Below are positions 1-64,000 of a DNA stretch of 64,000 nt, piece after piece (within the stretch, counting starts at the first letter, position 1; every line of letters begins with the position of its first letter). The translations under genes were made by a program, and so were the position numbers. The DNA lies in the NCBI GenBank assembly GCA_023014365.1, contig JAEBUN010000040.1, positions 186,001 through 250,000 of the forward strand. The letters are read 5' to 3'. This stretch comes from Lepiota brunneoincarnata. Lineage: Eukaryota; Basidiomycota; Agaricomycetes; Agaricales; Agaricaceae. Under the pieces are notes generated by a model. The model made no database searches. It had not been told where the DNA came from and saw only the letters and a program-made list of their open reading frames with translations.

Positions 1-2430
1 TTCTGAAGTCTTTGTCAGTGGCATTAAGGTGTGATTCTTTGAGGATTTTGAATGCTTCAGTAGTTCTAGCATTGTATTTGGGTGATTCCATGATTCTTTC
101 TTGGAGTTCCATATCAATTGTAGTGATAAAGAGGTGATCTGGGAGTACTGTAATCAGATTTTGATCTTCTAGGTCAGTTGCAGCGACAAAGAGATTGTCT
201 GGGAGCATGGTGATGTCTTCATTGTCATTATCCTCATCAGGAATATAGTCTAGACATCTTGAAAGAGTATCTGGTGCAGGGATCTTTGATCCTGGGACAT
301 GTTCTAATTTGAAATTATAGTTGGTGAGGGTCTGGACCCATCGTGCTTGTCAGCAGTTGATATTCTGGGGTTTATGCCAGTATGTGAGGTTTTGATGATC
401 CATTTTGATATGGACTGTGTGGGGGCTGCCAAGGAAATAGTGGCTGCCATTCTTCTAGGGCTCAGATAATAGCAAGGAGTTCCCTGTCATAGATATTGTA
501 ATTGTGTTCCACTGGTCTGAACATCTTTGAATAGAATGATATGGGTTTCCATATTCTGTTGATGTTGTGTTGATACAGGATGGCTCCTGATGCAAATTTG
601 GAGGCATCAGCTTCTATTTCAAAGGGTTTTGTGGAGTCAGGCATGAGGAGTACTGGTTCTTTTGAGAATTCATTTTTGAGCATTTTGAACGCTTTTTGTT
701 GTTCTTCTTTCCATTCAAATTTGGTTGATTTGGAAAGGAGTTGGTTAAGGGGTTTGGTATGGTGGGAGTAACTGTGGATGAACTTCCAGTAGAAGTTACA
801 GAATCCAATGAATTTCCCAATGTGTCAGACAGTTTTTGGCACAGGCCAGTCTTCTATCCCTTTGAGTTTTCCTGGGTCCATTTTAACTTTGTCTGGCATG
901 ATGATCATGCCAAGATATTCAAAGTCATTGTTTGTTGAATTCACATTTTTCTGTTTTGAGGTAAAGGTTGTTTTCCTGCAGGATTTGCAGTACTTGTTCC
1001 ATTAACCAGTTGGTTTCTTCTTGAGTTTTCTCATAGATTAGGATATCATCTATGTAGATGATGATTCCTCCTTTCTCCAGTATTTCAGAGAATAACAGTG
1101 TCCATCATAGTGTTGGAATGTTGTGGGACTGTTGCATAGTCCAAAAAACATTACAGTCAGTTCAAAAAGGCCCATAGGGAGTCTTGAATGCTGCTTTCCA
1201 TTGGTCACCATCTTTGATTCTGACATTATTATATCCTAAGCAGACATCAAGTTTGGTGAAGTATTTAGCTCCTTTAAGTTTATCCATGATAGAGGAGATC
1301 ATGGGGATTGGGTAAGTGTTTTTGACCATATGATCATTGAGATAACAGTAGTCTTGGCAGGGTTGGAGGTCTCCTCCTTTCTTGGCAACAAGAAGAAGGG
1401 TGATGCCATAGAGGATTTCGAGGGGTGAATGTACCCTTTTCAGAGGTTTTCATCTATGAATTCTTTTAGTGCTTTTTCTTCAGCAGGTGCCACTTGATAA
1501 TATTTCATTGATTTTGCTTTGAATGTTGGATTTAGTTCAATTTCGTGATCAAATGTTCTTGATGGTGGGAATCATTCAGAGGCTTTCTTGTTGAATATCT
1601 TGGCCCATCGAGTGAATCTCCAAGGAATCTTGGGTGGTTCTTTGTTTGATTCCAGTTGTTTTCCTTTTTGGTTTGCTGATTTTATCAGATTGTGTTGCTC
1701 ATTGTGGAGCATTGTGGCATGTGTTGCTTTGGCATTTACTTCTAGTGGAGTTCAGAAGCATTGGGTTCATTTCTCTTTCTAGAGAGAAGGTATCAAGGTC
1801 AATGTTTGAAAGGTTGACATATTCTTCTGGGTTGTCTTTGGGCTGGGAGGTTTTTCCAGCCATTATATCCATGGCGATAGAGTTGAGTTTAATGGGATGT
1901 CAAAGGGTTCTAAGGGAGTTTAGAAAAGTCCTGGTAGTTGATTTGGGGTTTCCAAGAGAATGTCTTGGTTTTCCAGTTGATGTCAGGGTTGTATTGTTCC
2001 AGCCAGGGAAATCCGATAATGAGGTCTTTCTCACCAGTGTTTGTGACATATGCTTCCAGCATGCAGTCTCTTCCATCAATGATGGTTCTGATTTTGATAT
2101 ATTCATGGATCTTGCTATGTTGATTGTTAGTTCCATCAATGTTGCTGAGAGGGATTGGTTGGTCCAGCCATTTGGTTTGATAACCATGTCATTCAATGAT
2201 TTTGTGGGAGATAAAGTTCCCTTGAGCTCCTGAGTCTATCAGGGCAGTGATGGCCATAGGTTTTGATATCCATTCACTCCAAATCTCAATGGGTAGGAAA
2301 AGGGATCATTTATTTGGGGAGAGTCATAATTGTACAGAGTTTATCAAGAAATTGTCCTTCTGGGAGTGAGAGTATGTAAAGTCCTTCTGAGTTCTGGAAC
2401 ATGCAGGGGCACATTGATTGACAGTGTTCC
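1..2430 (-). pseudogene. Element D pol remnant (protease, RT, RNase H), runs off the left edge
   Basis: Minus-strand polyprotein of a Ty3-type LTR retrotransposon, broken by stops and frameshifts. The retropepsin motif IDSGAQGNF reads near 2240-2215, followed by the conserved GFPWLEQYNPDINW block near 2010-1970. Reverse transcriptase follows: the first catalytic Asp in [10 protein letters not shown] near 1260-1235 and the second motif IIIYIDDILIY near 1065-1030. The RT thumb and an RNase H start (FEIEADASKFASGAILY, then YDRELLAI) occupy about 900-460. The linker toward integrase continues to position 1, so integrase and the 3' LTR lie outside the window. Order and motifs are those of Ty3/Gypsy Pol. 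Many stops are TGA or TAG at C-to-T or G-to-A sites. Certain as a Ty3 pol relic; clade not resolved. Confidence 0.9.
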
Positions 2431-4212
2431 ATTTTAAAAATCCTGGAATGTACGTATCTCCAGATCCTCAGCTAGCACAGAGTGGAGTTCCTGTTGTAAT
2501 TCAGGATTGAGTTCATTGACCATTTGATGCATCTGAGATGTGACTCCTGCAATGGCAAGGGAGTACTTGCATTGTTGGGGTTTGAAGCCAGGATTAGGCT
2601 TATTTCCTTGGAAGGAAGGGCAATTTGGGTTTCTGGCCAGGTGTGGTGGATTGGTACACATTCCTGGGAAACATCTGGCAGGTGGTGGATGTGGGCATTT
2701 ACTAATCCAATGATTGTTTGCTCCATATTGGAAGCATTCTTGTTTCTGATTAAGCTTTCATTTGTTGTCCAGTGACAATAGCATCTAGCTCTAATGATTC
2801 TTGAGTGGTGTCCTCTTTGGCATATTCTGGTTGGGGTATCTCCAGGTAAGGATCTTCATATCCTTCTTCTATTGCAGCATGGTCTATTTCCATGGCATGT
2901 GGGTCTTGTGGTGTGAATCTGGGAGCATTGTTCCTTTGATAGAATTGTGCATATGGCACATTGTTGTTGGAATGGCTAGGTCTGCAATTTGGTTGGTATT
3001 GGTTCCTTTGAGGGAATGTGTTTCTAGGGGTGCTGTATAGGGTGTTGATTCAGTGGAAATTATCATCAAGCTTATTTGCTCGTGTATACCAATTGGCGAT
3101 GGTAGTTGGGGTGTTCTCAGATTTGTCTATTTTCATTGTGATACAATGATTGATTGCTTTTTGATATAGGTTGATAAGGGCTCTGTTTTCTGTGAGTCCG
3201 GATTGTCAGATGAGTTCCTTGAATTGGGCATTGAATTCTGTCATGGTTTTCCTGCTTGGTGCAGGGTTTGAAGTCTGGTATACATGTAGGCATGTTCATC
3301 CACTGGGGTAAAGTTGGTCCTCAAGTGGGTTGTAAAGTTGTCCCATGACTCCATAGCCAGGGGTTGTCCTGCCTGTGTTAAGGCATTCCTTTCATGAAGG
3401 TATTGTCTGGCCCAGGCTTGGGCATTTCCAGATTGCATTGTTGACAAAACAAATAAGGTTCTGGTGAGATCTGTGTTGTAGGTGGTTGCATTAGCAAGCA
3501 TGTAAACTTTGCATTGGAAGATCCAATCTTCAAATAGTCTTCTGGTTCCATTGAAGGTGATAGGTTTAAGGAGTCCTAACTCTTTTGGGGTTTGTGTGGC
3601 CATTTGTATTTGTCCAGGGGGTGGTGGCGGTAGTGGTGCTGGAGGTTGCAGGGGTTGTACGGGTGGTGCTGGTAGGGCTAAGAGTTGTGTTGGTGTGGGT
3701 AGTGCAGGTGGTGGATCTGGTTCTGATTCATTGTCATCTGTAATGTAGATGTCTGAGTCATTGTCTACTGGTGGGGTTCTTCCTTGATTTACTGTGAATT
3801 TGTGACATGTTAGTAAGTCTTCTTCTGATTTGGTAAGTTCTCTTGGTTGTTTGAGAATGTATTCAAGTCTTGCGAGTTCATAGTTGTTTAAGGGATATGC
3901 TTTGGCATGATATGCATCAGCTTCGAGGTGTTCTCTTTCTTGTTCATGAAATTCTTTTAATTCTTTTTCTTCCTGTAGTCTTTGTCATTCCACTAATTCG
4001 GCAGCAAAGTTTGTCTGAGTGGATGTGGATGTGGATGTGTGTGGAGCAGGTGAGTCAAATGGGGGTGGGGGATAAAATGGAGATGGTGTTTGAGTGGGTG
4101 TAGGGTTTCTTCTTGGATCAGGGTTTTGGATTCCTGCTCCTGAGATTCTGCTTCTTGATTTGGGGGGAGGGGGTGATGGAGTTTCTCAGGCTGAGAACTT
4201 CTTGGGAGGCAT
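2431..4212 (-). pseudogene. Element D gag remnant (capsid and zinc knuckle)
   Basis: Minus-strand gag of element D. The start at 4212 (MPPKKFSA) is followed by a TGA at codon 9 and a second TGA near 3990. The N-terminal part is Pro/Ser/Thr-rich and disordered up to about 3610. A retrotransposon-gag capsid domain runs from MATQTPKELG at 3603 to about 3240, with a typical ALTQAGQPLAMESWDNF core. The nucleocapsid zinc knuckle near 2730-2690 reads CFQYGANNHWISKC. Its spacing fits CX2CX4HX4C, but the second Cys is Tyr (TGT to TAT). The copy is therefore dead in both reading frame and nucleic-acid binding. Gag-to-pol order matches the downstream protease. Confidence 0.85.
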
Positions 4213-4221
4213 GGTGACAAT

Positions 4222-4593
4222 TGTCTAGCAATCAATTATTGTTAGAAGGATGAAGAATTGGGTAGCAATTATGGATATCCCAATGTAGAGATTCCAAGAT
4301 CTGATAATGCAACAGTGACAGGGGCATGTGATGCATTCGAGTTCTGATAGGATAAATTTGTATGTGGTGAGGGTGGCGATGGTGATGAAGATGAAAACAA
4401 GTAGGTAAGCCAGATCTTCTGGCAGGGAGAGGTTTAGGGATGTAGCAATGGCTACACAGAGGGGTGGTTTCTTTTTGCACATTGTTTTGAATGACCAAAG
4501 TACCTCAATGTGTTCAGTACATTGGCAGAGCAGAGCAGAGTAGAGGGCAAGCAAGAGATAAGCAGCAGAGTATCTTAGTGTTTTGTTACCTGG
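4222..4593 (-). repeat. Element D LTR, gag-proximal part
   Basis: Region between the gag start and the nested block. On the minus strand it would be R-U5 of the D LTR, ending in TGCTAGACA at 4222. The matching end TGTCTATGCAG is at 45258, giving terminal 6-bp inverted repeats TGTCTA/TAGACA once the two parts are joined (about 558 bp). A TATAAAA box lies just across the junction (about 45075-45085), a sensible distance upstream. The gag ATG follows the LTR end after only 9 bases, so a conventional tRNA primer site is not evident. The assignment is an inference from ends, promoter position and the CTGG duplication. Confidence 0.6.
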
Positions 4594-5894
4594 TGATACA
4601 CCAATTTCATGCCTATACATGAATTCCATACTCCGGAACAATTCTCTACATAGAATCATTGGCTATATCATTAAAGAACTCTATAGAGGATTGGTACTCT
4701 GTCCTGTGGTAGCCAGTTCAGCCAAATTGAGGATATTTGAGCCTCGGAAGTGTTCAAACCAGCTCATTATCACTAAGCTTAGTGAACTAAACTATCAGAA
4801 CACTATCTGGAGGGATTCAGGACTCTAGATAGCCTATCAAGTATACTCCAGTCGCATCAAGGGACCTTATGAGCAGTTTTTCTGATGAACTCGGATTCAT
4901 TTGAACCTAAAGAATGTACATAGTGGCTGTCACAGGTGTATTACACCTATAGAGAGCCCAATAATGATGACTGGACCACAGGACAGAATGTCCAACATTC
5001 AGGAGGCGACACCCGATGCCCAAAACCCTAGAAATATCAAAGACTCATAATTAATGAGTGCTTTGTGGGTCCCAGCACCTTGGCATACTGCCTAACTGAG
5101 ATTAATTACAACAGATCAAGGGATTGTCCATCTGCTATACATTCCAATCATAATTGATCCAGAGGCTTAATGTGCTCATGTGGATGCAGAATAATGCAGA
5201 CAAGCACGGAACATGTCTGGCTGGATTGCCATTCATCAATCAGAAGAAAACCCATAACCCAGGGCAGGGTAGAAATGCTGCCAAACCTTCCAAAATATTC
5301 TGCAGTACCTGTAACAATTAAGCTTATTGTTTTCTATTTCATATTTACTATCTCTCGTATGTATCTAAACAATATAAATACGGTCATGCTTGTTCATGGA
5401 GAAACAAGAGGTCTCACCCCTGCTTCCACATGCAAGTCTGTGAGCCGTGATCAAGAACAGTTTCAGAGGACTATTTAGTGTGTATCATTAAGTGTGATTT
5501 CTTTGGTCATTGACAAACCCAGAGACAGAGACAGAGAACAGAGTCCAGAGTTTAGAGTTCCAGAGTGCTAGAGACAGAGACAGAGACAGAGAACAGAGTT
5601 CAGAGACCAGAGACCAGAGACTAGAGACCCCGTGCTTTGAATTGACAGGGATTGTCTTTTCATTGTTGCACCATATGGCTAAGATAACTTCAATGGCTGT
5701 TTGTTAGACTCTAAAAACACTACTCTCTTGAATTTTGCTGTCAGAACGCACCCCCAGAACACCCTAAAAGACAAAACTGTTCATTATCTATCTCCTACTA
5801 CTTGTATTAACTTAAGCTTATTGAATTTTGGCTAAGCTTAGTGAAAACAAGCCCTTTATCTATATTAAAACCCAAAAATGTTTCTACCTTTTCA
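4594..5894 (+). repeat. 5' LTR of element C (1301 bp)
   Basis: Starts TGATACACC and ends CTACCTTTTCA (TG...CA). It is followed by a 2-base gap and a primer-binding site, which fixes orientation. The same unit recurs, in whole or part, at 9266-10568 (minus), 12237-14983 (minus), 19209-20416 (minus), 31853-33251 (minus), 36132-37437 (plus), 42160-44174 (minus) and 44175-45068 (minus). It contains an internal AGAGAC-rich tract and several TAAGCTTA motifs. Most differences between copies are TG/CA versus CG, as expected from decay of methylated cytosines. Left duplication CTGG at 4590-4593. Confidence 0.9.
5515..5635 (+). repeat. Simple AGAGAC/CCAGAG tract inside the LTR
   Basis: About 120 bp built of variants of AGAGAC, AGAACAG and CCAGAGA, purine-rich on this strand. 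The homologous tract is in every full LTR of the family, for example 9530-9645, 12330-12440, 19475-19535, 37055-37175 and 43145-43255 (reverse complement in minus-strand copies). Its length varies between copies by whole repeat units, as slippage would produce. Function unknown. Confidence 0.85.
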
Positions 5895-5896
5895 TC

Positions 5897-5913
5897 TGGA
5901 GCCCACCGTGAGG
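5897..5913 (+). other. Primer-binding site of element C
   Basis: TGGAGCCCACCGTGAGG begins two bases after the LTR end. An initial TGG pairs with a tRNA CCA tail, the standard arrangement for minus-strand priming. The same sequence in reverse complement sits beside the 5' LTR of element A (42141-42157). The donor tRNA was not identified. Confidence 0.75.
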
Positions 5914-7640
5914 GGGGTTTTCAGTTGAATTTCACAAGACAAACACCAAAAGACTTGGACACTGGCCTGCCTTTCACCTGCAAAGCAGAAAAAGGTTCAA
6001 GCAAAGACCATAAAGTCACCCAAAATGTCCTTCAAGAGCAGTCTCAGGAAGGTCAACCCCCCAAAACAGAGAACTACTTGCAATTCTAATTGTCCAGAAG
6101 GTTCTGAAGGCCTCATTGCCACTAGTACCTCTCAAAAGCGAAAAGATCCTACTAGTTCTATAGCTGTGAACACAGCAAGTGGTTCAGCAGTTGAAGTATC
6201 AAGAGAAGCCATACCACCAATCTCTACTGTGCCCAAAATTACTATAAGGCTTCCAGCCTCAGCTTGCAACATAGCACATATTCTGCACACCAAAAACTAG
6301 GATGGCCAGACTGTTCCTACACTAAGCTTAGCATTACCAAACCAAAACTTGTTTCATACAAACCCTCCTGGTGCCACTATGGTACCACAGATATCACAGT
6401 CAATTCCAACTGTACAGACAAACCAAACTACACTGTCTATGACAACTACAGCTAGAAAAATGGGACATGAGCATATGCCAATTTCCTTTAGCAATAATGC
6501 TCCCAGATGGGATGCATCAAAACCACAGACATGGAGAAATTATCTCTGGACACTGGAACATCTCTTCACAATAATGAAGATGGCAGATGATGCAGAAAGG
6601 ATAAACTGGGCAGTGTCATATATGGACCAGGATATCCATGAAGAGTGGATGAGTTTTGCAGAGTTTCTAGCAGGAAGCTGGACAGGCTTCATAGAGAGAT
6701 TAAAGAAAGAGTATCCTGAGACTGTGGCAGCTGAACAGGGCTCAGTGCAACAATTGAGGGAACTCTGCACAGAGAGTAGAGGCATTGCAATGAATGAGGA
6801 GCATAAAGTCTTGGACTTCACAAGGTGCCTTCATTCTCGAAGTGGAGAAGTGCCTGAAGTTGCCAGTGGTAGTCTTGAACTGAGAGCTAGTCAAGTTATT
6901 TACGAGCATACTGGATTTGGTGTTCCAGGATGTACTCAATGCAAGATTAGCAATCACTGGAGCATGTAGAACCACAAGCGATGGGTCAGCACTGACTGCG
7001 AAGGATTTATGCAAAGGGGACCCCTATGATTGGAGGATCATCATGGATAAAGCCATCAAAATTTCGATTGGCAAAACACTTATGTGATTCCCTCCATCAG
7101 GATTCAAGACTGGTGAACTCAGCATTGATGAGCCACCCACCTGCGACACCTGGAACAGGGACTTATGACCCTGTAGTAAAGCAAGAGCTGCAAAGCTTAA
7201 AGCAGAAAATTCAGGATGAAGTCTCGCAGATGGCAGGTGGCCTTGCTGAGCTTAAGGACCTCATGAATATACAGGGGCATACTTTAAAATCATACTTAGA
7301 GAGTTTGGCGAAGGATGGACATAACCATGCCAGCTATAATCACATGCAGAGGAACACTGGAAGTGGGCCAGCAGGGTCACTTTCTGATTGCAAGTGTTTC
7401 TACTGCTGGTTATTAGGGCATAGCTGGTTATTCTGCCTGGACATGGAGGTGGATAAACAAGCCAGCCAAATTAGAGTTGAAGGGAACAAAATATATATGG
7501 GAGACAGCTCGAGTATCCCTCAAGGAGAAGGGCTTATTAAAGAGAAAGTGGTGAAGTACTATGTAACAAAGGGACAACTCTTTGTTCAGATACCAGAACT
7601 GCCAGAGGTTGAGCCTGAGTTACCGCAAGTGCCAGTGCAC
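5914..7640 (+). pseudogene. Element C gag
   Basis: Gag of the large Ty3 family. A basic N-terminal part (MSFKSSLRKVNPPKQRT from 6025) leads through a Ser/Thr/Pro region to the capsid domain at about 6460-6970. The capsid contains the conserved NNAPRWDASKPQTWRNYLW and EWMSFAEFLAGSW blocks. A canonical zinc knuckle CFYCWLLGHSWLFC (CX2CX4HX4C) is at 7395-7436. Compared with element A, a TAG at 6298 replaces CAG, and the frame changes near 6000 and 6830-7030. Not translatable as one protein, but domain order is intact. Confidence 0.85.
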
Positions 7641-9261
7641 CAGTGGTGTTTACACAGAGAACGTTCCTGAGGTCAGAAAACCAAAGGTCGCCAGTGGAAG
7701 AAGAAATCCACTGTCTGAAGCAGTATATGGAAATGTTGGAGACAACTGCCATCCACACTGGGAGTGCCCCAAGGGGTTAAGCTTATGACCAGAAAGGATG
7801 ATAATGTTGAGATACAGTCTTTGGCCAAACAATTGGCCTAGATACAGGCTAAGCTTAGTGGTTTGATGGATGGTATGCCCTCAGCAAGCCAGTATTTGGA
7901 TACCAGGAGTGGCATGAGGACTTGGAACTTGGAGTCAGGTTTCTAAAGGGTTCGAGGAAGGAGCCGACTCTGAAGAAGAAGGTTGCCTTTGCCAGAGGAC
8001 AGACTCCTGAGGATGTGTCAGATTCTGAGTGATCAGAAGAATCAGAAAATGAGGAAATAGAGTAGACAACAGAGAAACCAACATGTGCAGTGTCAGGGGA
8101 ACTACCATATAGAAATGTGAAACCACTGCACCCAGTTGTTGAGGTACCACCACTGCCTGTCAGAAGGATGGAACCATCCAAGAAGGAGCCTGCATATACG
8201 CACCAGGCCCCTATAGAGAGGAATGTCGATGTTGAGGAAGTACTCAGCAGGGTATTGAAGCGAGAAGCCTCAGTATCACATGGAGAACTCTTGGCATTGT
8301 CACCAATATACAGGAACACATATAGAGAGCAAATTATGAGAAAACGGGTACCCACAAATCAAAGCTTAATAGCAGGAGTTGGGCCCTGGGACAATGATAC
8401 AGAAGATATAGAGATTAATAGTGGGCTGGTACAGGTCATGATAACAGAGCTAGCAGACTGGCCCTCGGAAGTATGATATGGTGCTCTGAGAAGGCTTGGA
8501 AACCCAAGCCTGAATAGCTCAGGATCCAATCATGCAGTACTTGGAGTCACTTCCCAGAAGAGACAGGGGACTGGCAAGTATTTATTGCTAAAGAATGTGA
8601 ACCATTGAGAGTAGTGCCAACTCTGATAAATGGGATTCAACAGAAAGAGACCTTACTAGATAGTGGGTCACAGATCATATCCATGAGTCAGGAAGCAGCA
8701 ATTGCTTGTCAAGTCTCTTGGGACCCAGACACTTACAACTAATTTGCAGAGTGCAAATGGGCAGGTTGAAAAGACTTGTGGGTTGGCAAAGAATGTAGGC
8801 TTTACCTGTGGGGGGGTCACAATCTATTTGCAAGTTCACATCATTCACAATCCCACTATATCAAGTACTGCTGGGATGATCCATTTGATGTAATGATGGC
8901 TAGTGAAGTCAGGAATAGTGCCAGTGGCGAGCAAACCTTGGTTATTATGGACCCAAATACCAGAGAAAGGGCTGCTGTTACCAACTTATGCTCGAGGAGA
9001 GTGTAATCCTCCTAAGCCTTAGAGAAAACAGTCAAAATTTTCAAGAAACCTTGATGAGTTGGCTGAGAGACAAGGAGAGGTGTCTTGTATAATAAGCTAT
9101 GATGATGAGAAAGGCCCTATTGTTGCACAAACACTAAGCTTAGCAAAAGGAAGCTTCTCAGAGGCTGAGCTACAGCTAATGTTCATTGACTGAGTCATAT
9201 GCAAGGAGGACTGCCCACAAGAAGATAAAGTGATGGCGTTATTGTGTAGGATGCATATCCA
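7641..9261 (+). pseudogene. Element C protease region and linker (5' part of pol)
   Basis: Continuation of the polyprotein. An acidic linker carries TGA at about 8029 and TAG at about 8063, where element A has CAA and CAG codons. Then comes the LSPIYRNTYREQIMRKRVP block near 8300 and the aspartic protease motif LLDSGSQI with DSG at 8659-8667. The coding line runs on through SLAKGSFSEAELQLMF near 9135-9190 and is cut at 9261-9265 by a minus-strand LTR insertion. It resumes at 10569. Recognised by alignment with the same region in elements A and B. Confidence 0.85.
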
Positions 9262-9265
9262 ACGC

Positions 9266-10568
9266 TGAAAAGGTAGAAACGTTCATGGGTTTTAAGATAG
9301 ATAGAAGGCTTGTTTTCACTAAGCTTAGCTGAAGTTCGATAAGCTTAAGCTTATACAAGTAGTATGAGATAGATAATGAACAGTTTCATCTTTTGGGGTG
9401 TTCTGGGGGTGCATTCTGATAGCAAAATTCAAGAGAGTAGTGTTTTTAGAGGTTAACAAACAGCCATTGAAGTTATCTTAGCCATACGGTGCAACAATGA
9501 AAGGACAATCCCTGCCAATTCAAGCGCAGGGTCTCTAGTCTCTGGTCTCTGGTCTCTGAACTCTGTTCTCTGACTCTGTCTCTGTCTCTAGCACTCTGGA
9601 ACTCTAAACTCTGGACTCTGTTCTCTGTTTCTGTCTCTAGGTTGGTCGATGACTGAAGAAATCACACTTAATGATGCACACTAAATAGTCCTCTGAAACT
9701 GTTCTTGATCATGGCTCACAGACTTGCATGTGGAAGCAGGGGTGAGACCTCTTGCTTCTCCATGAACAAGCGTGACTGTATTTATATTGTTTAGATACAT
9801 ACAAGAGATAGTAAATATGAAATAGAAAACAATAAGCTTACTTGTTACAGGTACTGTAGAACATTTTGGAAGATTCAGCAGCATTTCTACCTTGCCCTAG
9901 GTTATGGGTTTTTCTCTGATTGACAAATGGCAATCCAGCCAGATGTGTTCCATGCTCGTCTGCATTATTCTGCATCCATGTGAGCATGTTTAAGCCTCCA
10001 GATCAATTATGATTGAAATGTATAGCGTATGGACAATCCCTTGATCTATGGTAATTAATCTCAGTTAGGCCATATGCCAAGGTGCCGGGACCCACAAAGC
10101 ACTCATTAATTATGAGTCTTTGATATTTCTAGGGTTTTGGGCATTGGGTGTTGCCTCCCAAATATTGGATGTTCTGTTCATGTGGTCCAGTTATCATTAT
10201 TGGGCTCGCTGTAGGCATAATACACCTGCAACAGCCACTAGGTACATTCTTTATGTTCAAACGCATTCGGGTTCATTAGGAAAACTGCTCATAAGGTCCC
10301 TTGATGCGACCAGGAGTATACTTGATAGGCTATGTAGAGTCCTGAATCCCTCCAGAGAGCATTATGATAGCTTGGTTCACTAAGCTTAGTGATAATGAAC
10401 TGGTTTGAACACTTCCGAGGCTTGAATATCCTCAATTCAGTCGAACTGGCTACTATGGGATATAGTACCAATCCTCTATAGAGTTCTTTAATGATATAGC
10501 CAATGATTCTATGTAGAGAATCGTTCCAGAGTATGGAATTCATGTATAGGCATGAAATCGGTGTATCA
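9266..10568 (-). mobile_element. Solo LTR of the same family inserted in element C pol
   Basis: Complete 1303-bp minus-strand LTR (TGAAAAGG...TGTATCA) with no internal region. The flanks ACGC (9262-9265) and ACAC (10569-10572) are a 4-bp target duplication differing at a CpG position. Removing the insert restores the element C coding order seen uninterrupted in elements A and B (near 30600 and 39230). A solo LTR forms by recombination between the two LTRs of a full insertion. Confidence 0.9.
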
Positions 10569-12236
10569 ACACACAGGGTACTGAGGACCAGGGAATAACT
10601 GTCTTCAAAACTGAAGAGGATGATGAAGATACAGTACAATGCCTGGCTGGGAAGAAATATAAACCAGTCACCTTAAAAGTGAGGCCAGTGTTGGGTGACT
10701 TACCAGAGAAATTCAGGATAAAACAAGAAATAAAAGGGGACCTGCTGGCAGAAATACCTAAGCTTAGCATGCATCCTCCAGAATTTGCCCCTTTTGAGTA
10801 TGAGCTGGATCAAGCTCAGGAAGAGTATTTGGATGAACAACAGGCTAAGCTTAAGGTTATAGAAGACCCAGTGTACCCAGAACATCAGCAACAAGTACTA
10901 AGCTTAATGACAGGATGTCAGGCTAGTGCCAGATTTCGAAGAGGAAGAGGCAACCGAATTAGAGGAAGTGTATGATGAATTGCATAGGACAGATATGGCA
11001 TGAATACAAGATGAAAGGATACCCAAAGTCAGGGAATACCTGAAAACAGGGGCAGTAGTGTAGCCAAAGGCTTGGATGAGCTGGGTCTGTGTAAGCTTAA
11101 ACATATGGTGGAGCATTTCTTCTTAGATGTAGAGGGGAGACTGTATAGGATGAGTCCTAGCAGTCAGCATCAGCTAGTAGTAGATAAGGAGCAGTGTATG
11201 TATATGTTGTGAGCCAGCCACAACTTCCTAGGACACAGAGGAATATACACAATCACTAAGCTTATAACGCAGAGGTTCTGGTGGCCGGAAATTGAAGGAG
11301 ACATAGCTTGGTATGTGCAATCGTGCCATCTATGCCTAGCAATGGCAAAAGGTGATCATCAAGATGCTACCAATAGTAACAGCCCACACCATCAATCTTC
11401 CAAGTACTACATGTGGACACACTACATATGATACCAAGTTCTAATGGGTGTAGTTACATTGTGCATGGAAGGTGTGGACTGCCATCCTGGATGGAGGCAA
11501 AAGCTTTGAGAAAAGAGAATGCTAGTTCAATTGCACAGTGGTTATTTGAAGATATCATTTGCCGATGGGGCTATATAGTGAAGATTATCATGGACAATGG
11601 TTCTCCATTTAAGAAAGCTGTTCGATGGCTGGAAGAGAAATATGGGATAAAGGGAGTAACAATATCTCCTTACAATTCCAAAGCAAATGGGATTATTGAG
11701 AGACCCCACTGGGATGTGCAACAAATGTTGTACAAAGCTACAGATGGAGACATCAAAAAGTGGAATTGGCACCTACCACATGTTATGTGGGCAGATCAGA
11801 TAACCATTAGGAAAGGAATGGGATGTTCCCCACACTTCTTGGTAACTGGAGCGCACCTGACACTACCTCTGGATGTCAAAGAGGCCACTTGGCTAGTACA
11901 ACTACTGAATAAGTACTTAACCATGGCCAAGTTGATAGGATATTGAGCTCATGCTTTGGCAAAGCATGTTTGACATGTTGAGGAGATGCATCAGCATGTT
12001 TCAGACACTAAGCTTAGCAGGGCTTGGGAGATGGAATGACAAGCAGTGTGTAAGATAAGGGATTATCACTTTGGCCTGGGAGATTTAGTATTAGTGAGAA
12101 ATATGGCTATAGAGAGCTCAGCAGACAGGAAGGTGAAACCCTAGGTATCTAGGACCCATGGTGGTCATATCTAGATCAAAGGGAGGATCTTATATCCTGG
12201 CAGAGTTGGATGGTTCTGTATGGCAGAATAAAGTGG
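10569..12236 (+). pseudogene. Element C pol remnant with RT/RNase H deleted, integrase retained
   Basis: After the solo LTR the protease-RT linker resumes (ITVFETEGDD region, then PKLSMHPPEFAP at about 10755-10790). It jumps directly to FEYELDQAQEEYLDEQ, which in element B lies beyond RNase H. About 1.7 kb encoding RT and RNase H is thus missing. Integrase follows: an H2C2 zinc module (HNFLGHRGIY ... CHLC, about 11220-11340) and the catalytic core 11405-11946. Core residues visible are Asp in VDTLHM, Asp in IIMDNGSPF and Glu in NGIIERPHWD. A GPY/F-like module ([17 protein letters not shown]) follows with a frameshift near 12145. The copy stops abruptly at AATAAAGTGG, next to a truncated LTR. 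Confidence 0.85.
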
Positions 12237-13122
12237 AGTAGTGTTTTAGAGGTTAACAAACAGCCATTGAAGTTATCTTAGCCATACGGTGCAACAATGA
12301 AAGGACAATCCCTGTCAATTCAAAGCATGGGGTCTCTAGTCTCTGGTCTCTGGTCTCTGAACTCTGTTCTCTGTCTCTGTCTCTGTCTCTAGCACTCTGG
12401 AACTCTAAACTCTGGACTTTGTTCTATGTCTCTGTCCCTGGGTTGGTTGATGACTGAAGAAATCACACTTAACAACACACACTAAATAGTCCTCTGAAAC
12501 CATTCTTGATCACAGCTTGTAGACTTGCATGTGGAAGCAGGGGTAAGACCTCTTGCTTCTCCATGAACAAGTGCGACTGTATTTATATTGTTTAGATACA
12601 TATGAGAGATAGTAAATATGAAATAGAAAACAATAAGCTTAATTGTTACAGGTACTGTAGAACATTTTGGAAGATTCAGCAGCATTTCTACCTTGCCCTA
12701 GGTTATGGGTTTTTCTCTGATTGATGAATGGCAATCCAGCCTGATGTGTTCCATGCTCATCTGCATTATTCTGCATCCATGCAAGCGCGTTTAAGCCTCC
12801 AGATCAATTATGATCGGAATGTATAGCATATGGACAATCCCTTGATCCATTGTAATTAATCTCAGTTAGGCAGTATGCCAAGGTGCTGGGACACACAAAG
12901 CACTCATTCATTATGAGTCTTTGATATTTCTAGGGTTTTGGGCATTGGTTGTTGCCTCCCAAACATTGGACATTCCATTCCATGGTCCAGTCATCATTAT
13001 TGGGCTCACTATAGGCATAATACACCTGAGACAGCTGCTAGGTACATTCTTTATGTTCAACCACATTCGAGTTCATCAGAAAACTGCTCATAAGGTCCCT
13101 GTCCCTTGATGCGACTGGAGTA

Positions 13123-13334
13123 CAGTAGCTGCCAAAACCTTTCCAATGTTCTCCAAGTCTCAACTATTCCTTGAATAGCTCTAGATATACTAAAGCTAGA
13201 GACCTCATATTTTAAATATATATACCCCTATATCCTATCTACTAATTGAATCTAGTAATAATCACATAATATTCCATATTTGGAAGTCAATGAATTAAAC
13301 AATATTTATAGTGCATTGGAAAGGTTTTGGAACT
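13123..13334 (+). repeat. Left terminal inverted repeat of the mariner element
   Basis: About 212 bp, matching the reverse complement of 14522-14732. Each repeat is itself bracketed by an inverted pair: GCCAAAACCTTTCCAATG near the outer end and CATTGGAAAGGTTTTGG near the inner end. That gives four copies of one 17-18-bp motif per element, a plausible set of transposase binding sites of the IR/DR kind. Confidence 0.9.
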
Positions 13335-13472
13335 CTTAATATATAATCACATGATTTCATTTAATGTAATCAAATAAATGCAAATAAAATCATGTGACCC
13401 TATAGGATAATGTATATATATAGGTGCTTACTTCCTATACCTAACCCAACCCCCCAACTTACCATACCCTAC

Positions 13473-14492
13473 CATGAGGTCACTTTTTACTTACCCAGAT
13501 CAATCACATTCTCTCTCTCCTAGACAAGGGAATTTCTGCTGCCCAAATCTCTTCTACTATGGGCCTAGGCCTTAGTACTATATCCAGACTTTGCTCCAAA
13601 CATTGATCAACACTCTCCAAGTCTGTTGGTGGCCATCCATCCAAGCTTTCCTCCTGTGATACCCACTATGCTGTCAAACTCATCACCTCCCAAAAGGCCA
13701 ATAATGCTGTTCAGGTTACCAAATCACTCCAACATATGACCCAGCAATCTCTTCCTACCAATACCATTCACAGAGCACTCAAAAGAGCTGGAATTAAAAC
13801 TGTAGTCAAAGTGAAACAACCTTTTCTCAGCTTGGCTCACCAGCAGAAGAGGATGGAGTGGGCTGAGGCACATGTCAACTGGACTTTGGAAGACTGGAAG
13901 AGGGTAGTTTGGTCAGATGAAACCAAAATCAATCATTTGGGATCAGATGGAAGGCATTGGGTTTGGAAAAGAGGGTCAGAGAAGCTGAAAAGTAGGCTGG
14001 TAGATGGAACTAGGAAGTTTGGAGGAGGCTCTATCATGGTCTGGGGCTGCATGTTATGGGAAGGAGGGGGAATCCCATGCAGAATTGAGGGGAAGATGGA
14101 TGCTAACCTTTATACCAGCATTTTGAAACATAAACTGCAGGAAAGTCTTAGGTGGTACAAGAAGAAGGTGGGAGATATTGTCTTCCAACAAGATAATGAT
14201 CCCAAGCACAAGAGCCAAACAGCTACAAAGTGGTTTAAAAGGGCTAAAATGGAGGTTATGGTATGGCCCCCACAGTCTCCTGACCTCAATCCTATTGAAC
14301 ACCTATGGACTTATATCAAAAGGAGGCTGGAGGAGTATGATACTCCTCCTAGAGGAATATTAGAGTTGTGGGAGAGGACTAGAGGTGGAGTGGAATAAGA
14401 TTCCACCTTCAGTGTGTCAGAATTTGATTGAAAGTATGCCTAGAAGGGTTCAGGCTATTTTGGAGGCTAGGGGGGGCTATACCAAGTACTAA
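13473..14492 (+). pseudogene. Tc1-like DD34E transposase with a stop and frameshifts
   Basis: Cut-and-paste transposase acting on the flanking inverted repeats. An N-terminal paired helix-turn-helix region is readable from about 13490 (QINHILSLLDKGISAAQI, then GLGLSTISRL and SVGGHPSKL). An in-frame TGA at 13604 breaks it, probably a former CGA. A continuous 220-codon frame from 13736 carries the catalytic residues: Asp in VVWSDETKIN, Asp in FQQDNDPKHKS, and Glu in SPDLNPIEHLW. There are 34 residues between the second Asp and the Glu. A frameshift near 14375-14390 gives an early stop at 14398; the natural tail EWNKIPPSVCQNLI continues in another frame to 14492. Few lesions, so a relatively recent copy. 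Confidence 0.9.
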
Positions 14493-14521
14493 ATACCCAT
14501 AATTGTATATTTTGTTTACTC

Positions 14522-14732
14522 AGTTCCAAAACCTTTCCAATGCACTATAAATATTGTTTAATTCATTGACTTCCAAATATGGAATATTATGTAATAATTA
14601 CTGGATCAATTAGTAGATAGGATATAGGGGTATATATATTTAAAATATGAGGTCTCTAGCTTTAGTATATCTAGAGCTATTCAAGGAATAGTTGAGACCT
14701 GGAGAACATTGGAAATGTTTTGGCAGCTACTG
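14522..14732 (-). repeat. Right terminal inverted repeat of the mariner element
   Basis: Inverse of 13123-13334, including the inner and outer copies of the putative binding motif. Begins AGTTCCAAAACCTTTCC and ends GGCAGCTACTG. Confidence 0.9.
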
Positions 14733-14983
14733 TATACTCAATAGGCTATGTAGAGTCCTGAATCCCTCTGGTGAGCGTTCTGATAGCTTAAAAACTAAGC
14801 TTAGTGATAATGAACTGGTTTGAACACTTCTGAGGCTCAAATATCCTTAATTCAGTCAAACTGGCTACTATGGGACATAGTACCAATCTTCTATAGAGTT
14901 CTTTAATGATATAGCCAATGATTCTATGTAGAGAATTGTTCCAGAGTACAGAATTCATGTGTAGGCATGAAATCGGTGTATCA

Positions 14984-14997
14984 TCTCCCCCTAACCA
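14984..14997 (-). promoter_or_regulatory. Polypurine tract of element A
   Basis: TCTCCCCCTAACC reads GGTTAGGGGGAGA on the minus strand, directly abutting the 3' LTR start TGATACAC. A purine run in this place primes plus-strand DNA synthesis in LTR retrotransposons. Element B has the identical tract (20417-20429). It shows that the following antisense genes lie inside the element. Confidence 0.8.
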
Positions 14998-15314
14998 ATT
15001 GCTGACTGTCCTCAGTCATTGTCTCCTTCAGATTTGCAGTTTCTGAGTCTCTCTGATGCACTCTCTGTTCTAGAATGTTCACCAGCTTTGAGGGTAGTGT
15101 ACTTTCACTAAGCTTATTCCAAAATGATGTCATGTCACCAAGCTTAAATGTATAGATCAACTTCTTGTTGCTATAGCTTAAATTTTTATCTTGTTATTGG
15201 GCCTTTTTAAAAGTCCCAAGTTTGCATTTTTCTTTCTTTCATTTGTGCTCCCATCTCCTTTCTCACCTCTTATCTCCCTTCTATTACACTTCTGCTACTC
15301 ATTCATTGCCCCAA
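14998..15314 (+). other. Non-coding leader upstream of antisense gene 1 (element A)
   Basis: No convincing coding frame. It is closely similar to 20430-20744 in element B and holds TAAGCTTA-type motifs near 15111 and 15141. It probably carries the promoter and 5' untranslated region of the gene at 15315; no clear TATA box was seen. Confidence 0.5.
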
Positions 15315-17376
15315 ATGGACAGGAACACTCATAGCAGCAAGCACACCCAGTATGAAGAAGACTCTGACTCCTCCTCCAGTAAATAACAGTTGCTTTGCTG
15401 CTGTCTTTGTTTTCCTAACACAGTTTCCAGACTATGCAGGGCCAAGCACTGCCCCTCAGACTTCTCAGGATGCACCCTCTTCATCAATTGTGCAGCATAA
15501 GTCTCTTTTCTCTCAGATTTTCATTGTTCCTCATGGTTTTTCTCTGTGTTTAGGTCTTACCATTCACCTGCCAGTGCGTTGCACAACCTTCTGCCTCAAT
15601 GGAAACCACCAGCACCATATGCTAGGAGGGCTAGAGGAGGGTGAGTAGGGCAAGGAGCTTGTGGAAACTGCCAGATGGGTGTGGGTAGGACCCCTCCCCC
15701 ACTGTACTCTCCACCTCGTGGCCTAACCCCTCAACCTTTGCCTCCACTGTCTGTGCTAGCTCCATTGGCTGCCCCCGCTCCAAGACATGTCATCTCAATC
15801 ATGTCCTTATGCAATCCTATCAGCAAGCCCTCTGCCAGATTTACCACAGAGGTTGCATCGAGTATTCCTGTTGGCAGACCCTCTTCCAGATTGTCCAGAG
15901 AGATCTCATCAACAACTATGCTGTTGCCCCCTCTTTCCCAGTCTCTAGTGGCGCCTTGTGAGCCAGAATCACTGGTCCTCCCCCCACTGGCTACTGTGGG
16001 TACTCTGGGGCTCCCTGGGCCCTCAACACTCAGACCTAGTTCACCTGGTTCTCCCTCAGTGGCTTCTATGCATAAGCTTAGCCCCTACTCACTGTTTCTC
16101 ATCATTTGTCACTAACTATTTATCTCACAGCTTGCATTTCTGCTGCCCTCAAAGGTAAACGGTGAGCGAGGTCTTCTACTCTGCCTCCTCAACCTTTGTT
16201 TCTGGTGAGTTCAAACTTGCCATCACATTCTCCTGTCCCAGGGGTCTCCCAAGAAGACCTCTTCAAAATTTTTAACTGGTCCTCTACCCTGGCTGAGCGA
16301 AACATGTTGGCTTCTCCCAGGTGTCCTACACCATCGCCGCCTCACTTGGCTTGTGCTCCAGTCAAGTCTCCCCCAAGCCCCATGGAGATTTTACCTTCCC
16401 CAGATTTGGAGCTCCTTCTAGAGCCTTCACCCATTCTCCAGGAGCCAGCATTTGTTTTTCAAGACTTGTTTTTGGCCTCTTCAACTCCCATGCCCTCTCA
16501 CAGTCCTAGCCTAGTAGTTCCTGAGGTACCCAAGTCCTCACCTCCACAGGCCAGACCTTTGAAGTCATGTCAAAAATGCATCTTTTCTTCCAAGAAGAGC
16601 TCTAATACATGAATGAAGAAACACGTTCCCAAGGCACGTGTTCACTGCACTGAAGCTGAGATCATTTGGGAACATGGTTATAAGCATCCAGTCCTGATCT
16701 TCAGTGAAGATTTCTCCAAGCTGCTGACAGTCAGTCAGCTTTCCATAAGCTTATCCAATTTTTCTTTTATATTTCCCAATTAACAGCTGTTCTTTTGACT
16801 AGTACCTGCCACCCTTGTCATGGTGCCTGATATTTGCTACACACAAACTGGAATGTGAACCTTTGGGCTTGGGTAAGAAGTGTTGCAGCTGCGACCTCTA
16901 CAACTACCCTTGCATGTTTGCGGACCACCCACAAGTTTTGGCAGGCATCACAAATGCCCTGGTCACATCTGTCATGACCAGTGAATACCATAAGTGTCTT
17001 TTGGCATTTTATTCTCTTTTCTTATCCTCTTTATTTTCTAGATCTGGCTGCATTTGCTTGAGTCACATCCTCCAGCTTGGTCAGCTTGGAGGTGAACTGA
17101 GTAGCATACGAGGCATCTGCATTTCATCATCAACAGGTTGTTTATCAATTTGTCCAGGAGATGCAGGCCACTTGGACCGCAATGGAAGGTAATGACACAG
17201 CATTTGTTGAAATGGGAATGGCCAACTTTCTTGAGGACATCCAGGCCTTTTTCAACTTTGCTGATCGCTTCCCTGGGGTCCTGACATATGAGGAATTTGA
17301 GGAACTCAAGTCTCTCCTCTTTCTTGCCTTTCCAATGACTCAAGACCCTGAGTCCATCTTGGAGGACTTGAACTGA
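15315..17376 (+). pseudogene. Antisense cargo gene 1 of element A (Pro/Ser-rich protein with Cys module)
   Basis: Gene on the strand opposite to the gag-pol of its element. Start ATG 15315 (MDRNTHSSKH) is shared with the B copy at 20745. Short introns are visible: one between about 15380 and 15426, and one ending in TAG at about 17042. The long middle part is Pro/Ser-rich and basic. Near 16815-16935 is a Cys cluster (KLECEPLGLGKKCCSCDLYNYPC). Two cysteines of the B version are lost here. The C-terminal exon reads ALVTSVMTSEY, then after an intron a conserved acidic tail with FADRFPGV, ending in LEDLN at 17376. Several frames are broken. No known family recognised; the Cys spacing only suggests metal binding. 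Confidence 0.65.
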
Positions 17377-18021
17377 TGCCTTTTTTATCTTTTATCTCTT
17401 GAATGTAAAATGGATATACATTCAATATCATTATCTTATTTCTTGTCCCTTTTCTTGAGCTAAGCTAAACTGTTTCTGACTTTCTTGTCATCTCCTAAAG
17501 CTAAGCTAAAGACCTCCTGGGAAACTCCTAAGCTAGTTTAGGTTGCCAGTCACTTATATACTCCTTATATGTTTCTCTGATATTTCTGCAATGTCTATTG
17601 ACACCTCAATGCGCCATGATCTGCAACATGTAGTGACCCAGTCATCTGTTCCAGTTTACTTACAAGCCTGAACCAGTGTGTATGCTCATATTCAAAATTG
17701 TGCATATTGAAGCACTACTTGGGGCCCATCTCCCCCTAGCCAAATTGAAATCGGTGCCCTCACTGTTCCATCAGAATCCCTGTGCACACTGATAACCACG
17801 AGACCCTGGCAACATGTTACCTAATAAGGCAACTGTGGTTCAGCTAGTCTGTCAAAGGCTGGCTACTCAAGATAACAGGTTTCCTAGGCATCTTAGGTCA
17901 TAAGCTTAGGGTGGAGGGTGCTTTTCATCCACTTGCTATGATTCATCATCACTGCCAACAGCTTTTTCTTGTAAAAGTGAGGGAGTGACATCTCATTCTA
18001 GCAGACACTCTTTGCAAGAAA
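17377..18021 (+). other. Spacer between the two antisense genes (element A)
   Basis: 645 bp without a supported gene. It matches 22799-23412 of element B over its length, including AATGTAAAATG...TATACATTCAA just after the stop and CATAAGCTTAGGGTGGAGGG near 17900. It likely holds the 3' end of gene 1 and the promoter of gene 2. Confidence 0.5.
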
Positions 18022-19204
18022 ATGGCTTCTTCTATCCCTAATCTTCAAGTCAAGCTTGACAATCTCATCAGCAACGCCAAAGGTTGTCTTCAGTGCCTGC
18101 AAAATAGTCAAGTCACTCATCCCCTCATTGAAAATGCTCTCCTTGCATTTGACACTCCTGGGGTATGTTTATTTATTCCTACATCTCCCTCCTCATTGCT
18201 CAATTGCTTTCCAGTCTGCTTATATTGAAGCATTATCGGAGGACACTGAGGCTATCAAGCTTTATGTCAACCAGGACTATGTCTTCTGTATTTGCAAGCT
18301 CTACAAAATTTACCAAAACAACTACCATTTGTCTTATGAGATGCTTGCAATCTATAAGGTGTTCTCTGAATGCTGTAGCTGCATTAATCACATCTGCTCT
18401 GAGGAATCCCACAAAACCAGGACTGAAGAGGCTCAGAACCTGTCATCCATGACTGGTTCTTCTTCCTCTAATGCTAGCAAAGGCTCTGCTGTCCCCAAAC
18501 ACATAAGCTTAGCATTCTTTTGGCTCCAATTGCCTTCTCATGTATAAGCTTAGCCTTGCAAGGGTTGCAAGGCCCCTGTCTCTGCTGCTGTTGTGGTAGA
18601 CACCAATACCGAGCCTGTGGAGAGTATGAATAGTGCCTCCAACTCCTGAGCAACTGGTGCTAACATGGCAATCTAGCTGCTTCTCAACCTATTACATTGG
18701 CTGTGATTATTGCTTGCCTCCAGGATATGATGGTCAATGAGGAGGTTTCTCAAGCTATCATCAAAGAGGTTCATGTAGTTTTGCCTTATCACAAGCATCA
18801 TTTGTCTGCGTCCAACATGGTGTGCCAACTCTACTCCCCCTAACCACTGATTCTGACTTCCTCCCTCATTAGGAGACCATCAAAAAGTCCTCATTGTCTA
18901 AAGGCACTGTCTTCTTCCCTATTGTCAAGTTCCCAATATGAACACTAAACACTGCTGTTATGCCTAGGCTGAACAGGTTCTAGCCAAAGCCAACATCAAT
19001 ACCGCCAAGTGTGCCTGGACTGAGTCTGCTTCCGATGAGCACACCTTTGCAGGCTTATCTGGTGGGCCTTGTCTCACTTTTATTTGCTAAGCTTAACAGT
19101 TCTGACACTTATCCCAGCCAGCTTATTTGCTCCAGGAACTCCAAAACCTCCTGTCTCACTCTTGCGATGAGTACAAGTCTGAATCTTGCAGTGACAACGC
19201 TTGG
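18022..19204 (+). pseudogene. Antisense cargo gene 2 of element A, 5' part (split by element B)
   Basis: Starts MASSIPNLQVKLDNLISNAK. Exon 1 ends at DTPG, followed by an intron of about 52 bp beginning GTATGT and ending TAG. Exon 2 begins SAYIEALSEDTEAIKLYVNQ and carries several cysteines (SECCSCINHICSEE) and a Ser-rich stretch. The B copy has the same intron at the same place. Further downstream the frame is interrupted, and TATAAGCTTAG supplies a stop near 18546. The gene is cut at 19205-19208 by insertion of element B; its last exon is at 33256-33413. Function unknown. Confidence 0.65.
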
Positions 19205-19208
19205 TCGG

Positions 19209-20416
19209 TGAAAAGGTAGAAATGTTTGTGGATTTTTAATATAGATAGAGGGCTTGTTTTCACTAAGCTTAGCCAAAATTCGATAAGCTTAAGCTAATAC
19301 AAGTGATATGAGATAGATAATGAACAGTTTCGTCTTTTAGGGTGTTCTGGGGGTGCGTTCTGACAGCAAAATTCAAGAGAGTAGTGTTTTAGAGGTTAAC
19401 GAACAGCCGTTGAAGTTATATTAGCCATATGGTGCAATAATGAAAGGACAATCCCTGCCAATTCAAAGCATGGGGTCTCTGGTCTCTGGTCTCTGGTCTC
19501 TAAACTTGGTTCTCTGTCTCTGTCTCTGTCTCTGGGTTGGTCGACAACTGAATCTTGATCACAGCTCACAGACTTGCATGTGTAAGTGGGGGTGAGACCT
19601 CTTGCTTCTCCACAAACAAGTGCAACTGTATTTATATTGTTTAGATACATACGAGAGATAGTAAATATGAAATAGAAAACAATAAGCTTAATTGTTATAG
19701 GCACTGTAGAACATTTTGGAAGGTTCAGCAGCATTTCTACCTTGCCCTAGGTTATGGGTTTTTCTCTGATTGACAAATGGCAATCCAGCCAGACGTGCTC
19801 TATGCTCGTCTGCATTATTCTGCATCCACATGAGCATGTTTAAGCCTCTGGATCAATTATGATCAGAATGTATAGCATATGGACAATCCCTTGATCCGTT
19901 GTAATTAATCTCAGTTAGGCAGTATGCTGAGGTGCCGGGACCCACAAAGCACTCGTTAATTATGAGTCTTTGATATTTCTAGGTTTTTGGGCATCAGGTG
20001 TTGCCTCCTGGATGTTGGATGTTCCGTTCTGTGGTCTGGTCATCATTATTGGGCTTGCTATAGGCATAATACATCTGAGACAGCCACTAGGTACATTCTT
20101 TTATGTTCAAATGCATTCAGTTTCATCAGAAAACTGCTTGTAAGGTCCCTTGATGCGACCGGAGTATACTTGATAGGCTATGTAGGGTCCTGAATCCCTC
20201 CGGAGAGCGTTCTGATAGCTTGGTTCACTAAGCTTAGTGATAATGAGCTGGTTTGAACACTTTTGAGGCTCAAATATCCTTATTTCTGTTGAACTGGCTA
20301 CTACAGGACATAGTCCCAATCCTCTATAGAGTTTTTTAATGATATAGCCAATGATTCTATGTAGAGAATTATTCCGGAGTATGGAATTCATGTATAGGCG
20401 TGAAATTGGCATATCA
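19209..20416 (-). repeat. 3' LTR of element B
   Basis: 1208 bp, TGAAAAGG...ATATCA. It lacks segments present in other copies, notably around 19545 where about 60 bp between the AGAGAC tract and CTTGATCA are missing. It is followed at once by the polypurine tract. Confidence 0.9.
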
Positions 20417-20430
20417 TCTCCCCCTAACCA
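20417..20430 (-). promoter_or_regulatory. Polypurine tract of element B
   Basis: Same GGTTAGGGGGAGA (minus strand) as at 14984, directly beside the 3' LTR. Confidence 0.8.
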
Positions 20431-20744
20431 ATTGCTGACTGTCCTCAGTCATTTTCTCCTTCAAATTCACAGTATCTGAGTCTCTTCTGACATGCTCTAT
20501 GTTCTAGAACTTTCACCAGCTTTGAGGGTAGCATACTTTCGCTAAGCTTATCCCAAAATGATGTCATGTCACTGAGTTTAAATGTATAGATCAACTTCTT
20601 GTTGCTATAGCTTAAATTTTTATCTTGTTATTGGGTCTTTTTTAAAAGTCCCAAGGTCTCGTTTCAGCTCTTTCATTCTCCCTCTCACTTCTCACTTGTC
20701 TATCCTGCTCTCATTTCACTCTTCAATGCCCACTTCTATCAGCA

Positions 20745-22798
20745 ATGGACAGAAACATGCACAGCAGCAAACATGCCCAATATGAAGCAGACACGGACTC
20801 CTCCTCTGGTGAGTAAATTTTGCTTTACAGTTATCTTTGGTTTCCTCACACTGTTCTCAGACTACACTGGGCCAAGAAATGCCTCACAGGTCCTTCAAAA
20901 TGTGTCCTCTCCCTCAATTGTGCAACATAAGTCGCATTTTCTCGTTTCCTTTCATCCTTACTCAGGTTTTTCTCTGGTTTAGGTCTCACTATTCACCTGC
21001 CGGTGCATCGCGACCACCTGCCTCTACTGCCAGCACCAGCACTGCATGCTCAATGGGCTCGAGGAGGAAGGGTGGGATGAGGAGCCCATGGAAATCATCA
21101 GGTAGGTGTGGAAAGGACCCCTCCCCCACCATACTCTCTGCCCTGCGACCCAACCCCTCAACCATTGCCTCCCTTGTTTGCACCGATTCTGTTGGCTGCC
21201 CCTACTCCCCAACGTGTAATCTCCATTGCGTCCCTATGTAATCTGATCAACAGGCCCTCTGCCAGATATACTACAGAGGTCGCATCGGATACCCCTGTTG
21301 GTGGGTCCTCTTCTGGATTATCCAGAGAGGCCTTGTCAACCACTATGCTGCTGCCCCCTCTTGCTATCTCATTGTGCACCCTGGATGGGGAAGACTTGCT
21401 GGTGCTCCCTCCCCTGGGTATTGCATCAGGTTCAGAGGTGCCAGGCCCTTCAACAACCCGCCCCTCCTCCCCCGTACTTTCTTCAGCTACTTCAACGTGT
21501 AAGCTTAGTCTTTTTCACGGTATATTTGTCCTTTCTGCTGACTTCTGCTTTAGCGCATATCCCAGCTGCCCTTAAAGGCAAACAGAAGGCAAAATCATCA
21601 ACACCGCCCCCCACGCCTCTGTTCTTGGCAAATTCAAACTCACCCTCACACTCATTGGGTCCTGAGGTCTCCCAAGAAGACCTCCTCAAAATCTTTAGCT
21701 GGTCCTCTACTCTAGATGGACAACACGCATTGTCTTTGCCCAGGTGCCCAACACCATCACCACCCCACTTTGCTGGCACTCCAGTCGAGTCTTCCCCAAG
21801 GGCCGTGGAGATTTTGCCTTCTCCAGATTTGGAGCTCCTTCTGGAGCCTTTGCCTGCCCCTCAAGAACCGACTTTTGTTTTTCAAGACATGTTCTTAGCT
21901 TCTCCAACCCCTGTTCCATCCTGTGTGCCGAGCCTGGTGATCCCAGACATATCCCAGTTCTTGCCTCCTCAGGCCAGTCCTTCAGGGTTGCGTCACCAGC
22001 ACGTGAACCTGCCAAAGAAAAGCTCCAACATGCACCCAAAGAAATACACTCTCTGAGCTTGTGTCCAATGTTCTGAAGCCAAAATAATCTGGGATCATGG
22101 ATACCGGCACCCAGTCCTGCTCTTTTGTGAGGACTTCTCTAGGCTGCTGGCAGCTAGCCAGCTTTTGGTATGTTCTCCAAGTTCTCTCATGTTTCCTTAC
22201 TGATGGTTATGCACCCACCCTAGTATGTGCCACCTTGGTCTTGGTGCCTTACTTGTGCCGCTTGTAAGTTGGAGTGCAAGCCTCTGGGCAAGGGTAAGAA
22301 GTGTTGCAGCTGTGACCTTTATAACTACCCATGCACTTTCACCGATCACCCATGTGTCTCTGCTGGTATTGCAAATGCCCTGGTCATGTCCATGATGACC
22401 AGTCAATATTGTACATATCTTTTTGCTCTTTATTTTTCACATTCTTATTCACTTGGCTAATAGATCTGGCCATCTTCGCACAGATCACCTCCTCCAGCTT
22501 GGTCAGCCTGGAGGCAAACCAAGTCACTTATGAGGCGTTGGCATTCCACCACCGTTGCGTCATATATCAATTTGTCCAGGAAATGTAAGCCACTTGGACT
22601 GTATTGGAGGGTAATGATGTGGCGTTCATTGAGATGGGAATGGCTGACTCCCTCGAAGATGTTCAGGTGTTCTTCGAGTTTGCTGACAACTTTCCAGGGG
22701 TCCCAACATATGAGAAATTCGAGGAGCTCAAGTCGCTTCTCTTCCTTGCTTTCCCAATGACTCAGGATCCCAAGGCCATCTTGGAGGACTTGAACTGA
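20745..22798 (+). pseudogene. Antisense cargo gene 1 of element B (Pro/Ser-rich protein with Cys module)
   Basis: Better copy of the gene at 15315. Start MDRNMHSSKHAQYEADTD, intron from GTGAGTAAAT near 20811 to about 20858, and further short introns. The middle is Pro/Ser-rich (PPPYSLPCDPTPQPLPPLF near 21115). At about 22245-22340 a Cys module reads WCLTCAACKLECKPLGKG then KKCCSCDLYNYPC: CX2CX2CX4C followed by CCX1CX7C. After an intron ending near 22463 the last exon carries LVSLEANQVTYEALAFHHRC and an acidic tail ending in LEDLN. One TAA near 22588 replaces a CAG present in element A. The arrangement resembles zinc-binding nuclear proteins, but no family was recognised. Confidence 0.7.
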
Positions 22799-23412
22799 TG
22801 TCTTTTTTATCTTTTATTTCTTGAATGTAAAATGTATATACATTCAACATCATTATCTTGTTTCTTGTCTCCTACTGAGTTAAGCTTAAGACCATCTGGA
22901 ATATCCCAAGCTAAGCTAAGGTTTCCAGCTGCCTATACTTTCATCATGTATTTCTCTGTTTTTCCTGTTTATTGAGACATCAACGCGAGGTGATCCACAA
23001 CACGCAGTGACCCGTTCATCAGTTCTGGTTTACTTACAAGCCCAAACCCAAACCAGCTTGTACATGGTGTTTGTGAAAAAGCTTACACCCACTGCTATTG
23101 AAGTGCTACTTGGGGCCCATCTCCCCCTAGCCAAATTGAAATTGGTGCCCTCACCATTCCATCAGAATCCCTGTGTACACTGATAACTGCGACACCCTGC
23201 CAACATGTTACCTAATAAGGCAACTGTGGTTCAGCTAGTCTGTCGAAGGCTGGCTACTCAAGATTACAGGTTTCCTAGGCCTCTCAGGTCATAAGCTTAG
23301 GGTGGAGGGTGCTTTTCATCCACTCATTATGATTTGTCATCACTGCCAACAGCCTTTTCTTATAAAAGCAAGGGAGCGACATCTCATTCTAGCAGACACT
23401 CTTCATAAGAAA
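22799..23412 (+). other. Spacer between the two antisense genes (element B)
   Basis: 614 bp, homologous to 17377-18021, no supported gene. A conserved block (CTACTTGGGGCCCATCTCCC near 23106) is nearly identical in both copies. Confidence 0.5.
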
Positions 23413-24760
23413 ATGGCTTCTTCAATCCCTCATCTCCAGGTTGAGCTTGATGATCTCATCAGCAACGCCAAAGGTTGTCTTCAGTGCCTGCAAAATGGTC
23501 AAGTCACTCATCCCCTCATCGAAAAGGCTCTCCTTGCATTTGACACTCCTGGGGTATGTCTATTCGTCCCCATGTCTCTTTCATCACTGTTCAATTGCTT
23601 TCTAGTCTGCTTATATTGAAGCATTATCGGAGGACACTGAGGCTATCAAGCTTCATGTCAACCAGGACTACGTCTTCTGTATTCACAAGCTCTATGAAAT
23701 TTACCAAAACAACTACCATTCGTCTTATGAGATGCCCACAATCTATAAGGCACTCTCTGAATGCTGTAGCCACATTAATCATGTCTGCTCTGAGGAATCC
23801 CACAAAAGCAGGACTGAAGAGGCTCAGAACCCATTGTCCACGACTGGCTCTACTTCCTCCAACATTGCTGAAGGCTCTGCTGTCCCCAAATGCATAAGCT
23901 TAGCATTCTTTTGGCTCCAATCGTCTTCTCATGTATAAGCTTAGCCTTGCAAGGGTTGCAAGGCCCCTGTCTCTGCTGTTGTTGTGGTAGACACTGATAC
24001 CGAGCCTGCAGAGAGTATGATCAGTGCCTCCAACTCCTGAGCAACCAGTGCTGACACGGTAATCTAGCTGCTTCTCAACCTATTACATTGGCTGAGATCA
24101 TCACTCACCTTCAGGACATGATGGTCGATGAGGAGGTCTCTCAAGCTATCGTTGAAGAGGTTCATGTAGTTTCGCCTTATCGCAAGCATTGTTTGTCTAC
24201 CTCTGATGTGGTGTGCCAGCTCTACTCCCCCTAACCACTGATTCTGACTTCATCCTTCACTAGGAGGCTGTCAAAAAGTCCTCCTCATCTAAAGGCACTG
24301 TCCGTCTTCTTCCCTATTGTCAAGTTCCCAATATGAACACTAAACACTGCTGTTATGCCCAGGCTGAACAGGTTCTAGCCAAAGCCAACACCAATACTGC
24401 CAAGCATGCCTGTACCGAGTTTACTTCTGGCGAGCACACCTTTGCAGGTTTATCTAGTGGGCATTTTCTCGCTTTCATTCGCTAAGCTTAACAATTCTGA
24501 CACTTATCCTGGCCAGCTTGCTTGCTCCAGGAACTCCAAAACCTCCTGTCTCACTCTCACAACAAGTATGAGTCCAAATCTCACAGTGACAACACTTGGT
24601 CGGTCAAATGCGGCCCAATTCACTCAGCCAGGACTTCATCAAGGCTATTCCCTTGCTTGAAGCCAACCTAAAGAGGTTCCAATTCCTCATTCAAGAGTGC
24701 ATCCATCTCAAAAGCCTTTTGCACAACCTCTCCGACTTGGACAAGTCCTCCCCCACTTAA
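23413..24760 (+). pseudogene. Antisense cargo gene 2 of element B
   Basis: Starts MASSIPHLQVELDDLISNAK at 23413. Exon 1 ends at DTPG, intron about 23554-23605 (GTATGT...CTAG), and exon 2 starts SAYIEALSEDTEAIK. It is rich in Ser, Glu and Cys. The last part reads SQDFIKAIPLLEANLKRFQF and ends HNLSDLDKSSPT at 24760, 76 bp from the end of integrase on the other strand. The middle (23940-24600) has stops, so either more introns exist or the copy is broken. Amphipathic C-terminal helix likely. No homologue recognised. Confidence 0.65.
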
Positions 24761-24836
24761 GCTTAACACTTTTACAGTCCCTAGGATAGTTTTCCTTTGA
24801 TAAGTAGATAGTTCTGTCCACAATATCAGGTTTTTC

Positions 24837-25790
24837 CTATCCTCCCAACTCTTCTGGCTCCCATCTGTCACTAGGCTCATCTTCAGTAGTCTCCTCCAGG
24901 GTCTTCAGTCCCTCAGGTGACAGGTCTATCAACTCTTGTAACTCCGGCGGCAATGGCATATGTTTTCTGGCTAAGTAGGAAATTCCTCTGAAGGCTGCCA
25001 CTTTATTCTGCCATACAGAACTGTCCAATTCTGCCAGGACATAAGATCCTCCCTTTGATCTAGATATGACCACCATGGGTCCTAGATACCTGGGTTTCAT
25101 CTTCCTGTCTGCTGAGCTCTCTATAGCTGTATTTCTCACTAAGACTAAATCTCCTGGGCCAAAGCAATAATCCCTTATCTTATGCACTGCTTGTCTTTCC
25201 ATTTCCCAAGCCTTGCTAAGCCTATTGTCTGAAACATGCTGACACATCTCCTCAACATGCCAAACATGTTTTGCCAAAGCCTGAGCTTGATATCCTATCA
25301 ACTTGGCCATGGTCAAGTACTTATTCGGTAGCTGTACTAGCCAAGTGGCCTCTTTGCCATCCAGAGGTAGCGTTGGGTGCGCTCCAGTTACCAAAAAGTA
25401 TGGGGAACACCCCATCCCTTTTCTAATGGTTATCCAATCTCCCCACATAACGTGCGGTAGGTGCCAATACCACTTTTTGACATCTCCATCTGTAGCTTTG
25501 TACAACATTTGTCACACATCCCAATGGGGTCTCTCAATAATCCTGTTCGCTTTGGAATTGTAAGGAGATATCATTACTCCCTTTATCCCATATTTTTCTT
25601 CTAGCCATTGAACAGCTTTCTTAAATGGAGAACCATTGTCCATGACAATCTTCACTATACAGCCCCATTGGCAAATGATATCTTTGAATAACCACTGCAC
25701 GATTGAACTAGTGTTCTCTTTTCTCAATGCTTTTGCCTCCATCCAGGATGACAGTCCACACCTTCCATGCACAATGTAACTACACCAATT
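24837..25790 (-). pseudogene. Element B integrase core and C-terminal module
   Basis: Integrase part of Pol, minus strand. The core runs from the solo LTR at 25796 down to about 25290. It shows Asp in IVMDNGSPF and Glu in NRIIERPHWD, then the [19 protein letters not shown] block typical of Ty3 integrases. The C-terminal region (about 25190-24837) contains [19 protein letters not shown] and the GPY/F-like [20 protein letters not shown]. It ends in a Glu-rich tail with a stop at 24837. No chromodomain is visible. A TGA near 25510 interrupts the frame. Confidence 0.9.
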
Positions 25791-25795
25791 AGAAC

Positions 25796-26137
25796 TGTAG
25801 GAATTTTACAAGCCAGTGGACAGTTGACATGATGTTGGCTGGACTCTCTAGTTAGTCTCTATTTGGACATGGACCCTACTTGCGCAAATCGCGATCTCAC
25901 AATTTATTTACTATTTTATTTCTATTCCCATTCAGTAGAACTTCGGTTACCTGGCATACAGACACATAGCTAGGCTTTCCTCAGTACTCGTGTGTATAAC
26001 GAGTGACTGAGGTGAGCATCCATGTTTATATCCACTATACTTATGTTAAGCTTATGTTCATAGCTTTATATTCTTACAGGTTAGCTAATATACAGTACTC
26101 ATGCGTATAACAAGTGACTGAGCTTTATATTCTTACA
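25796..26137. mobile_element. Solo LTR, 342 bp (TGTAGGAATT...TTCTTACA)
   Basis: Insertion inside the integrase of element B with a perfect 5-bp duplication AGAAC (25791-25795, 26138-26142) and TG...CA ends. It contains an internal direct repeat: CAGTACTCGTGTGTATAACG near 25990 and a diverged copy near 26093, each followed by a GTGACTGAG stretch. A 17-bp repeat AGCTTTATATTCTTACA also occurs twice. No coding frame. Family differs from the 1.3-kb LTR. Confidence 0.85.
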
Positions 26138-26142
26138 AGAAC

Positions 26143-26597
26143 TTGGTGTCATATGTAGCATGTCCACATGTAGCACTTGGAATATCGATGGCGTGGGCGT
26201 TACTATTGGCAGCGTCTTGATGATCACCTTTTGCCATTGCTGGCATAGATGGCACAATTGCACATACTAAGCTATGTCTCCTTCAACTTCCAGCCACCAG
26301 AACCTCTGCATTATAAGCTTAGTGGTTGCATATATTCCTCTGTGTCCTAGGAAGTTGTGGCTGGCTTGCAACATATACATACGCTGCTCCTTATCCACTA
26401 CTAGCTGATGCTGACTGCTAGGACTTGTCCTATACAGTCTCCCATTGTTATCCAAGAAGAAATGCTCTACCATATGTTTAAGCTTACGCCGGTCTGGCTC
26501 ATCCAAGCCTTCAGCTGCACTACTGCCCCCTGTTTTCAGGAATTCCCTGACTTTGGGTATTCTTTCATCTTGTATTCATGCTGTATCTGTCCTACGC
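26143..26597 (-). pseudogene. Element B integrase zinc module and upstream linker
   Basis: Continuation of Pol on the minus strand. The H2C2 module (SHNFLGHRGIY ... ending near 26260) and the preceding LKHMVEHFFLDNNGRLYRTS segment are seen at 26506-26260. The linker stops at the next insertion (26598). The equivalent in element A is 35583-36131. Confidence 0.85.
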
Positions 26598-28466
26598 TGT
26601 TGCACCGCAAAATCATTTCATTTGTGAAATCACTAGCTAATAAAGTAACTAACTCTCCGATACCGAATAATATTAGTATATGGCCATGGTCAGACACTGG
26701 GGTGTGAGAGATTAGAATACTATCTAAAATATGTGAAGGCAGACATCTCAGAAACAGAACCAGAACACCCAGACAAGTAAAAATGTGCTGTTAACTAACT
26801 TATTAGTGATAAGGCTATGGAAGAATGACTCTGGTATGAATGTACCTGAGCATTGTATCTGATACTGTGTTAAACTAAGATATTAGTTAAGATACTCATG
26901 ACTACACAAAAGACCCATTTTTTCGCCTCTGCCCTAGAAAGTGGACGAGTTGTAATGCTTATGACCTTCAGATGGTACCTAGCCATAGTAACAGGTTCTG
27001 GAAGTGAATCTTGACAAAAGAATGTAGGGATTAGCTAATGCCCTGACAAGAATGTCCCCTTTGAATGGTTCAGATGATATTGAAACCTAAGGGATTGAAT
27101 GGGGGTATCCTAGAGGGCACTCAGGGAAGGATGCCCCCTCATAGAAACAAAAAGAGATCAGAAATGATGAACTAGAAAATGAAGATTGATAAGAATAGAA
27201 TAAGCTAATTAATTCTAGTGTTAGTCTACTGCCTGAAGACTATGGAAGTGGACTTTAGAACATTAGGGTTGAAAACTCAGGTGTGGAGAAGTCCAAGAAT
27301 AAAATAAAAACCAATAGATAAATGTTAGCGAGGAAACTCACTAACCTGGCTGGCTGTGATATAAATAGCCAGGCACCTAGGGAGCAAGTCCCTGAGAGCA
27401 AATTGATGTCGCTGATATTGGAACTCCTAGAATGATGCTCCTAAATGATGAGGAGACAATAAAATGATGAAGCTGAAGGCTTGTTTCAGGTATACCCATA
27501 AGTTAATTGTATATTGTTATAAAAACTTGTCTGTAAATTACATGGGAGGCAAGAAACCGCTTGCCTATTTCCCCCCCTGATTGTATGGTCGATTAGGATA
27601 GGAATATAAAGCAATTTTATGCAATTTTCTTCAGTCATAGACCACCAGAGACTTAAAGAGTTATACTCTTTAAAACCAGACCCTTTGAAATGATTGAGAT
27701 ATTGACAGATCCTTCTGCTTGACTCAAGAACTGAATACGAGTTGCTACGACTCTTCTGTTCTTAAGTAGAAAGTTCACTAACTTCCATTTCTTTGGGTTC
27801 CTCTTAGAGGCCATGCCTCAGAAGTATACCATTGAATTGTAGAGCTGTCTAATTGAGAAGCAAACATAGTATGCTAGGGCCCATTGAAAACACTGTCCAC
27901 TAGGTCTATCTAGTTTAAAGATACTTACTGCAGGAGCTCACTAGAAGCCTGTCTCGCTGAGTAGTATAAAGTTTTATTGCATTGTTCAGAAGCTGTAGTG
28001 TGCTAGGGCCCATTAGATATGTAATGCTGTCTGCTAGGCCTACTAGCTTAAAGACACTTACTGCAGGAGCTTGTCAAAAGCCTGTCTTGCTGGGTAGTGT
28101 AAATTTATAGTATTGTCAAGAGAAAAGGATGTAGTATGCTAGGGCCCATTAGAACACATTGTCTGCTAGGTCTACAGAGGTTCATTGATTGCCAAAGCTT
28201 GCATTTTGCCTGACTTATCAAATCGTGAAGATATTAGTTAACATATTATATAGTAACAACCATCAAAGTTCCTGTTGTATTCAGATAGGACAACTGTCTG
28301 TCTAGTTGGAGACTAAGAGAATAACTTACCAAGACCCTAAAAACACTAGAATTGAATATATTTCTGGAGATCTGTGGTAACCTCTCCCCTATGAACTTAT
28401 AAAGTTGGAATTAGCAAACCTGTTAATGAACTTCATTTTCGATCTTGTAAAATAATCCGCATTTCA
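26598..28466 (+). mobile_element. Long solo LTR-like insertion, 1869 bp, no coding capacity
   Basis: Inserted in the linker of element B. Ends are TGTTGCACC and GCATTTCA, flanked by ACGC (26594-26597) and ATGC (28467-28470), a probable 4-bp duplication. Six-frame reading shows no frame longer than about 60 codons. A TATAAATAG box at about 27360 reads on the plus strand, which suggests orientation. Three tandem repeats of about 130 bp lie near the right end. A long LTR of an unrelated retrotransposon is the simplest reading; a non-autonomous element is possible. Confidence 0.7.
27868..28165 (+). repeat. Tandem repeat of about 130 bp, 2.3 units
   Basis: Units begin TAGTATGCTAGGGCCCATT at about 27868, 27996 and 28133. 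Each of the first two continues through TACTGCAGGAGCT and GCCTGTCT. Spacing is about 128 and 136 bp. The third unit is incomplete. Confidence 0.8.
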
Positions 28467-28470
28467 ATGC

Positions 28471-30120
28471 GATTCATCATATGCTTCCTCTATCTTGGTC
28501 AACTTTTCCTCTTCAAAATCTGGCACTAGCCTGACATCCATCATTAAGCTTAGTACTTATCGGTGGTTTTCTGGGCATGCTGGGTCTTCTATAACCCTAA
28601 GCTTAGCCTGTTGTTCATCCAAGTACTCTTCCCAAGCTTGATCCAGCTCATACTCAAAATCATACACATCACATGCCAGACCCTGGTTGAACCCAGAGCG
28701 ACTGTTGATCTCATCACAGAAAGCCTCCAAGGGTAGAGGATCTGCAGCTCCTGGATCTTCTTTAATTAACTCAAACTCTTCTCCCTCATCCTCAGATCCA
28801 TTGTCGAAGCGACAGGCTGTCTCATCACCAGGATAGTAGTATCTCCTAGACAGTCCATCCAGCCCAAATGTCTTCCCTTCTTTGTATACTAGCATGAAGT
28901 GGAATGACCTAATGAAGTCCACCCAATGGTTTACAGTAGCATTCGGGAGTTTTCCTGGGTTGTTTAACATCCCAAAGAGAATCTTTGCATCTGTTTCCAC
29001 CACTAGGTTTCTCGATCCCCACAATAAATATTTCTCTTGCTCCAGCACCATTCTCAAGCCGCATAGCTCTTGCTTGGGCTGAGAGTATCTCTGCTGTCTC
29101 TCATCCAGTAATATCGACCCAAACTTCACATAATGTATAAGCTTAGCATCTTTTCCATCTCTCTGGTATATCTAGTACCCCACCGCCCTCCATGAGGTAT
29201 CCACAGCTACTACTATGGGTTGTTTACTCAGAAATTTGGGGTTCCTGGTCAGGAAACAGCACTGAATTGCATCCTTCAGCTTCTGCTGTGCTTTCTGTTT
29301 GTTTTCTCCCCATTCAAACTCTTGTCCCTTCTTAAGCTTTTCATATAGGGGTGTAGCAATGGCTATGAACTTCAGGATATGATTCCTGCAGTGCATAGCT
29401 GTTCCTAGGAAACCCCTTAGCTCAGAAACATTCTTGCAATCCCCCCATCTTAATATCTTCCCAATGGTGTCTGTGGCAGGCAACCATCCTTTATATGAGC
29501 ATTCAAAACCCACTATGGTGATTTCATCAGTGTAGATAGTCATCTTGGGCCCAGAGAAGGTTCTCCCTACATATTTCATCCTCTGTAGAATCCTATTGAC
29601 CATCTGCATGTGTTCCCATACAAATCGTCGGATCCCTGGGTTCTCTTTCAGTGTTTCTTCAGTGCCATTGGGCAGCTCATATCTAGTTTTTGGTCCTCTG
29701 ATAGGTACATCATCTATGTACAGCATTGTGTATTCTGGTATCTCACTGGCTAGGATTGCTGTTACATCCTCATGAAATATAGGCACTGAGTTGGTCCATC
29801 CCATGGGTAATGTCACTAAGCGTAGCACTCCAAAAGGTGTTTGGAATGTTGTTAAGTCCTGAGACAACTCAGCTAACAATCACTCATCATACCCAACATA
29901 CAGGTCCAGAATGCCTCCGCAAGCTCTGCCTGCAAAGTGCATTGCCAAATCTTCCGTTGCTGGTGGCAGTCCTGAATGCACTATCATCACTCTGTTCAGC
30001 GGTTCCAAGCTGTGTACCAGTCTCAAGCTTTTTCCATCTTTCTTCACCACACAGAACCATCTGGATCTATAGGATGAGTTCGACAGCTCATATACACCAG
30101 TGCTAATCTTTCTCTTTATA
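28471..30120 (-). pseudogene. Element B reverse transcriptase and RNase H
   Basis: Minus-strand Pol core. RT lies about 30110-29400. The second catalytic block reads YIDDVPIRGPKTRY near 29722-29680, preceded by LVTLPMGWTNSVPIFHED. RT thumb and connection follow, with RGFLGTAMHCRNHILKF near 29415. RNase H has VVAVDTSWRAVGY near 29210, Glu in QELCGLRM near 29070, and VVETDAKILFGMLNN near 28995. It is followed by the FEYELDQAWEEYLDEQQ linker. A stop near 29172 (TAG) and a few others break it. Compared with element A this is the more complete copy. Confidence 0.92.
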
Positions 30121-31852
30121 ATGGCACAGACTTCATCATATATTGCTGGTGGAATTGGAATGGGCTTCTCAACCCACGGAGTATGTTCTACTGTTGGTAT
30201 CTCAATCAGCAGAAAGAAATCTTCTCTAAAACATGCCCTCTCCTCATCTGTCCATGCGAATGCTTTCTCTTAAAGCATCATGACCTGGTGCATCAGCTTT
30301 CTTTCTTCTGGCCACAAGAAATCCCCTGCATGGGCTTCATCCAGCTTAAGCTTACGCTCCTCAGTATATCTGCCTGTTGGGGCAAATTCTGGAGGATGCA
30401 TGCTAAGCTTAGGCATTTCTGCCAGTGGGTCCCCTTTTATTTCTCATTTTATCCTGAATCTCTCCAGTAAATCACCCAACACTGGCCTCACTTTTAAGGC
30501 AACTGGTTTATATTTCTTCCCAGCCAGGCATTGTACCATATCTTCATCATCTCCTTCAGTTTCAAAGACAGTTATCCCCTGACCCTCAGTATCCTGCACA
30601 TTGGCGATATGCCCTAGACACAATAACGCCATTGCTTTATCTTCCTGTGGACAGCCCTCATTGCATATGACTTGGTCAATGAACATCAGCTGTAGCTCAG
30701 CCTCTGAGAAGCTTCCTTTTGTTAAGCTTAGTGTTTGTGCAATGACAGGACCCTTCTCATCATCATAGTCTATTATACAAGCCACCTCTCCTTGTCCCTT
30801 AGTCAACTCATTGAGGTTTCTTGAAAATTTTGACTGTTTTCTCTAAGCTTAGGAGGATTGCACTCTCCTCAAGCATAAGTTGGTAACACAGCCCTTTCTC
30901 TGGTATTTGGGTCCATAATAACCAAGGTTTGCTTGCCACTGGCACTATTCCTGACTTCACTAGCCATCATTACATCAAATGGTCATCCCAGGAGTACTCG
31001 ATATGCGGGATTACGGATAATGTGGACTTGCAAATAGATTGTGACTCCCCTGCAGGTAAAGCCTACATTCTTTGCCAATCCACAAGTCTTTTCAACCTGC
31101 CCATTTGCACTCTGCAAATTAATCGTAGTGTCTGGATCCCAAGAGACTTGACATGCAATCACCACTTCCTGACTCATGGATATGATCTGTGACCCACTAT
31201 CTAGCAAGGCCTCTTCCTGCTGAACCCATTTATCAGAGTTGGCACTACTCTCAACAGTTCACATTCTTTAGCAATAAACACTTGCCGTCCCCTGTCTCTT
31301 CTGGGAAGCAACTCCAAGTACTGCATGATTGGATCCTGAGCTACCCAGGCTTGGGTTGCTGAGCCTTCTCGGAGCACTGTATCATACTTCTGAGGGCCAT
31401 CTGCTAGCTCTGTTATCATGACCTGTACTGGCCCACTATTAATCTCTATATCTTCTGTATCATTGTCCCAGGGCCCAACTCCTGCTATTAAGCTTTGGTT
31501 CATGGGTACCCGTTTTCTCATAATTTGCTCTCTATAAGTGTTCCTGTATATTGGTGACAATGCCAAGAGTTCTCCATGTGATACTGAGGCTTCTCGCTTC
31601 AATACCCTGCTGAGTACTTCCTCCACATGGACATTCCTCTCTATAGGGGCCTGGTGCTTATATGCAGGCTCCTTCTTGGATGGTTCCATCCTTCTGACAG
31701 GCAGCGGTGGTATCTCAATGACCAGGTGCAGTGGTTTCACATTTCTATATGGTAAATCCCCTGCTGCTGTACATGTTGGTTTCTCCGTCGTCTGCCCTAT
31801 TTCCTCATTTTCTGATTCTTCTGATGTCTCGGAATCCGATGCGTCCTCAGGA
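30121..31852 (-). pseudogene. Element B protease and linkers; capsid part of gag deleted
   Basis: From right to left on the minus strand: the acidic linker with SPIYRNTYREQIMRKRVP near 31550, protease with LLDSGSQIISMSQE at about 31207-31160, then the LSLTKGSFSEAELQLMF and ITVFETEGDDEDMVQCLAGK blocks toward RT. The polyprotein ends abruptly at about 31852 (TCCTCAGGAGAG), where element A continues into gag. The join is directly to the middle of an LTR, so capsid, zinc knuckle, primer site and part of the 5' LTR were deleted together. Confidence 0.85.
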
Positions 31853-32143
31853 GAGTAAATATGAAATAGAAAACAATAAGCTTAATTGTTACAGGCACTG
31901 TAGAACATTTTGGAAGGTTCAGCAGCATTTCTACCTTGCCCTGGGTTATGGGCTTTTCTCTGATTGACAAATGGCAATCCAGCCAGACATGCTCCATGCT
32001 CGTCTGTATTATTCTGCATCCACACAAGTGTGTTTAAGCCTCCAGATCAATTATGATCGGAATGTATAGTGTATGGACAATCCCTTGATCTGTTGTAATT
32101 AATCTCAGTTAAGCAGTATGCCGAGGTGCCAGGACCCACAAAG

Positions 32144-32454
32144 TGTAAGGGGACTATACCCCCTTACGCAAGGTACGTCTAGGGGTCTGTGGTTGGGTAT
32201 CCGTGCTCGGCCTCTCTAGCCGATGCCCAATGCCTAAGCCCGGCCTCGGCCTTCGGCCACCCCCATCCCCGAGTCTAACCCACGTGCGACTGACGTTGTT
32301 TGTATATTGTTTGCGTACGTTATGTTCTAGTAGCTACGTAGTGTTTGGCTACCTGGTCTGTGCGCAGGCCTCTATGTATATAAGTAGTGTGGGTGTCGAT
32401 TGTATTCGCCACCCAAATATCAACTTGGTTCCGGTGCTCTTACTTCCCCTAACA
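32144..32454 (+). mobile_element. Solo LTR of a small family (copy 1, CpG-rich)
   Basis: 311 bp, TGTAAGGGGAC...TCCCCTAACA, with perfect duplication CAAAG (32139-32143, 32455-32459). Contains TATATAAG near 32395. It has many CpG sites, unlike the LTR around it, so it is a young insertion. Copies 2 and 3 are at 32805 and 46793. Confidence 0.9.
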
Positions 32455-32804
32455 CAAAGCACTTGTTAATTATGAGTCTTTGATATTTCTAGGTTTTTGG
32501 GCATCGGGTGTTGCCTCCCGGATGTTGGACATTCCGTTCCATGGTCTGGTCATCATTATTGGGCTTGCTATAGGTGTAATACACCTGAGACAGCTGCTAG
32601 GTACATTCTTTTATGTTCAAACACATTTGGTTTCACCAGAAAACTGCTCGTAAGGTCCCTTGATGTGACCAGAGTATACTCAATAGGCTATGTAGAGTCC
32701 TGAATCCCTCCAGAGAGCATTCTGATAGCTTAGTTCACTAAGCTTAGTGATAATGAGCTGGTTTGAACACTTTTGAGGCTCGAATATCCTTATTTTGGTC
32801 AAAC

Positions 32805-33124
32805 TGTTAGGGGAAGTAAGAGCACCGGAACCAAGTTGATATTCGGGTGGCGAATACAATCGACACCCACACTACTTATATACATAGTGGTCTGTGCACA
32901 GACCAGGTAGCCAAACACTATGTAGCTACTAGAATATAATGTATGCACATAATATACAAACAATGTCAGTTATACGCGGATCAGACTTGGGGATGGGGGT
33001 GGCCGAAGGCCAAGGCTGGGCTTAGGCATCAGGCATCGGCTAGAGAGGCCGAGCCTGGACACCCAACCACAGACCCCTAGATGTACCTTGCGTAAGGGAG
33101 TGTGCACGACGCAGTCCCCTTACA
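32805..33124 (-). mobile_element. Solo LTR of the small family (copy 2)
   Basis: 320 bp, opposite orientation to copy 1, TGTTAGGGGAAG...CCCCTTACA. Flanks CAAAC (32800-32804) and CGAAC (33125-33129) differ at a CpG. It retains some CpG sites but fewer than copy 1. Confidence 0.9.
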
Positions 33125-33255
33125 CGAACTGGCTACTATGGGACATAGTACCAATCCTCTATAGAGTTCTTTAATGACATAGCCAATGATTCTATGCAGA
33201 GAATTGTTCCGGAGTATGGAATTCATGTATAGGCATGAAATTGGCATATCATCAG

Positions 33256-33413
33256 TCAAATGCGACCTCAATTTGCTTAGCCAGGACTTCATCAAGGCTA
33301 TTCCCTCACTTAAAGCCAACTTAAAGAGGTTCCAATTCCTCATTCAAGAGTGCATCCATCTCAAAAGCCTTTTGCACAACCTCTCCAACTTGGACAAGTC
33401 CTCCCCCACTTAA
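33256..33413 (+). pseudogene. Antisense cargo gene 2 of element A, 3' part
   Basis: Continuation of the gene interrupted at 19204: LSQDFIKAIPSLKANLKRFQF ... HNLSNLDKSSPT, stop at 33411-33413. Alignment with 24603-24760 of element B is close to one-to-one. Confidence 0.75.
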
Positions 33414-33489
33414 GCTTAATGCTTTTACAGTCCCTAGGATAGTTTTCCTTCGATAAGTAAATAGTTCTGTCCATAATATCAGGTTTTTT

Positions 33490-34411
33490 CTATTCTCCCA
33501 ACTTTTCTGGCTCCCATCTGTCACTAGGCTCATCCTCAGTAGTCTCCTCCAGGGTTTTCAGTCCCTCTGGCAACAGGTCTATCAACTCTTGTAACTCTGG
33601 CAGCAACAGCATATGTTTTCTGGCTAAGTAAGGCATTACTCTGAATGCTGCCACTTTATTCTGCCATACAGAACCGTCCAACTCTGCCAGGATATAAGAT
33701 CCTCCCTTTGATCTAGATATGACCACCATGGGTCCTAGATACCTGGGTTTCATCTTTCTGTCTGCTGAGCTCTCTATAGCCATATTTCTCACTAATACTA
33801 AATCTCCTGGGCTGAAGCAATAATCTTTTATCTTATGTGCCACTTGTCATTCCATCTCCCAAGCCCTGCTAAGCTTAGTGTCTGAAACATGCTGATGCAT
33901 CTCCTCAACATGCTGAACATGCTTTGCCAAAGCCTGAGCTCAATATCCTATCAACTTGACCATGGTTAAGTACTTATTCAGTAGTTGTACTAGCCAAGTG
34001 GCCTCTTTGACATCCAGAGGTAGCATCAGGTGCACTCTGGTTACCAGAAAGTATGGGGGACACCCCATTCCTTTTCTAATGGTTATCCAATCTGCCCACA
34101 TAACATGCAGTAGGTGCCAATACCACTTTTTGATGTCTCCATCTGTAGCTTTGTATAACATTTGTCATACATCCCAGTGGGGTCTCTCAATAATCCCATT
34201 CACTTTGGAATTGTAAGGAGATATTGTTACTCCCTTTATCCCATATTTTTCTTCTAGCCATTGAACAGCTTTCTTAAATGGAGAACCATTGTCCATGACA
34301 ATCTTCACTATATAGCCCCATCAGCAAATGATATCTTCAAATAACCACTGTGCAATTGAACTAGCATTCTCTTTTCTCAAAGCTTTTGCCTCCATCCAGG
34401 ATGACAGTCCA
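33490..34411 (-). pseudogene. Element A integrase, C-terminal part
   Basis: Minus strand. C-terminal module [19 protein letters not shown] and GPY/F-like [20 protein letters not shown] at 33843-33490. The core lies at about 34400-33940, with MDNGSPFKKAVQWLEEKYG and NGIIERPHWD readable and TGA near 34165. The first catalytic Asp region is separated by the insertion at 34420-35574. Homologous to 24837-25790. Confidence 0.88.
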
Positions 34412-34419
34412 CACCTTCT

Positions 34420-35574
34420 GGGCCTTAAGAATTTGCCACATGCGGTACCACCACCTACCGCCCACTACCACCACCTTACATTAATATTATAGACTTTATA
34501 TACTTATAATCAATGTTAATACCTGCTAATAAACACTTGTTGTTACTCCAATACCATGGTTTAATGGCCTGCCACATATTATTATACATAACTGCCAGGA
34601 ATACTGTATCCTACCCCCACACTACTGTAACATTACTGTGCACTCCTGCACACTACTGCCACACTACAGCCAGAGTTATGGCATGCTACTGTGACACTAC
34701 TGTATACTGCTGCCATGCTGCTGCCAGGGTACAGTACACTACTGTAACACTACTGCCAGGGTTTCTGAACTGAAAGGGTAATAGGTGAGGTGTTTGGGGG
34801 TTTAGGTATGCAAGCATCACAATACCTGTCTGTTGTTGAGGCTTCTATCCAGTTTATGTATGTATAGTAGTGAAAATACGACAAAATTGAGCAATTTAAT
34901 AAACACTGCTTAACGCGTGGACTTGAGACAACCTGGGATGATAAAGGGGTGTCATATGAGTGACCTCCAATGGCTGGGATGTCAAGGCAAGGCAAAACAA
35001 GGTAGGAAAAGGGAAATAGAGCGAAAGAGAGAAAGAGGGAGAGAAGACTTCAAATATGGGTTAAGCTTTGTGAATAAAATAAGGTGCCTACAAAATACAT
35101 AGGGTATCTACATTCTGGTAATAGTGAAGCTCATGTATGCTCTAAAAATATTAAAGAAAGAAGTGGAGATGGAAGAAATATGAGGATGGAGGAATACAAG
35201 AATAATGGAAATTGGTAGCTACTGTTCATCTAGAATATCCTACAGTCCTTCAATATTCTCAGGGCATGCCCAGATTAATTACCAAGGAATAGAGAGGGGA
35301 TGAATTCAAGTCAGGAGGAGGGGATATTGTCACTCTGAGGGCTTTTGATCCGAGTTTCTGACATTTCTCTGAGGTATGTCATGTAGGAATGGTTAGTTTA
35401 GTCAATAAATAGCCACTATACTACTGTATATTGTACCTATATTATTGTACACTACTGCTACATTACTACACATTACTGCCACATTACTGCACATTACCAC
35501 CAAATTACTGTGATACTACTGTGACACACATGTGTGGTAGTGCGGTAGCGGTGGCAGCAAATTCATCATGCCCC
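34420..35574. mobile_element. Non-autonomous hAT-like element, 1155 bp
   Basis: Inserted in the integrase of element A. Flanks ACACCTTC (34412-34419, 35575-35582) are an 8-bp duplication, the size made by hAT transposases. Ends TGGGCCTTAAGAATTTGCC and, inverted, GGGGCATGATGAATTTGC match imperfectly. Near both ends are degenerate CACTACTGC/GTAGTG repeats. No transposase frame. Because the duplication can be drawn as 8-10 bp, a MULE-type origin is not excluded. Confidence 0.65.
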
Positions 35575-35582
35575 ACACCTTC

Positions 35583-36131
35583 CATGCAACTACACCCATT
35601 AGAACTTGGCATCATATGTAGTGTGTCCACATGTAGCACTTGGAATATCAATGGTGTGGGCATTACTATTGGCAGCATCTCAATGATCACCTTTTGCTAT
35701 TGCTGGCATAGATGGCATGATTGCACATACCAAGCTATGTCTCCTTCAACTTCCAGCCACCAGAACCTCAGCGTTATTAGCTTAGTGGTTGCGTATATTC
35801 CTCTGTGTCCTAGGAAGTTGTGGCTGGCTCACAACATATACATATGTTGCTCCTTATCCACTACTAGCTGATGTTGACTGCTAGGACTTGTCCTATACAG
35901 CCTCCCATTGTTATCCAAGAACAAATGCTCCACCATATGTTTAAACTTTTGCAGATCTGGCTCATCCAAGCCTTCAGCTACACTACTGCCCCCTGTTTTC
36001 AGGTATTCCCTGACTTTGGGTATTCTTTTGTCTTGTATTTGCACTGTATCTGTCCTATGGGATTCATCATATGCTTCCTCTATCTCAGTCGACTTTTCTT
36101 CTTTGAAATCTGGTACTAGCCTGACATCCAT
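35583..36131 (-). pseudogene. Element A integrase N-terminal region and linker
   Basis: Minus strand. The catalytic Asp block VDTLHMMPSSNGCS is near 35640, the zinc module at about 35840-35720, and the linker LQKFKHMVEHLFLDNNGRLYR near 35930. It ends at the LTR inserted at 36132. Confidence 0.85.
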
Positions 36132-37437
36132 TGATACGCTGATTTCACACCTATACATGAATTCCATACTCCAGAACGATTCTCTACATAGAATCATTGA
36201 CTATATCATTAAAGAACTCTATAGAGGATTGGTACTATGTCCCGTAGTAGCCAGTTCGACTGAACTGAGGATATTCAAGCCTCGGAAGTGTTCAAACCAG
36301 CTCATTATCACTAAGCTTAGTGAACCAAGCTATCAGAACACTCTCCAGAGGGATTCCAGACTCTACATAGCCTATTGAGTATACTCCGGTTGCATCAAGG
36401 GACCTTACAAGCAGTTTTCTGATGAACTCGGATTTGTTGGAACCTAAAGAATGTATATAGCAGCTGTCTCAGGTGTATTACACCCATAGTGAGCCCAATA
36501 ATGATGACTGGACCACGGAATGGAACATCCAATGCTCAGGAGGTGACAACCGATGCCCAAAACCCTAGAAATATCAAAGACTCCTAATTAACAAGTGCTT
36601 TGTGGGTCCCGGCACCTTGGCATACTGCCTAACTGAGATTAATTACAATGGATCAAGGGATTGTCCATATGCTATACATTCCGATCATAATTGATCTGGA
36701 GGCTTAAACGCGCTTGCATGGACGCAGAATAATGCAGACGAGCATAGAGCACATCTGGCTGGATTGCCATTTGTCAATCAGAGAAAAACCCATAACCCAG
36801 GGCAAGGTAGAAATGCTGCCAAACCTTCCAAAATGTTCTACAGTACCTGTAACAATTAAGCTTATTGTTTTCTGTTTCATATTTACTATCTCTCGTATGT
36901 ATCTAAACAATATAAATATGGTTATGCTTGTTCATGGAGAAGCAAGAGGTCTCACCCCTGCTTCCACACACAAGTCTGCAAGCCATGATCAAGAACAGTT
37001 TCAGAGGACTATTTAGTGTGCATCGTTAAGTGTGATTTCTTCAGTCATCGACCAACCCAGAGACAGAGGCAGAGAACAGAGTCCAGAGTTTAGAGTTCCA
37101 GAGTGCTAGAGACAGAGACAGAGACAGAGACAGAGAACAGAGTTCAGAGACCAGAGACCAGAGACTAGAGACCCTGCGCTTTGAATTGACAGGGATTCTC
37201 CTTTCATTGTTGTACCATATGGCTAAGATAACTTCAATGGCTGTTTGTTAACCTCTAAAACACTACTCTCTTGAATTTTGCTGTCAGAACACACCCCCAG
37301 AACACCCCAAAAGATGAAACTGTTCATTATCTATCTCATACCACTTGTATTAGCTTACGCTTATCGAATTTCAGCTAAGCTTAGTGAAAACAAGCCCTCT
37401 ATCTATATTAAAATCCACAAACATTTCTACCTTTTCA
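36132..37437 (+). mobile_element. LTR copy E inside element A, plus strand
   Basis: 1306-bp family LTR, TGATACGCTG...CTTTTCA, solo. Flanks CCAT and ATGG do not match as a duplication. About 270 bp of element A pol (equivalent to 28545-28810 in B) is missing at the junction, so insertion or later recombination deleted target sequence. Confidence 0.88.
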
Positions 37438-38790
37438 ATGGACTGTCTCATTACTGGGATAGTATTGTCTCCTGGACAGTCCATCCAGCCCAAATGTCTT
37501 CCCTTCTTTGTGTACTAGTGTGAAGTGGAATGACCTAATAAAGTCCACCCAATGATTTACAGTAGTGTTTGGGAGCTTCCCTGGGTTGTTTAACATCCCA
37601 AAGAGAAACTTCACATCTGTTTCAACCACTAGGTTTCTCAATCCCCACAGTAAATATTTCTCTTGTTCCAGCACCATTCTTAAGCTGCATAGCTCTCGCT
37701 TGGGCTGAGAATACCTCTGCTGTCTCTTGTCCAATAATATCAACCCAAACTTCACATAATGCATAAGCTTAGCATCTTCTCCATCTCTCTGATATATGTA
37801 GTATCCCACCACCCTCCATGAGGTATCCACGGCTACTACTATGGGTTAATTACTCAGAAATTTGGGGTTCCTGGTTGGGAAACAGTGCTGAATTGCATCT
37901 TTCAGCTCCTGTTGCACTTTCCATTTGTTTTCTCCCCATTCAAACTCTTGTCCCTTCTTAAGCTTTTCATATAGAGGTGTAGCAATGGCTATGAACTTCA
38001 GGATATGATTCCTGTAGCGTGTAGCTATTCCTAGAAAACCCCTTAGCTCTGAGACATTCTTGCAATCCCCCCATCTTAATATCTTCCCAATGGTGTCTGT
38101 GGTGGGCAACCATCCTTTATAGGAGCATTCAAAACCCACTACGGTGATTTCATCAGCGCAGATAGTTGTCTTGGGCCCAAAGAAGGTTCCCCCTACATAT
38201 TTCATCCTCTGTAGAATCTTATTGACTGTCTGCATGTGTTCCCATACAAATTATTGGATCCCTGGGTTCTCTTTCAACATCTCATCAGTGCCATCTGGTA
38301 GCTCATATCTAGTTTTTGGTCCTCTGATAGGTACATCATCTATGTATGGCATTGTGTATTCTGGTATCTCACTGGCTAGGATCACTGTTACATCCTCATG
38401 AAATATAGGCACTGAATTGGTCCATCCCATAGGTAGCATCACTAAGTGTAGCACTCCAAAAGGTGTCTGGAACATTGTCAAGTCCTGAGATGACTCAGCT
38501 AACAACCACTTGTCATAGCCAACATACAGGTCCAGAATGCCTCCACAAGCTCTGCCTGCAAAGTGCATTGCCAAATCTTCCGTTGCTGGTGGCAGTCCTG
38601 AATGCACTATCATCACTCTGTTCAGCGGTTCCAAGCTGTGTACCAGTCTCAAGCTTTTTCCATCTTTCTTTACCACACAGAACCATCTGGATCTATAGGA
38701 TGAGTTCAATGGCTCATATACACCAGCACTAATCTTTCTCTTTATAATGGCACAGACTTCATCATAGATTGCTGGTGGAATTGGAATGGG
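37438..38790 (-). pseudogene. Element A reverse transcriptase and RNase H
   Basis: Minus strand. RT starts near 38709 (SLRLVHSLEPLNRVMIVHSG) and has PYIDDVPIRGPKTRY near 38347-38300. RNase H shows a VDTSWRVVGYYIYQRDG block near 37830 and VVETDVKFLFGMLNN near 37620. A TAA and a frame change near 37846 separate them. Same architecture as element B. Confidence 0.9.
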
Positions 38791-40440
38791 CTTCCTCCAC
38801 CCAAGGAGTATGTTCTACTGTTGGTATCTTGATCAGCAGGAAGAAATCTTCCCTAAAACATCCCCTCTCCTCATCTGTTCATGTGAATGCTTTCTCTTGA
38901 AGCATCATGACCTGGTGCATCAGCTTTCTTTCATCTGGCCACAAAAAATCCCCTGCATGGGCTTCATCCAGCTTAAGCTTACGCTCCTCAGTATATCTGC
39001 CTGTTGGGGCAAATTCTGGAGGATGCATGCTAAGCTTAGGCATTCCTGCCAGTGGGTCCCCTTTTATTTCTCGTTTTATCCTGAATCTCTCCAGGTAAAT
39101 CACCCAACACTGGCCTCACTTTTAAGGCAACTGGTTTATATTTCTTCCCAGCCAGGCATTGTACTGTATCTTTGTCATCTCCTTCAGTTTCGAAGACAGT
39201 TATTCCCTGACCCTCAGTATCCTGTGTGTTGGCGATGCACCCTAGGCACAATAACACCTGTTGCTTTATCTTCTTGTGGACAGTCCTCCTTGTGTATGAT
39301 TTGGTCAATGAACATTAGCTGTAGCTCAGCCTCTGAGAAGCTTCCTTTTGCTAAGCTTAGTGTTTGTGTGATGACAGGGCCCTTCTCCTCATCATAGTCT
39401 ATTATACAAGCCACCTCTCCTTGTCTCTCAGCCAACTCATCAATTTGACTGTTTTCTCTAAGCTTAGGAGGATTACACTCTCCTTCGAGCATAAGTTGGT
39501 AACACAGCCCTTTCTCTGGTATTTGGGTCCATAATAACCAAGGTTTGCTTGCCACTGGCACTATTCCTGACTTCACTAGCCATCATTACATCAAATGGTC
39601 ATCCCAGCAGTACTTGATACATGGGGGTTGTGAATGATGTGAACTTGCAAATAGATTGTGACCCCCCCACAGGTAAAGCCTACATTCTTTGCCAACCCAC
39701 AAGTCTTTTCAACCTGCCCATTTGCACTCTGCAAATTAATTGTAGTGTCTGGGTCCCAAGAGACTTGACAAGCAATTGCTGCTTCCTGACTCATGGATAT
39801 GATCTGTGACCCACTATCTAGCAAGGCCTCTTCCTGCTGAATCCCTTTTATCAGAGTTGGAACTACTCTCAATAGTTCACATTCTTTAGCAATAAACACT
39901 TGCCATCCCCCTGTCTCTTCTGGGAAGTGACTCCAAGTACTGCATGATTGGATCCTGAGCTACCCAGGCTTGGGTTTCCAAGCCTTCTCGGAGCACTGTA
40001 TCATACTTCTGAGGGCCATCTGCTAGCTCCATTATCATGACCTGTACCAGCCCACTATTAATCTCTATATCTTCTGTATCATTGTCCCAGGGCCTAACTC
40101 CTGCTATTAAGCTTTGGTTTGTGGGTACCCGTTTTCTCATAATTCGCTCTCTATAAGTGTTCCTGTATATTGGTGACAATGCCAAGAGTTCTCCATGTGA
40201 TACTGAGGCTGCTTGCTTCAATACCCTGCTGAGTACTTCCTCAACATCAACATTCCTCTCTATAGGGGCCTGGTGCTTATATACAGGCTCCTTCCTTGAT
40301 GGTTCCATCCTTCTGACAGGCAGCAGTGGTTTTACATTTCTATATGGTAGTTCCCCTGCCACTGCACATGTTGGTTTCTCTGTTGTCTGCTCTATTTCCT
40401 CATTTTCTGATTCTTCTGATTGCTCAGAATCCAACATGTC
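38791..40440 (-). pseudogene. Element A protease and linkers
   Basis: Minus strand. Protease motif LLDSGSQIISMSQE near 39830-39790, then LAKNVGFTCGGVTIYLQVH, followed by linker blocks shared with B and C (SLAKGSFSEAELQLMF near 39340). The LSPIYRNTYRERIMRKRVP block is near 40175-40120 at the right. Confidence 0.88.
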
Positions 40441-42140
40441 CTCAGGAGTCTGTCCTCTGGTGAAGGCGACCTTCTTCCTCAGAGTCGGCTCCTTCCTCAA
40501 ACCTTTTAGAAACCTGACTCCAAGTTCCAAGTCTTCATGCCACTTCTGGTGTCCAAATACTGGCTTGCCAAGGGTGTACCATCTGTCAAACCACTATGCT
40601 TAGCCTGTATCTGGGCCAATTATTCAGCCAAAGACTGTCTCTCGACATTATCATCCTTTCTGGTCATAAGCTTAACCTTTGGGGTACTCCCTAGCATGGA
40701 TAGCAGCTGTCTCCAACATTTCCATGTACTGCTTCAGATGGCAGATTTCTTCTTCCTTCCACTGGTGACCTTTGGTTTTCTGACCTCAGGATCATTCTCT
40801 GTGCAAACACCATTGGCACTGGCACTTGTGGTAACTCAGGCTCAACCTCCAGCAGTTCTGGTATCTGAACAAAGAGTTGTCCCTTTGTTGCATAGTACTT
40901 CACCTACTTTCTCTTTAATAGGCCCTTCTCCTCGAGGGATACTCAAGCTGTCTCCCATATATATTTTGTTCCCTTCAACTCTAATTCAGCTGGCTTGTTT
41001 ATCTGCCTCCATGGCTGGGCAGAAACACCAGCTATGCCCTAATAACCAGCAGTAGAAACACTTGCAATCAGAAAGTAACCCTAACGGCCCACTTCCAGTG
41101 TTTCTCTGCATGTGATTATAGCTGGCATGGTTATGTCCATCCTTGTGTACTTGTAAATAACTTGACTAGCTCTTGGTTCAAGACTACTGCCAGTGACTTC
41201 AGGCACTTCTCCACTTCGAGAATGAATCACCTTTTGAAGTCCAAGACTTTATGCTCCTCATTCATTGCAATGCCTCTACTCTCTGCACAGAGTTCCCTCA
41301 ATCATTGCACTGAGCCCTGTTCAGCTGCCACAGTCTTGGGATACTCTTTCTTTAATCTCTCTACGAAGCCTGTCCAGCTTCCTGCTAGGAACTCCACAAA
41401 ACTCATCCACTCTTCACAGATATCCTGGTCCACATATGACACTGTCCAGTTTATCCTTTCTGCATCATCTACCATCTTCGTTATCATGAAGAGACATTCC
41501 AGCATCCAGAGATAATTTCTCAATGTCTGTGGTTTTGATGCATCCCATCTGGGAGCATTATTGCAAAAGGGGATTGGCATATGCTCATGCCCCATTTTAC
41601 TAGCTGTAGTCATCGTAGACAGCATAGTGTGGTTTGTCTGTACAGTCAGAGTTGACTGTGATATCTGTGGTACTGTAGAGGCACCAGGAGGGTCCATATG
41701 AAACAAGTTTAGGTTTGGAAATGCTAAGCTTAGCGTAGGAATGGTCTGACTATCCTGGTTTTTGGTGTGCAGAATATGTGCTATCTTGTGAGCTGAGGCT
41801 GGAAGCCTTATAGTAATTCTGGGCACAGTAGAGATCAGTGGTACAGCTTCTCTCAATACTGCAACTGCTGAACCACTTGCTGTGTTCACAGCTATAGAAC
41901 TAGTAGGATCTTTTCACTTTTGAGAGGTACTAGTGGCAATGAGGCCTTCAGAACCTTCTGGACAATTAGAATTGCAAGTAGTTCTCTGTTTTGGGGGGTT
42001 GACCTTCCTGAGACTGCTCTTGAAGGACATTTTGGGCAGCTTTATGGTCTTTGCTTGAACCTTTTCTGCTTTGCAGGTGAAAGGCAGGCCAGTGTCCAAG
42101 TCTTTTGGTGTTTGTCTCATGAAATTCAACTGAAAACCCC
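40441..42140 (-). pseudogene. Element A gag
   Basis: Most complete gag of the family in the window. The N-terminal part starts near 42124 (RQTPKDLDTGLPFTCK). The basic MSFKSSLRKVNPPKQRT is near 42030. The capsid is at about 41600-41240, with NNAPRWDASKPQTLRNYLW and DICEEWMSFVEFLAGSW, and the nucleocapsid region is near 41050. Stops include one near 41914 and one near 41302. Confidence 0.85.
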
Positions 42141-42157
42141 CCTCACGGTGGGCTCCA
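42141..42157 (-). other. Primer-binding site of element A
   Basis: CCTCACGGTGGGCTCCA, the reverse complement of the element C primer site, two bases inside the 5' LTR boundary at 42160. Confidence 0.75.
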
Positions 42158-42260
42158 GATGAAAAGGTAGAAACATTTGTGGGTTTTAATATAGATAAAG
42201 GGCTTGTTTTCACTAAGCTTAGCCAAAATTTGATAAGCTTAAGTTAATAGAAGTAGTATG

Positions 42261-42972
42261 TGTTATAATCCTTGCTCCTTCTGTATCCAAGGATAACTGG
42301 AGAAGGCCTTCAATCACTCTACAAGGTGTCTGAGACAGTTGGCCTTGCAGAGCTTAGTGGATCACACTCAATGAGATAATGAGGGAACACGCCAAGTTAA
42401 GGCAGAGAGAGGTTAACAACCGCTGTTAACAAGATTAAAGCTTAAGGCTTTAATCTCTACTTGTACAGGCCTTTATATACCTATGAGATACCATATACTC
42501 ATTATAGGTTATTGGGCTATCCTACTTGTCCTGCACAGTCTTGACCATGATGCACATCCTAGCTGATGGCATCCTACTGTTATTTATATCTTACAATGAG
42601 TCAGTGTCCTCGTTCTCCATTCCACTGCTGTGCAATGTTCCATTGCTTTCTTTTGACTCATAACTCTCTTCTCCCAATCCTATCTCCATGGATCCTTCTC
42701 CATTCTTGCTCTCCATTCTCTTGGTGCTTCCATCTGTACTGGAGGTTGGATCAGTCAATCCATAGCTATCTTCTTTGTCCTTGGGGTATTCCAGGATATC
42801 CTCCAGGGTTATCTCCATTCCTGCATCTCTTGCCAGGTCCTGCATGGCATTATAGTACTCCTCTTCTTTGTCTTCATATTCCTGCGCTTGTAGCTGGTCT
42901 GTGGTCTCCTGTACCCATCTTGTAAAGTCAAATAGTTGTTCTTGTTCCTCTTGATCTGGACTGTTCATAACA
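42261..42972 (-). mobile_element. LTR-type insertion of 712 bp with an internal ORF
   Basis: Perfect 5-bp duplication GTATG (42256-42260, 42973-42977) and ends TGTTAT...ATAACA. A TATATAAAGG box reads on the minus strand near 42475, supporting minus orientation. The coding frame at 42591-42968 lies in the U3-like part. Probably a solo LTR with an ORF in U3; a short non-autonomous element is the alternative. Confidence 0.75.
42591..42968 (-). CDS. Acidic 125-residue protein encoded in the 712-bp LTR
   Basis: Uninterrupted minus-strand frame of 125 codons starting 5 bases inside the element end (MNSPDQEEQEQLFDFTRWVQ). Very acidic and Gln/Ser-rich, with likely helical segments (TTDQLQAQEYEDKEEEYYNA). 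No family recognised. An intact frame in such a degraded neighbourhood suggests a recent insertion or recent coding function. It could be the start of a gag-like protein or an LTR-specific protein. Confidence 0.5.
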   Translation of the reverse strand: MNSPDQEEQEQLFDFTRWVQETTDQLQAQEYEDKEEEYYNAMQDLARDAGMEITLEDILEYPKDKEDSYGLTDPTSSTDGSTKRMESKNGEGSMEIGLGEESYESKESNGTLHSSGMENEDTDSL

Positions 42973-44174
42973 GTATGAGATAGATAATGAACAGTTTTGT
43001 CTTTTAGGGTGTTCTGGGAGTGCATTCTGACAGCAAAATTCAAGAGAGTAGTGTTTTTAGAGGTTAACAAACAGCCGTTGAAGTTATCTTAGCCATATGG
43101 TGCAACAGTGAAAGGAGAATCTCTGTCAATTCAAAGCGCAGGGTCTCTAGTCTCTGGTCTCTGGTCTCTGAACTCTGTTCTCTGTCTCTGTCTCTATCTC
43201 TAACACTCTGGAACTCTAAACTCTGGACTCTGTTCTCTGTCTCTGTCTCTGGGTTGGTCGATGACTGAAGAAATCACACTTAACAACACACACTAAATAG
43301 TCCTCTGAAACCATTCTTGATCACAGCTTGCAGACTTGCATGTGGAAGCAGGGGTGAGACCTCTTGCTTCTCCATGAACAAGCGCAACTATATTTATATT
43401 GTTTAGATACATATGAGGGATAGTAAATATGAAATAGAAAACAATAAGCTTAATTGTTACAGGCACTGTAGAACATTTTGGAAGGTTCAGTAGTATTTCT
43501 ACCTTGCCCTGGGTTATGGGTTTTCCTCTGATTAACGAATGGCAATCCAGCCAGGTATGTTCCATACTCATCTGCATTATTCTGTGTCCATGTGAGCGCA
43601 TTAAGCCTCCAGATCAATTATGATCAGAATGTATAGCAGATGGACAATCCCTTGATCCATTGTAATTAATCTCAGTTAGGCAGTATGCCAAGGTGCCAGG
43701 ACCCACAAAGCACTTGTTAATTATGAGTCTTTGATATTTCTAGGGTTTTGGGCATTGGGTGTCACCTCCCAAACATTGGATGTTCCATTCCGTGGTCCGG
43801 TCATCATTATTGGGCTCACTATAGGTGTAATACACTTGTGACAGCTGCTAAGTACATTCTTTATGTTCAAACACATTCAAGTTCATCAGAAAACTGCTTG
43901 TAAGGTCCCTTGATGTGACTGGAGTATACTTGATAGGCTATGTAGAGTCCTGAATCCCTCCAGGGAGCATTCTGATAGCTTGGTTCACTAAGCTTAGTGA
44001 TAATGAACTGGCTTGAACACTTGAGGCTTGAATATCCTTAATTCAGTCAAACTGGCTACTATGGGACATAGTACCAATCCTCTATAGAGGTCTTTAATGA
44101 TATAGCCAATGATTCTATGTAGAGAATCATTCTGGAGTACAGAATTCATGTATAGGTGTGAAATCAGTGTATCA

Positions 44175-45068
44175 ATGATGCACACTAAATAGTCCTCTGA
44201 AACCATTCTTGATCATGGCTCACAGACTTGTATGTGGAAGTGGGGGTGAGACCTCTTGCCTCTTCACGAATAAGCACAACTGTATTTATATTATATAGAT
44301 ACATGTGAGAAATAGTAAATACAAAATAGAAAACAATAAGCTTAATTGTTACAGGCACTGTAGAATATTTTGGAAGGTTCAGCAGCCTTTCTACCTTGCC
44401 CTATGTTATGGGTTTTTCTCTAATTGATGAATGACAATCCAGCCAGACATGTTCTATGCTTGTCTGCATTATTCTTTGTCCACACAAGCATGTTAAGCCC
44501 CTAGATCAATTATGATTGGAATGTATAGCAGATGGACAATTCCTTGATCCATTATAATTAATCTCAGTTAGGCCATATGCCAAGGTGCCAGGACCCACAA
44601 AGCACTCATTCATTATGAGTCTTTGATATGTCTAGGTTTTTGGGCATTGGTCGTCGCCTCCTGAACATTGGATGTTCCATCCCAAGGTCCAGTCATCATT
44701 ATTGAGCTCACTATAGGCATAATACACCTACAACAGCCACTATGTACATTCTTTAGGTTCAAATGAATCCAAGTTCATCAGAAAACTACTTGTAAAGTCC
44801 CTTGATATAACCAGAGTATACTTGATAGGCTATGTAGAGTCCTGAATCCCTCTGGAGAGCATTCTGGTAGCTTGGTTCACTAAGCTTATTGTTAATGAGC
44901 TGGTTTGAACAATTCTGAGGCTCGAATATCCTTAATTTGGTCAAACTGGCTAGTATGGGACATAGTACCAATACTTTATAGAGTTCTTTAATGACATAGC
45001 CAATGATTCTATGTAGAGAATCATTCTGGAGTACAGAATTCATGTATAGGCATGAAATCAGTGTATCA
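44175..45068 (-). repeat. LTR copy F, partial, at the right edge of the nested block
   Basis: Begins in the middle of the LTR (ATGATGCACACTAAATAG), immediately after the end of the element A 5' LTR. Ends at the standard TGTATCA (45068) followed by CTGG. Most likely the LTR into which element A inserted, its left part since lost. Confidence 0.85.
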
Positions 45069-45258
45069 CTGGACTTTTATAGTAGGAGCATAGCCACACT
45101 CAGTAGTATATAAGGATACAGTACATCACCATGTATCCTTATCTTAGTGTTATAAAGTTCTTACCTCCTATACCTCTTTGCCTTAAACCAGCTAGACTTA
45201 TAGTGCTCTGTTGTCTCCAAGTCACACCTAGTAGGACAAGACCAAGTCTGCATAGACA
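45069..45258 (-). repeat. Element D LTR, promoter part
   Basis: Begins with CTGG, the copy of 4590-4593. On the minus strand it reads TGTCTATGCAG ... CTATAAAAGTCCAG, so a TATA box lies about 10 bp before the junction. Joined to 4593-4222 it gives an LTR with TGTCTA/TAGACA ends. Inference only: the 3' LTR of D is outside the window for comparison. Confidence 0.5.
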
Positions 45259-45795
45259 TCTTGCCTTGAATGCCATGCTACTCAAGAGTGAACCCCTAAC
45301 CTGGGTAACAAAACCCACCAAAAATGCTGCTGAACCTGCTATCAAGAGTGCAGAACTGGCTATGGAACCTTCTGGACCTAAAGGCAAGTAACCTGTGTGT
45401 TGTGTTGCAGGTCAACATATTCCAAGTCAATGTATCCTGAAGCCAACATGGAAGGCCCAAAGGGACACAGATCTTGGCCTGACCACCCTCACAACCTTTT
45501 TTACAGCTCAAAAATGTGTGTTTATTTTCACTTATTTAGCTTTTTCATATTCTTACCTGAGCAACACCTACAGTGCCTCCTGTTGAGGATCCACCCACCT
45601 CAAGGCCCCAAGCTGGCTGCTCTGGAGGTAAAACTAGTGTTCTCAATGCTGGTAAGTTGATGCATGGAGCCGATATTCCTTCTGAAGAGGAGGTAGCCAC
45701 TCAAATGGCTCTTGTTTGTGATAATGAAGGTATGTTTTGCTATGCCCTGAACTTTGTTATCTATCATGCTGACAATATGTATTGAACTGTCTGGC

Positions 45796-46010
45796 CTCCC
45801 TCCCATTTTTGCTATATGGCTCCCACCCCCTTGTTTTCACTATATGGTTCCCTTCCCCTTGTTTTCACTATGTGGTTCCCTTCCCCTTGTTTTCACTATG
45901 TGGTTCCCTTCTCCTCATTTTCACTATGTGGCTTCCTCCCCCTCATTTTTGCTACATGGCTTCCTCTCTCATTTTTGCTATGTGGCTCCCTCCCCTGCTG
46001 TGATTTTACT
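45796..46010 (+). repeat. Minisatellite of about 28 bp in an intron of hAT gene 1
   Basis: Seven to eight units of the form TTTTCACTATGTGGTTCCCT followed by TCCCCTTG, slowly changing from left to right. All lie in one pyrimidine-rich intronic stretch on this strand. Confidence 0.85.
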
Positions 46011-46792
46011 ATATTATGTACATAGCGCTCCAATTCCATGACTTTCTGATTTTGCTATATGCATGTAGGGCCAATAAAACAAAAGCAGGGAGAGTCTACT
46101 GCTGAGTCTGGCTGTTCTCAGAAGAAGCCAGTTGTTGTTATGAGTGATGGGGAAGAGGATGAAGAAGATGATAATGACCAAGAGGATGAGAAGACAGAGG
46201 GTCTTACAGAGGATGATGACAATCCTGACTCTATACCTGCTGTGAGTCATATTCATTTATATGTTATCTATACACTAATATTCCTTATTTTAGCACAACA
46301 TATTCATTGTGGTCAGAGTGAACAAACCAAGGACATTTATGTATGTTGGTAAATAGAAAAATGTCTGAAAGATGGTGTTCAGACAAAGGGATGGTGGTGT
46401 GAGATCTGCTGGTAAGAAAATCTATTCCTATATTGTGTTATGTCCAACATGTGCTGTTTTTGCAGTCACCTTGTGAAACACAAAGGGCAGGAGCTAGATG
46501 AGAGTTTCTGGATGACTGGAAGTATAACAACTTGTCATAAACATATTGGGTGGTATGTAGTATTGTCTCTGAAATATGTTTGTTTATCATTTATTGTATC
46601 AGAAACTGGAAAACACATGGTGATCTTTACATGATATGAGCTCAAGAGAATGGTTTTGAGCCTCATTCTGTCACAATTGCTGAAGCTAAGAAGTCTGGAG
46701 CCTTTAAACCAACTGATAATGATGGGAATGCCACTCGGAAGACACTTGATACTTTTATAGTACCAACTGCAAAGTGGACAAAGGAAGGGCTC

Positions 46793-47113
46793 TGTAAGGG
46801 GACTGGCATTGTATGCCCCCCCTTATGCAAGGTATGTCTAGGGGTCTGTGGCAAGGTGTCCAGGCTCAGCCACTCTAGCCAATGTCCAATGCCCAAGCCT
46901 GGCCTCAGCCTTCGGCCACCCCCATCCCTGAGTCCAACCTGCATGCAAGTATTATTGTTTGTATATTGTTTGTGCACATTATTACTGGTAGCTGCCTAGT
47001 GTTTGGTTGCCTGGTCTGTGCATAGACCATTATTTGTATATAAGTAGCATACATGCCAGTTGTGATTGGCACTTGAATATCATCTTGGTTCTGGCCTACT
47101 TATTCCCCTAACA
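46793..47113 (+). mobile_element. Solo LTR of the small family (copy 3, CpG-poor)
   Basis: 321 bp, TGTAAGGGGACT...CCCCTAACA, with perfect duplication GGCTC (46788-46792, 47114-47118) inside an exon of hAT gene 1. Most CpG sites of copy 1 are TG or CA here, so it is older or was methylated longer. Confidence 0.9.
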
Positions 47114-48713
47114 GGCTCATTGAGTATCTCACTCATTTGCTTGTTGAGGATGATCAGGTAATATTCCATCTCTGTTCCTGATGAATTGTATGTAATGAAC
47201 TATTCTTTTAGCCATTTACAGCTGTAGATCAGCCATCATTTTGCAGACTTCTTATCTATCAGCAGCCATCCACAAAGGATAGTGACATCCCTCATCATTC
47301 AATGATATCTGAGGAGGTGAAGTATAAGGCTAAAATTGTGATTCATTGACTATCAAAAATTCTTCAGGTATGTCTTAAATACTTCTGATGCTGATTTTAT
47401 TTTAGGAACAACCAGGAAAAAGCTCCTCTACATTTGATGGCTGGACTTCTGAAGATATGAAACCATTCCTTGCTGTTACTGTCCAGTATATCACCAACCC
47501 TCCTGATCAACCACATATCTGGAAGCTCAAGTCACATGTGATTGGCTTTCCAGAGATTGAAGGAAACCATGGTGGTGAAAATTTAGCTGCAGTTGTTCTC
47601 AGTGTTTTTGATTAGTATAAAATCCAATCTAAGGTTTTTTATATACTTCTTTCATGATTTGTAACATGAACAACTAATTCTTTTTGTAGATTGGTTAAAT
47701 TACCACAGATAATGCTTCATCCAATGATAAGGCTCTCAAGGTACTTCAATATACACTCAATACACCTTCAAACAATTGGATAGCTCATGAGCATCATGTT
47801 AGGTGAGTAATCTTCAACTTAGTCCATATTTTGTTCTCACTCTTCAAAAATCCAAGATATATTGAACATACCATCCACCTTGGTGCTAAGGCTTTTATTG
47901 AAGCCATCTGTCCTACTCAGTTCACAACCAAATCAGCTTCAACTGATGAGGATGAGGTAGATTGGAATAAGCTTGGTAATATCCAAGATGATGAATATAT
48001 TGATGAAGCTATTCCATTTGATGCAGGAGATGTTCTTGGAAAAGTATTAGCATTTATCACTCAGGTATTTCACTTTTCTCTAGAATAGGTCCACTTATTA
48101 CCTCAGGCAAAGAAGTACTTTGCAGTCTGCTGTGTTGAGGAGTCAGTACCTGAGCTTGAGCTTATCAAATGGGTTTGTACTTGTTGGAGTTCAATGTATC
48201 ACCTTCTTGAATGGTTTCTTCTGCTAAAGAAGGTATGCTCCCTCTCAGATTAGTTTTGAATACTGGACTAATTTTTAAATAGAGAGTTTGGAAGTTCATT
48301 AAGAATGTAGATGACTCTGGAGTTGTTCCTAAATTGAAAGGCAAGACATATCTTGACTATCATTTGGTTGAGGAGGAGTGGAAGCTTCTTAAACTTATGA
48401 AGGATGTTCTAGCTGTGAGTATTGTCTACACTACTCACATAACAGCCTATCAATTTCTACTAGGTTCCTGCTAGTGTCCAGTCAACATTTTCATCTGCTA
48501 CCTATTCATCTATTACTCATGCTCTTCTTGAGCTTGGGGATGTGATTGAAAAACAGAAGCAGTTTAAACTTCACTCACAATATGCACCAGTCAAGTAGTG
48601 TTGTGCCAGTTCATGTTACCATAAAACCACTGGTATGTTGCTGTACATTTAGCCAAGCCCACAAGTAAACAAATGCAAATATATCGGATTTGATTCTCAT
48701 ATAATAAAACATA

Positions 48714-51700
48714 TCATTGACACAACAGAATTTGTTCAGTGGCTTCATCCATTGGAATATCACCCTCATCATCACCACCAATATCTTTTGTATTGCCCTT
48801 GGCATCTAAATCCAACAAACTATGCAGCTCCAGCTCCTTGTTGAAGCTCTACTTGAGACTCTGTCTAAACAACTCATTCCATGCAGGATTTTTAAGATTG
48901 AAAGAATCCTCGATTTGCACTTGTGCAAGAGGGGCTTGAGAGGAGATTTGGGGGGTATACAAGCCAGAGGGAGTCATTGACTGGTTATCCTCCTTGTCAT
49001 ATGCCTGTGCTGCTTCCCTATGTTGTTGAATAAGAACTGAGAACCTACCAAGGGATCCATGTCCCAGATCCCCAACTTTTTCATCCTCAGCAGTACCTAT
49101 GTCACTGGATCTGGCCATAAAATGATGGGCTGGGGGTGCTGGTGGTGTGTCTTGCATGGATGACTGCCTTTGAGTGTGGGTTTTGAGCATTTTATGAAAT
49201 TGAGCAAAGCTAGTACCCTCATCCTGAAGATGCTCATCTTGAATCTGTACAGCAAGTGCTGAGATGTTCAGTAAATTCTTTGGTAGTAACTGATTCTGCA
49301 GATGAGTGAGAATCATTCCAAAAGTACTAAAAAGGTGCTCACAAGATATAGAATTGGCAGATATGTGAAGGATATGCTTTGCAAAGAGTGACAACTCAGT
49401 CTCACTTGGATCTTTGAACCCAAGAATGGTATACATATTAATAGGATTTGGTGGATGATATTTTCCCTGAAATTAATTGTAGTCCAATCAGCAAATGTTG
49501 TGGTATTCAATAAAAAATACCACAAACTCTGTGTGCAGAATCTGTGGCTGTATCTTGCACTTCAAACATGATCACATTCTCCATGCAAGTAAATCTTCCT
49601 TTCAACTCTATATAATCCCAGATATCACTAGCAAACAATGCAGGGGAAGCCTTTCCATCATTGAAACACAACCACAGTTGTTGAAATAGATCAAGAATGT
49701 CAATCAAGCTGTAATAAGAGCTACCTGGGCTGAACAACCACTCACAATAGAGGGGGTTGAGAATCACTACTGCAATGAGTACCCCTTGATCAGTTTGTGC
49801 CCAATGCTTCTCAACACTTGCAATAATCAACTCAGCACCAAACTGATCACCCACATCTTGATTTGCCATTTCCTTGAATGTAGAGACAAGATATCCAAAT
49901 GAGAGTAGAACAGTATCAAGACAACAAAATGTGGCCTGAATGACACCAGAAATTTCACCAAGTGGGCAGAGATGGTGGACAATGTGAGCAAGCAAATGCC
50001 AGAATGAGGAATTATCAATGATTGCAATCATTGCCTGTGCTTTGCATTTTGCTGCCCCTGATCCTATTATCATAACTTTGGCTTCATCCAGTTGGCTGCT
50101 ATCAGCTCCAGCAAGATGAATGAGTGCTGTCCAATTGTCGAGAAGGTGTTCATATGACATCAGATGTGCCAACCATTGAGTAAGAACTGGGCATATGACA
50201 GCTTAGCAACCCATATGCCTAAGCTCTGCAAGAATTTGGGTCTTGCTTTGAAGCCATGAGACAAGCTCAGTGGCTTTGTTGGTGGTAGGAGAATGAATTT
50301 TGGGTAATCCATTGTAGTAATTGCCAACAACAAGATTAATCTATTAATAGTAAATGAGTTGATCCTCAGAATATGACTAATGGATCTTACTTGGTGTGCA
50401 AAACAATCAAGGACTACAATTGATGGCCTCTCTGCCACAAGGTCCCATTTGGCTTTGCGACATTCACCTGATGCATCAGTGATGACAGCAGCAACTTTTC
50501 CTTTGTATTCATTCTTAATGGTATTGATAGCACCTTTGAGTAATTCAAGGAAATTTTCTGCTATCTTCCATTCATGTGATACATCATGGAGTTTCAAGGT
50601 GTAAAGCTGGGGAATTTGTGATCAGATCAATTTGATGACATCATTGTTCTAGACTTACTTTGCATGCAACCATTAACATTATTGTGACCAGGTGGATAAA
50701 GCTAACTGCAGTCCACCCATCTGCCTAAAGGGTAACTGCTTTTCCCATAACATTCTCCTTGACACCTGAATGAACCCAACTGACCATACTTGGAATAATG
50801 TGAGTAGTGAGTGATTTCCAAGATGGGGAGCAAAAGCCAGGCATGAAAAGCTCAATCAGGTGATGCCACTCCAGATTATCAACCTAGGATAAAGGAAGGC
50901 TAGCAGCAGCAGTCAAATGAGCAACTTGTTCCTCAAATTTCCTCTGCAACAAGGGACTCCATATGGGATAGATTGATGGCACATGACTGGCAGTGGAATG
51001 AGGGTATGCAGGTGCACAGGTTGTTGATGGTGCTGCTCAATTAAATGGACTTAGAATGACAGGATCATTGAAGCCAGAACCAGAATTGTGAGTGGAGGTA
51101 TGGACTGAAGGAGCAGCACTGCTAGCAGGTGGATTGTAACTGTGGGCTACCAAAGCACTGCTACTATGTGCTGCATGTGAAATAGAATCTGATGGCATCA
51201 TGGAGCAAGGCTCTGGCTATCAAAATTTGGAGTGGTGGGAAGTAACTGTGGAAATTCCACTGGCAGTTGTTGAATAGCTGAAGTGGTGAGCGCAAAGGGT
51301 AAAGTAGACATTGGGCTTGTTAATTGATGGCAATCCTGGCATCCAGGTTTCTGAGGTGACCCTTTGATGGTGGATGATGGATGACTGAAAGCTCTCTGTT
51401 GGATCTCCTGGGGTTGGTGTGGGCAACAGACAAGATGATTAAGGAGAGTTGCTGGGTGTGTGAGCATCCATCCTCAGACCTTTATTTTGGCTCTTGAGAT
51501 GTCACCTTTAACTGTCCACACTGTAAGTGTCAAAGGGATTATACTGTGATTTTGGGTTGGATGTCATGCATGATGAACATACTAAATTCTTTGATTGCCT
51601 GTTTGCCCTGATGGTTCCCTTCCTTGTGAGAGAAAACTCACCATTTCCTTCTCCTGTATCTCTTTGAGATACTCATCAAAACAGCCTTTACAATAACCTT

Positions 51701-51870
51701 TCAGCACTGGACGAGACTTTGTCCCCATCGTATGGTGATATGCAGTTGATGAGTCAGTCCTATCAATTTCTTTAGGGTGCCAATAGAAATAATCCCACCA
51801 CCATCCACGGCCTACTGAGGTGTCTTTGACCATGGGACTAATGAAGGGAAGGATCATTAAGAGTGGCACT
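48714..51870 (-). pseudogene. hAT transposase gene 2 with C-terminal dimerisation domain
   Basis: Minus-strand hAT transposase of a different subfamily. The N-terminal part near 51820-51600 reads GRGWWWDYFYWHPKEIDRTD and SRPVLKGYCKGCFDEY. A HPATLLNHLVCCPHQPQEIQ block follows (51460-51400), part of a BED-like finger, then a Ser/Pro-rich linker. The core includes KVAAVITDASGECRKAKWDL and IVVLDCFAHQVRSIS (50500-50385) and DNSSFWHLLAHIVHHLCPLG near 50000. The dimerisation domain ANSISCEHLFSTFGMILTHL is at about 49350, followed by an acidic tail to 48714 after a TAG at 48849. Several in-frame stops. Faces gene 1 tail to tail. No terminal repeats could be fixed. Confidence 0.85.
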
Positions 51871-51895
51871 TGTCTTATGGGTTATATCAGGTTTT

Positions 51896-52519
51896 CGATG
51901 CATATATCAGTCTCATTGCTGCACTTCTGATCATCATTAGAACACGATAGTGAATAGCCTCGGGGAGCCGTCAGAGTAATCGTGATGCTATTGTCCTCCC
52001 CCAACTTGTTTACACTAGCGCTATGCTTTATGACGAGGAGATCTTTCCAAATCGCGGGGAATTCAAACCAGAAAGGTTCTTCAAGAAAGATGGTACACCT
52101 TCTGACGTTCCTGATTCAGAAGTATTTGCAACTTTTGGCTTTGGGAGAAGGTACGGCTGACGGTGCTCTCATACATTGAAAACAATGCCCCATAACGCGC
52201 TTTCTGACTTTCCTAGGATATGTCCTGGATCCCATATTGCATTGTCGACCCTATACATCGTTGCTGCATCCATCCTTGCGCTGTTTTATGTCCCTCCGGA
52301 ACTCGATGCAGAAGGGAATCCCATTATCGATGTGGTACCTGGGTGGGAGACCAGTTCTCATGTCGCGTGAGTGCCATATTTCCGGAGGTGCTGCGAGGAA
52401 CGATCTCATGGGGAGATGACCATAGTAAACCGCAACTATTCCGGGGTAAACTTATTCCTCGAGAGGGAAAGGATGTCGGGAATTTGTTGAAGGAGTATAT
52501 GGATATCGAATTTGTTTGA
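51896..52519 (+). pseudogene. Cytochrome P450, C-terminal fragment 1
   Basis: Last part of a P450 (haem monooxygenase). Readable: ALLIIIRTRYAMLYDEEIFP across an intron ending at 52018, EFKPERFFKKDG, then the haem-binding loop FGFGRR|ICPGSHIALS split by an intron (about 52152-52216). Cys in ICPG is the haem ligand. After another intron (GTGAGTGCC...CATAG) the tail reads KPQLFRGKLIPREGKDVGN and ends at 52519. Everything upstream of the meander region is missing; hAT sequence lies there instead. Splice sites look intact and CpG content is high. It is paralogous to the fragment at 52745, exon by exon. Confidence 0.88.
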
Positions 52520-52744
52520 GGAATCTACTATGCGGGGGATCGATAGGAGCGCTCCATCAAACTCAATCTAACCACAACTATTTTTTTTGTCTTTCTGTGA
52601 CGCGTCGCTCGGTACAGTGGGATCTTAGACTCTGTTTCCATCGAATTCGTTGGATTCTATACCATTCGTTTCAAGCAGGCGTGAATATTAACATTGCCCA
52701 AGGTGTCTATCAGTCTAAGCGATAAGCGAAAAAATACACTTATT

Positions 52745-53735
52745 TCAGATGACTGTAATATCCAGATACTCCCTCAGTAAGTTATCAACGTCCTTTCCCT
52801 TCCGGGGAGTGATATTACATCGGAAAGGGAGCGGTTCACTAAGATACCCCATCAATTTTACCTTTCATGGAACATCAACGAATTACTACTCACGAAACAA
52901 GGGAGTCGGCTACGAAGCCCGGATCCATGTCAACGGGATCGCCGTTAGCATCAAGCACCGGGGTGATGTCGAATACAGCAAGGACAGATACGGCAGCGAG
53001 GTACAGTATTGACAGTCCTACGTGAGCTCCCGGGCATATCCTGATAGTGGAGCAGGGTCAACCTTTCGGATGTCAATGATCTCGGACAAGCCGGGCTCAC
53101 CTCCTTCCGAAGCCAAACGTTGCATAGGTCTCTGTGTTTGGTAGGTCATTGGAGATCTTGCCATCCTTGAGTAACCTCTCGGGTTTGTATTCGCTGGGGC
53201 CTTGGAAGATCTCCTCGTCGTGAAGCATAGCACTGGCAAATGCAAGACAGGCAAGGTTAACAAGCAAACGCACAGAAAAGCGTGGGTACTCACTATGCCT
53301 TGGCAATAACCACACTTTCATTCGGAATATAATATCCGTTGTACGAATCCTCACTGGTCGTGAAATGCAGTACGCCTTGCATCTCAATATCGGTTTAAGG
53401 GAACCCATGATTGAATATGATCTCGCTCACCGAGTGACAGTGGTGGATTCCACCTGAGATCCTAATGAGACTTCTTCGGTATGACGCAAAGAAGAAGAAT
53501 CCTCACCGGAGCACTTCCCTAAGTACTGCGGAGACATAAGGTACATTGGACTGGTCCGAGAAGTCAGGTAATCGCTCGGTCCCAACGATGGAGTCGATCC
53601 CTTCTTGAGCCTTCCTCTGAATGTCAGGATATTTGAGCATCGCAAGAATAAATGTCATAACGGCGGCGGTGGATGTCTCAGACGCAGCTATCGCGATATC
53701 TAATGAGCAAGGCGAAAACAAAAACCCAATTGACA
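52745..53735 (-). pseudogene. Cytochrome P450, C-terminal half, fragment 2
   Basis: Minus-strand P450 from the I-helix to the stop. The I-helix reads DIAIAASETSTAAVMTFILA (about 53700-53640), with Ala in place of the usual Gly before Ser-Glu-Thr. The K-helix ExxR is in VSAVLREVLR. PPLSLG, the meander (NGYYIPNESVVIAKAY, then AMLHDEEIF), PERLLKDG and the haem loop FGFGRR|ICPGAHVGLS follow. The tail is EPLPFRCNITPRKGKDVDN, stop at 52745-52747. Five short introns with GT...AG ends align with the paralogue at 51896. The N-terminal half (about 280 residues) is absent: the sequence switches to an RSE1 fragment at about 53735. Confidence 0.88.
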
Positions 53736-54265
53736 AACATCGTGGGCTGCGCCTTGCTAATACTCGCATCCAACATATCCGCAATACATATCGCCGACGG
53801 AGGCGCCGTGAGCGGTTGTAAACTGATTGTCTCCAAAGTGCTCTCCGCGTCCAGCGAGATAATCCGAACGGTCTGAGCTTCACGCCCCACAGCCAAATAC
53901 GGCGACCTTTGCCTCTCCTCAGGCACATCCACACTCGATACAAGGACCATACTCCTCATCGCCTTCCGATCTTGATACTCGTTCAGCTGTCCATCGGGGT
54001 CCAATTCGAAGTAGGCCAGTTCCGTAGAACTCTGCGCCACGATGACCGTCGCTTGTTTGTTGTGGCGGCCACGATTGTTTTCTCTTGAGGTACCCACCAT
54101 TCGTTCACATGGCGGTCGGCAAGGACGTGGCGATACCCCGTGGACGCACCTGGAGGAACGCATCGGAGCTGATTTGTTGGACTGCGAGTGTTGGTGCTGA
54201 GAAAAGGAAGCCCATATCTGGGACTTCCTCGATCGTTTCGCCGATGGAGTATGAGGGTGGATGGC
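53736..54265 (-). pseudogene. RSE1: RSE1/SF3B3 (splicing factor 3b subunit 3) fragment
   Basis: Internal fragment of the large beta-propeller subunit of U2 snRNP SF3b. Readable blocks on the minus strand are [69 protein letters not shown] and YLAVGREAQTVRIISLDAES. The order is that of eukaryotic SF3B3. At least two single-base deletions shift the frame (near 54130 and 54058), and a third is likely near 54250. Only about 180 of some 1200 residues are present, so it cannot function. Its 3' side runs directly into the P450 intron upstream of the I-helix. Confidence 0.85.
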
Positions 54266-54550
54266 TACACTTTACAGCAACTTTCCCCCTGTATCACACA
54301 CTTTTCAAGAATTCGCTGCACCAAGATCACGGACTGACGGTTGCCTGCGACTACGACTCAGCCGTCGTCACTACTCTCTCCTTATGGCCTCTTCCCTCTG
54401 TCATGACTGCTGGCTGGCCCCGGCTCTCTCTTCGCTCACTCGCTCTCACCCCCTTTCACCTGGCCTGATGTTGAATTGCAAAACTGTCCAGGTACATTCG
54501 TCATTTGCAATGTGTCTCACTAGATTTATTCTTCAATCTTTCTCCTTACC

Positions 54551-55780
54551 ATGTCGACTAGCGAACCACAGACATTTCACGCCAGCGGGGTCCTGGTTGA
54601 TCCCATTGCCCGCACCACGATGGAGCTCAAGAGACACTCCACTGTCATCTCGATCGTGCTACCTTTGTGGCACCAACTCCGAAACCAGATCTCCAGGGCT
54701 GTGCCAGGAGTCGTACTTAACACTGCACCCCAAGCCCTAATTTTTCCTGCTAGTGAGCTCCTTTCCCCAATCATATACTGTCCAGTACGTAAAATGACTT
54801 TTCCCTTCACCCAAGCCGCCCACAACAACCCAGCAGCACAAATCGAGACTGTCATCCCAGAAGGTTCAGAAATGACCGTCCTGTTCACACCAAAGCCCGA
54901 CCAAGCCCAGGGTTTTGGGATAGGAGAGTTTGCCTTCCAACTTCAGGAGTTGAGAGGGGCCTTGGATCGGGAGGAGCAAAAGAATCAGCATCAATTCCAG
55001 AAGATTCAAAAGGAGCTCTCCGGAATTCATGCCGAGAATCTGGCTTTGAAGCGCCAAGTGCAGGACCTCCAGCAAGAGGTCTCGAAGGCTCGCACTGAGA
55101 ACCTGGTCCTAAGGGAGGAGATGTGCCAGGTGGAGCAGAAGGTTTGTGAGCGTGAGGAGAAGGTTGCCAAGCAGGTGAATGCCACCGAGTTGAGGAAAGG
55201 AAATCACGAGTTGAAGGAAGAAAATGAGAAACTGGAGAGACGGATAGAGGAGCTGAAGAGGAGGGTTGGGGAGTTGGAGGTTGAGTCCCGGGGGGAGAAG
55301 GAGAGATTTTCACACCTAGAGTCGCAGTATTCTGTGGTTCATCAAGATTATAGCCAGGTAAGCCTATCACCTAATTTTGGCCACATTTGAGCTCACCATG
55401 CCATAGATCAAGCGTACTCTAGCACACATCCACCTCCGCGAGCTCTTCAACAGTACATGAACAAGCTAAGCGCATCTCTTGGGTATATCGACATTGACCA
55501 TCTCTGTACAAACCATAGCTGCCACAGCTATAGTTCAATTCCCCTTGTCATTTCTCCTATTCTCCTTGAACGTGGCCTCAACCAGCCGTCAACCGAGTTG
55601 CTCGAGTTTGTCTGTTACAGCCACCATATTCGCCAGGATGGTAATGTGGCTGCTCATGATGCAGAGGAGAGCGATATTAGACACGCAATCTTTACCAGGA
55701 GGGGAACAGACAGGGGACTGCTAGAAAAGGTTTATGCATATGTATATGGCCGGGAGCTTGAGGATGGAGACTTTTGTTAA
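54551..55780 (+). CDS. Coiled-coil protein of unknown function
   Basis: ATG at 54551 (MSTSEPQTFHASGVLVDPIA) opens a long frame to at least 55357. Residues about 130-270 are a strong heptad-rich coiled coil (IQKELSGIHAENLALKRQVQ, then ELKEENEKLERRIEELKRRV). A donor GTAAGC follows at 55358. Downstream coding sequence ends LLEKVYAYVYGRELEDGDFC at 55780, with a likely 36-base intron near 55483-55518. The exact joins were not resolved because the obvious acceptor gives a stop after HIHLRELFNST. CpG content and codons look like host genes. The C-terminal block resembles uncharacterised mushroom proteins, from memory only. Confidence 0.6.
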
Positions 55781-56249
55781 GGAGTATGTATAGCTTGTTG
55801 CTTTGTCCAAGTTGGACTGGGCCAATCATCATCTCCCCTCCTCAATTTCATTTACCGGAGTTCCTTCTATCTCATGCCCTTCACAATCCCCTTAAGTGAG
55901 CCTTGGAAACCACCTTGTCGAGGAAGCTCTGCAGAGCTCTTATCGCAATATGTAAAAGTGATGACAGGATCAATCCGCTAACATCACTGTTTGCAACCAC
56001 CACAACCCTTAGTTGATAAATTATCACCTTTTCAAGCACAACAACAGCCGTAAAACCCGAGCAAACAAGTACATTAGCATAAATTCGGGTACCGTTGCCC
56101 AGGTCTTGCAAGACTCAATCTCAGCCTTCTCATCATGGTTCCTGCCGATGCGAGAGGGGCCAGCCCGGCTGTGTCAACTTTCATCCTGCCCTTCTTTCCT
56201 TTCCTGCAAAACCGACGATGAACATCACTCGTTGTACCCTGTGTATTCG

Positions 56250-56975
56250 CTAACCTACTTCTACGAGACCCAACTCATTCTCCTCATTGGCATCTGCTTC
56301 GTAGTGCTCCTTCTGGAGAGATACGTGTCAGGCTCGCAATACCGGCGCCAGCACCAAGGGAGGGAGAGCGCAGAACGATCAGCTGGAGAATGCGAGGACC
56401 CCCAGTGCAGGGGGTGCATTGAAGACGCTAAGAAAAAGGAAGTATCTTATTGTTTATGCTATGGTTACGGGCGCGTCTGCTGAGCTTGTCTGCCCCCTTA
56501 GCTTACGCTGATGCATGAGAGTGCTGGTGAATAGGCGCCGAGTAGCTACAAGGTCCATATCTTTACTCGCTCTGTAGAGACCAATATGGCTTTCCGGGGC
56601 GGGTTGTTGCCCTATTTTTTGTGACGGGCTTTGTACCTGCGCCTCTCGCGGGTGTTTGGGCAGACCAGCAGTGAGTAGAATCTAATCATTCAGCTTGCGG
56701 GCCGAGACTCACTGGCCGAACGACAGTGGTTGACGCAAGCTGTGTTTGACGTTCTGTGTGACTTATGCTCTCACCTGCATTCTGATCCTCTTCTCATCCG
56801 TCCCGATTCTACTTGCTGGTCGGCTCCTCGGCGGTGTCTCAACGTCAATTTTATTCTCTGCATTCGAATCATGGGTAATCTCATCTGCATCCTCCACCAG
56901 TCTTTGGTCAACAGATTTATCAACAGTAATGGGACATGCGACTCTCGTTACCAACCTGGCCTCAGTCGTACTAGC
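56250..56975 (+). pseudogene. MFSD5-like (MFS_5) transporter pseudogene
   Basis: N-terminal part of a major-facilitator transporter of the molybdate-anion (MFSD5) group. Readable: FYETQLILLIGICFVVLLLE (first membrane helix), RKYLIVYAMVTGASAE near 56440-56490, DQYGFPGRVVALFFVTGFV near 56577-56630, RKLCLTFCVTYALTC, and the signature LLAGRLLGGVSTSILFSAFE near 56815-56870. These blocks are in different frames with stops between them. About 30 residues around the second helix are missing or scrambled. It ends after ATLVTNLASVVLAG, where unrelated recombinase sequence follows in frame. Confidence 0.8.
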
Positions 56976-57276
56976 AGGAAGAGATGATCCACTATTCTCA
57001 TGGAGAGACCAGTTCGGCAGAATCAGACCCATGGACACGGAGGCAGGATTAAAGAGGATCAGCGACATAAGGCAGAAAGCCGGACTGGGGATCACCTTTG
57101 GCTACTCCTTTCGCATCGGTGGGGCTGCATATTTCCTAGTCAAGGGAGTGAACCCAGAAATCGTTCTTCTGACCGGAAGATCAAAGTCCCCTGCCTATGA
57201 AGCATACGTCCGCACCTTCAAACTTGTCATCGGCCAATGCACACGGGACCTCACCAGTGGTTCACCACAAGGGTGA
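56976..57276 (+). pseudogene. Tyrosine-recombinase C-terminal fragment
   Basis: Frame continuous with the transporter pseudogene: RDDPLFSWRDQFGRIRPMDT, then LGITFGYSFRIGGAAYFLVK, VNPEIVLLTGRSKSPAYEAY and VRTF, stop at 57276. The SFRIGG box, GR-S and AYEAYVR match the C-terminal catalytic part of tyrosine recombinases found in fungal DIRS- or Crypton-like elements (Arg in box 2, nucleophilic Tyr). The His normally preceding SFRIGG is Tyr here. Only the last roughly 95 residues are present, so it is inactive. Confidence 0.7.
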
Positions 57277-57610
57277 TTCGTTGGGTTCTTATTCGTTCGG
57301 TAAACGTTTGTCACTTTGCAATCCGGTGTGCTAATATGTCCCTCTAGCCTTATTTCTCCGACTTGTCTCATACATGTACGGTATAACGCGGTAGAAGCTA
57401 GATGAACGTTTGCACAGTTGTTTGGGTTTTGTTACTTATCAAAGTCTCAATCAATGATAGAACTAATACTGTACGCGAATTTTATCATCACCTGATCTAC
57501 TGGTAACGCGTGGCACGTGAAATTTCGTAATTCGAAATTGTCGTAAACGCGTCAATAACTAAGGTCAATGTCGAGCCTACATACTACTTACCACTTCCTC
57601 TCCAAAGACC
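57277..57610. other. Non-coding stretch upstream of the FunK1 remnant
   Basis: No gene seen. It contains a short inverted repeat AATTTCG (57521-57527) / CGAAATT (57533-57539) and several ACGCG words. AT content is higher than in neighbouring genes, consistent with a promoter-like spacer. Confidence 0.4.
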
Positions 57611-58764
57611 ATGCCCAACTCAAACGAATCCTCAGGAGCCGACTCTCACACATACGGCTCAGAAAAATAATGGCTCACCGCGAACATCGCTCTTGCTGAC
57701 CAAACGAGTGGCAAATTTGTGGGGGTCCATGCCACCCGATGAATTTCTGAACAGATTCCTCCCAACTAATGGTACTCCCAAACACGTCAACTGGGATAAA
57801 GTCGCAAAAACCAACAAAGTACAAAACATGTACGACCCGTTTGTAAGTTCTGCATCTCATTCTCGAACATTTTGATTGGAGCTGACGGACGGGGGTTCTT
57901 GATTGATTGGGATCTTTGCATTCGCCTTCCAGAGGCAGGTCCGGATGTAAACATGGATCCGCAACCAACACAAAGGATGGTGGGTGATTCGCTTTTGTCT
58001 TGTACTGCCCATATGCTTAAAAACATACTAGGGGACGTGGCCATTCATCTCGGCAGGTCTTCTCATGGATGCCAGAGAGCGGCATGATATCAGGGATGAT
58101 CAGGAGTCAGCACTTTATTTCTTGGCTTGGATTGCATTACGCTACACCCGCCACGATGCTCTGAACGACCTCAGCTACCATATGCAGAGTTTTGGTGGGA
58201 ACAAGAAGGCTTTGTTAGCCGGGTGGTACAAGCGGGCCATGCTCACCCAGCCCTTCGAAGTTGGCTTCAAGAGTCAACCCCTTGATGCCTTGATCAAGAA
58301 GCTTCGACAGGGATCACGGGATCAGCAAAGGGCATGGGGCCCTTATAGATTACTCTATGCGTCGTAACTAGGGAAAGTCCGACATGGGGGGAAAGCCCCG
58401 GGGACTATAAAATGATATTAAAAAAAAAAAAAAAAGAAGCTTCGGGAGAGCTTTGCCCAGCGTTACAAGGAACCGGAATGGGCATGGGTTGACATTACCG
58501 ACCTCACTGAACATTTAGGACGCGATGCCGCTGCTGCCTTTAAACAAGCCATGGCAGCGCGCAGAGCTGCTCAGTGAACGTTCTTGGCTTGTAAGCATTT
58601 TGAGGCGCTATCTCCGGTTCCCCGAATGGCCAGCGGACGACAAAGCAAAGTCAAATTATGCTAAAGGCTCAACTCAGAAGCGACGGTTGCCAAATGATGA
58701 TCTGGAATCGCATGCTTCCCACTCAAACCCAAAGTCTAGAAAACGAGCGCATGGGAGTTCCTGA
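57611..58764 (+). pseudogene. FunK1-type fungal kinase pseudogene
   Basis: Protein kinase of the fungus-specific FunK1 family. N-terminal piece MPPDEFLNRFLPTNGTPKHV and WDKVAKTNKVQNMYDPF at about 57728-57842. It is followed directly by DISFSNILIGADGRGFLIDW (57850-57910), with Asp of the metal-binding loop in IDWDLCIRLPE. The glycine loop, Lys, C-helix and HRD His-Arg (some 300 residues) are deleted. After an intron-like GTCTTCTCATGG break the C-lobe continues (LAWIALRYTRHD, GFKSQPLDALIKKLR). A retroposed insert interrupts at 58307; the frame resumes ESFAQRYKEPEWAWVDITDL to AARRAAQ. A basic tail with KRRLPNDDLES and SRKRAHGSS ends at 58764 in another frame. Confidence 0.8.
58307..58433 (+). 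mobile_element. Poly(A)-tailed retroposed insertion (SINE-like), 127 bp
   Basis: Flanked by an 11-bp perfect duplication AAGAAGCTTCG (58296-58306, 58434-58444) and ending in about 14 A residues. Removing it restores the FunK1 frame exactly (ALIKKLR then ESFAQRY). The body has a GC hairpin (GGGGGGAAAGCCCC near 58387). A convincing pol III B box was not found, so it may be a SINE or a processed copy of another small RNA. High CpG content and the perfect duplication indicate recent insertion. Confidence 0.8.
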
Positions 58765-59032
58765 CGTCAAAGCACTGGATAACATTAGATTAGATATGTA
58801 TCCCCTCATCAACGAATTGCTGATACTCTTGGGGATCCATGCTTCTGAGGGGTATCAGGCGAAGTTACTCATGAGCCACTGCCTGTTCTCGGTGACAAGG
58901 CATTGAGATGAAGAATGGTTTTGTTGTGCTGCATAAACGTATGCACAGTCGACTTTGATCATTCTAGTATGATGCGAAGCCTCAGACCAAACTGGAATGC
59001 CAGCCGGCCAGGAGCGTCGCAGGGAATAGTAA
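58765..59032. other. Spacer downstream of FunK1 remnant
   Basis: 268 bp. An 82-codon frame ends at 58906 but overlaps the FunK1 tail and has no recognisable content. Otherwise nothing seen. Confidence 0.35.
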
Positions 59033-59640
59033 TCAAGGGTTGTTATCGGAACTCAAGAATGTTGGAAACCCCGCGACCGAAGAATACATAAGCCATGCAA
59101 GGAAGCAAAAACACTGGGCCATTGCGAAGGCATACTCCAGAAGTATGGACCTACCTGAATGCATTAGCATCGGAGCCAGCCCCATGTTTAATTTGGCCGC
59201 CTGACCGATTCCCTGATGGCCGGGAACCATCAACACACTCATAGCTTTTGTCCTCCCGAAGCCTGCCGTTCTCCAATACTCCAACAACTTGACACGCGGA
59301 TCCCGAATGAGCATCGGCCCACCACGACGGCCGTGGGGCCAAGCTAGTAGTAATTGTGGAGCCTCATAGTAGGCTCTCGCCACTCGGGTCCGGATGCGGT
59401 CGTATGTCATTTGAGCCCACACCGAATTGAAGCCTCCATCCATTCTGTCATGGGCATCAAGTGGGTCCGTACAAACAAATTGCGAGGAACGGCAGAGCAC
59501 CAGATAACATCCTCCACAAAGACAAGGTGTATGATTGAAATAAGGCTCAGAGCAAGACAGAAGGACAAATATAGTAGACACGCATGAGCCATTTGACACA
59601 GTTTTGGGTTATGTCTCATGCTTGCATATGTGTCCGTCAT
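59033..59640 (-). CDS. Unrecognised minus-strand gene or fragment with hydrophobic segments
   Basis: Two overlapping minus-strand frames share this stretch. One starts at 59640 (MTDTYASMRHNPKLCQMAHA) with a hydrophobic run CLLYLSFCLALSLISIIHLV, possibly a signal or membrane segment. The other gives ARAYYEAPQLLLAWPHGRRG, DPRVKLLEYWRTAGFG and a hydrophobic end LLEYAFAMAQCFCFLAWLMY before 59060. A switch between frames by an intron or a frameshift is likely. Codon and CpG content match host genes. A membrane-bound acyltransferase (wax-synthase-like) occurred to me, but I cannot support it. Confidence 0.35.
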
Positions 59641-60185
59641 AGGTCACCTTCGTATCGACTCCGAACCTGATACCCCGAAGCAGTGGTGTTTCTGCCTATG
59701 TTATTGGACACGTAGGCAGGGAGGTGCAGTTGTGAGGACGAGAGCTCTTGCAGGTAAATACCGCAGGTGCCTATTCCTGGAGTCGGGATAGTGAAGTTTC
59801 ACAAGAGCATTAGCCATGGCCGGGGATCGAGAGTATCCAGGATTGAAAAGATGAAAAGCACGATAAATGGGGGCTTGCAGAGCTCCCCATCGCTATCCAT
59901 TGTCCATCCCTCTAGTAGATGAGTTCACAACCAACAGGATCCTAGGTCAGAAAGCAGCCTTAGTTGTGGATGGGTAACAGTAGCGGCGGCTCACGTGGAC
60001 GCAGTTAGGTAGGTCCACGAGTTTCACATCACGAGATCAAGGATCTGTCAGAAAATTCGGCAAGTACAGACCAGAGTCATATCTGAAAAATGTCGGGACG
60101 GAAGCCAAAAAGAAATAGGATCTGGGGTGTAGACCCAGCAATATATTCTCCTAAAGATAATATAGAAGTGCCCGTGTGACATAAA
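59641..60185. other. Intergenic region downstream of PHO88
   Basis: 545 bp without a supported gene. It probably includes the 3' untranslated region of PHO88 and the promoter of the gene at 59640. Confidence 0.4.
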
Positions 60186-61035
60186 TCAATCCTCCTTTTT
60201 AGACCCAGCGCGTTTTTCGGCCTCTGCGATAGAGGCGGCGTCAGACTTGGGACCGGGTGCAGCTATTCAAAAGGTGAGAACACAGAAATGACAAATGGAG
60301 GGGACAACATACGACCGAAGAGACTGGGCGCGGAGAAAGGACGTTTAAGATCGCCAGTTGCTGGTTTTCCAAGAAGATGGATGGCGACAGGCTTGGCATC
60401 ATAGAGGTTCTTGAGTCCCATAAGTGCTTGAACAAAGAGTGGTTGGGTAAACTTGAAGTAGCCGTGCATAACAACCATCATGCCAATTCCGAGGTAAGCA
60501 GACCGAAGCTGGAGGGGAATAAGTGGAGGGAGAACGTGAGGGAAGGATGGAACTGACAAGTTTGGAGACTTCGGCAAGGTCATAGTCGCGGACAGTGGTG
60601 GTAACTAGTTTCCCTGGTTCCTGTGACTGTAGACCGTAAGAAGTAATATGGTTAGGCTAGGACGACGCGCGTACCATGGGAGGGGGAGCCTCGACTAGGA
60701 TAGGGGTAAGAGCAACGAAAGGAATAGCGAAGCACAAGCTCACCATATTTAAGGACAGTCTGGTCGTTTTTGCGTTTGATCTGAGGGAGGATGAGATGCT
60801 GCGTGTGTATGACCAGATAGAACACGTACAGTCAGGGAGACGTAGTAGTACGCCGCAAGAATCATGACCTGTGCAGCAACGTATCCTACACGGACATAGT
60901 AGAGGACGACTGGGTCGTCAAATGTAATCTTGCGCGCCACTGCGACATGAGAAAAGGCGCAGAGAGCAGAGAGAATGACGACTCACGTTGCATGACGCCG
61001 AGAGAGATGACCAGATTCTGTATAGCAGGATTCAT
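60186..61035 (-). CDS. PHO88: Pho88-family ER membrane protein (SND3 / inorganic phosphate transport)
   Basis: Minus strand, ATG 61033-61035, stop 60186-60188. The translated product opens MNPAIQNLVISLGVMQ, intron, ARKITFDDPVVLYYVRVGYV and AAQVMILAAYYYVSL, intron, IKRKNDQTVLKY. It continues KLVTTTVRDYDLAEV, YLGIGMMVVMHGYFKFTQPL, HLLGKPATGDLKRPFSAPS and the tail SIAEAEKRAGSKKED. This is Pho88 from end to end: N-terminal membrane helix, middle membrane segments, conserved GKPATGDLKRPF block. In yeast the protein (Pho88/Snd3) sits in the ER membrane and aids SRP-independent targeting. About five short introns. Appears intact; divergent from the SLM1-like gene. Confidence 0.93.
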
Positions 61036-61170
61036 TGCTTTGTGCAAAACGTGTAACATCGAGTTGTCGACGTAGCAAGTTTTCTCTTTTCTTGTTTGGT
61101 TGTATTTGGCTACGCCCTCCGACTGACGTCAGATAAAATAGGGAAAGACATTCCAACAAGCCAAATCATC
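61036..61170. promoter_or_regulatory. Divergent promoter PHO88 / SLM1-like with CRE palindrome
   Basis: 135 bp between two start codons on opposite strands. It holds a perfect TGACGTCA at 61124-61131, the binding palindrome of ATF/CREB-type bZIP factors, followed by an AT-rich GATAAAATAGGG about 40 bp before the plus-strand ATG. A CT-rich stretch (TTTCTCTTTTCTTG near 61080) is also typical of fungal promoters. Confidence 0.65.
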
Positions 61171-63655
61171 ATGGCTTCGACCACAAGCGCCTCTCGCGCG
61201 GCGTCGCTCTCCCGGGCTTCCTCAAAGTCCCGTTCTCTCATAAAAAAGAACATTGAAATGCAGGATCTCAATCCTGCAGATCTGCTCATCGAGCGCTTTA
61301 CCGCCTGGAAGGCCATCGTCAGACAGCTCGTCGCATATTTCCAGGTATTTTCTTTCATTCTGGTCCCACTCCTTCTGCTCACACTTGCTACTCTCCAGGG
61401 CATCGCAGATACTCAGAACAACACTGCTCGCGAAATGTCCAAACTAGCAGGTGTCATACAGGTCCCTTTTCGTTCAGGCAACCAGTTCCTGGGTGAAGGC
61501 GGCCTCCAGGTACGCATCCATCTATCTCTATCATCCCCTTCCCCCCTTACACCCCTTAGGACGTGTTTTATGAAATTAGAGACAAGACAAGGCAGATTGC
61601 CGACCAACATGCGGACCTCGGTCGTACAATCGATAGCTCCATCGTCCAGCACCTTCAAAAGCTGCTCCTCGAAGTCAAAGCCCACCTCACGGTACTACTT
61701 TCCCCTATGTCTCAGTTATCTCCTAATGATGTTCTTTAGAATATACGAAGGGACACCGCCAAACTTGCCACAAGTGTCGCCAAGGAGCGCGAGCTCTCCA
61801 CCAGGCTCATCGGCGAGCTCGCCAATGACATATCTTCGTTCAGGAATACTCCCATGAACGTCACTGCCAAGACCGACCCGTATGTCTCTCCCACCCCCAT
61901 TCTCCCTTGTCCTCACGTCCCTACAGTTACATTGCCAATCAAGCTGTCGCCCACCAGCTCCAAAAGCAGGTCCTTGAGGAAAATCTCCTGCAGAAGTCGA
62001 CTATCATAATGCAGCAGAACAGCGCCCACTTTGAAGAGGGTATTGTTCGCGCCATCCAATCTGCCTGGCAGACCTTTGACGAATGGCAGTCCCGCGCATC
62101 CACATCCAACCAAGACATCTTTCACTCCCTTTCCGTGCATCTTGCGTCACTCGCCCCTGATCGCGAGTGGATCTCCTTCGCCGCGCGCTCGGACCACCTC
62201 CTTGATCCAGACACCCCTCTCCGCGACCCTGCCCACATCACCTTTCCCTGTAAAGACGATCCCAGCGTCATACCCGTTCACACTGGTCGCCTCGAACGCA
62301 AACGTAGGTTCACCCGCACCTACCAGGAAGGTTACTTCGTATTAACCCCCGCTGGTTTCCTACACGTCTTCAACACGTCTGACCCCTCCCACCCCTCGGG
62401 GGGTGGCCTCACGCCCTCTTTCTCACTCTTCCTTCCCTTGTGCACTCTGGGCCCACCTTCCGCCCCTAATTCCAAGAGCAACAAGTTTCCATATCGAAGG
62501 ACGGAAAGACGGCACAGGAACAACAAAATCGGGCAGTCTCCGTGGTTTACTTGGCCGTGACGGTTCTGTTGCGTGGAGCTTCCGCGCCCGTAGCAGGGAT
62601 GATATGATGGAATGGTGGAACGATTTGCGCATGCTTTGCGCGCGCTACCTCATTGCCAGCGAGCAGATTGAGCGCAACGGCCCCGTTGAAGCAGCCGTCC
62701 GTGCCGCCGGTTACCAGAGTGAAGACGAAGAGGAGCATACGGAAGAGCATGAGGGTAGCAGTGTGGAGGAGGAACTCGATGAGGGATATCACGAGGCCGC
62801 GGAGGAGACAAGGCCTCCCGGCTACTCTTACGAGAAGGGATACCATGGGATTGAGATGGGCCCTCACGGCTACGTGGTGAGTTTACGTCCACCCTTCATA
62901 TCACCTTTACTCAGCAAACATAGATTGAAAAGAAATTCGACCCGGGAAATACTGGGCAGGGTGTCCCACGTCGCCGTAGCTTGCGTCAACGGGAAAAGGC
63001 GCCCGAAGGCCAACTCCCACACACATACTATCACCGGGAGGGCGCAGAATCATCAGATGATGGTGTCGGTGTCGACCATAACACCACGGGGTCCCTATCT
63101 CAACTCGCCGAAACTCGTTACGAGACTTCGGCACATGCTCCTACCACCCCCTACACCCGAGGCAAAGGCTATATACCAAATAATAGTGGCCACCAAGGCA
63201 ATCGTATTGGTGACGAGACTGCCCAAGATACACAGAACCTCAGCCATGCCCAGCGATCCGCCCGTAGTCCTCTTCCAGCCGCCACTGCTATGAGGGCCAC
63301 TACTCCGAGTCCACAACCAGGTTACAACCCGCCCGGAACCGGCTCGTTCAGCCCACAGCCGGCGCAGCGGCACTCCGCCAGTCTCCATGACGGTAGCCCA
63401 AGCCCTTCTCATAGCTCACACTCCCTGCGTCAGGGTGTTCCGAGTCCCCAGCAAGCGACCTCGAATTCCCGCCAAAGAGCTTCGAGCCCTCAAAATGATG
63501 GCATGAGCCCAGCTCACGCCACCGGTACAACGGCACTTCAACATGCTTCTTCGACTGCCTCCACCCCAGAGTATCGCACGCCGCCACCCATCACCACTGT
63601 CACTGACGAAGCTGGTCCTGCACCTATCGAAACTCAATACACTCAGGAGCAGTAG
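61171..63655 (+). CDS. SLM1: SLM1/SLM2-like PH-domain protein
   Basis: ATG 61171 (MASTTSASRAASLSRASSKS), stop at 63653-63655. Six or so exons; clear introns at 61345-61398, 61510-61559, about 61693-61740, 61880-61926 and 62878-62924. After a Ser-rich start come MQDLNPADLLIERFTAWKAI and a helical F-BAR-like region (NTAREMSKLAG, DKTRQIADQHADLGRTI). The PH domain (about 62260-62640) starts HTGRLERKRRFTRTYQEGYF and ends RARSRDDMMEWWNDLRML. A long acidic then Ser/Pro-rich tail (QPGYNPPGTGSFSPQPAQ) follows. In yeast Slm1/2 bind PI(4,5)P2 and TORC2 at eisosomes. At about 62487 one extra C (AAGTTTCCATATC) shifts the frame inside the PH domain, so either the gene is damaged here or the base is an assembly error. 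Confidence 0.85.
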
Positions 63656-63813
63656 TAATTTGTCGGGCATCGCTAGTGCACGTGTATTTATTTTCATCAT
63701 TGGTTCATTCCATTCTCTCTTTTTTGGCATTACACATATTCATTGGTCCATTGGTCTAGTAATTATGCAGACTCGGCCTTCATGCCTCAATTCTACGCTG
63801 TAATTGTACACCA
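63656..63813. other. 3' region between convergent genes
   Basis: 158 bp between the SLM1-like stop and the stop of the minus-strand gene to the right. T-rich; no gene. Confidence 0.5.
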
Positions 63814-64000
63814 CTAGTTGGTAATGATGTGATTAATGCTCTCCCAATTGACACCACGCACCCCATTCGAAGTCACAGCACGTTGCCATTCTTCTCTCTC
63901 CCAAAGTTTGGCAATTGTGCCAGTCTGGTCCGCTGGCGAGCTTCGCGCGCTGAACGTGGTAATCTTAGTCGGAGGTTCTGGGATGGACACGACCATAGAA
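63814..64000 (-). CDS. C-terminal end of a minus-strand protein, runs off the right edge
   Basis: Open minus-strand frame from the window edge to a TAG at 63814-63816. It includes MVVSIPEPPTKITTFSARSS, PADQTGTIAKLWEREEWQRA and ends VNWESINHIITN. CpG-rich like the host genes, and convergent with the SLM1-like gene at a normal distance. Family not recognised. Confidence 0.55.
   Translation of the reverse strand, partial: SMVVSIPEPPTKITTFSARSSPADQTGTIAKLWEREEWQRAVTSNGVRGVNWESINHIITN

Follow-up and report, generated by a model that had tools for sequence, protein, structure and literature searches.

An antisense gene pair in the window

The 64,000-nucleotide stretch of Lepiota brunneoincarnata DNA analysed here (the window) opens a testable question: does a retrotransposon carry its own transcription factor on the strand that cannot be spliced in its genomic RNA? 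A first-pass annotation had placed two antisense, intron-bearing genes in the approximately 4.3 kb from integrase to the polypurine tract and 3' LTR of two elements, A and B, and this arrangement is borne out both in the window and throughout the family. Copies of the stretch are found at 14984-19204 (A) and 20417-24760 (B), each with two genes on the + strand, and pol/integrase of both elements lies on the opposite, - strand.

Element B (19209-33251) is inserted in the last exon of gene 2 of A, which continues from 33252, and is bordered by the target-site copies TCGG (19205..19208) and TCAG (33252-33255), which differ by one base. Its 3' LTR (19209..20416, - strand) belongs to a repeat family with TG/CA ends and reads TGAAAAGG...GGCATATCA on the + strand; the sequence beside the LTR start is a polypurine tract (20417..20427, TTAGGGGGAGA on the - strand), a motif that recurs for A at 14984. 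Gene 1 of B (20745..22798, + strand; exons 20745-20808, 20861-20926, 20983-21498, 21554-22167, 22224-22401 and 22464-22798) was mapped from the open copy L039 and has a Zn2Cys6-like finger in exon 5. Gene 2 of B (23413..24760, + strand; exons 23413-23553, 23606-23893, 23945-24014, 24068-24210, 24264-24456 and 24517-24760) was mapped from the open copy L056, its last exon being short by one base. The integrase part of pol (24837..26452, - strand), located by tblastn with a 422-aa ORF of copy L035, is broken by an extra stretch of about 340 bp near 25796-26138, and the rest of pol with upstream coding remains occupies 26701..31850 (- strand; RNase H match at 28557-29129). The truncated 5' LTR (31851..33251, - strand) is interrupted by an inverted pair of repeats of about 300 bp. 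Because the LTR match starts only at 31851, where it is joined to pol-side sequence, B lacks gag and the primer site as well as part of the 5' LTR.

Element A consists of a 3' LTR fragment (14732..14983, - strand), a decayed gene 1 (15315..17376, + strand; exons 15315-15378, 15431-15496, 15554-16071, 16131-16744, 16803-16980 and 17042-17376), gene 2 up to the insertion of B (18022..19204, + strand; exons 18022-18162, 18215-18502, 18554-18623, 18677-18819 and 18873-19061, and part of exon 6), the residual 3' end of gene 2 past B (33252..33413, + strand) and pieces of integrase (33499..35915, - strand; 34416-33499 and 35915-35589). The earlier claim that the two copies agree on starts, ends and introns holds as far as A extends, gene 2 of A being cut by B. 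Neither element is intact: the last exon of gene 1 has in-frame stops in both copies, and several intron donors that read GTAAG in young copies are ATAAG here. No tRNA genes were found within the window.

A Ty3/gypsy-type family that retains both genes

The family has more than 100 copies, whole or partial, in the 55.6 Mb assembly. A young complete copy (C6:766904-780845), whose two LTRs share 97.5% identity across 1300 aligned bases, has the order 5' LTR, gag, protease, RT, RNase H, integrase, gene 2 (antisense), gene 1 (antisense), polypurine tract and 3' LTR. Protease, RT, RNase H and integrase, with H2C2 and DDE motifs, follow one another as in Ty3/gypsy elements. Paired LTRs with TG...CA ends are present in the C6 copy, and the LTR ends in the window are of the same kind. 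The 1261-aa pol ORF of the C6 copy matches Integrase_H2C2 (57.1 bits) and RT_RNaseH (46 bits); YIDD and D/D/E were identified by eye in an alignment, RVT_1 and rve gave no match to this ORF at E 0.1, and the protease model scored below its cut-off (17.3 versus 28.2). A gag-like ORF of the C6 copy contains CX2CX4HX4C (by eye). Copy L057 has a candidate primer site, TGGAGCCCACCGCGAGG, 2 nt past the 5' LTR, a 16-mer of which occurs at least 80 times, at least 40 on each strand. The C6 copy has no clear target-site duplication, and the two target-site copies of B are one change apart. The pol query is 66% identical over 98% to polyprotein P0001 of Agaricus bisporus var. burnettii (Agabi119p4_2520), and no relative of integrase or pol was found in viral contigs or prokaryote genome contigs.

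Among the stronger gene-1 exon matches listed, 109 of 122 have gene 2 downstream on the same strand. In 31 of the best 40 integrase matches among 167 candidates, gene 2 lies on the opposite strand at a distance of about 1 kb. The remaining nine comprise four with gene 2 on the same strand at 8-10 kb, three for which the weaker gene-2 matches include fragments at 1011-1015 bp, one with gene 1 only (C30:34401), and one (C20:450498) with neither gene among the listed gene-1 and gene-2 matches. Gene-2 loci continue into integrase-side sequence in 29 of 30 cases, in one of these over just 270 bp. This Ty3/gypsy-type family keeps an antisense gene in most of the copies scored.

Gene 1 and its finger

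With splicing predicted from sequence for both genes, gene 1 is open in L039 (6 exons, five introns, 584 aa). The module CX2CX2CX4C...CCXCX7C of the first-pass annotation proved to be a decayed reading, altered by CpG decay; in better-kept copies the finger is CX2CX6CX8CX2CX6C, which follows the consensus spacing of Zn2Cys6 domains used for comparison. In a related family of the same genome (family 2, below) it is CX2CX7CX8CX2CX7C, and all six cysteines are invariant across four aligned sequences. Like fungal Zn2Cys6 factors of the GAL4/HAP1 type, the finger has RKLxC at the third cysteine; unlike them, it lies in the C-terminal third of a retrotransposon-borne protein and scores below the Pfam threshold. 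Against a Zn_clus cut-off of 21 bits, the whole gene-1 protein scores 13.6, the finger exon reaches 19.0 and 16.6 in two family-1 copies and 16.8 in the free copy described below, and family 2 gives no match; gene 1 is therefore classed by its presumed mode of action and not as a Zn2Cys6 member. A better score for the start of the finger exon (17 residues) comes from zf-ChsH2 (22.8 and 23.3 bits in two family-1 copies; cut-off 23.2), a match that covers half of that model only. The five PDB sequences listed up to E 10 (E 0.45-2.3, none significant singly) bear the names heme activator protein, CYP1 and pyrimidine pathway regulator 1, all known as Zn2Cys6 domains. Paired CCG/CGG sites show no clear excess in the LTRs (lowest p 0.025-0.03 among 20 tests).

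Gene 2

Gene 2 is open after splicing in L056 (6 exons, five introns, 359 aa). In 32 copies, GT and AG are present in 32/32 at introns 1, 3, 4 and 5; at intron 2 the acceptor is AG in all 32 and the donor is GT in 27 and AT in five. Out-of-frame indels number 8 in exons and 44 in introns, the intron indels, confined to introns 1 and 2, probably being a few inherited events. A TATA-like box, TATAAAAG, lies about 50 bases ahead of the gene-2 start, such boxes having been read without a chance control. Gene 2 has no useful match in Pfam or PDB. Protein searches at E 0.001 found no homologue outside this genome for gene 2 (2028 candidates; query of 307 aa that stops short within the last exon) or for gene-1 residues 390-552 (395 candidates), and this absence is weak evidence, the length filter of the database dropping single-exon ORFs. 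The database includes Agaricus proteins, and pol gave 1544 matches in it among 7994 scored.

Selection and divergence between copies

The ratio of non-synonymous to synonymous change between copies, a check proposed by the first-pass annotation, was determined against five copies (L027, L035, L026, L012 and L014), the reference being L039 for gene 1 (374 codons) and gene 2 (254 codons) and L056 for integrase (422 codons). Gene 1 gave a dN/dS of 0.13-0.20, gene 2 one of 0.10-0.25 and integrase one of 0.08-0.16; judged by these sequence comparisons, purifying selection acts on both proteins. On the other side stand copy B, with 0.23, 0.26 and 0.40 for gene 1, gene 2 and integrase, and the comparison of the young copies L039 and L056, in which gene 1 has a dN/dS of 0.84 from 20 changes and gene 2 has seven replacement and zero silent changes.

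Sister families and free copies of gene 1

Two diverged families of the same genome repeat the antisense layout. Homology of both genes is backed by alignment in one of them (family 2), and that of gene 1 was recognized by eye in the other (family 3). The family 2 gene 2, with 5 introns, aligns end to end (E 3e-32), the finger and following region of its gene 1 align at E 2e-4, and the homologous proteins are 28-33% identical. The finger exon is flanked by introns of phases 0 and 1 in family 2 as in family 1. The LTRs of families 2 and 3 were not located, and a plain tblastn search of the two with gene 1 gave no match. The recurrence of this layout in related families of one genome makes the two genes seem long-standing constituents of the element and not chance cargo. 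Copy number, the pairing of the genes, conserved splice sites, purifying selection and the sister families all support the first-pass reading of an LTR retrotransposon with two antisense, spliced genes between integrase and the 3' LTR, comparable to Grande, RIRE2 and Retand.

A gene-1 homologue at C35:357842 (60% amino acid identity over the last exon) has no LTR, pol or gene-2 match within 22 kb. A copy on C60, of which 5 kb was read, is 98.7% alike to it over 2.4 kb, and both lie close to the end of a contig. Among the listed gene-2 matches, those on C50 and C17 aside, none was recognized as a free homologue.

Origin and possible role of the gene pair

Introns on the antisense strand appear as CT...AC in genomic RNA and are not spliced there, and so they survive each retrotransposition. 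The explanation that we hold to be reasonably probable sees here a Ty3/gypsy-type LTR retrotransposon that carries, as a fixed accessory module, two genes facing against gag-pol; gene 1 would be a self-regulator and gene 2 its partner. Each gene would have its own promoter and a spliced transcript; the gene-1 product would be a nuclear DNA-binding protein, Zn2Cys6-like, that regulates transcription of the element itself, and gene 2 may encode a nuclear partner or cofactor. Integrated copies, expressed antisense, could then supply the proteins independently of genomic RNA.

Of the two origins first proposed, element regulators or captured host genes, the former is favoured over recent host capture on sequence grounds because the same gene pair is found in diverged families. 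Ancient capture still stands, as an unlikely alternative: host genes taken up once as antisense genomic DNA would have become cargo that acts on the host (for example, in silencing) and not on the element. Retained introns would follow, as genomic DNA has them, and the C35 homologue and its near-identical C60 copy lack element parts. The pair is nevertheless present in diverged element families, and of the 13 unpaired matches among the 122 listed for gene 1, the two that were read and shown to be without element parts are the C35 and C60 loci. Moreover, the free gene is 61% identical to family 1, to which family 2 is only 23% identical, and this greater closeness suggests that export from the element would fit at least as well as capture.

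It is less probable again that the antisense transcripts, not the proteins, matter, by forming double-stranded RNA with genomic RNA and so limiting copy number. Gene 2 and pol do run towards each other, their stops lying about 76 bases apart in L056, and roles of antisense RNA are discussed for other elements in PMC7264820, but the low dN/dS, the uninterrupted reading frames and the preserved splice sites favour translated proteins. That the genes are nothing more than chance ORFs in repeated DNA is scarcely credible. At a likeness of about 90% among copies of gene 2, common frames could be passive inheritance; yet on sequence comparison this reading is already contradicted by the low dN/dS (dS in gene 1 reaching 0.78), by the frame kept in exons and by the homologous proteins of family 2.

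Compatible with a self-regulating module, and put forward tentatively, is an exchange of gene 1 between subfamilies by recombination, which would set which LTRs switch on. Across the five copies dS is 0.55-0.78 in gene 1 versus 0.17-0.25 in gene 2 and integrase, and nucleotide identity between L056 and B is lowest in gene 1 (77.0%, beside 89.5% in the UTR, 89.1% in gene 2 and 92.6-93.5% in integrase); a locally raised mutation rate could also account for this. One might speculate further that a fungal gypsy lineage acquired its spliced antisense cassette of a zinc-cluster transcription factor and a partner before the families split, swapped the transcription factor gene for LTR specificity, and at least once left that gene behind, free of the element, close to the end of a host chromosome.

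Comparison with known elements

Antisense genes at the site between pol and the 3' LTR are already known from Grande, Retand and Boty, and the present case is a variant new in form. The brtn gene of the Botrytis element is reportedly the subject of a paper by Zhao et al. (2011). The suggestion that a fungal case might be undescribed may hold for two spliced antisense genes, as for an element-borne zinc cluster, neither of which was met among the titles and abstract starts listed in a literature search; it does not extend to a single gene. According to PMC7264820 and PMC8365987, the fungal gypsy-type Boty-like element or BcGypsy1 of Botrytis cinerea has an extra antisense gene, brtn, between pol and the 3' LTR, one such gene being described whereas the present element has two. 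Grande (gene23), RIRE2, Retand (TRP28) and PvRetro13 likewise have a long region between pol and the 3' LTR with conserved antisense genes, for which nuclear or DNA-binding roles are suggested in PMC7264820 and PMC11963269; they differ in their plant hosts and protein families. The word "intron" is absent from the main text of PMC11963269, and the review PMC7264820 calls the function of LTR-retrotransposon antisense genes undetermined. The present family combines two antisense genes kept together, ten introns, strong purifying selection, one DNA-binding motif and young copies. HBZ of HTLV-1 is likewise an antisense, spliced retro-element gene for a DNA-binding regulator; it differs in being a single gene of an infectious retrovirus and in encoding a bZIP protein rather than a zinc cluster.

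Elements A and B

In the internal regions of elements A (14984-19204) and B (20417-24760), two copies of one Ty3/gypsy-type retrotransposon family (family 1), two genes lie on the plus strand, and pol and integrase lie on the minus strand, so that the antisense gene pair claimed by the first-pass annotation is common to both copies. The LTR of about 1.3 kb is multicopy, with 647 candidate matches in a first search of the assembly (55.6 Mb, 95 contigs), in which the window spans C37:186001-250000. The polypurine tract TTAGGGGGAGA and the terminal TG and CA dinucleotides put the 3' LTR of B past the beginning of gene 1, at 19209-20416. Since the likeness of A and B stops at about 19208 in A and 24608 in B, and the absent end of A is picked up again at 33252, the last exon of A's gene 2 is the insertion site of element B (19209-33251, flanked by TCGG and TCAG). 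Element B is damaged: its match to the 5' LTR starts only at 31851, adjoining coding sequence. In this LTR, an inverted pair of repeats of about 300 bp (32143-32454 and 32805-33125) flanks an LTR segment, and related sequence occurs at 46793-47114. A third integrase copy (11126-12235, plus strand) breaks off exactly where a family LTR match starts, and the junction at 12235/12236 is probably a further nested insertion.

The CpG observed/expected ratio is 0.33 over the whole window, 0.14 in A and 0.31 in B, versus 0.92-0.97 in well-kept copies elsewhere (0.97 in L056, a copy on contig C6), a sign of heavy CpG decay. Changes from CpG to TpG or CpA make up 73 of the 150 gene-2 substitutions in B and 76 of 153 in A. 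The unusual cysteine module reported from the window is a product of this decay, which turns arginine codons into cysteine codons; the gene-1 finger of better-kept copies reads CPSCAARKLECEPLGKGKKCRSCDLYNYPC, or begins with CTTC, and has the spacing CX2CX6CX8CX2CX6C.

A complete element and its gene models

A complete element, contained in loci L056 and L057 (C6:766700-783700), has the order LTR, gene 1, gene 2, opposite-strand pol and gag-like ORFs (1261 and 670 amino acids), LTR. Its LTRs are 97.5% identical. Gene 2 ends at L056 position 5868 and the pol stop is at 5945-5947; the top-ranking named match to pol, at 66% identity, is from Agaricus bisporus var. burnettii. A candidate primer binding site, TGGAGCCCACCGCGAGG, adjoins the 5' LTR (L057 2820-2845), and a 16-mer from it occurs at least 80 times in the genome. 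A near-palindrome of the everted CCG-N-CGG type, CCGATCATAATTGATCCGG, is present at about position 550 in all three LTRs compared (L056, L057, L039).

Gene 1 is open across six exons in the better-kept copy L039 (584 amino acids), as is gene 2 in L056 (359 amino acids), with predicted introns of 50-61 bp. Among 32 gene-2 copies, which are related and so are not independent tests, introns 1, 3, 4 and 5 always have GT and AG; intron 2 has the donor GT in 27 and AT in five, and always the acceptor AG. Relative to L056, gene-2 exons (identity 0.906-0.943) have eight out-of-frame indels and one in-frame, and introns (0.856-0.930) have 44, all within introns 1 and 2 and probably representing few events. 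Antisense introns appear as CT...AC in genomic RNA and therefore survive retrotransposition. A different gypsy element, its integrase ORF end chromodomain-like by eye, lies directly inside the last exon of gene 2 in L039 (5738-10000; C15:105737 onward).

Conservation of the gene pair

With the last gene-1 exon and gene-2 exon 2 as protein queries, the genome yielded 144 and 150 matches, respectively; among the stronger of these (122 and 127), 109 of the 122 gene-1 exons are followed on their own strand, no more than 2.5 kb away, by gene 2. Gene 2 lies 1007-1014 bp from integrase in 31 of the best 40 of 167 integrase candidates. Of the other nine, four have gene 2 on the same strand 8-10 kb off, three (C7, C25, C69) have gene-2 fragments, as weaker matches, at 1011-1015 bp, and one (C30) has gene 1 only; for the copy on C20 these searches found neither gene. 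Integrase-side sequence directly continues gene 2 in 29 of the 30 loci that best match the window's gene 2 (L009-L038); L031 has only 270 bp of it before an LTR, and L033 joins gene 2 to more distant pol sequence.

Seven gene-2 matches are only 30-34% identical, and five were examined (C36, C74, C25, C57, C47; the others are on C50 and C17), revealing diverged sister families (2 and 3) with the same layout. Integrase lies opposite to gene 2 on C36 (L060, L054; integrase 72% identical) and C74 (L062; 69%); the C25 stretch (L061), 95% identical to these loci, ends short of integrase. The C57 and C47 loci (L052, L053) are 98% alike, with an integrase end 73% identical and opposite to gene 2; a gene-1-like ORF and the first gene-2 intron were recognised in L052 by eye only. 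LTRs of the sister families were not located. On C36 both genes are open after predicted splicing (420 and 331 amino acids). Gene 2 can be aligned over its full length with that of family 1 (E 3e-32, 28%), its five introns having phases 0,0,0,0,1 versus 0,0,1,0,1. In gene 1 the finger and following region align (E 2e-4 in a one-against-one test), all six finger cysteines are invariant, and introns of phases 0 and 1 flank the finger exon in both families.

Two gene-1 homologues, 60% identical in amino acids over the last exon, are free of the element: C35:357842 (L055, C35:355000-361000, at 1700-3172) and C60:120807 (L058, C60:118500-123500). No gene-2, pol or LTR matches were found within 22 kb (C35) or 5 kb (C60). 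They are 98.7% identical to each other over 2.4 kb, each roughly 24 kb from the end of its contig, and their first 108 or so residues are unrecognisable; the C35 copy has a CpG ratio of 0.85. A domesticated descendant is one possible reading of these loci, a remnant another. Diverged repeats surround the C35 copy. That genes 1 and 2 are conserved, spliced antisense accessory genes of the element is held with high confidence.

Predicted products and expression

Three features suggest that the products are nuclear regulators: the Zn2Cys6 spacing of the finger, a PDB profile listing in which all five matches are HAP1/CYP1 or PPR1 (E 0.45-2.3), and the basic stretches of the two proteins. Because Pfam Zn_clus falls below its cut-off, and zf-ChsH2 outscores it on the first 17 residues of the finger exon in L026 and L039 (22.8-23.3 bits; cut-off 23.2, reached in one copy only), gene 1 has Zn2Cys6 spacing but is not classed in that family. 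The genes would be driven by their own promoters, given the boxes seen by eye, without a chance control, before gene 2: TATAAAAG about 50 bases before the ATG in L056, and CTATAAATG and CTATAAAACAG in families 2 and 3. The whole statement, that these conserved accessory genes also regulate the element, is moderately probable. Among the matches listed by full-text searches of the literature, no fungal element was found that combines two such antisense genes and ten introns with a zinc-cluster-like product; as far as these searches reached, the combination would be new.

Selection

Replacement-to-silent ratios between copies, which the first-pass annotation had proposed comparing, point to purifying selection on both genes in five copies (L027, L035, L026, L012, L014). 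Measured against L039, gene 1 has a dN/dS of 0.13-0.20 over 374 codons (available parts of exons 3 to 6) and gene 2 one of 0.10-0.25 over 254 codons; integrase, measured against L056 over 422 codons, has 0.08-0.16. With codons touching CpG excluded, the values are 0.10-0.15, 0.07-0.18 and 0.05-0.14, respectively. The comparison of L039 with L056 runs counter to this, with a gene-1 ratio of 0.84 from 20 changes and seven replacement and zero silent changes in gene 2, as does the window's B (0.23 for gene 1, 0.26 for gene 2, 0.40 for integrase). Silent divergence is greater in gene 1 (dS 0.55-0.78) than in gene 2 and integrase (0.17-0.25), a sign that the gene-1 stretch may have been exchanged between subfamilies.
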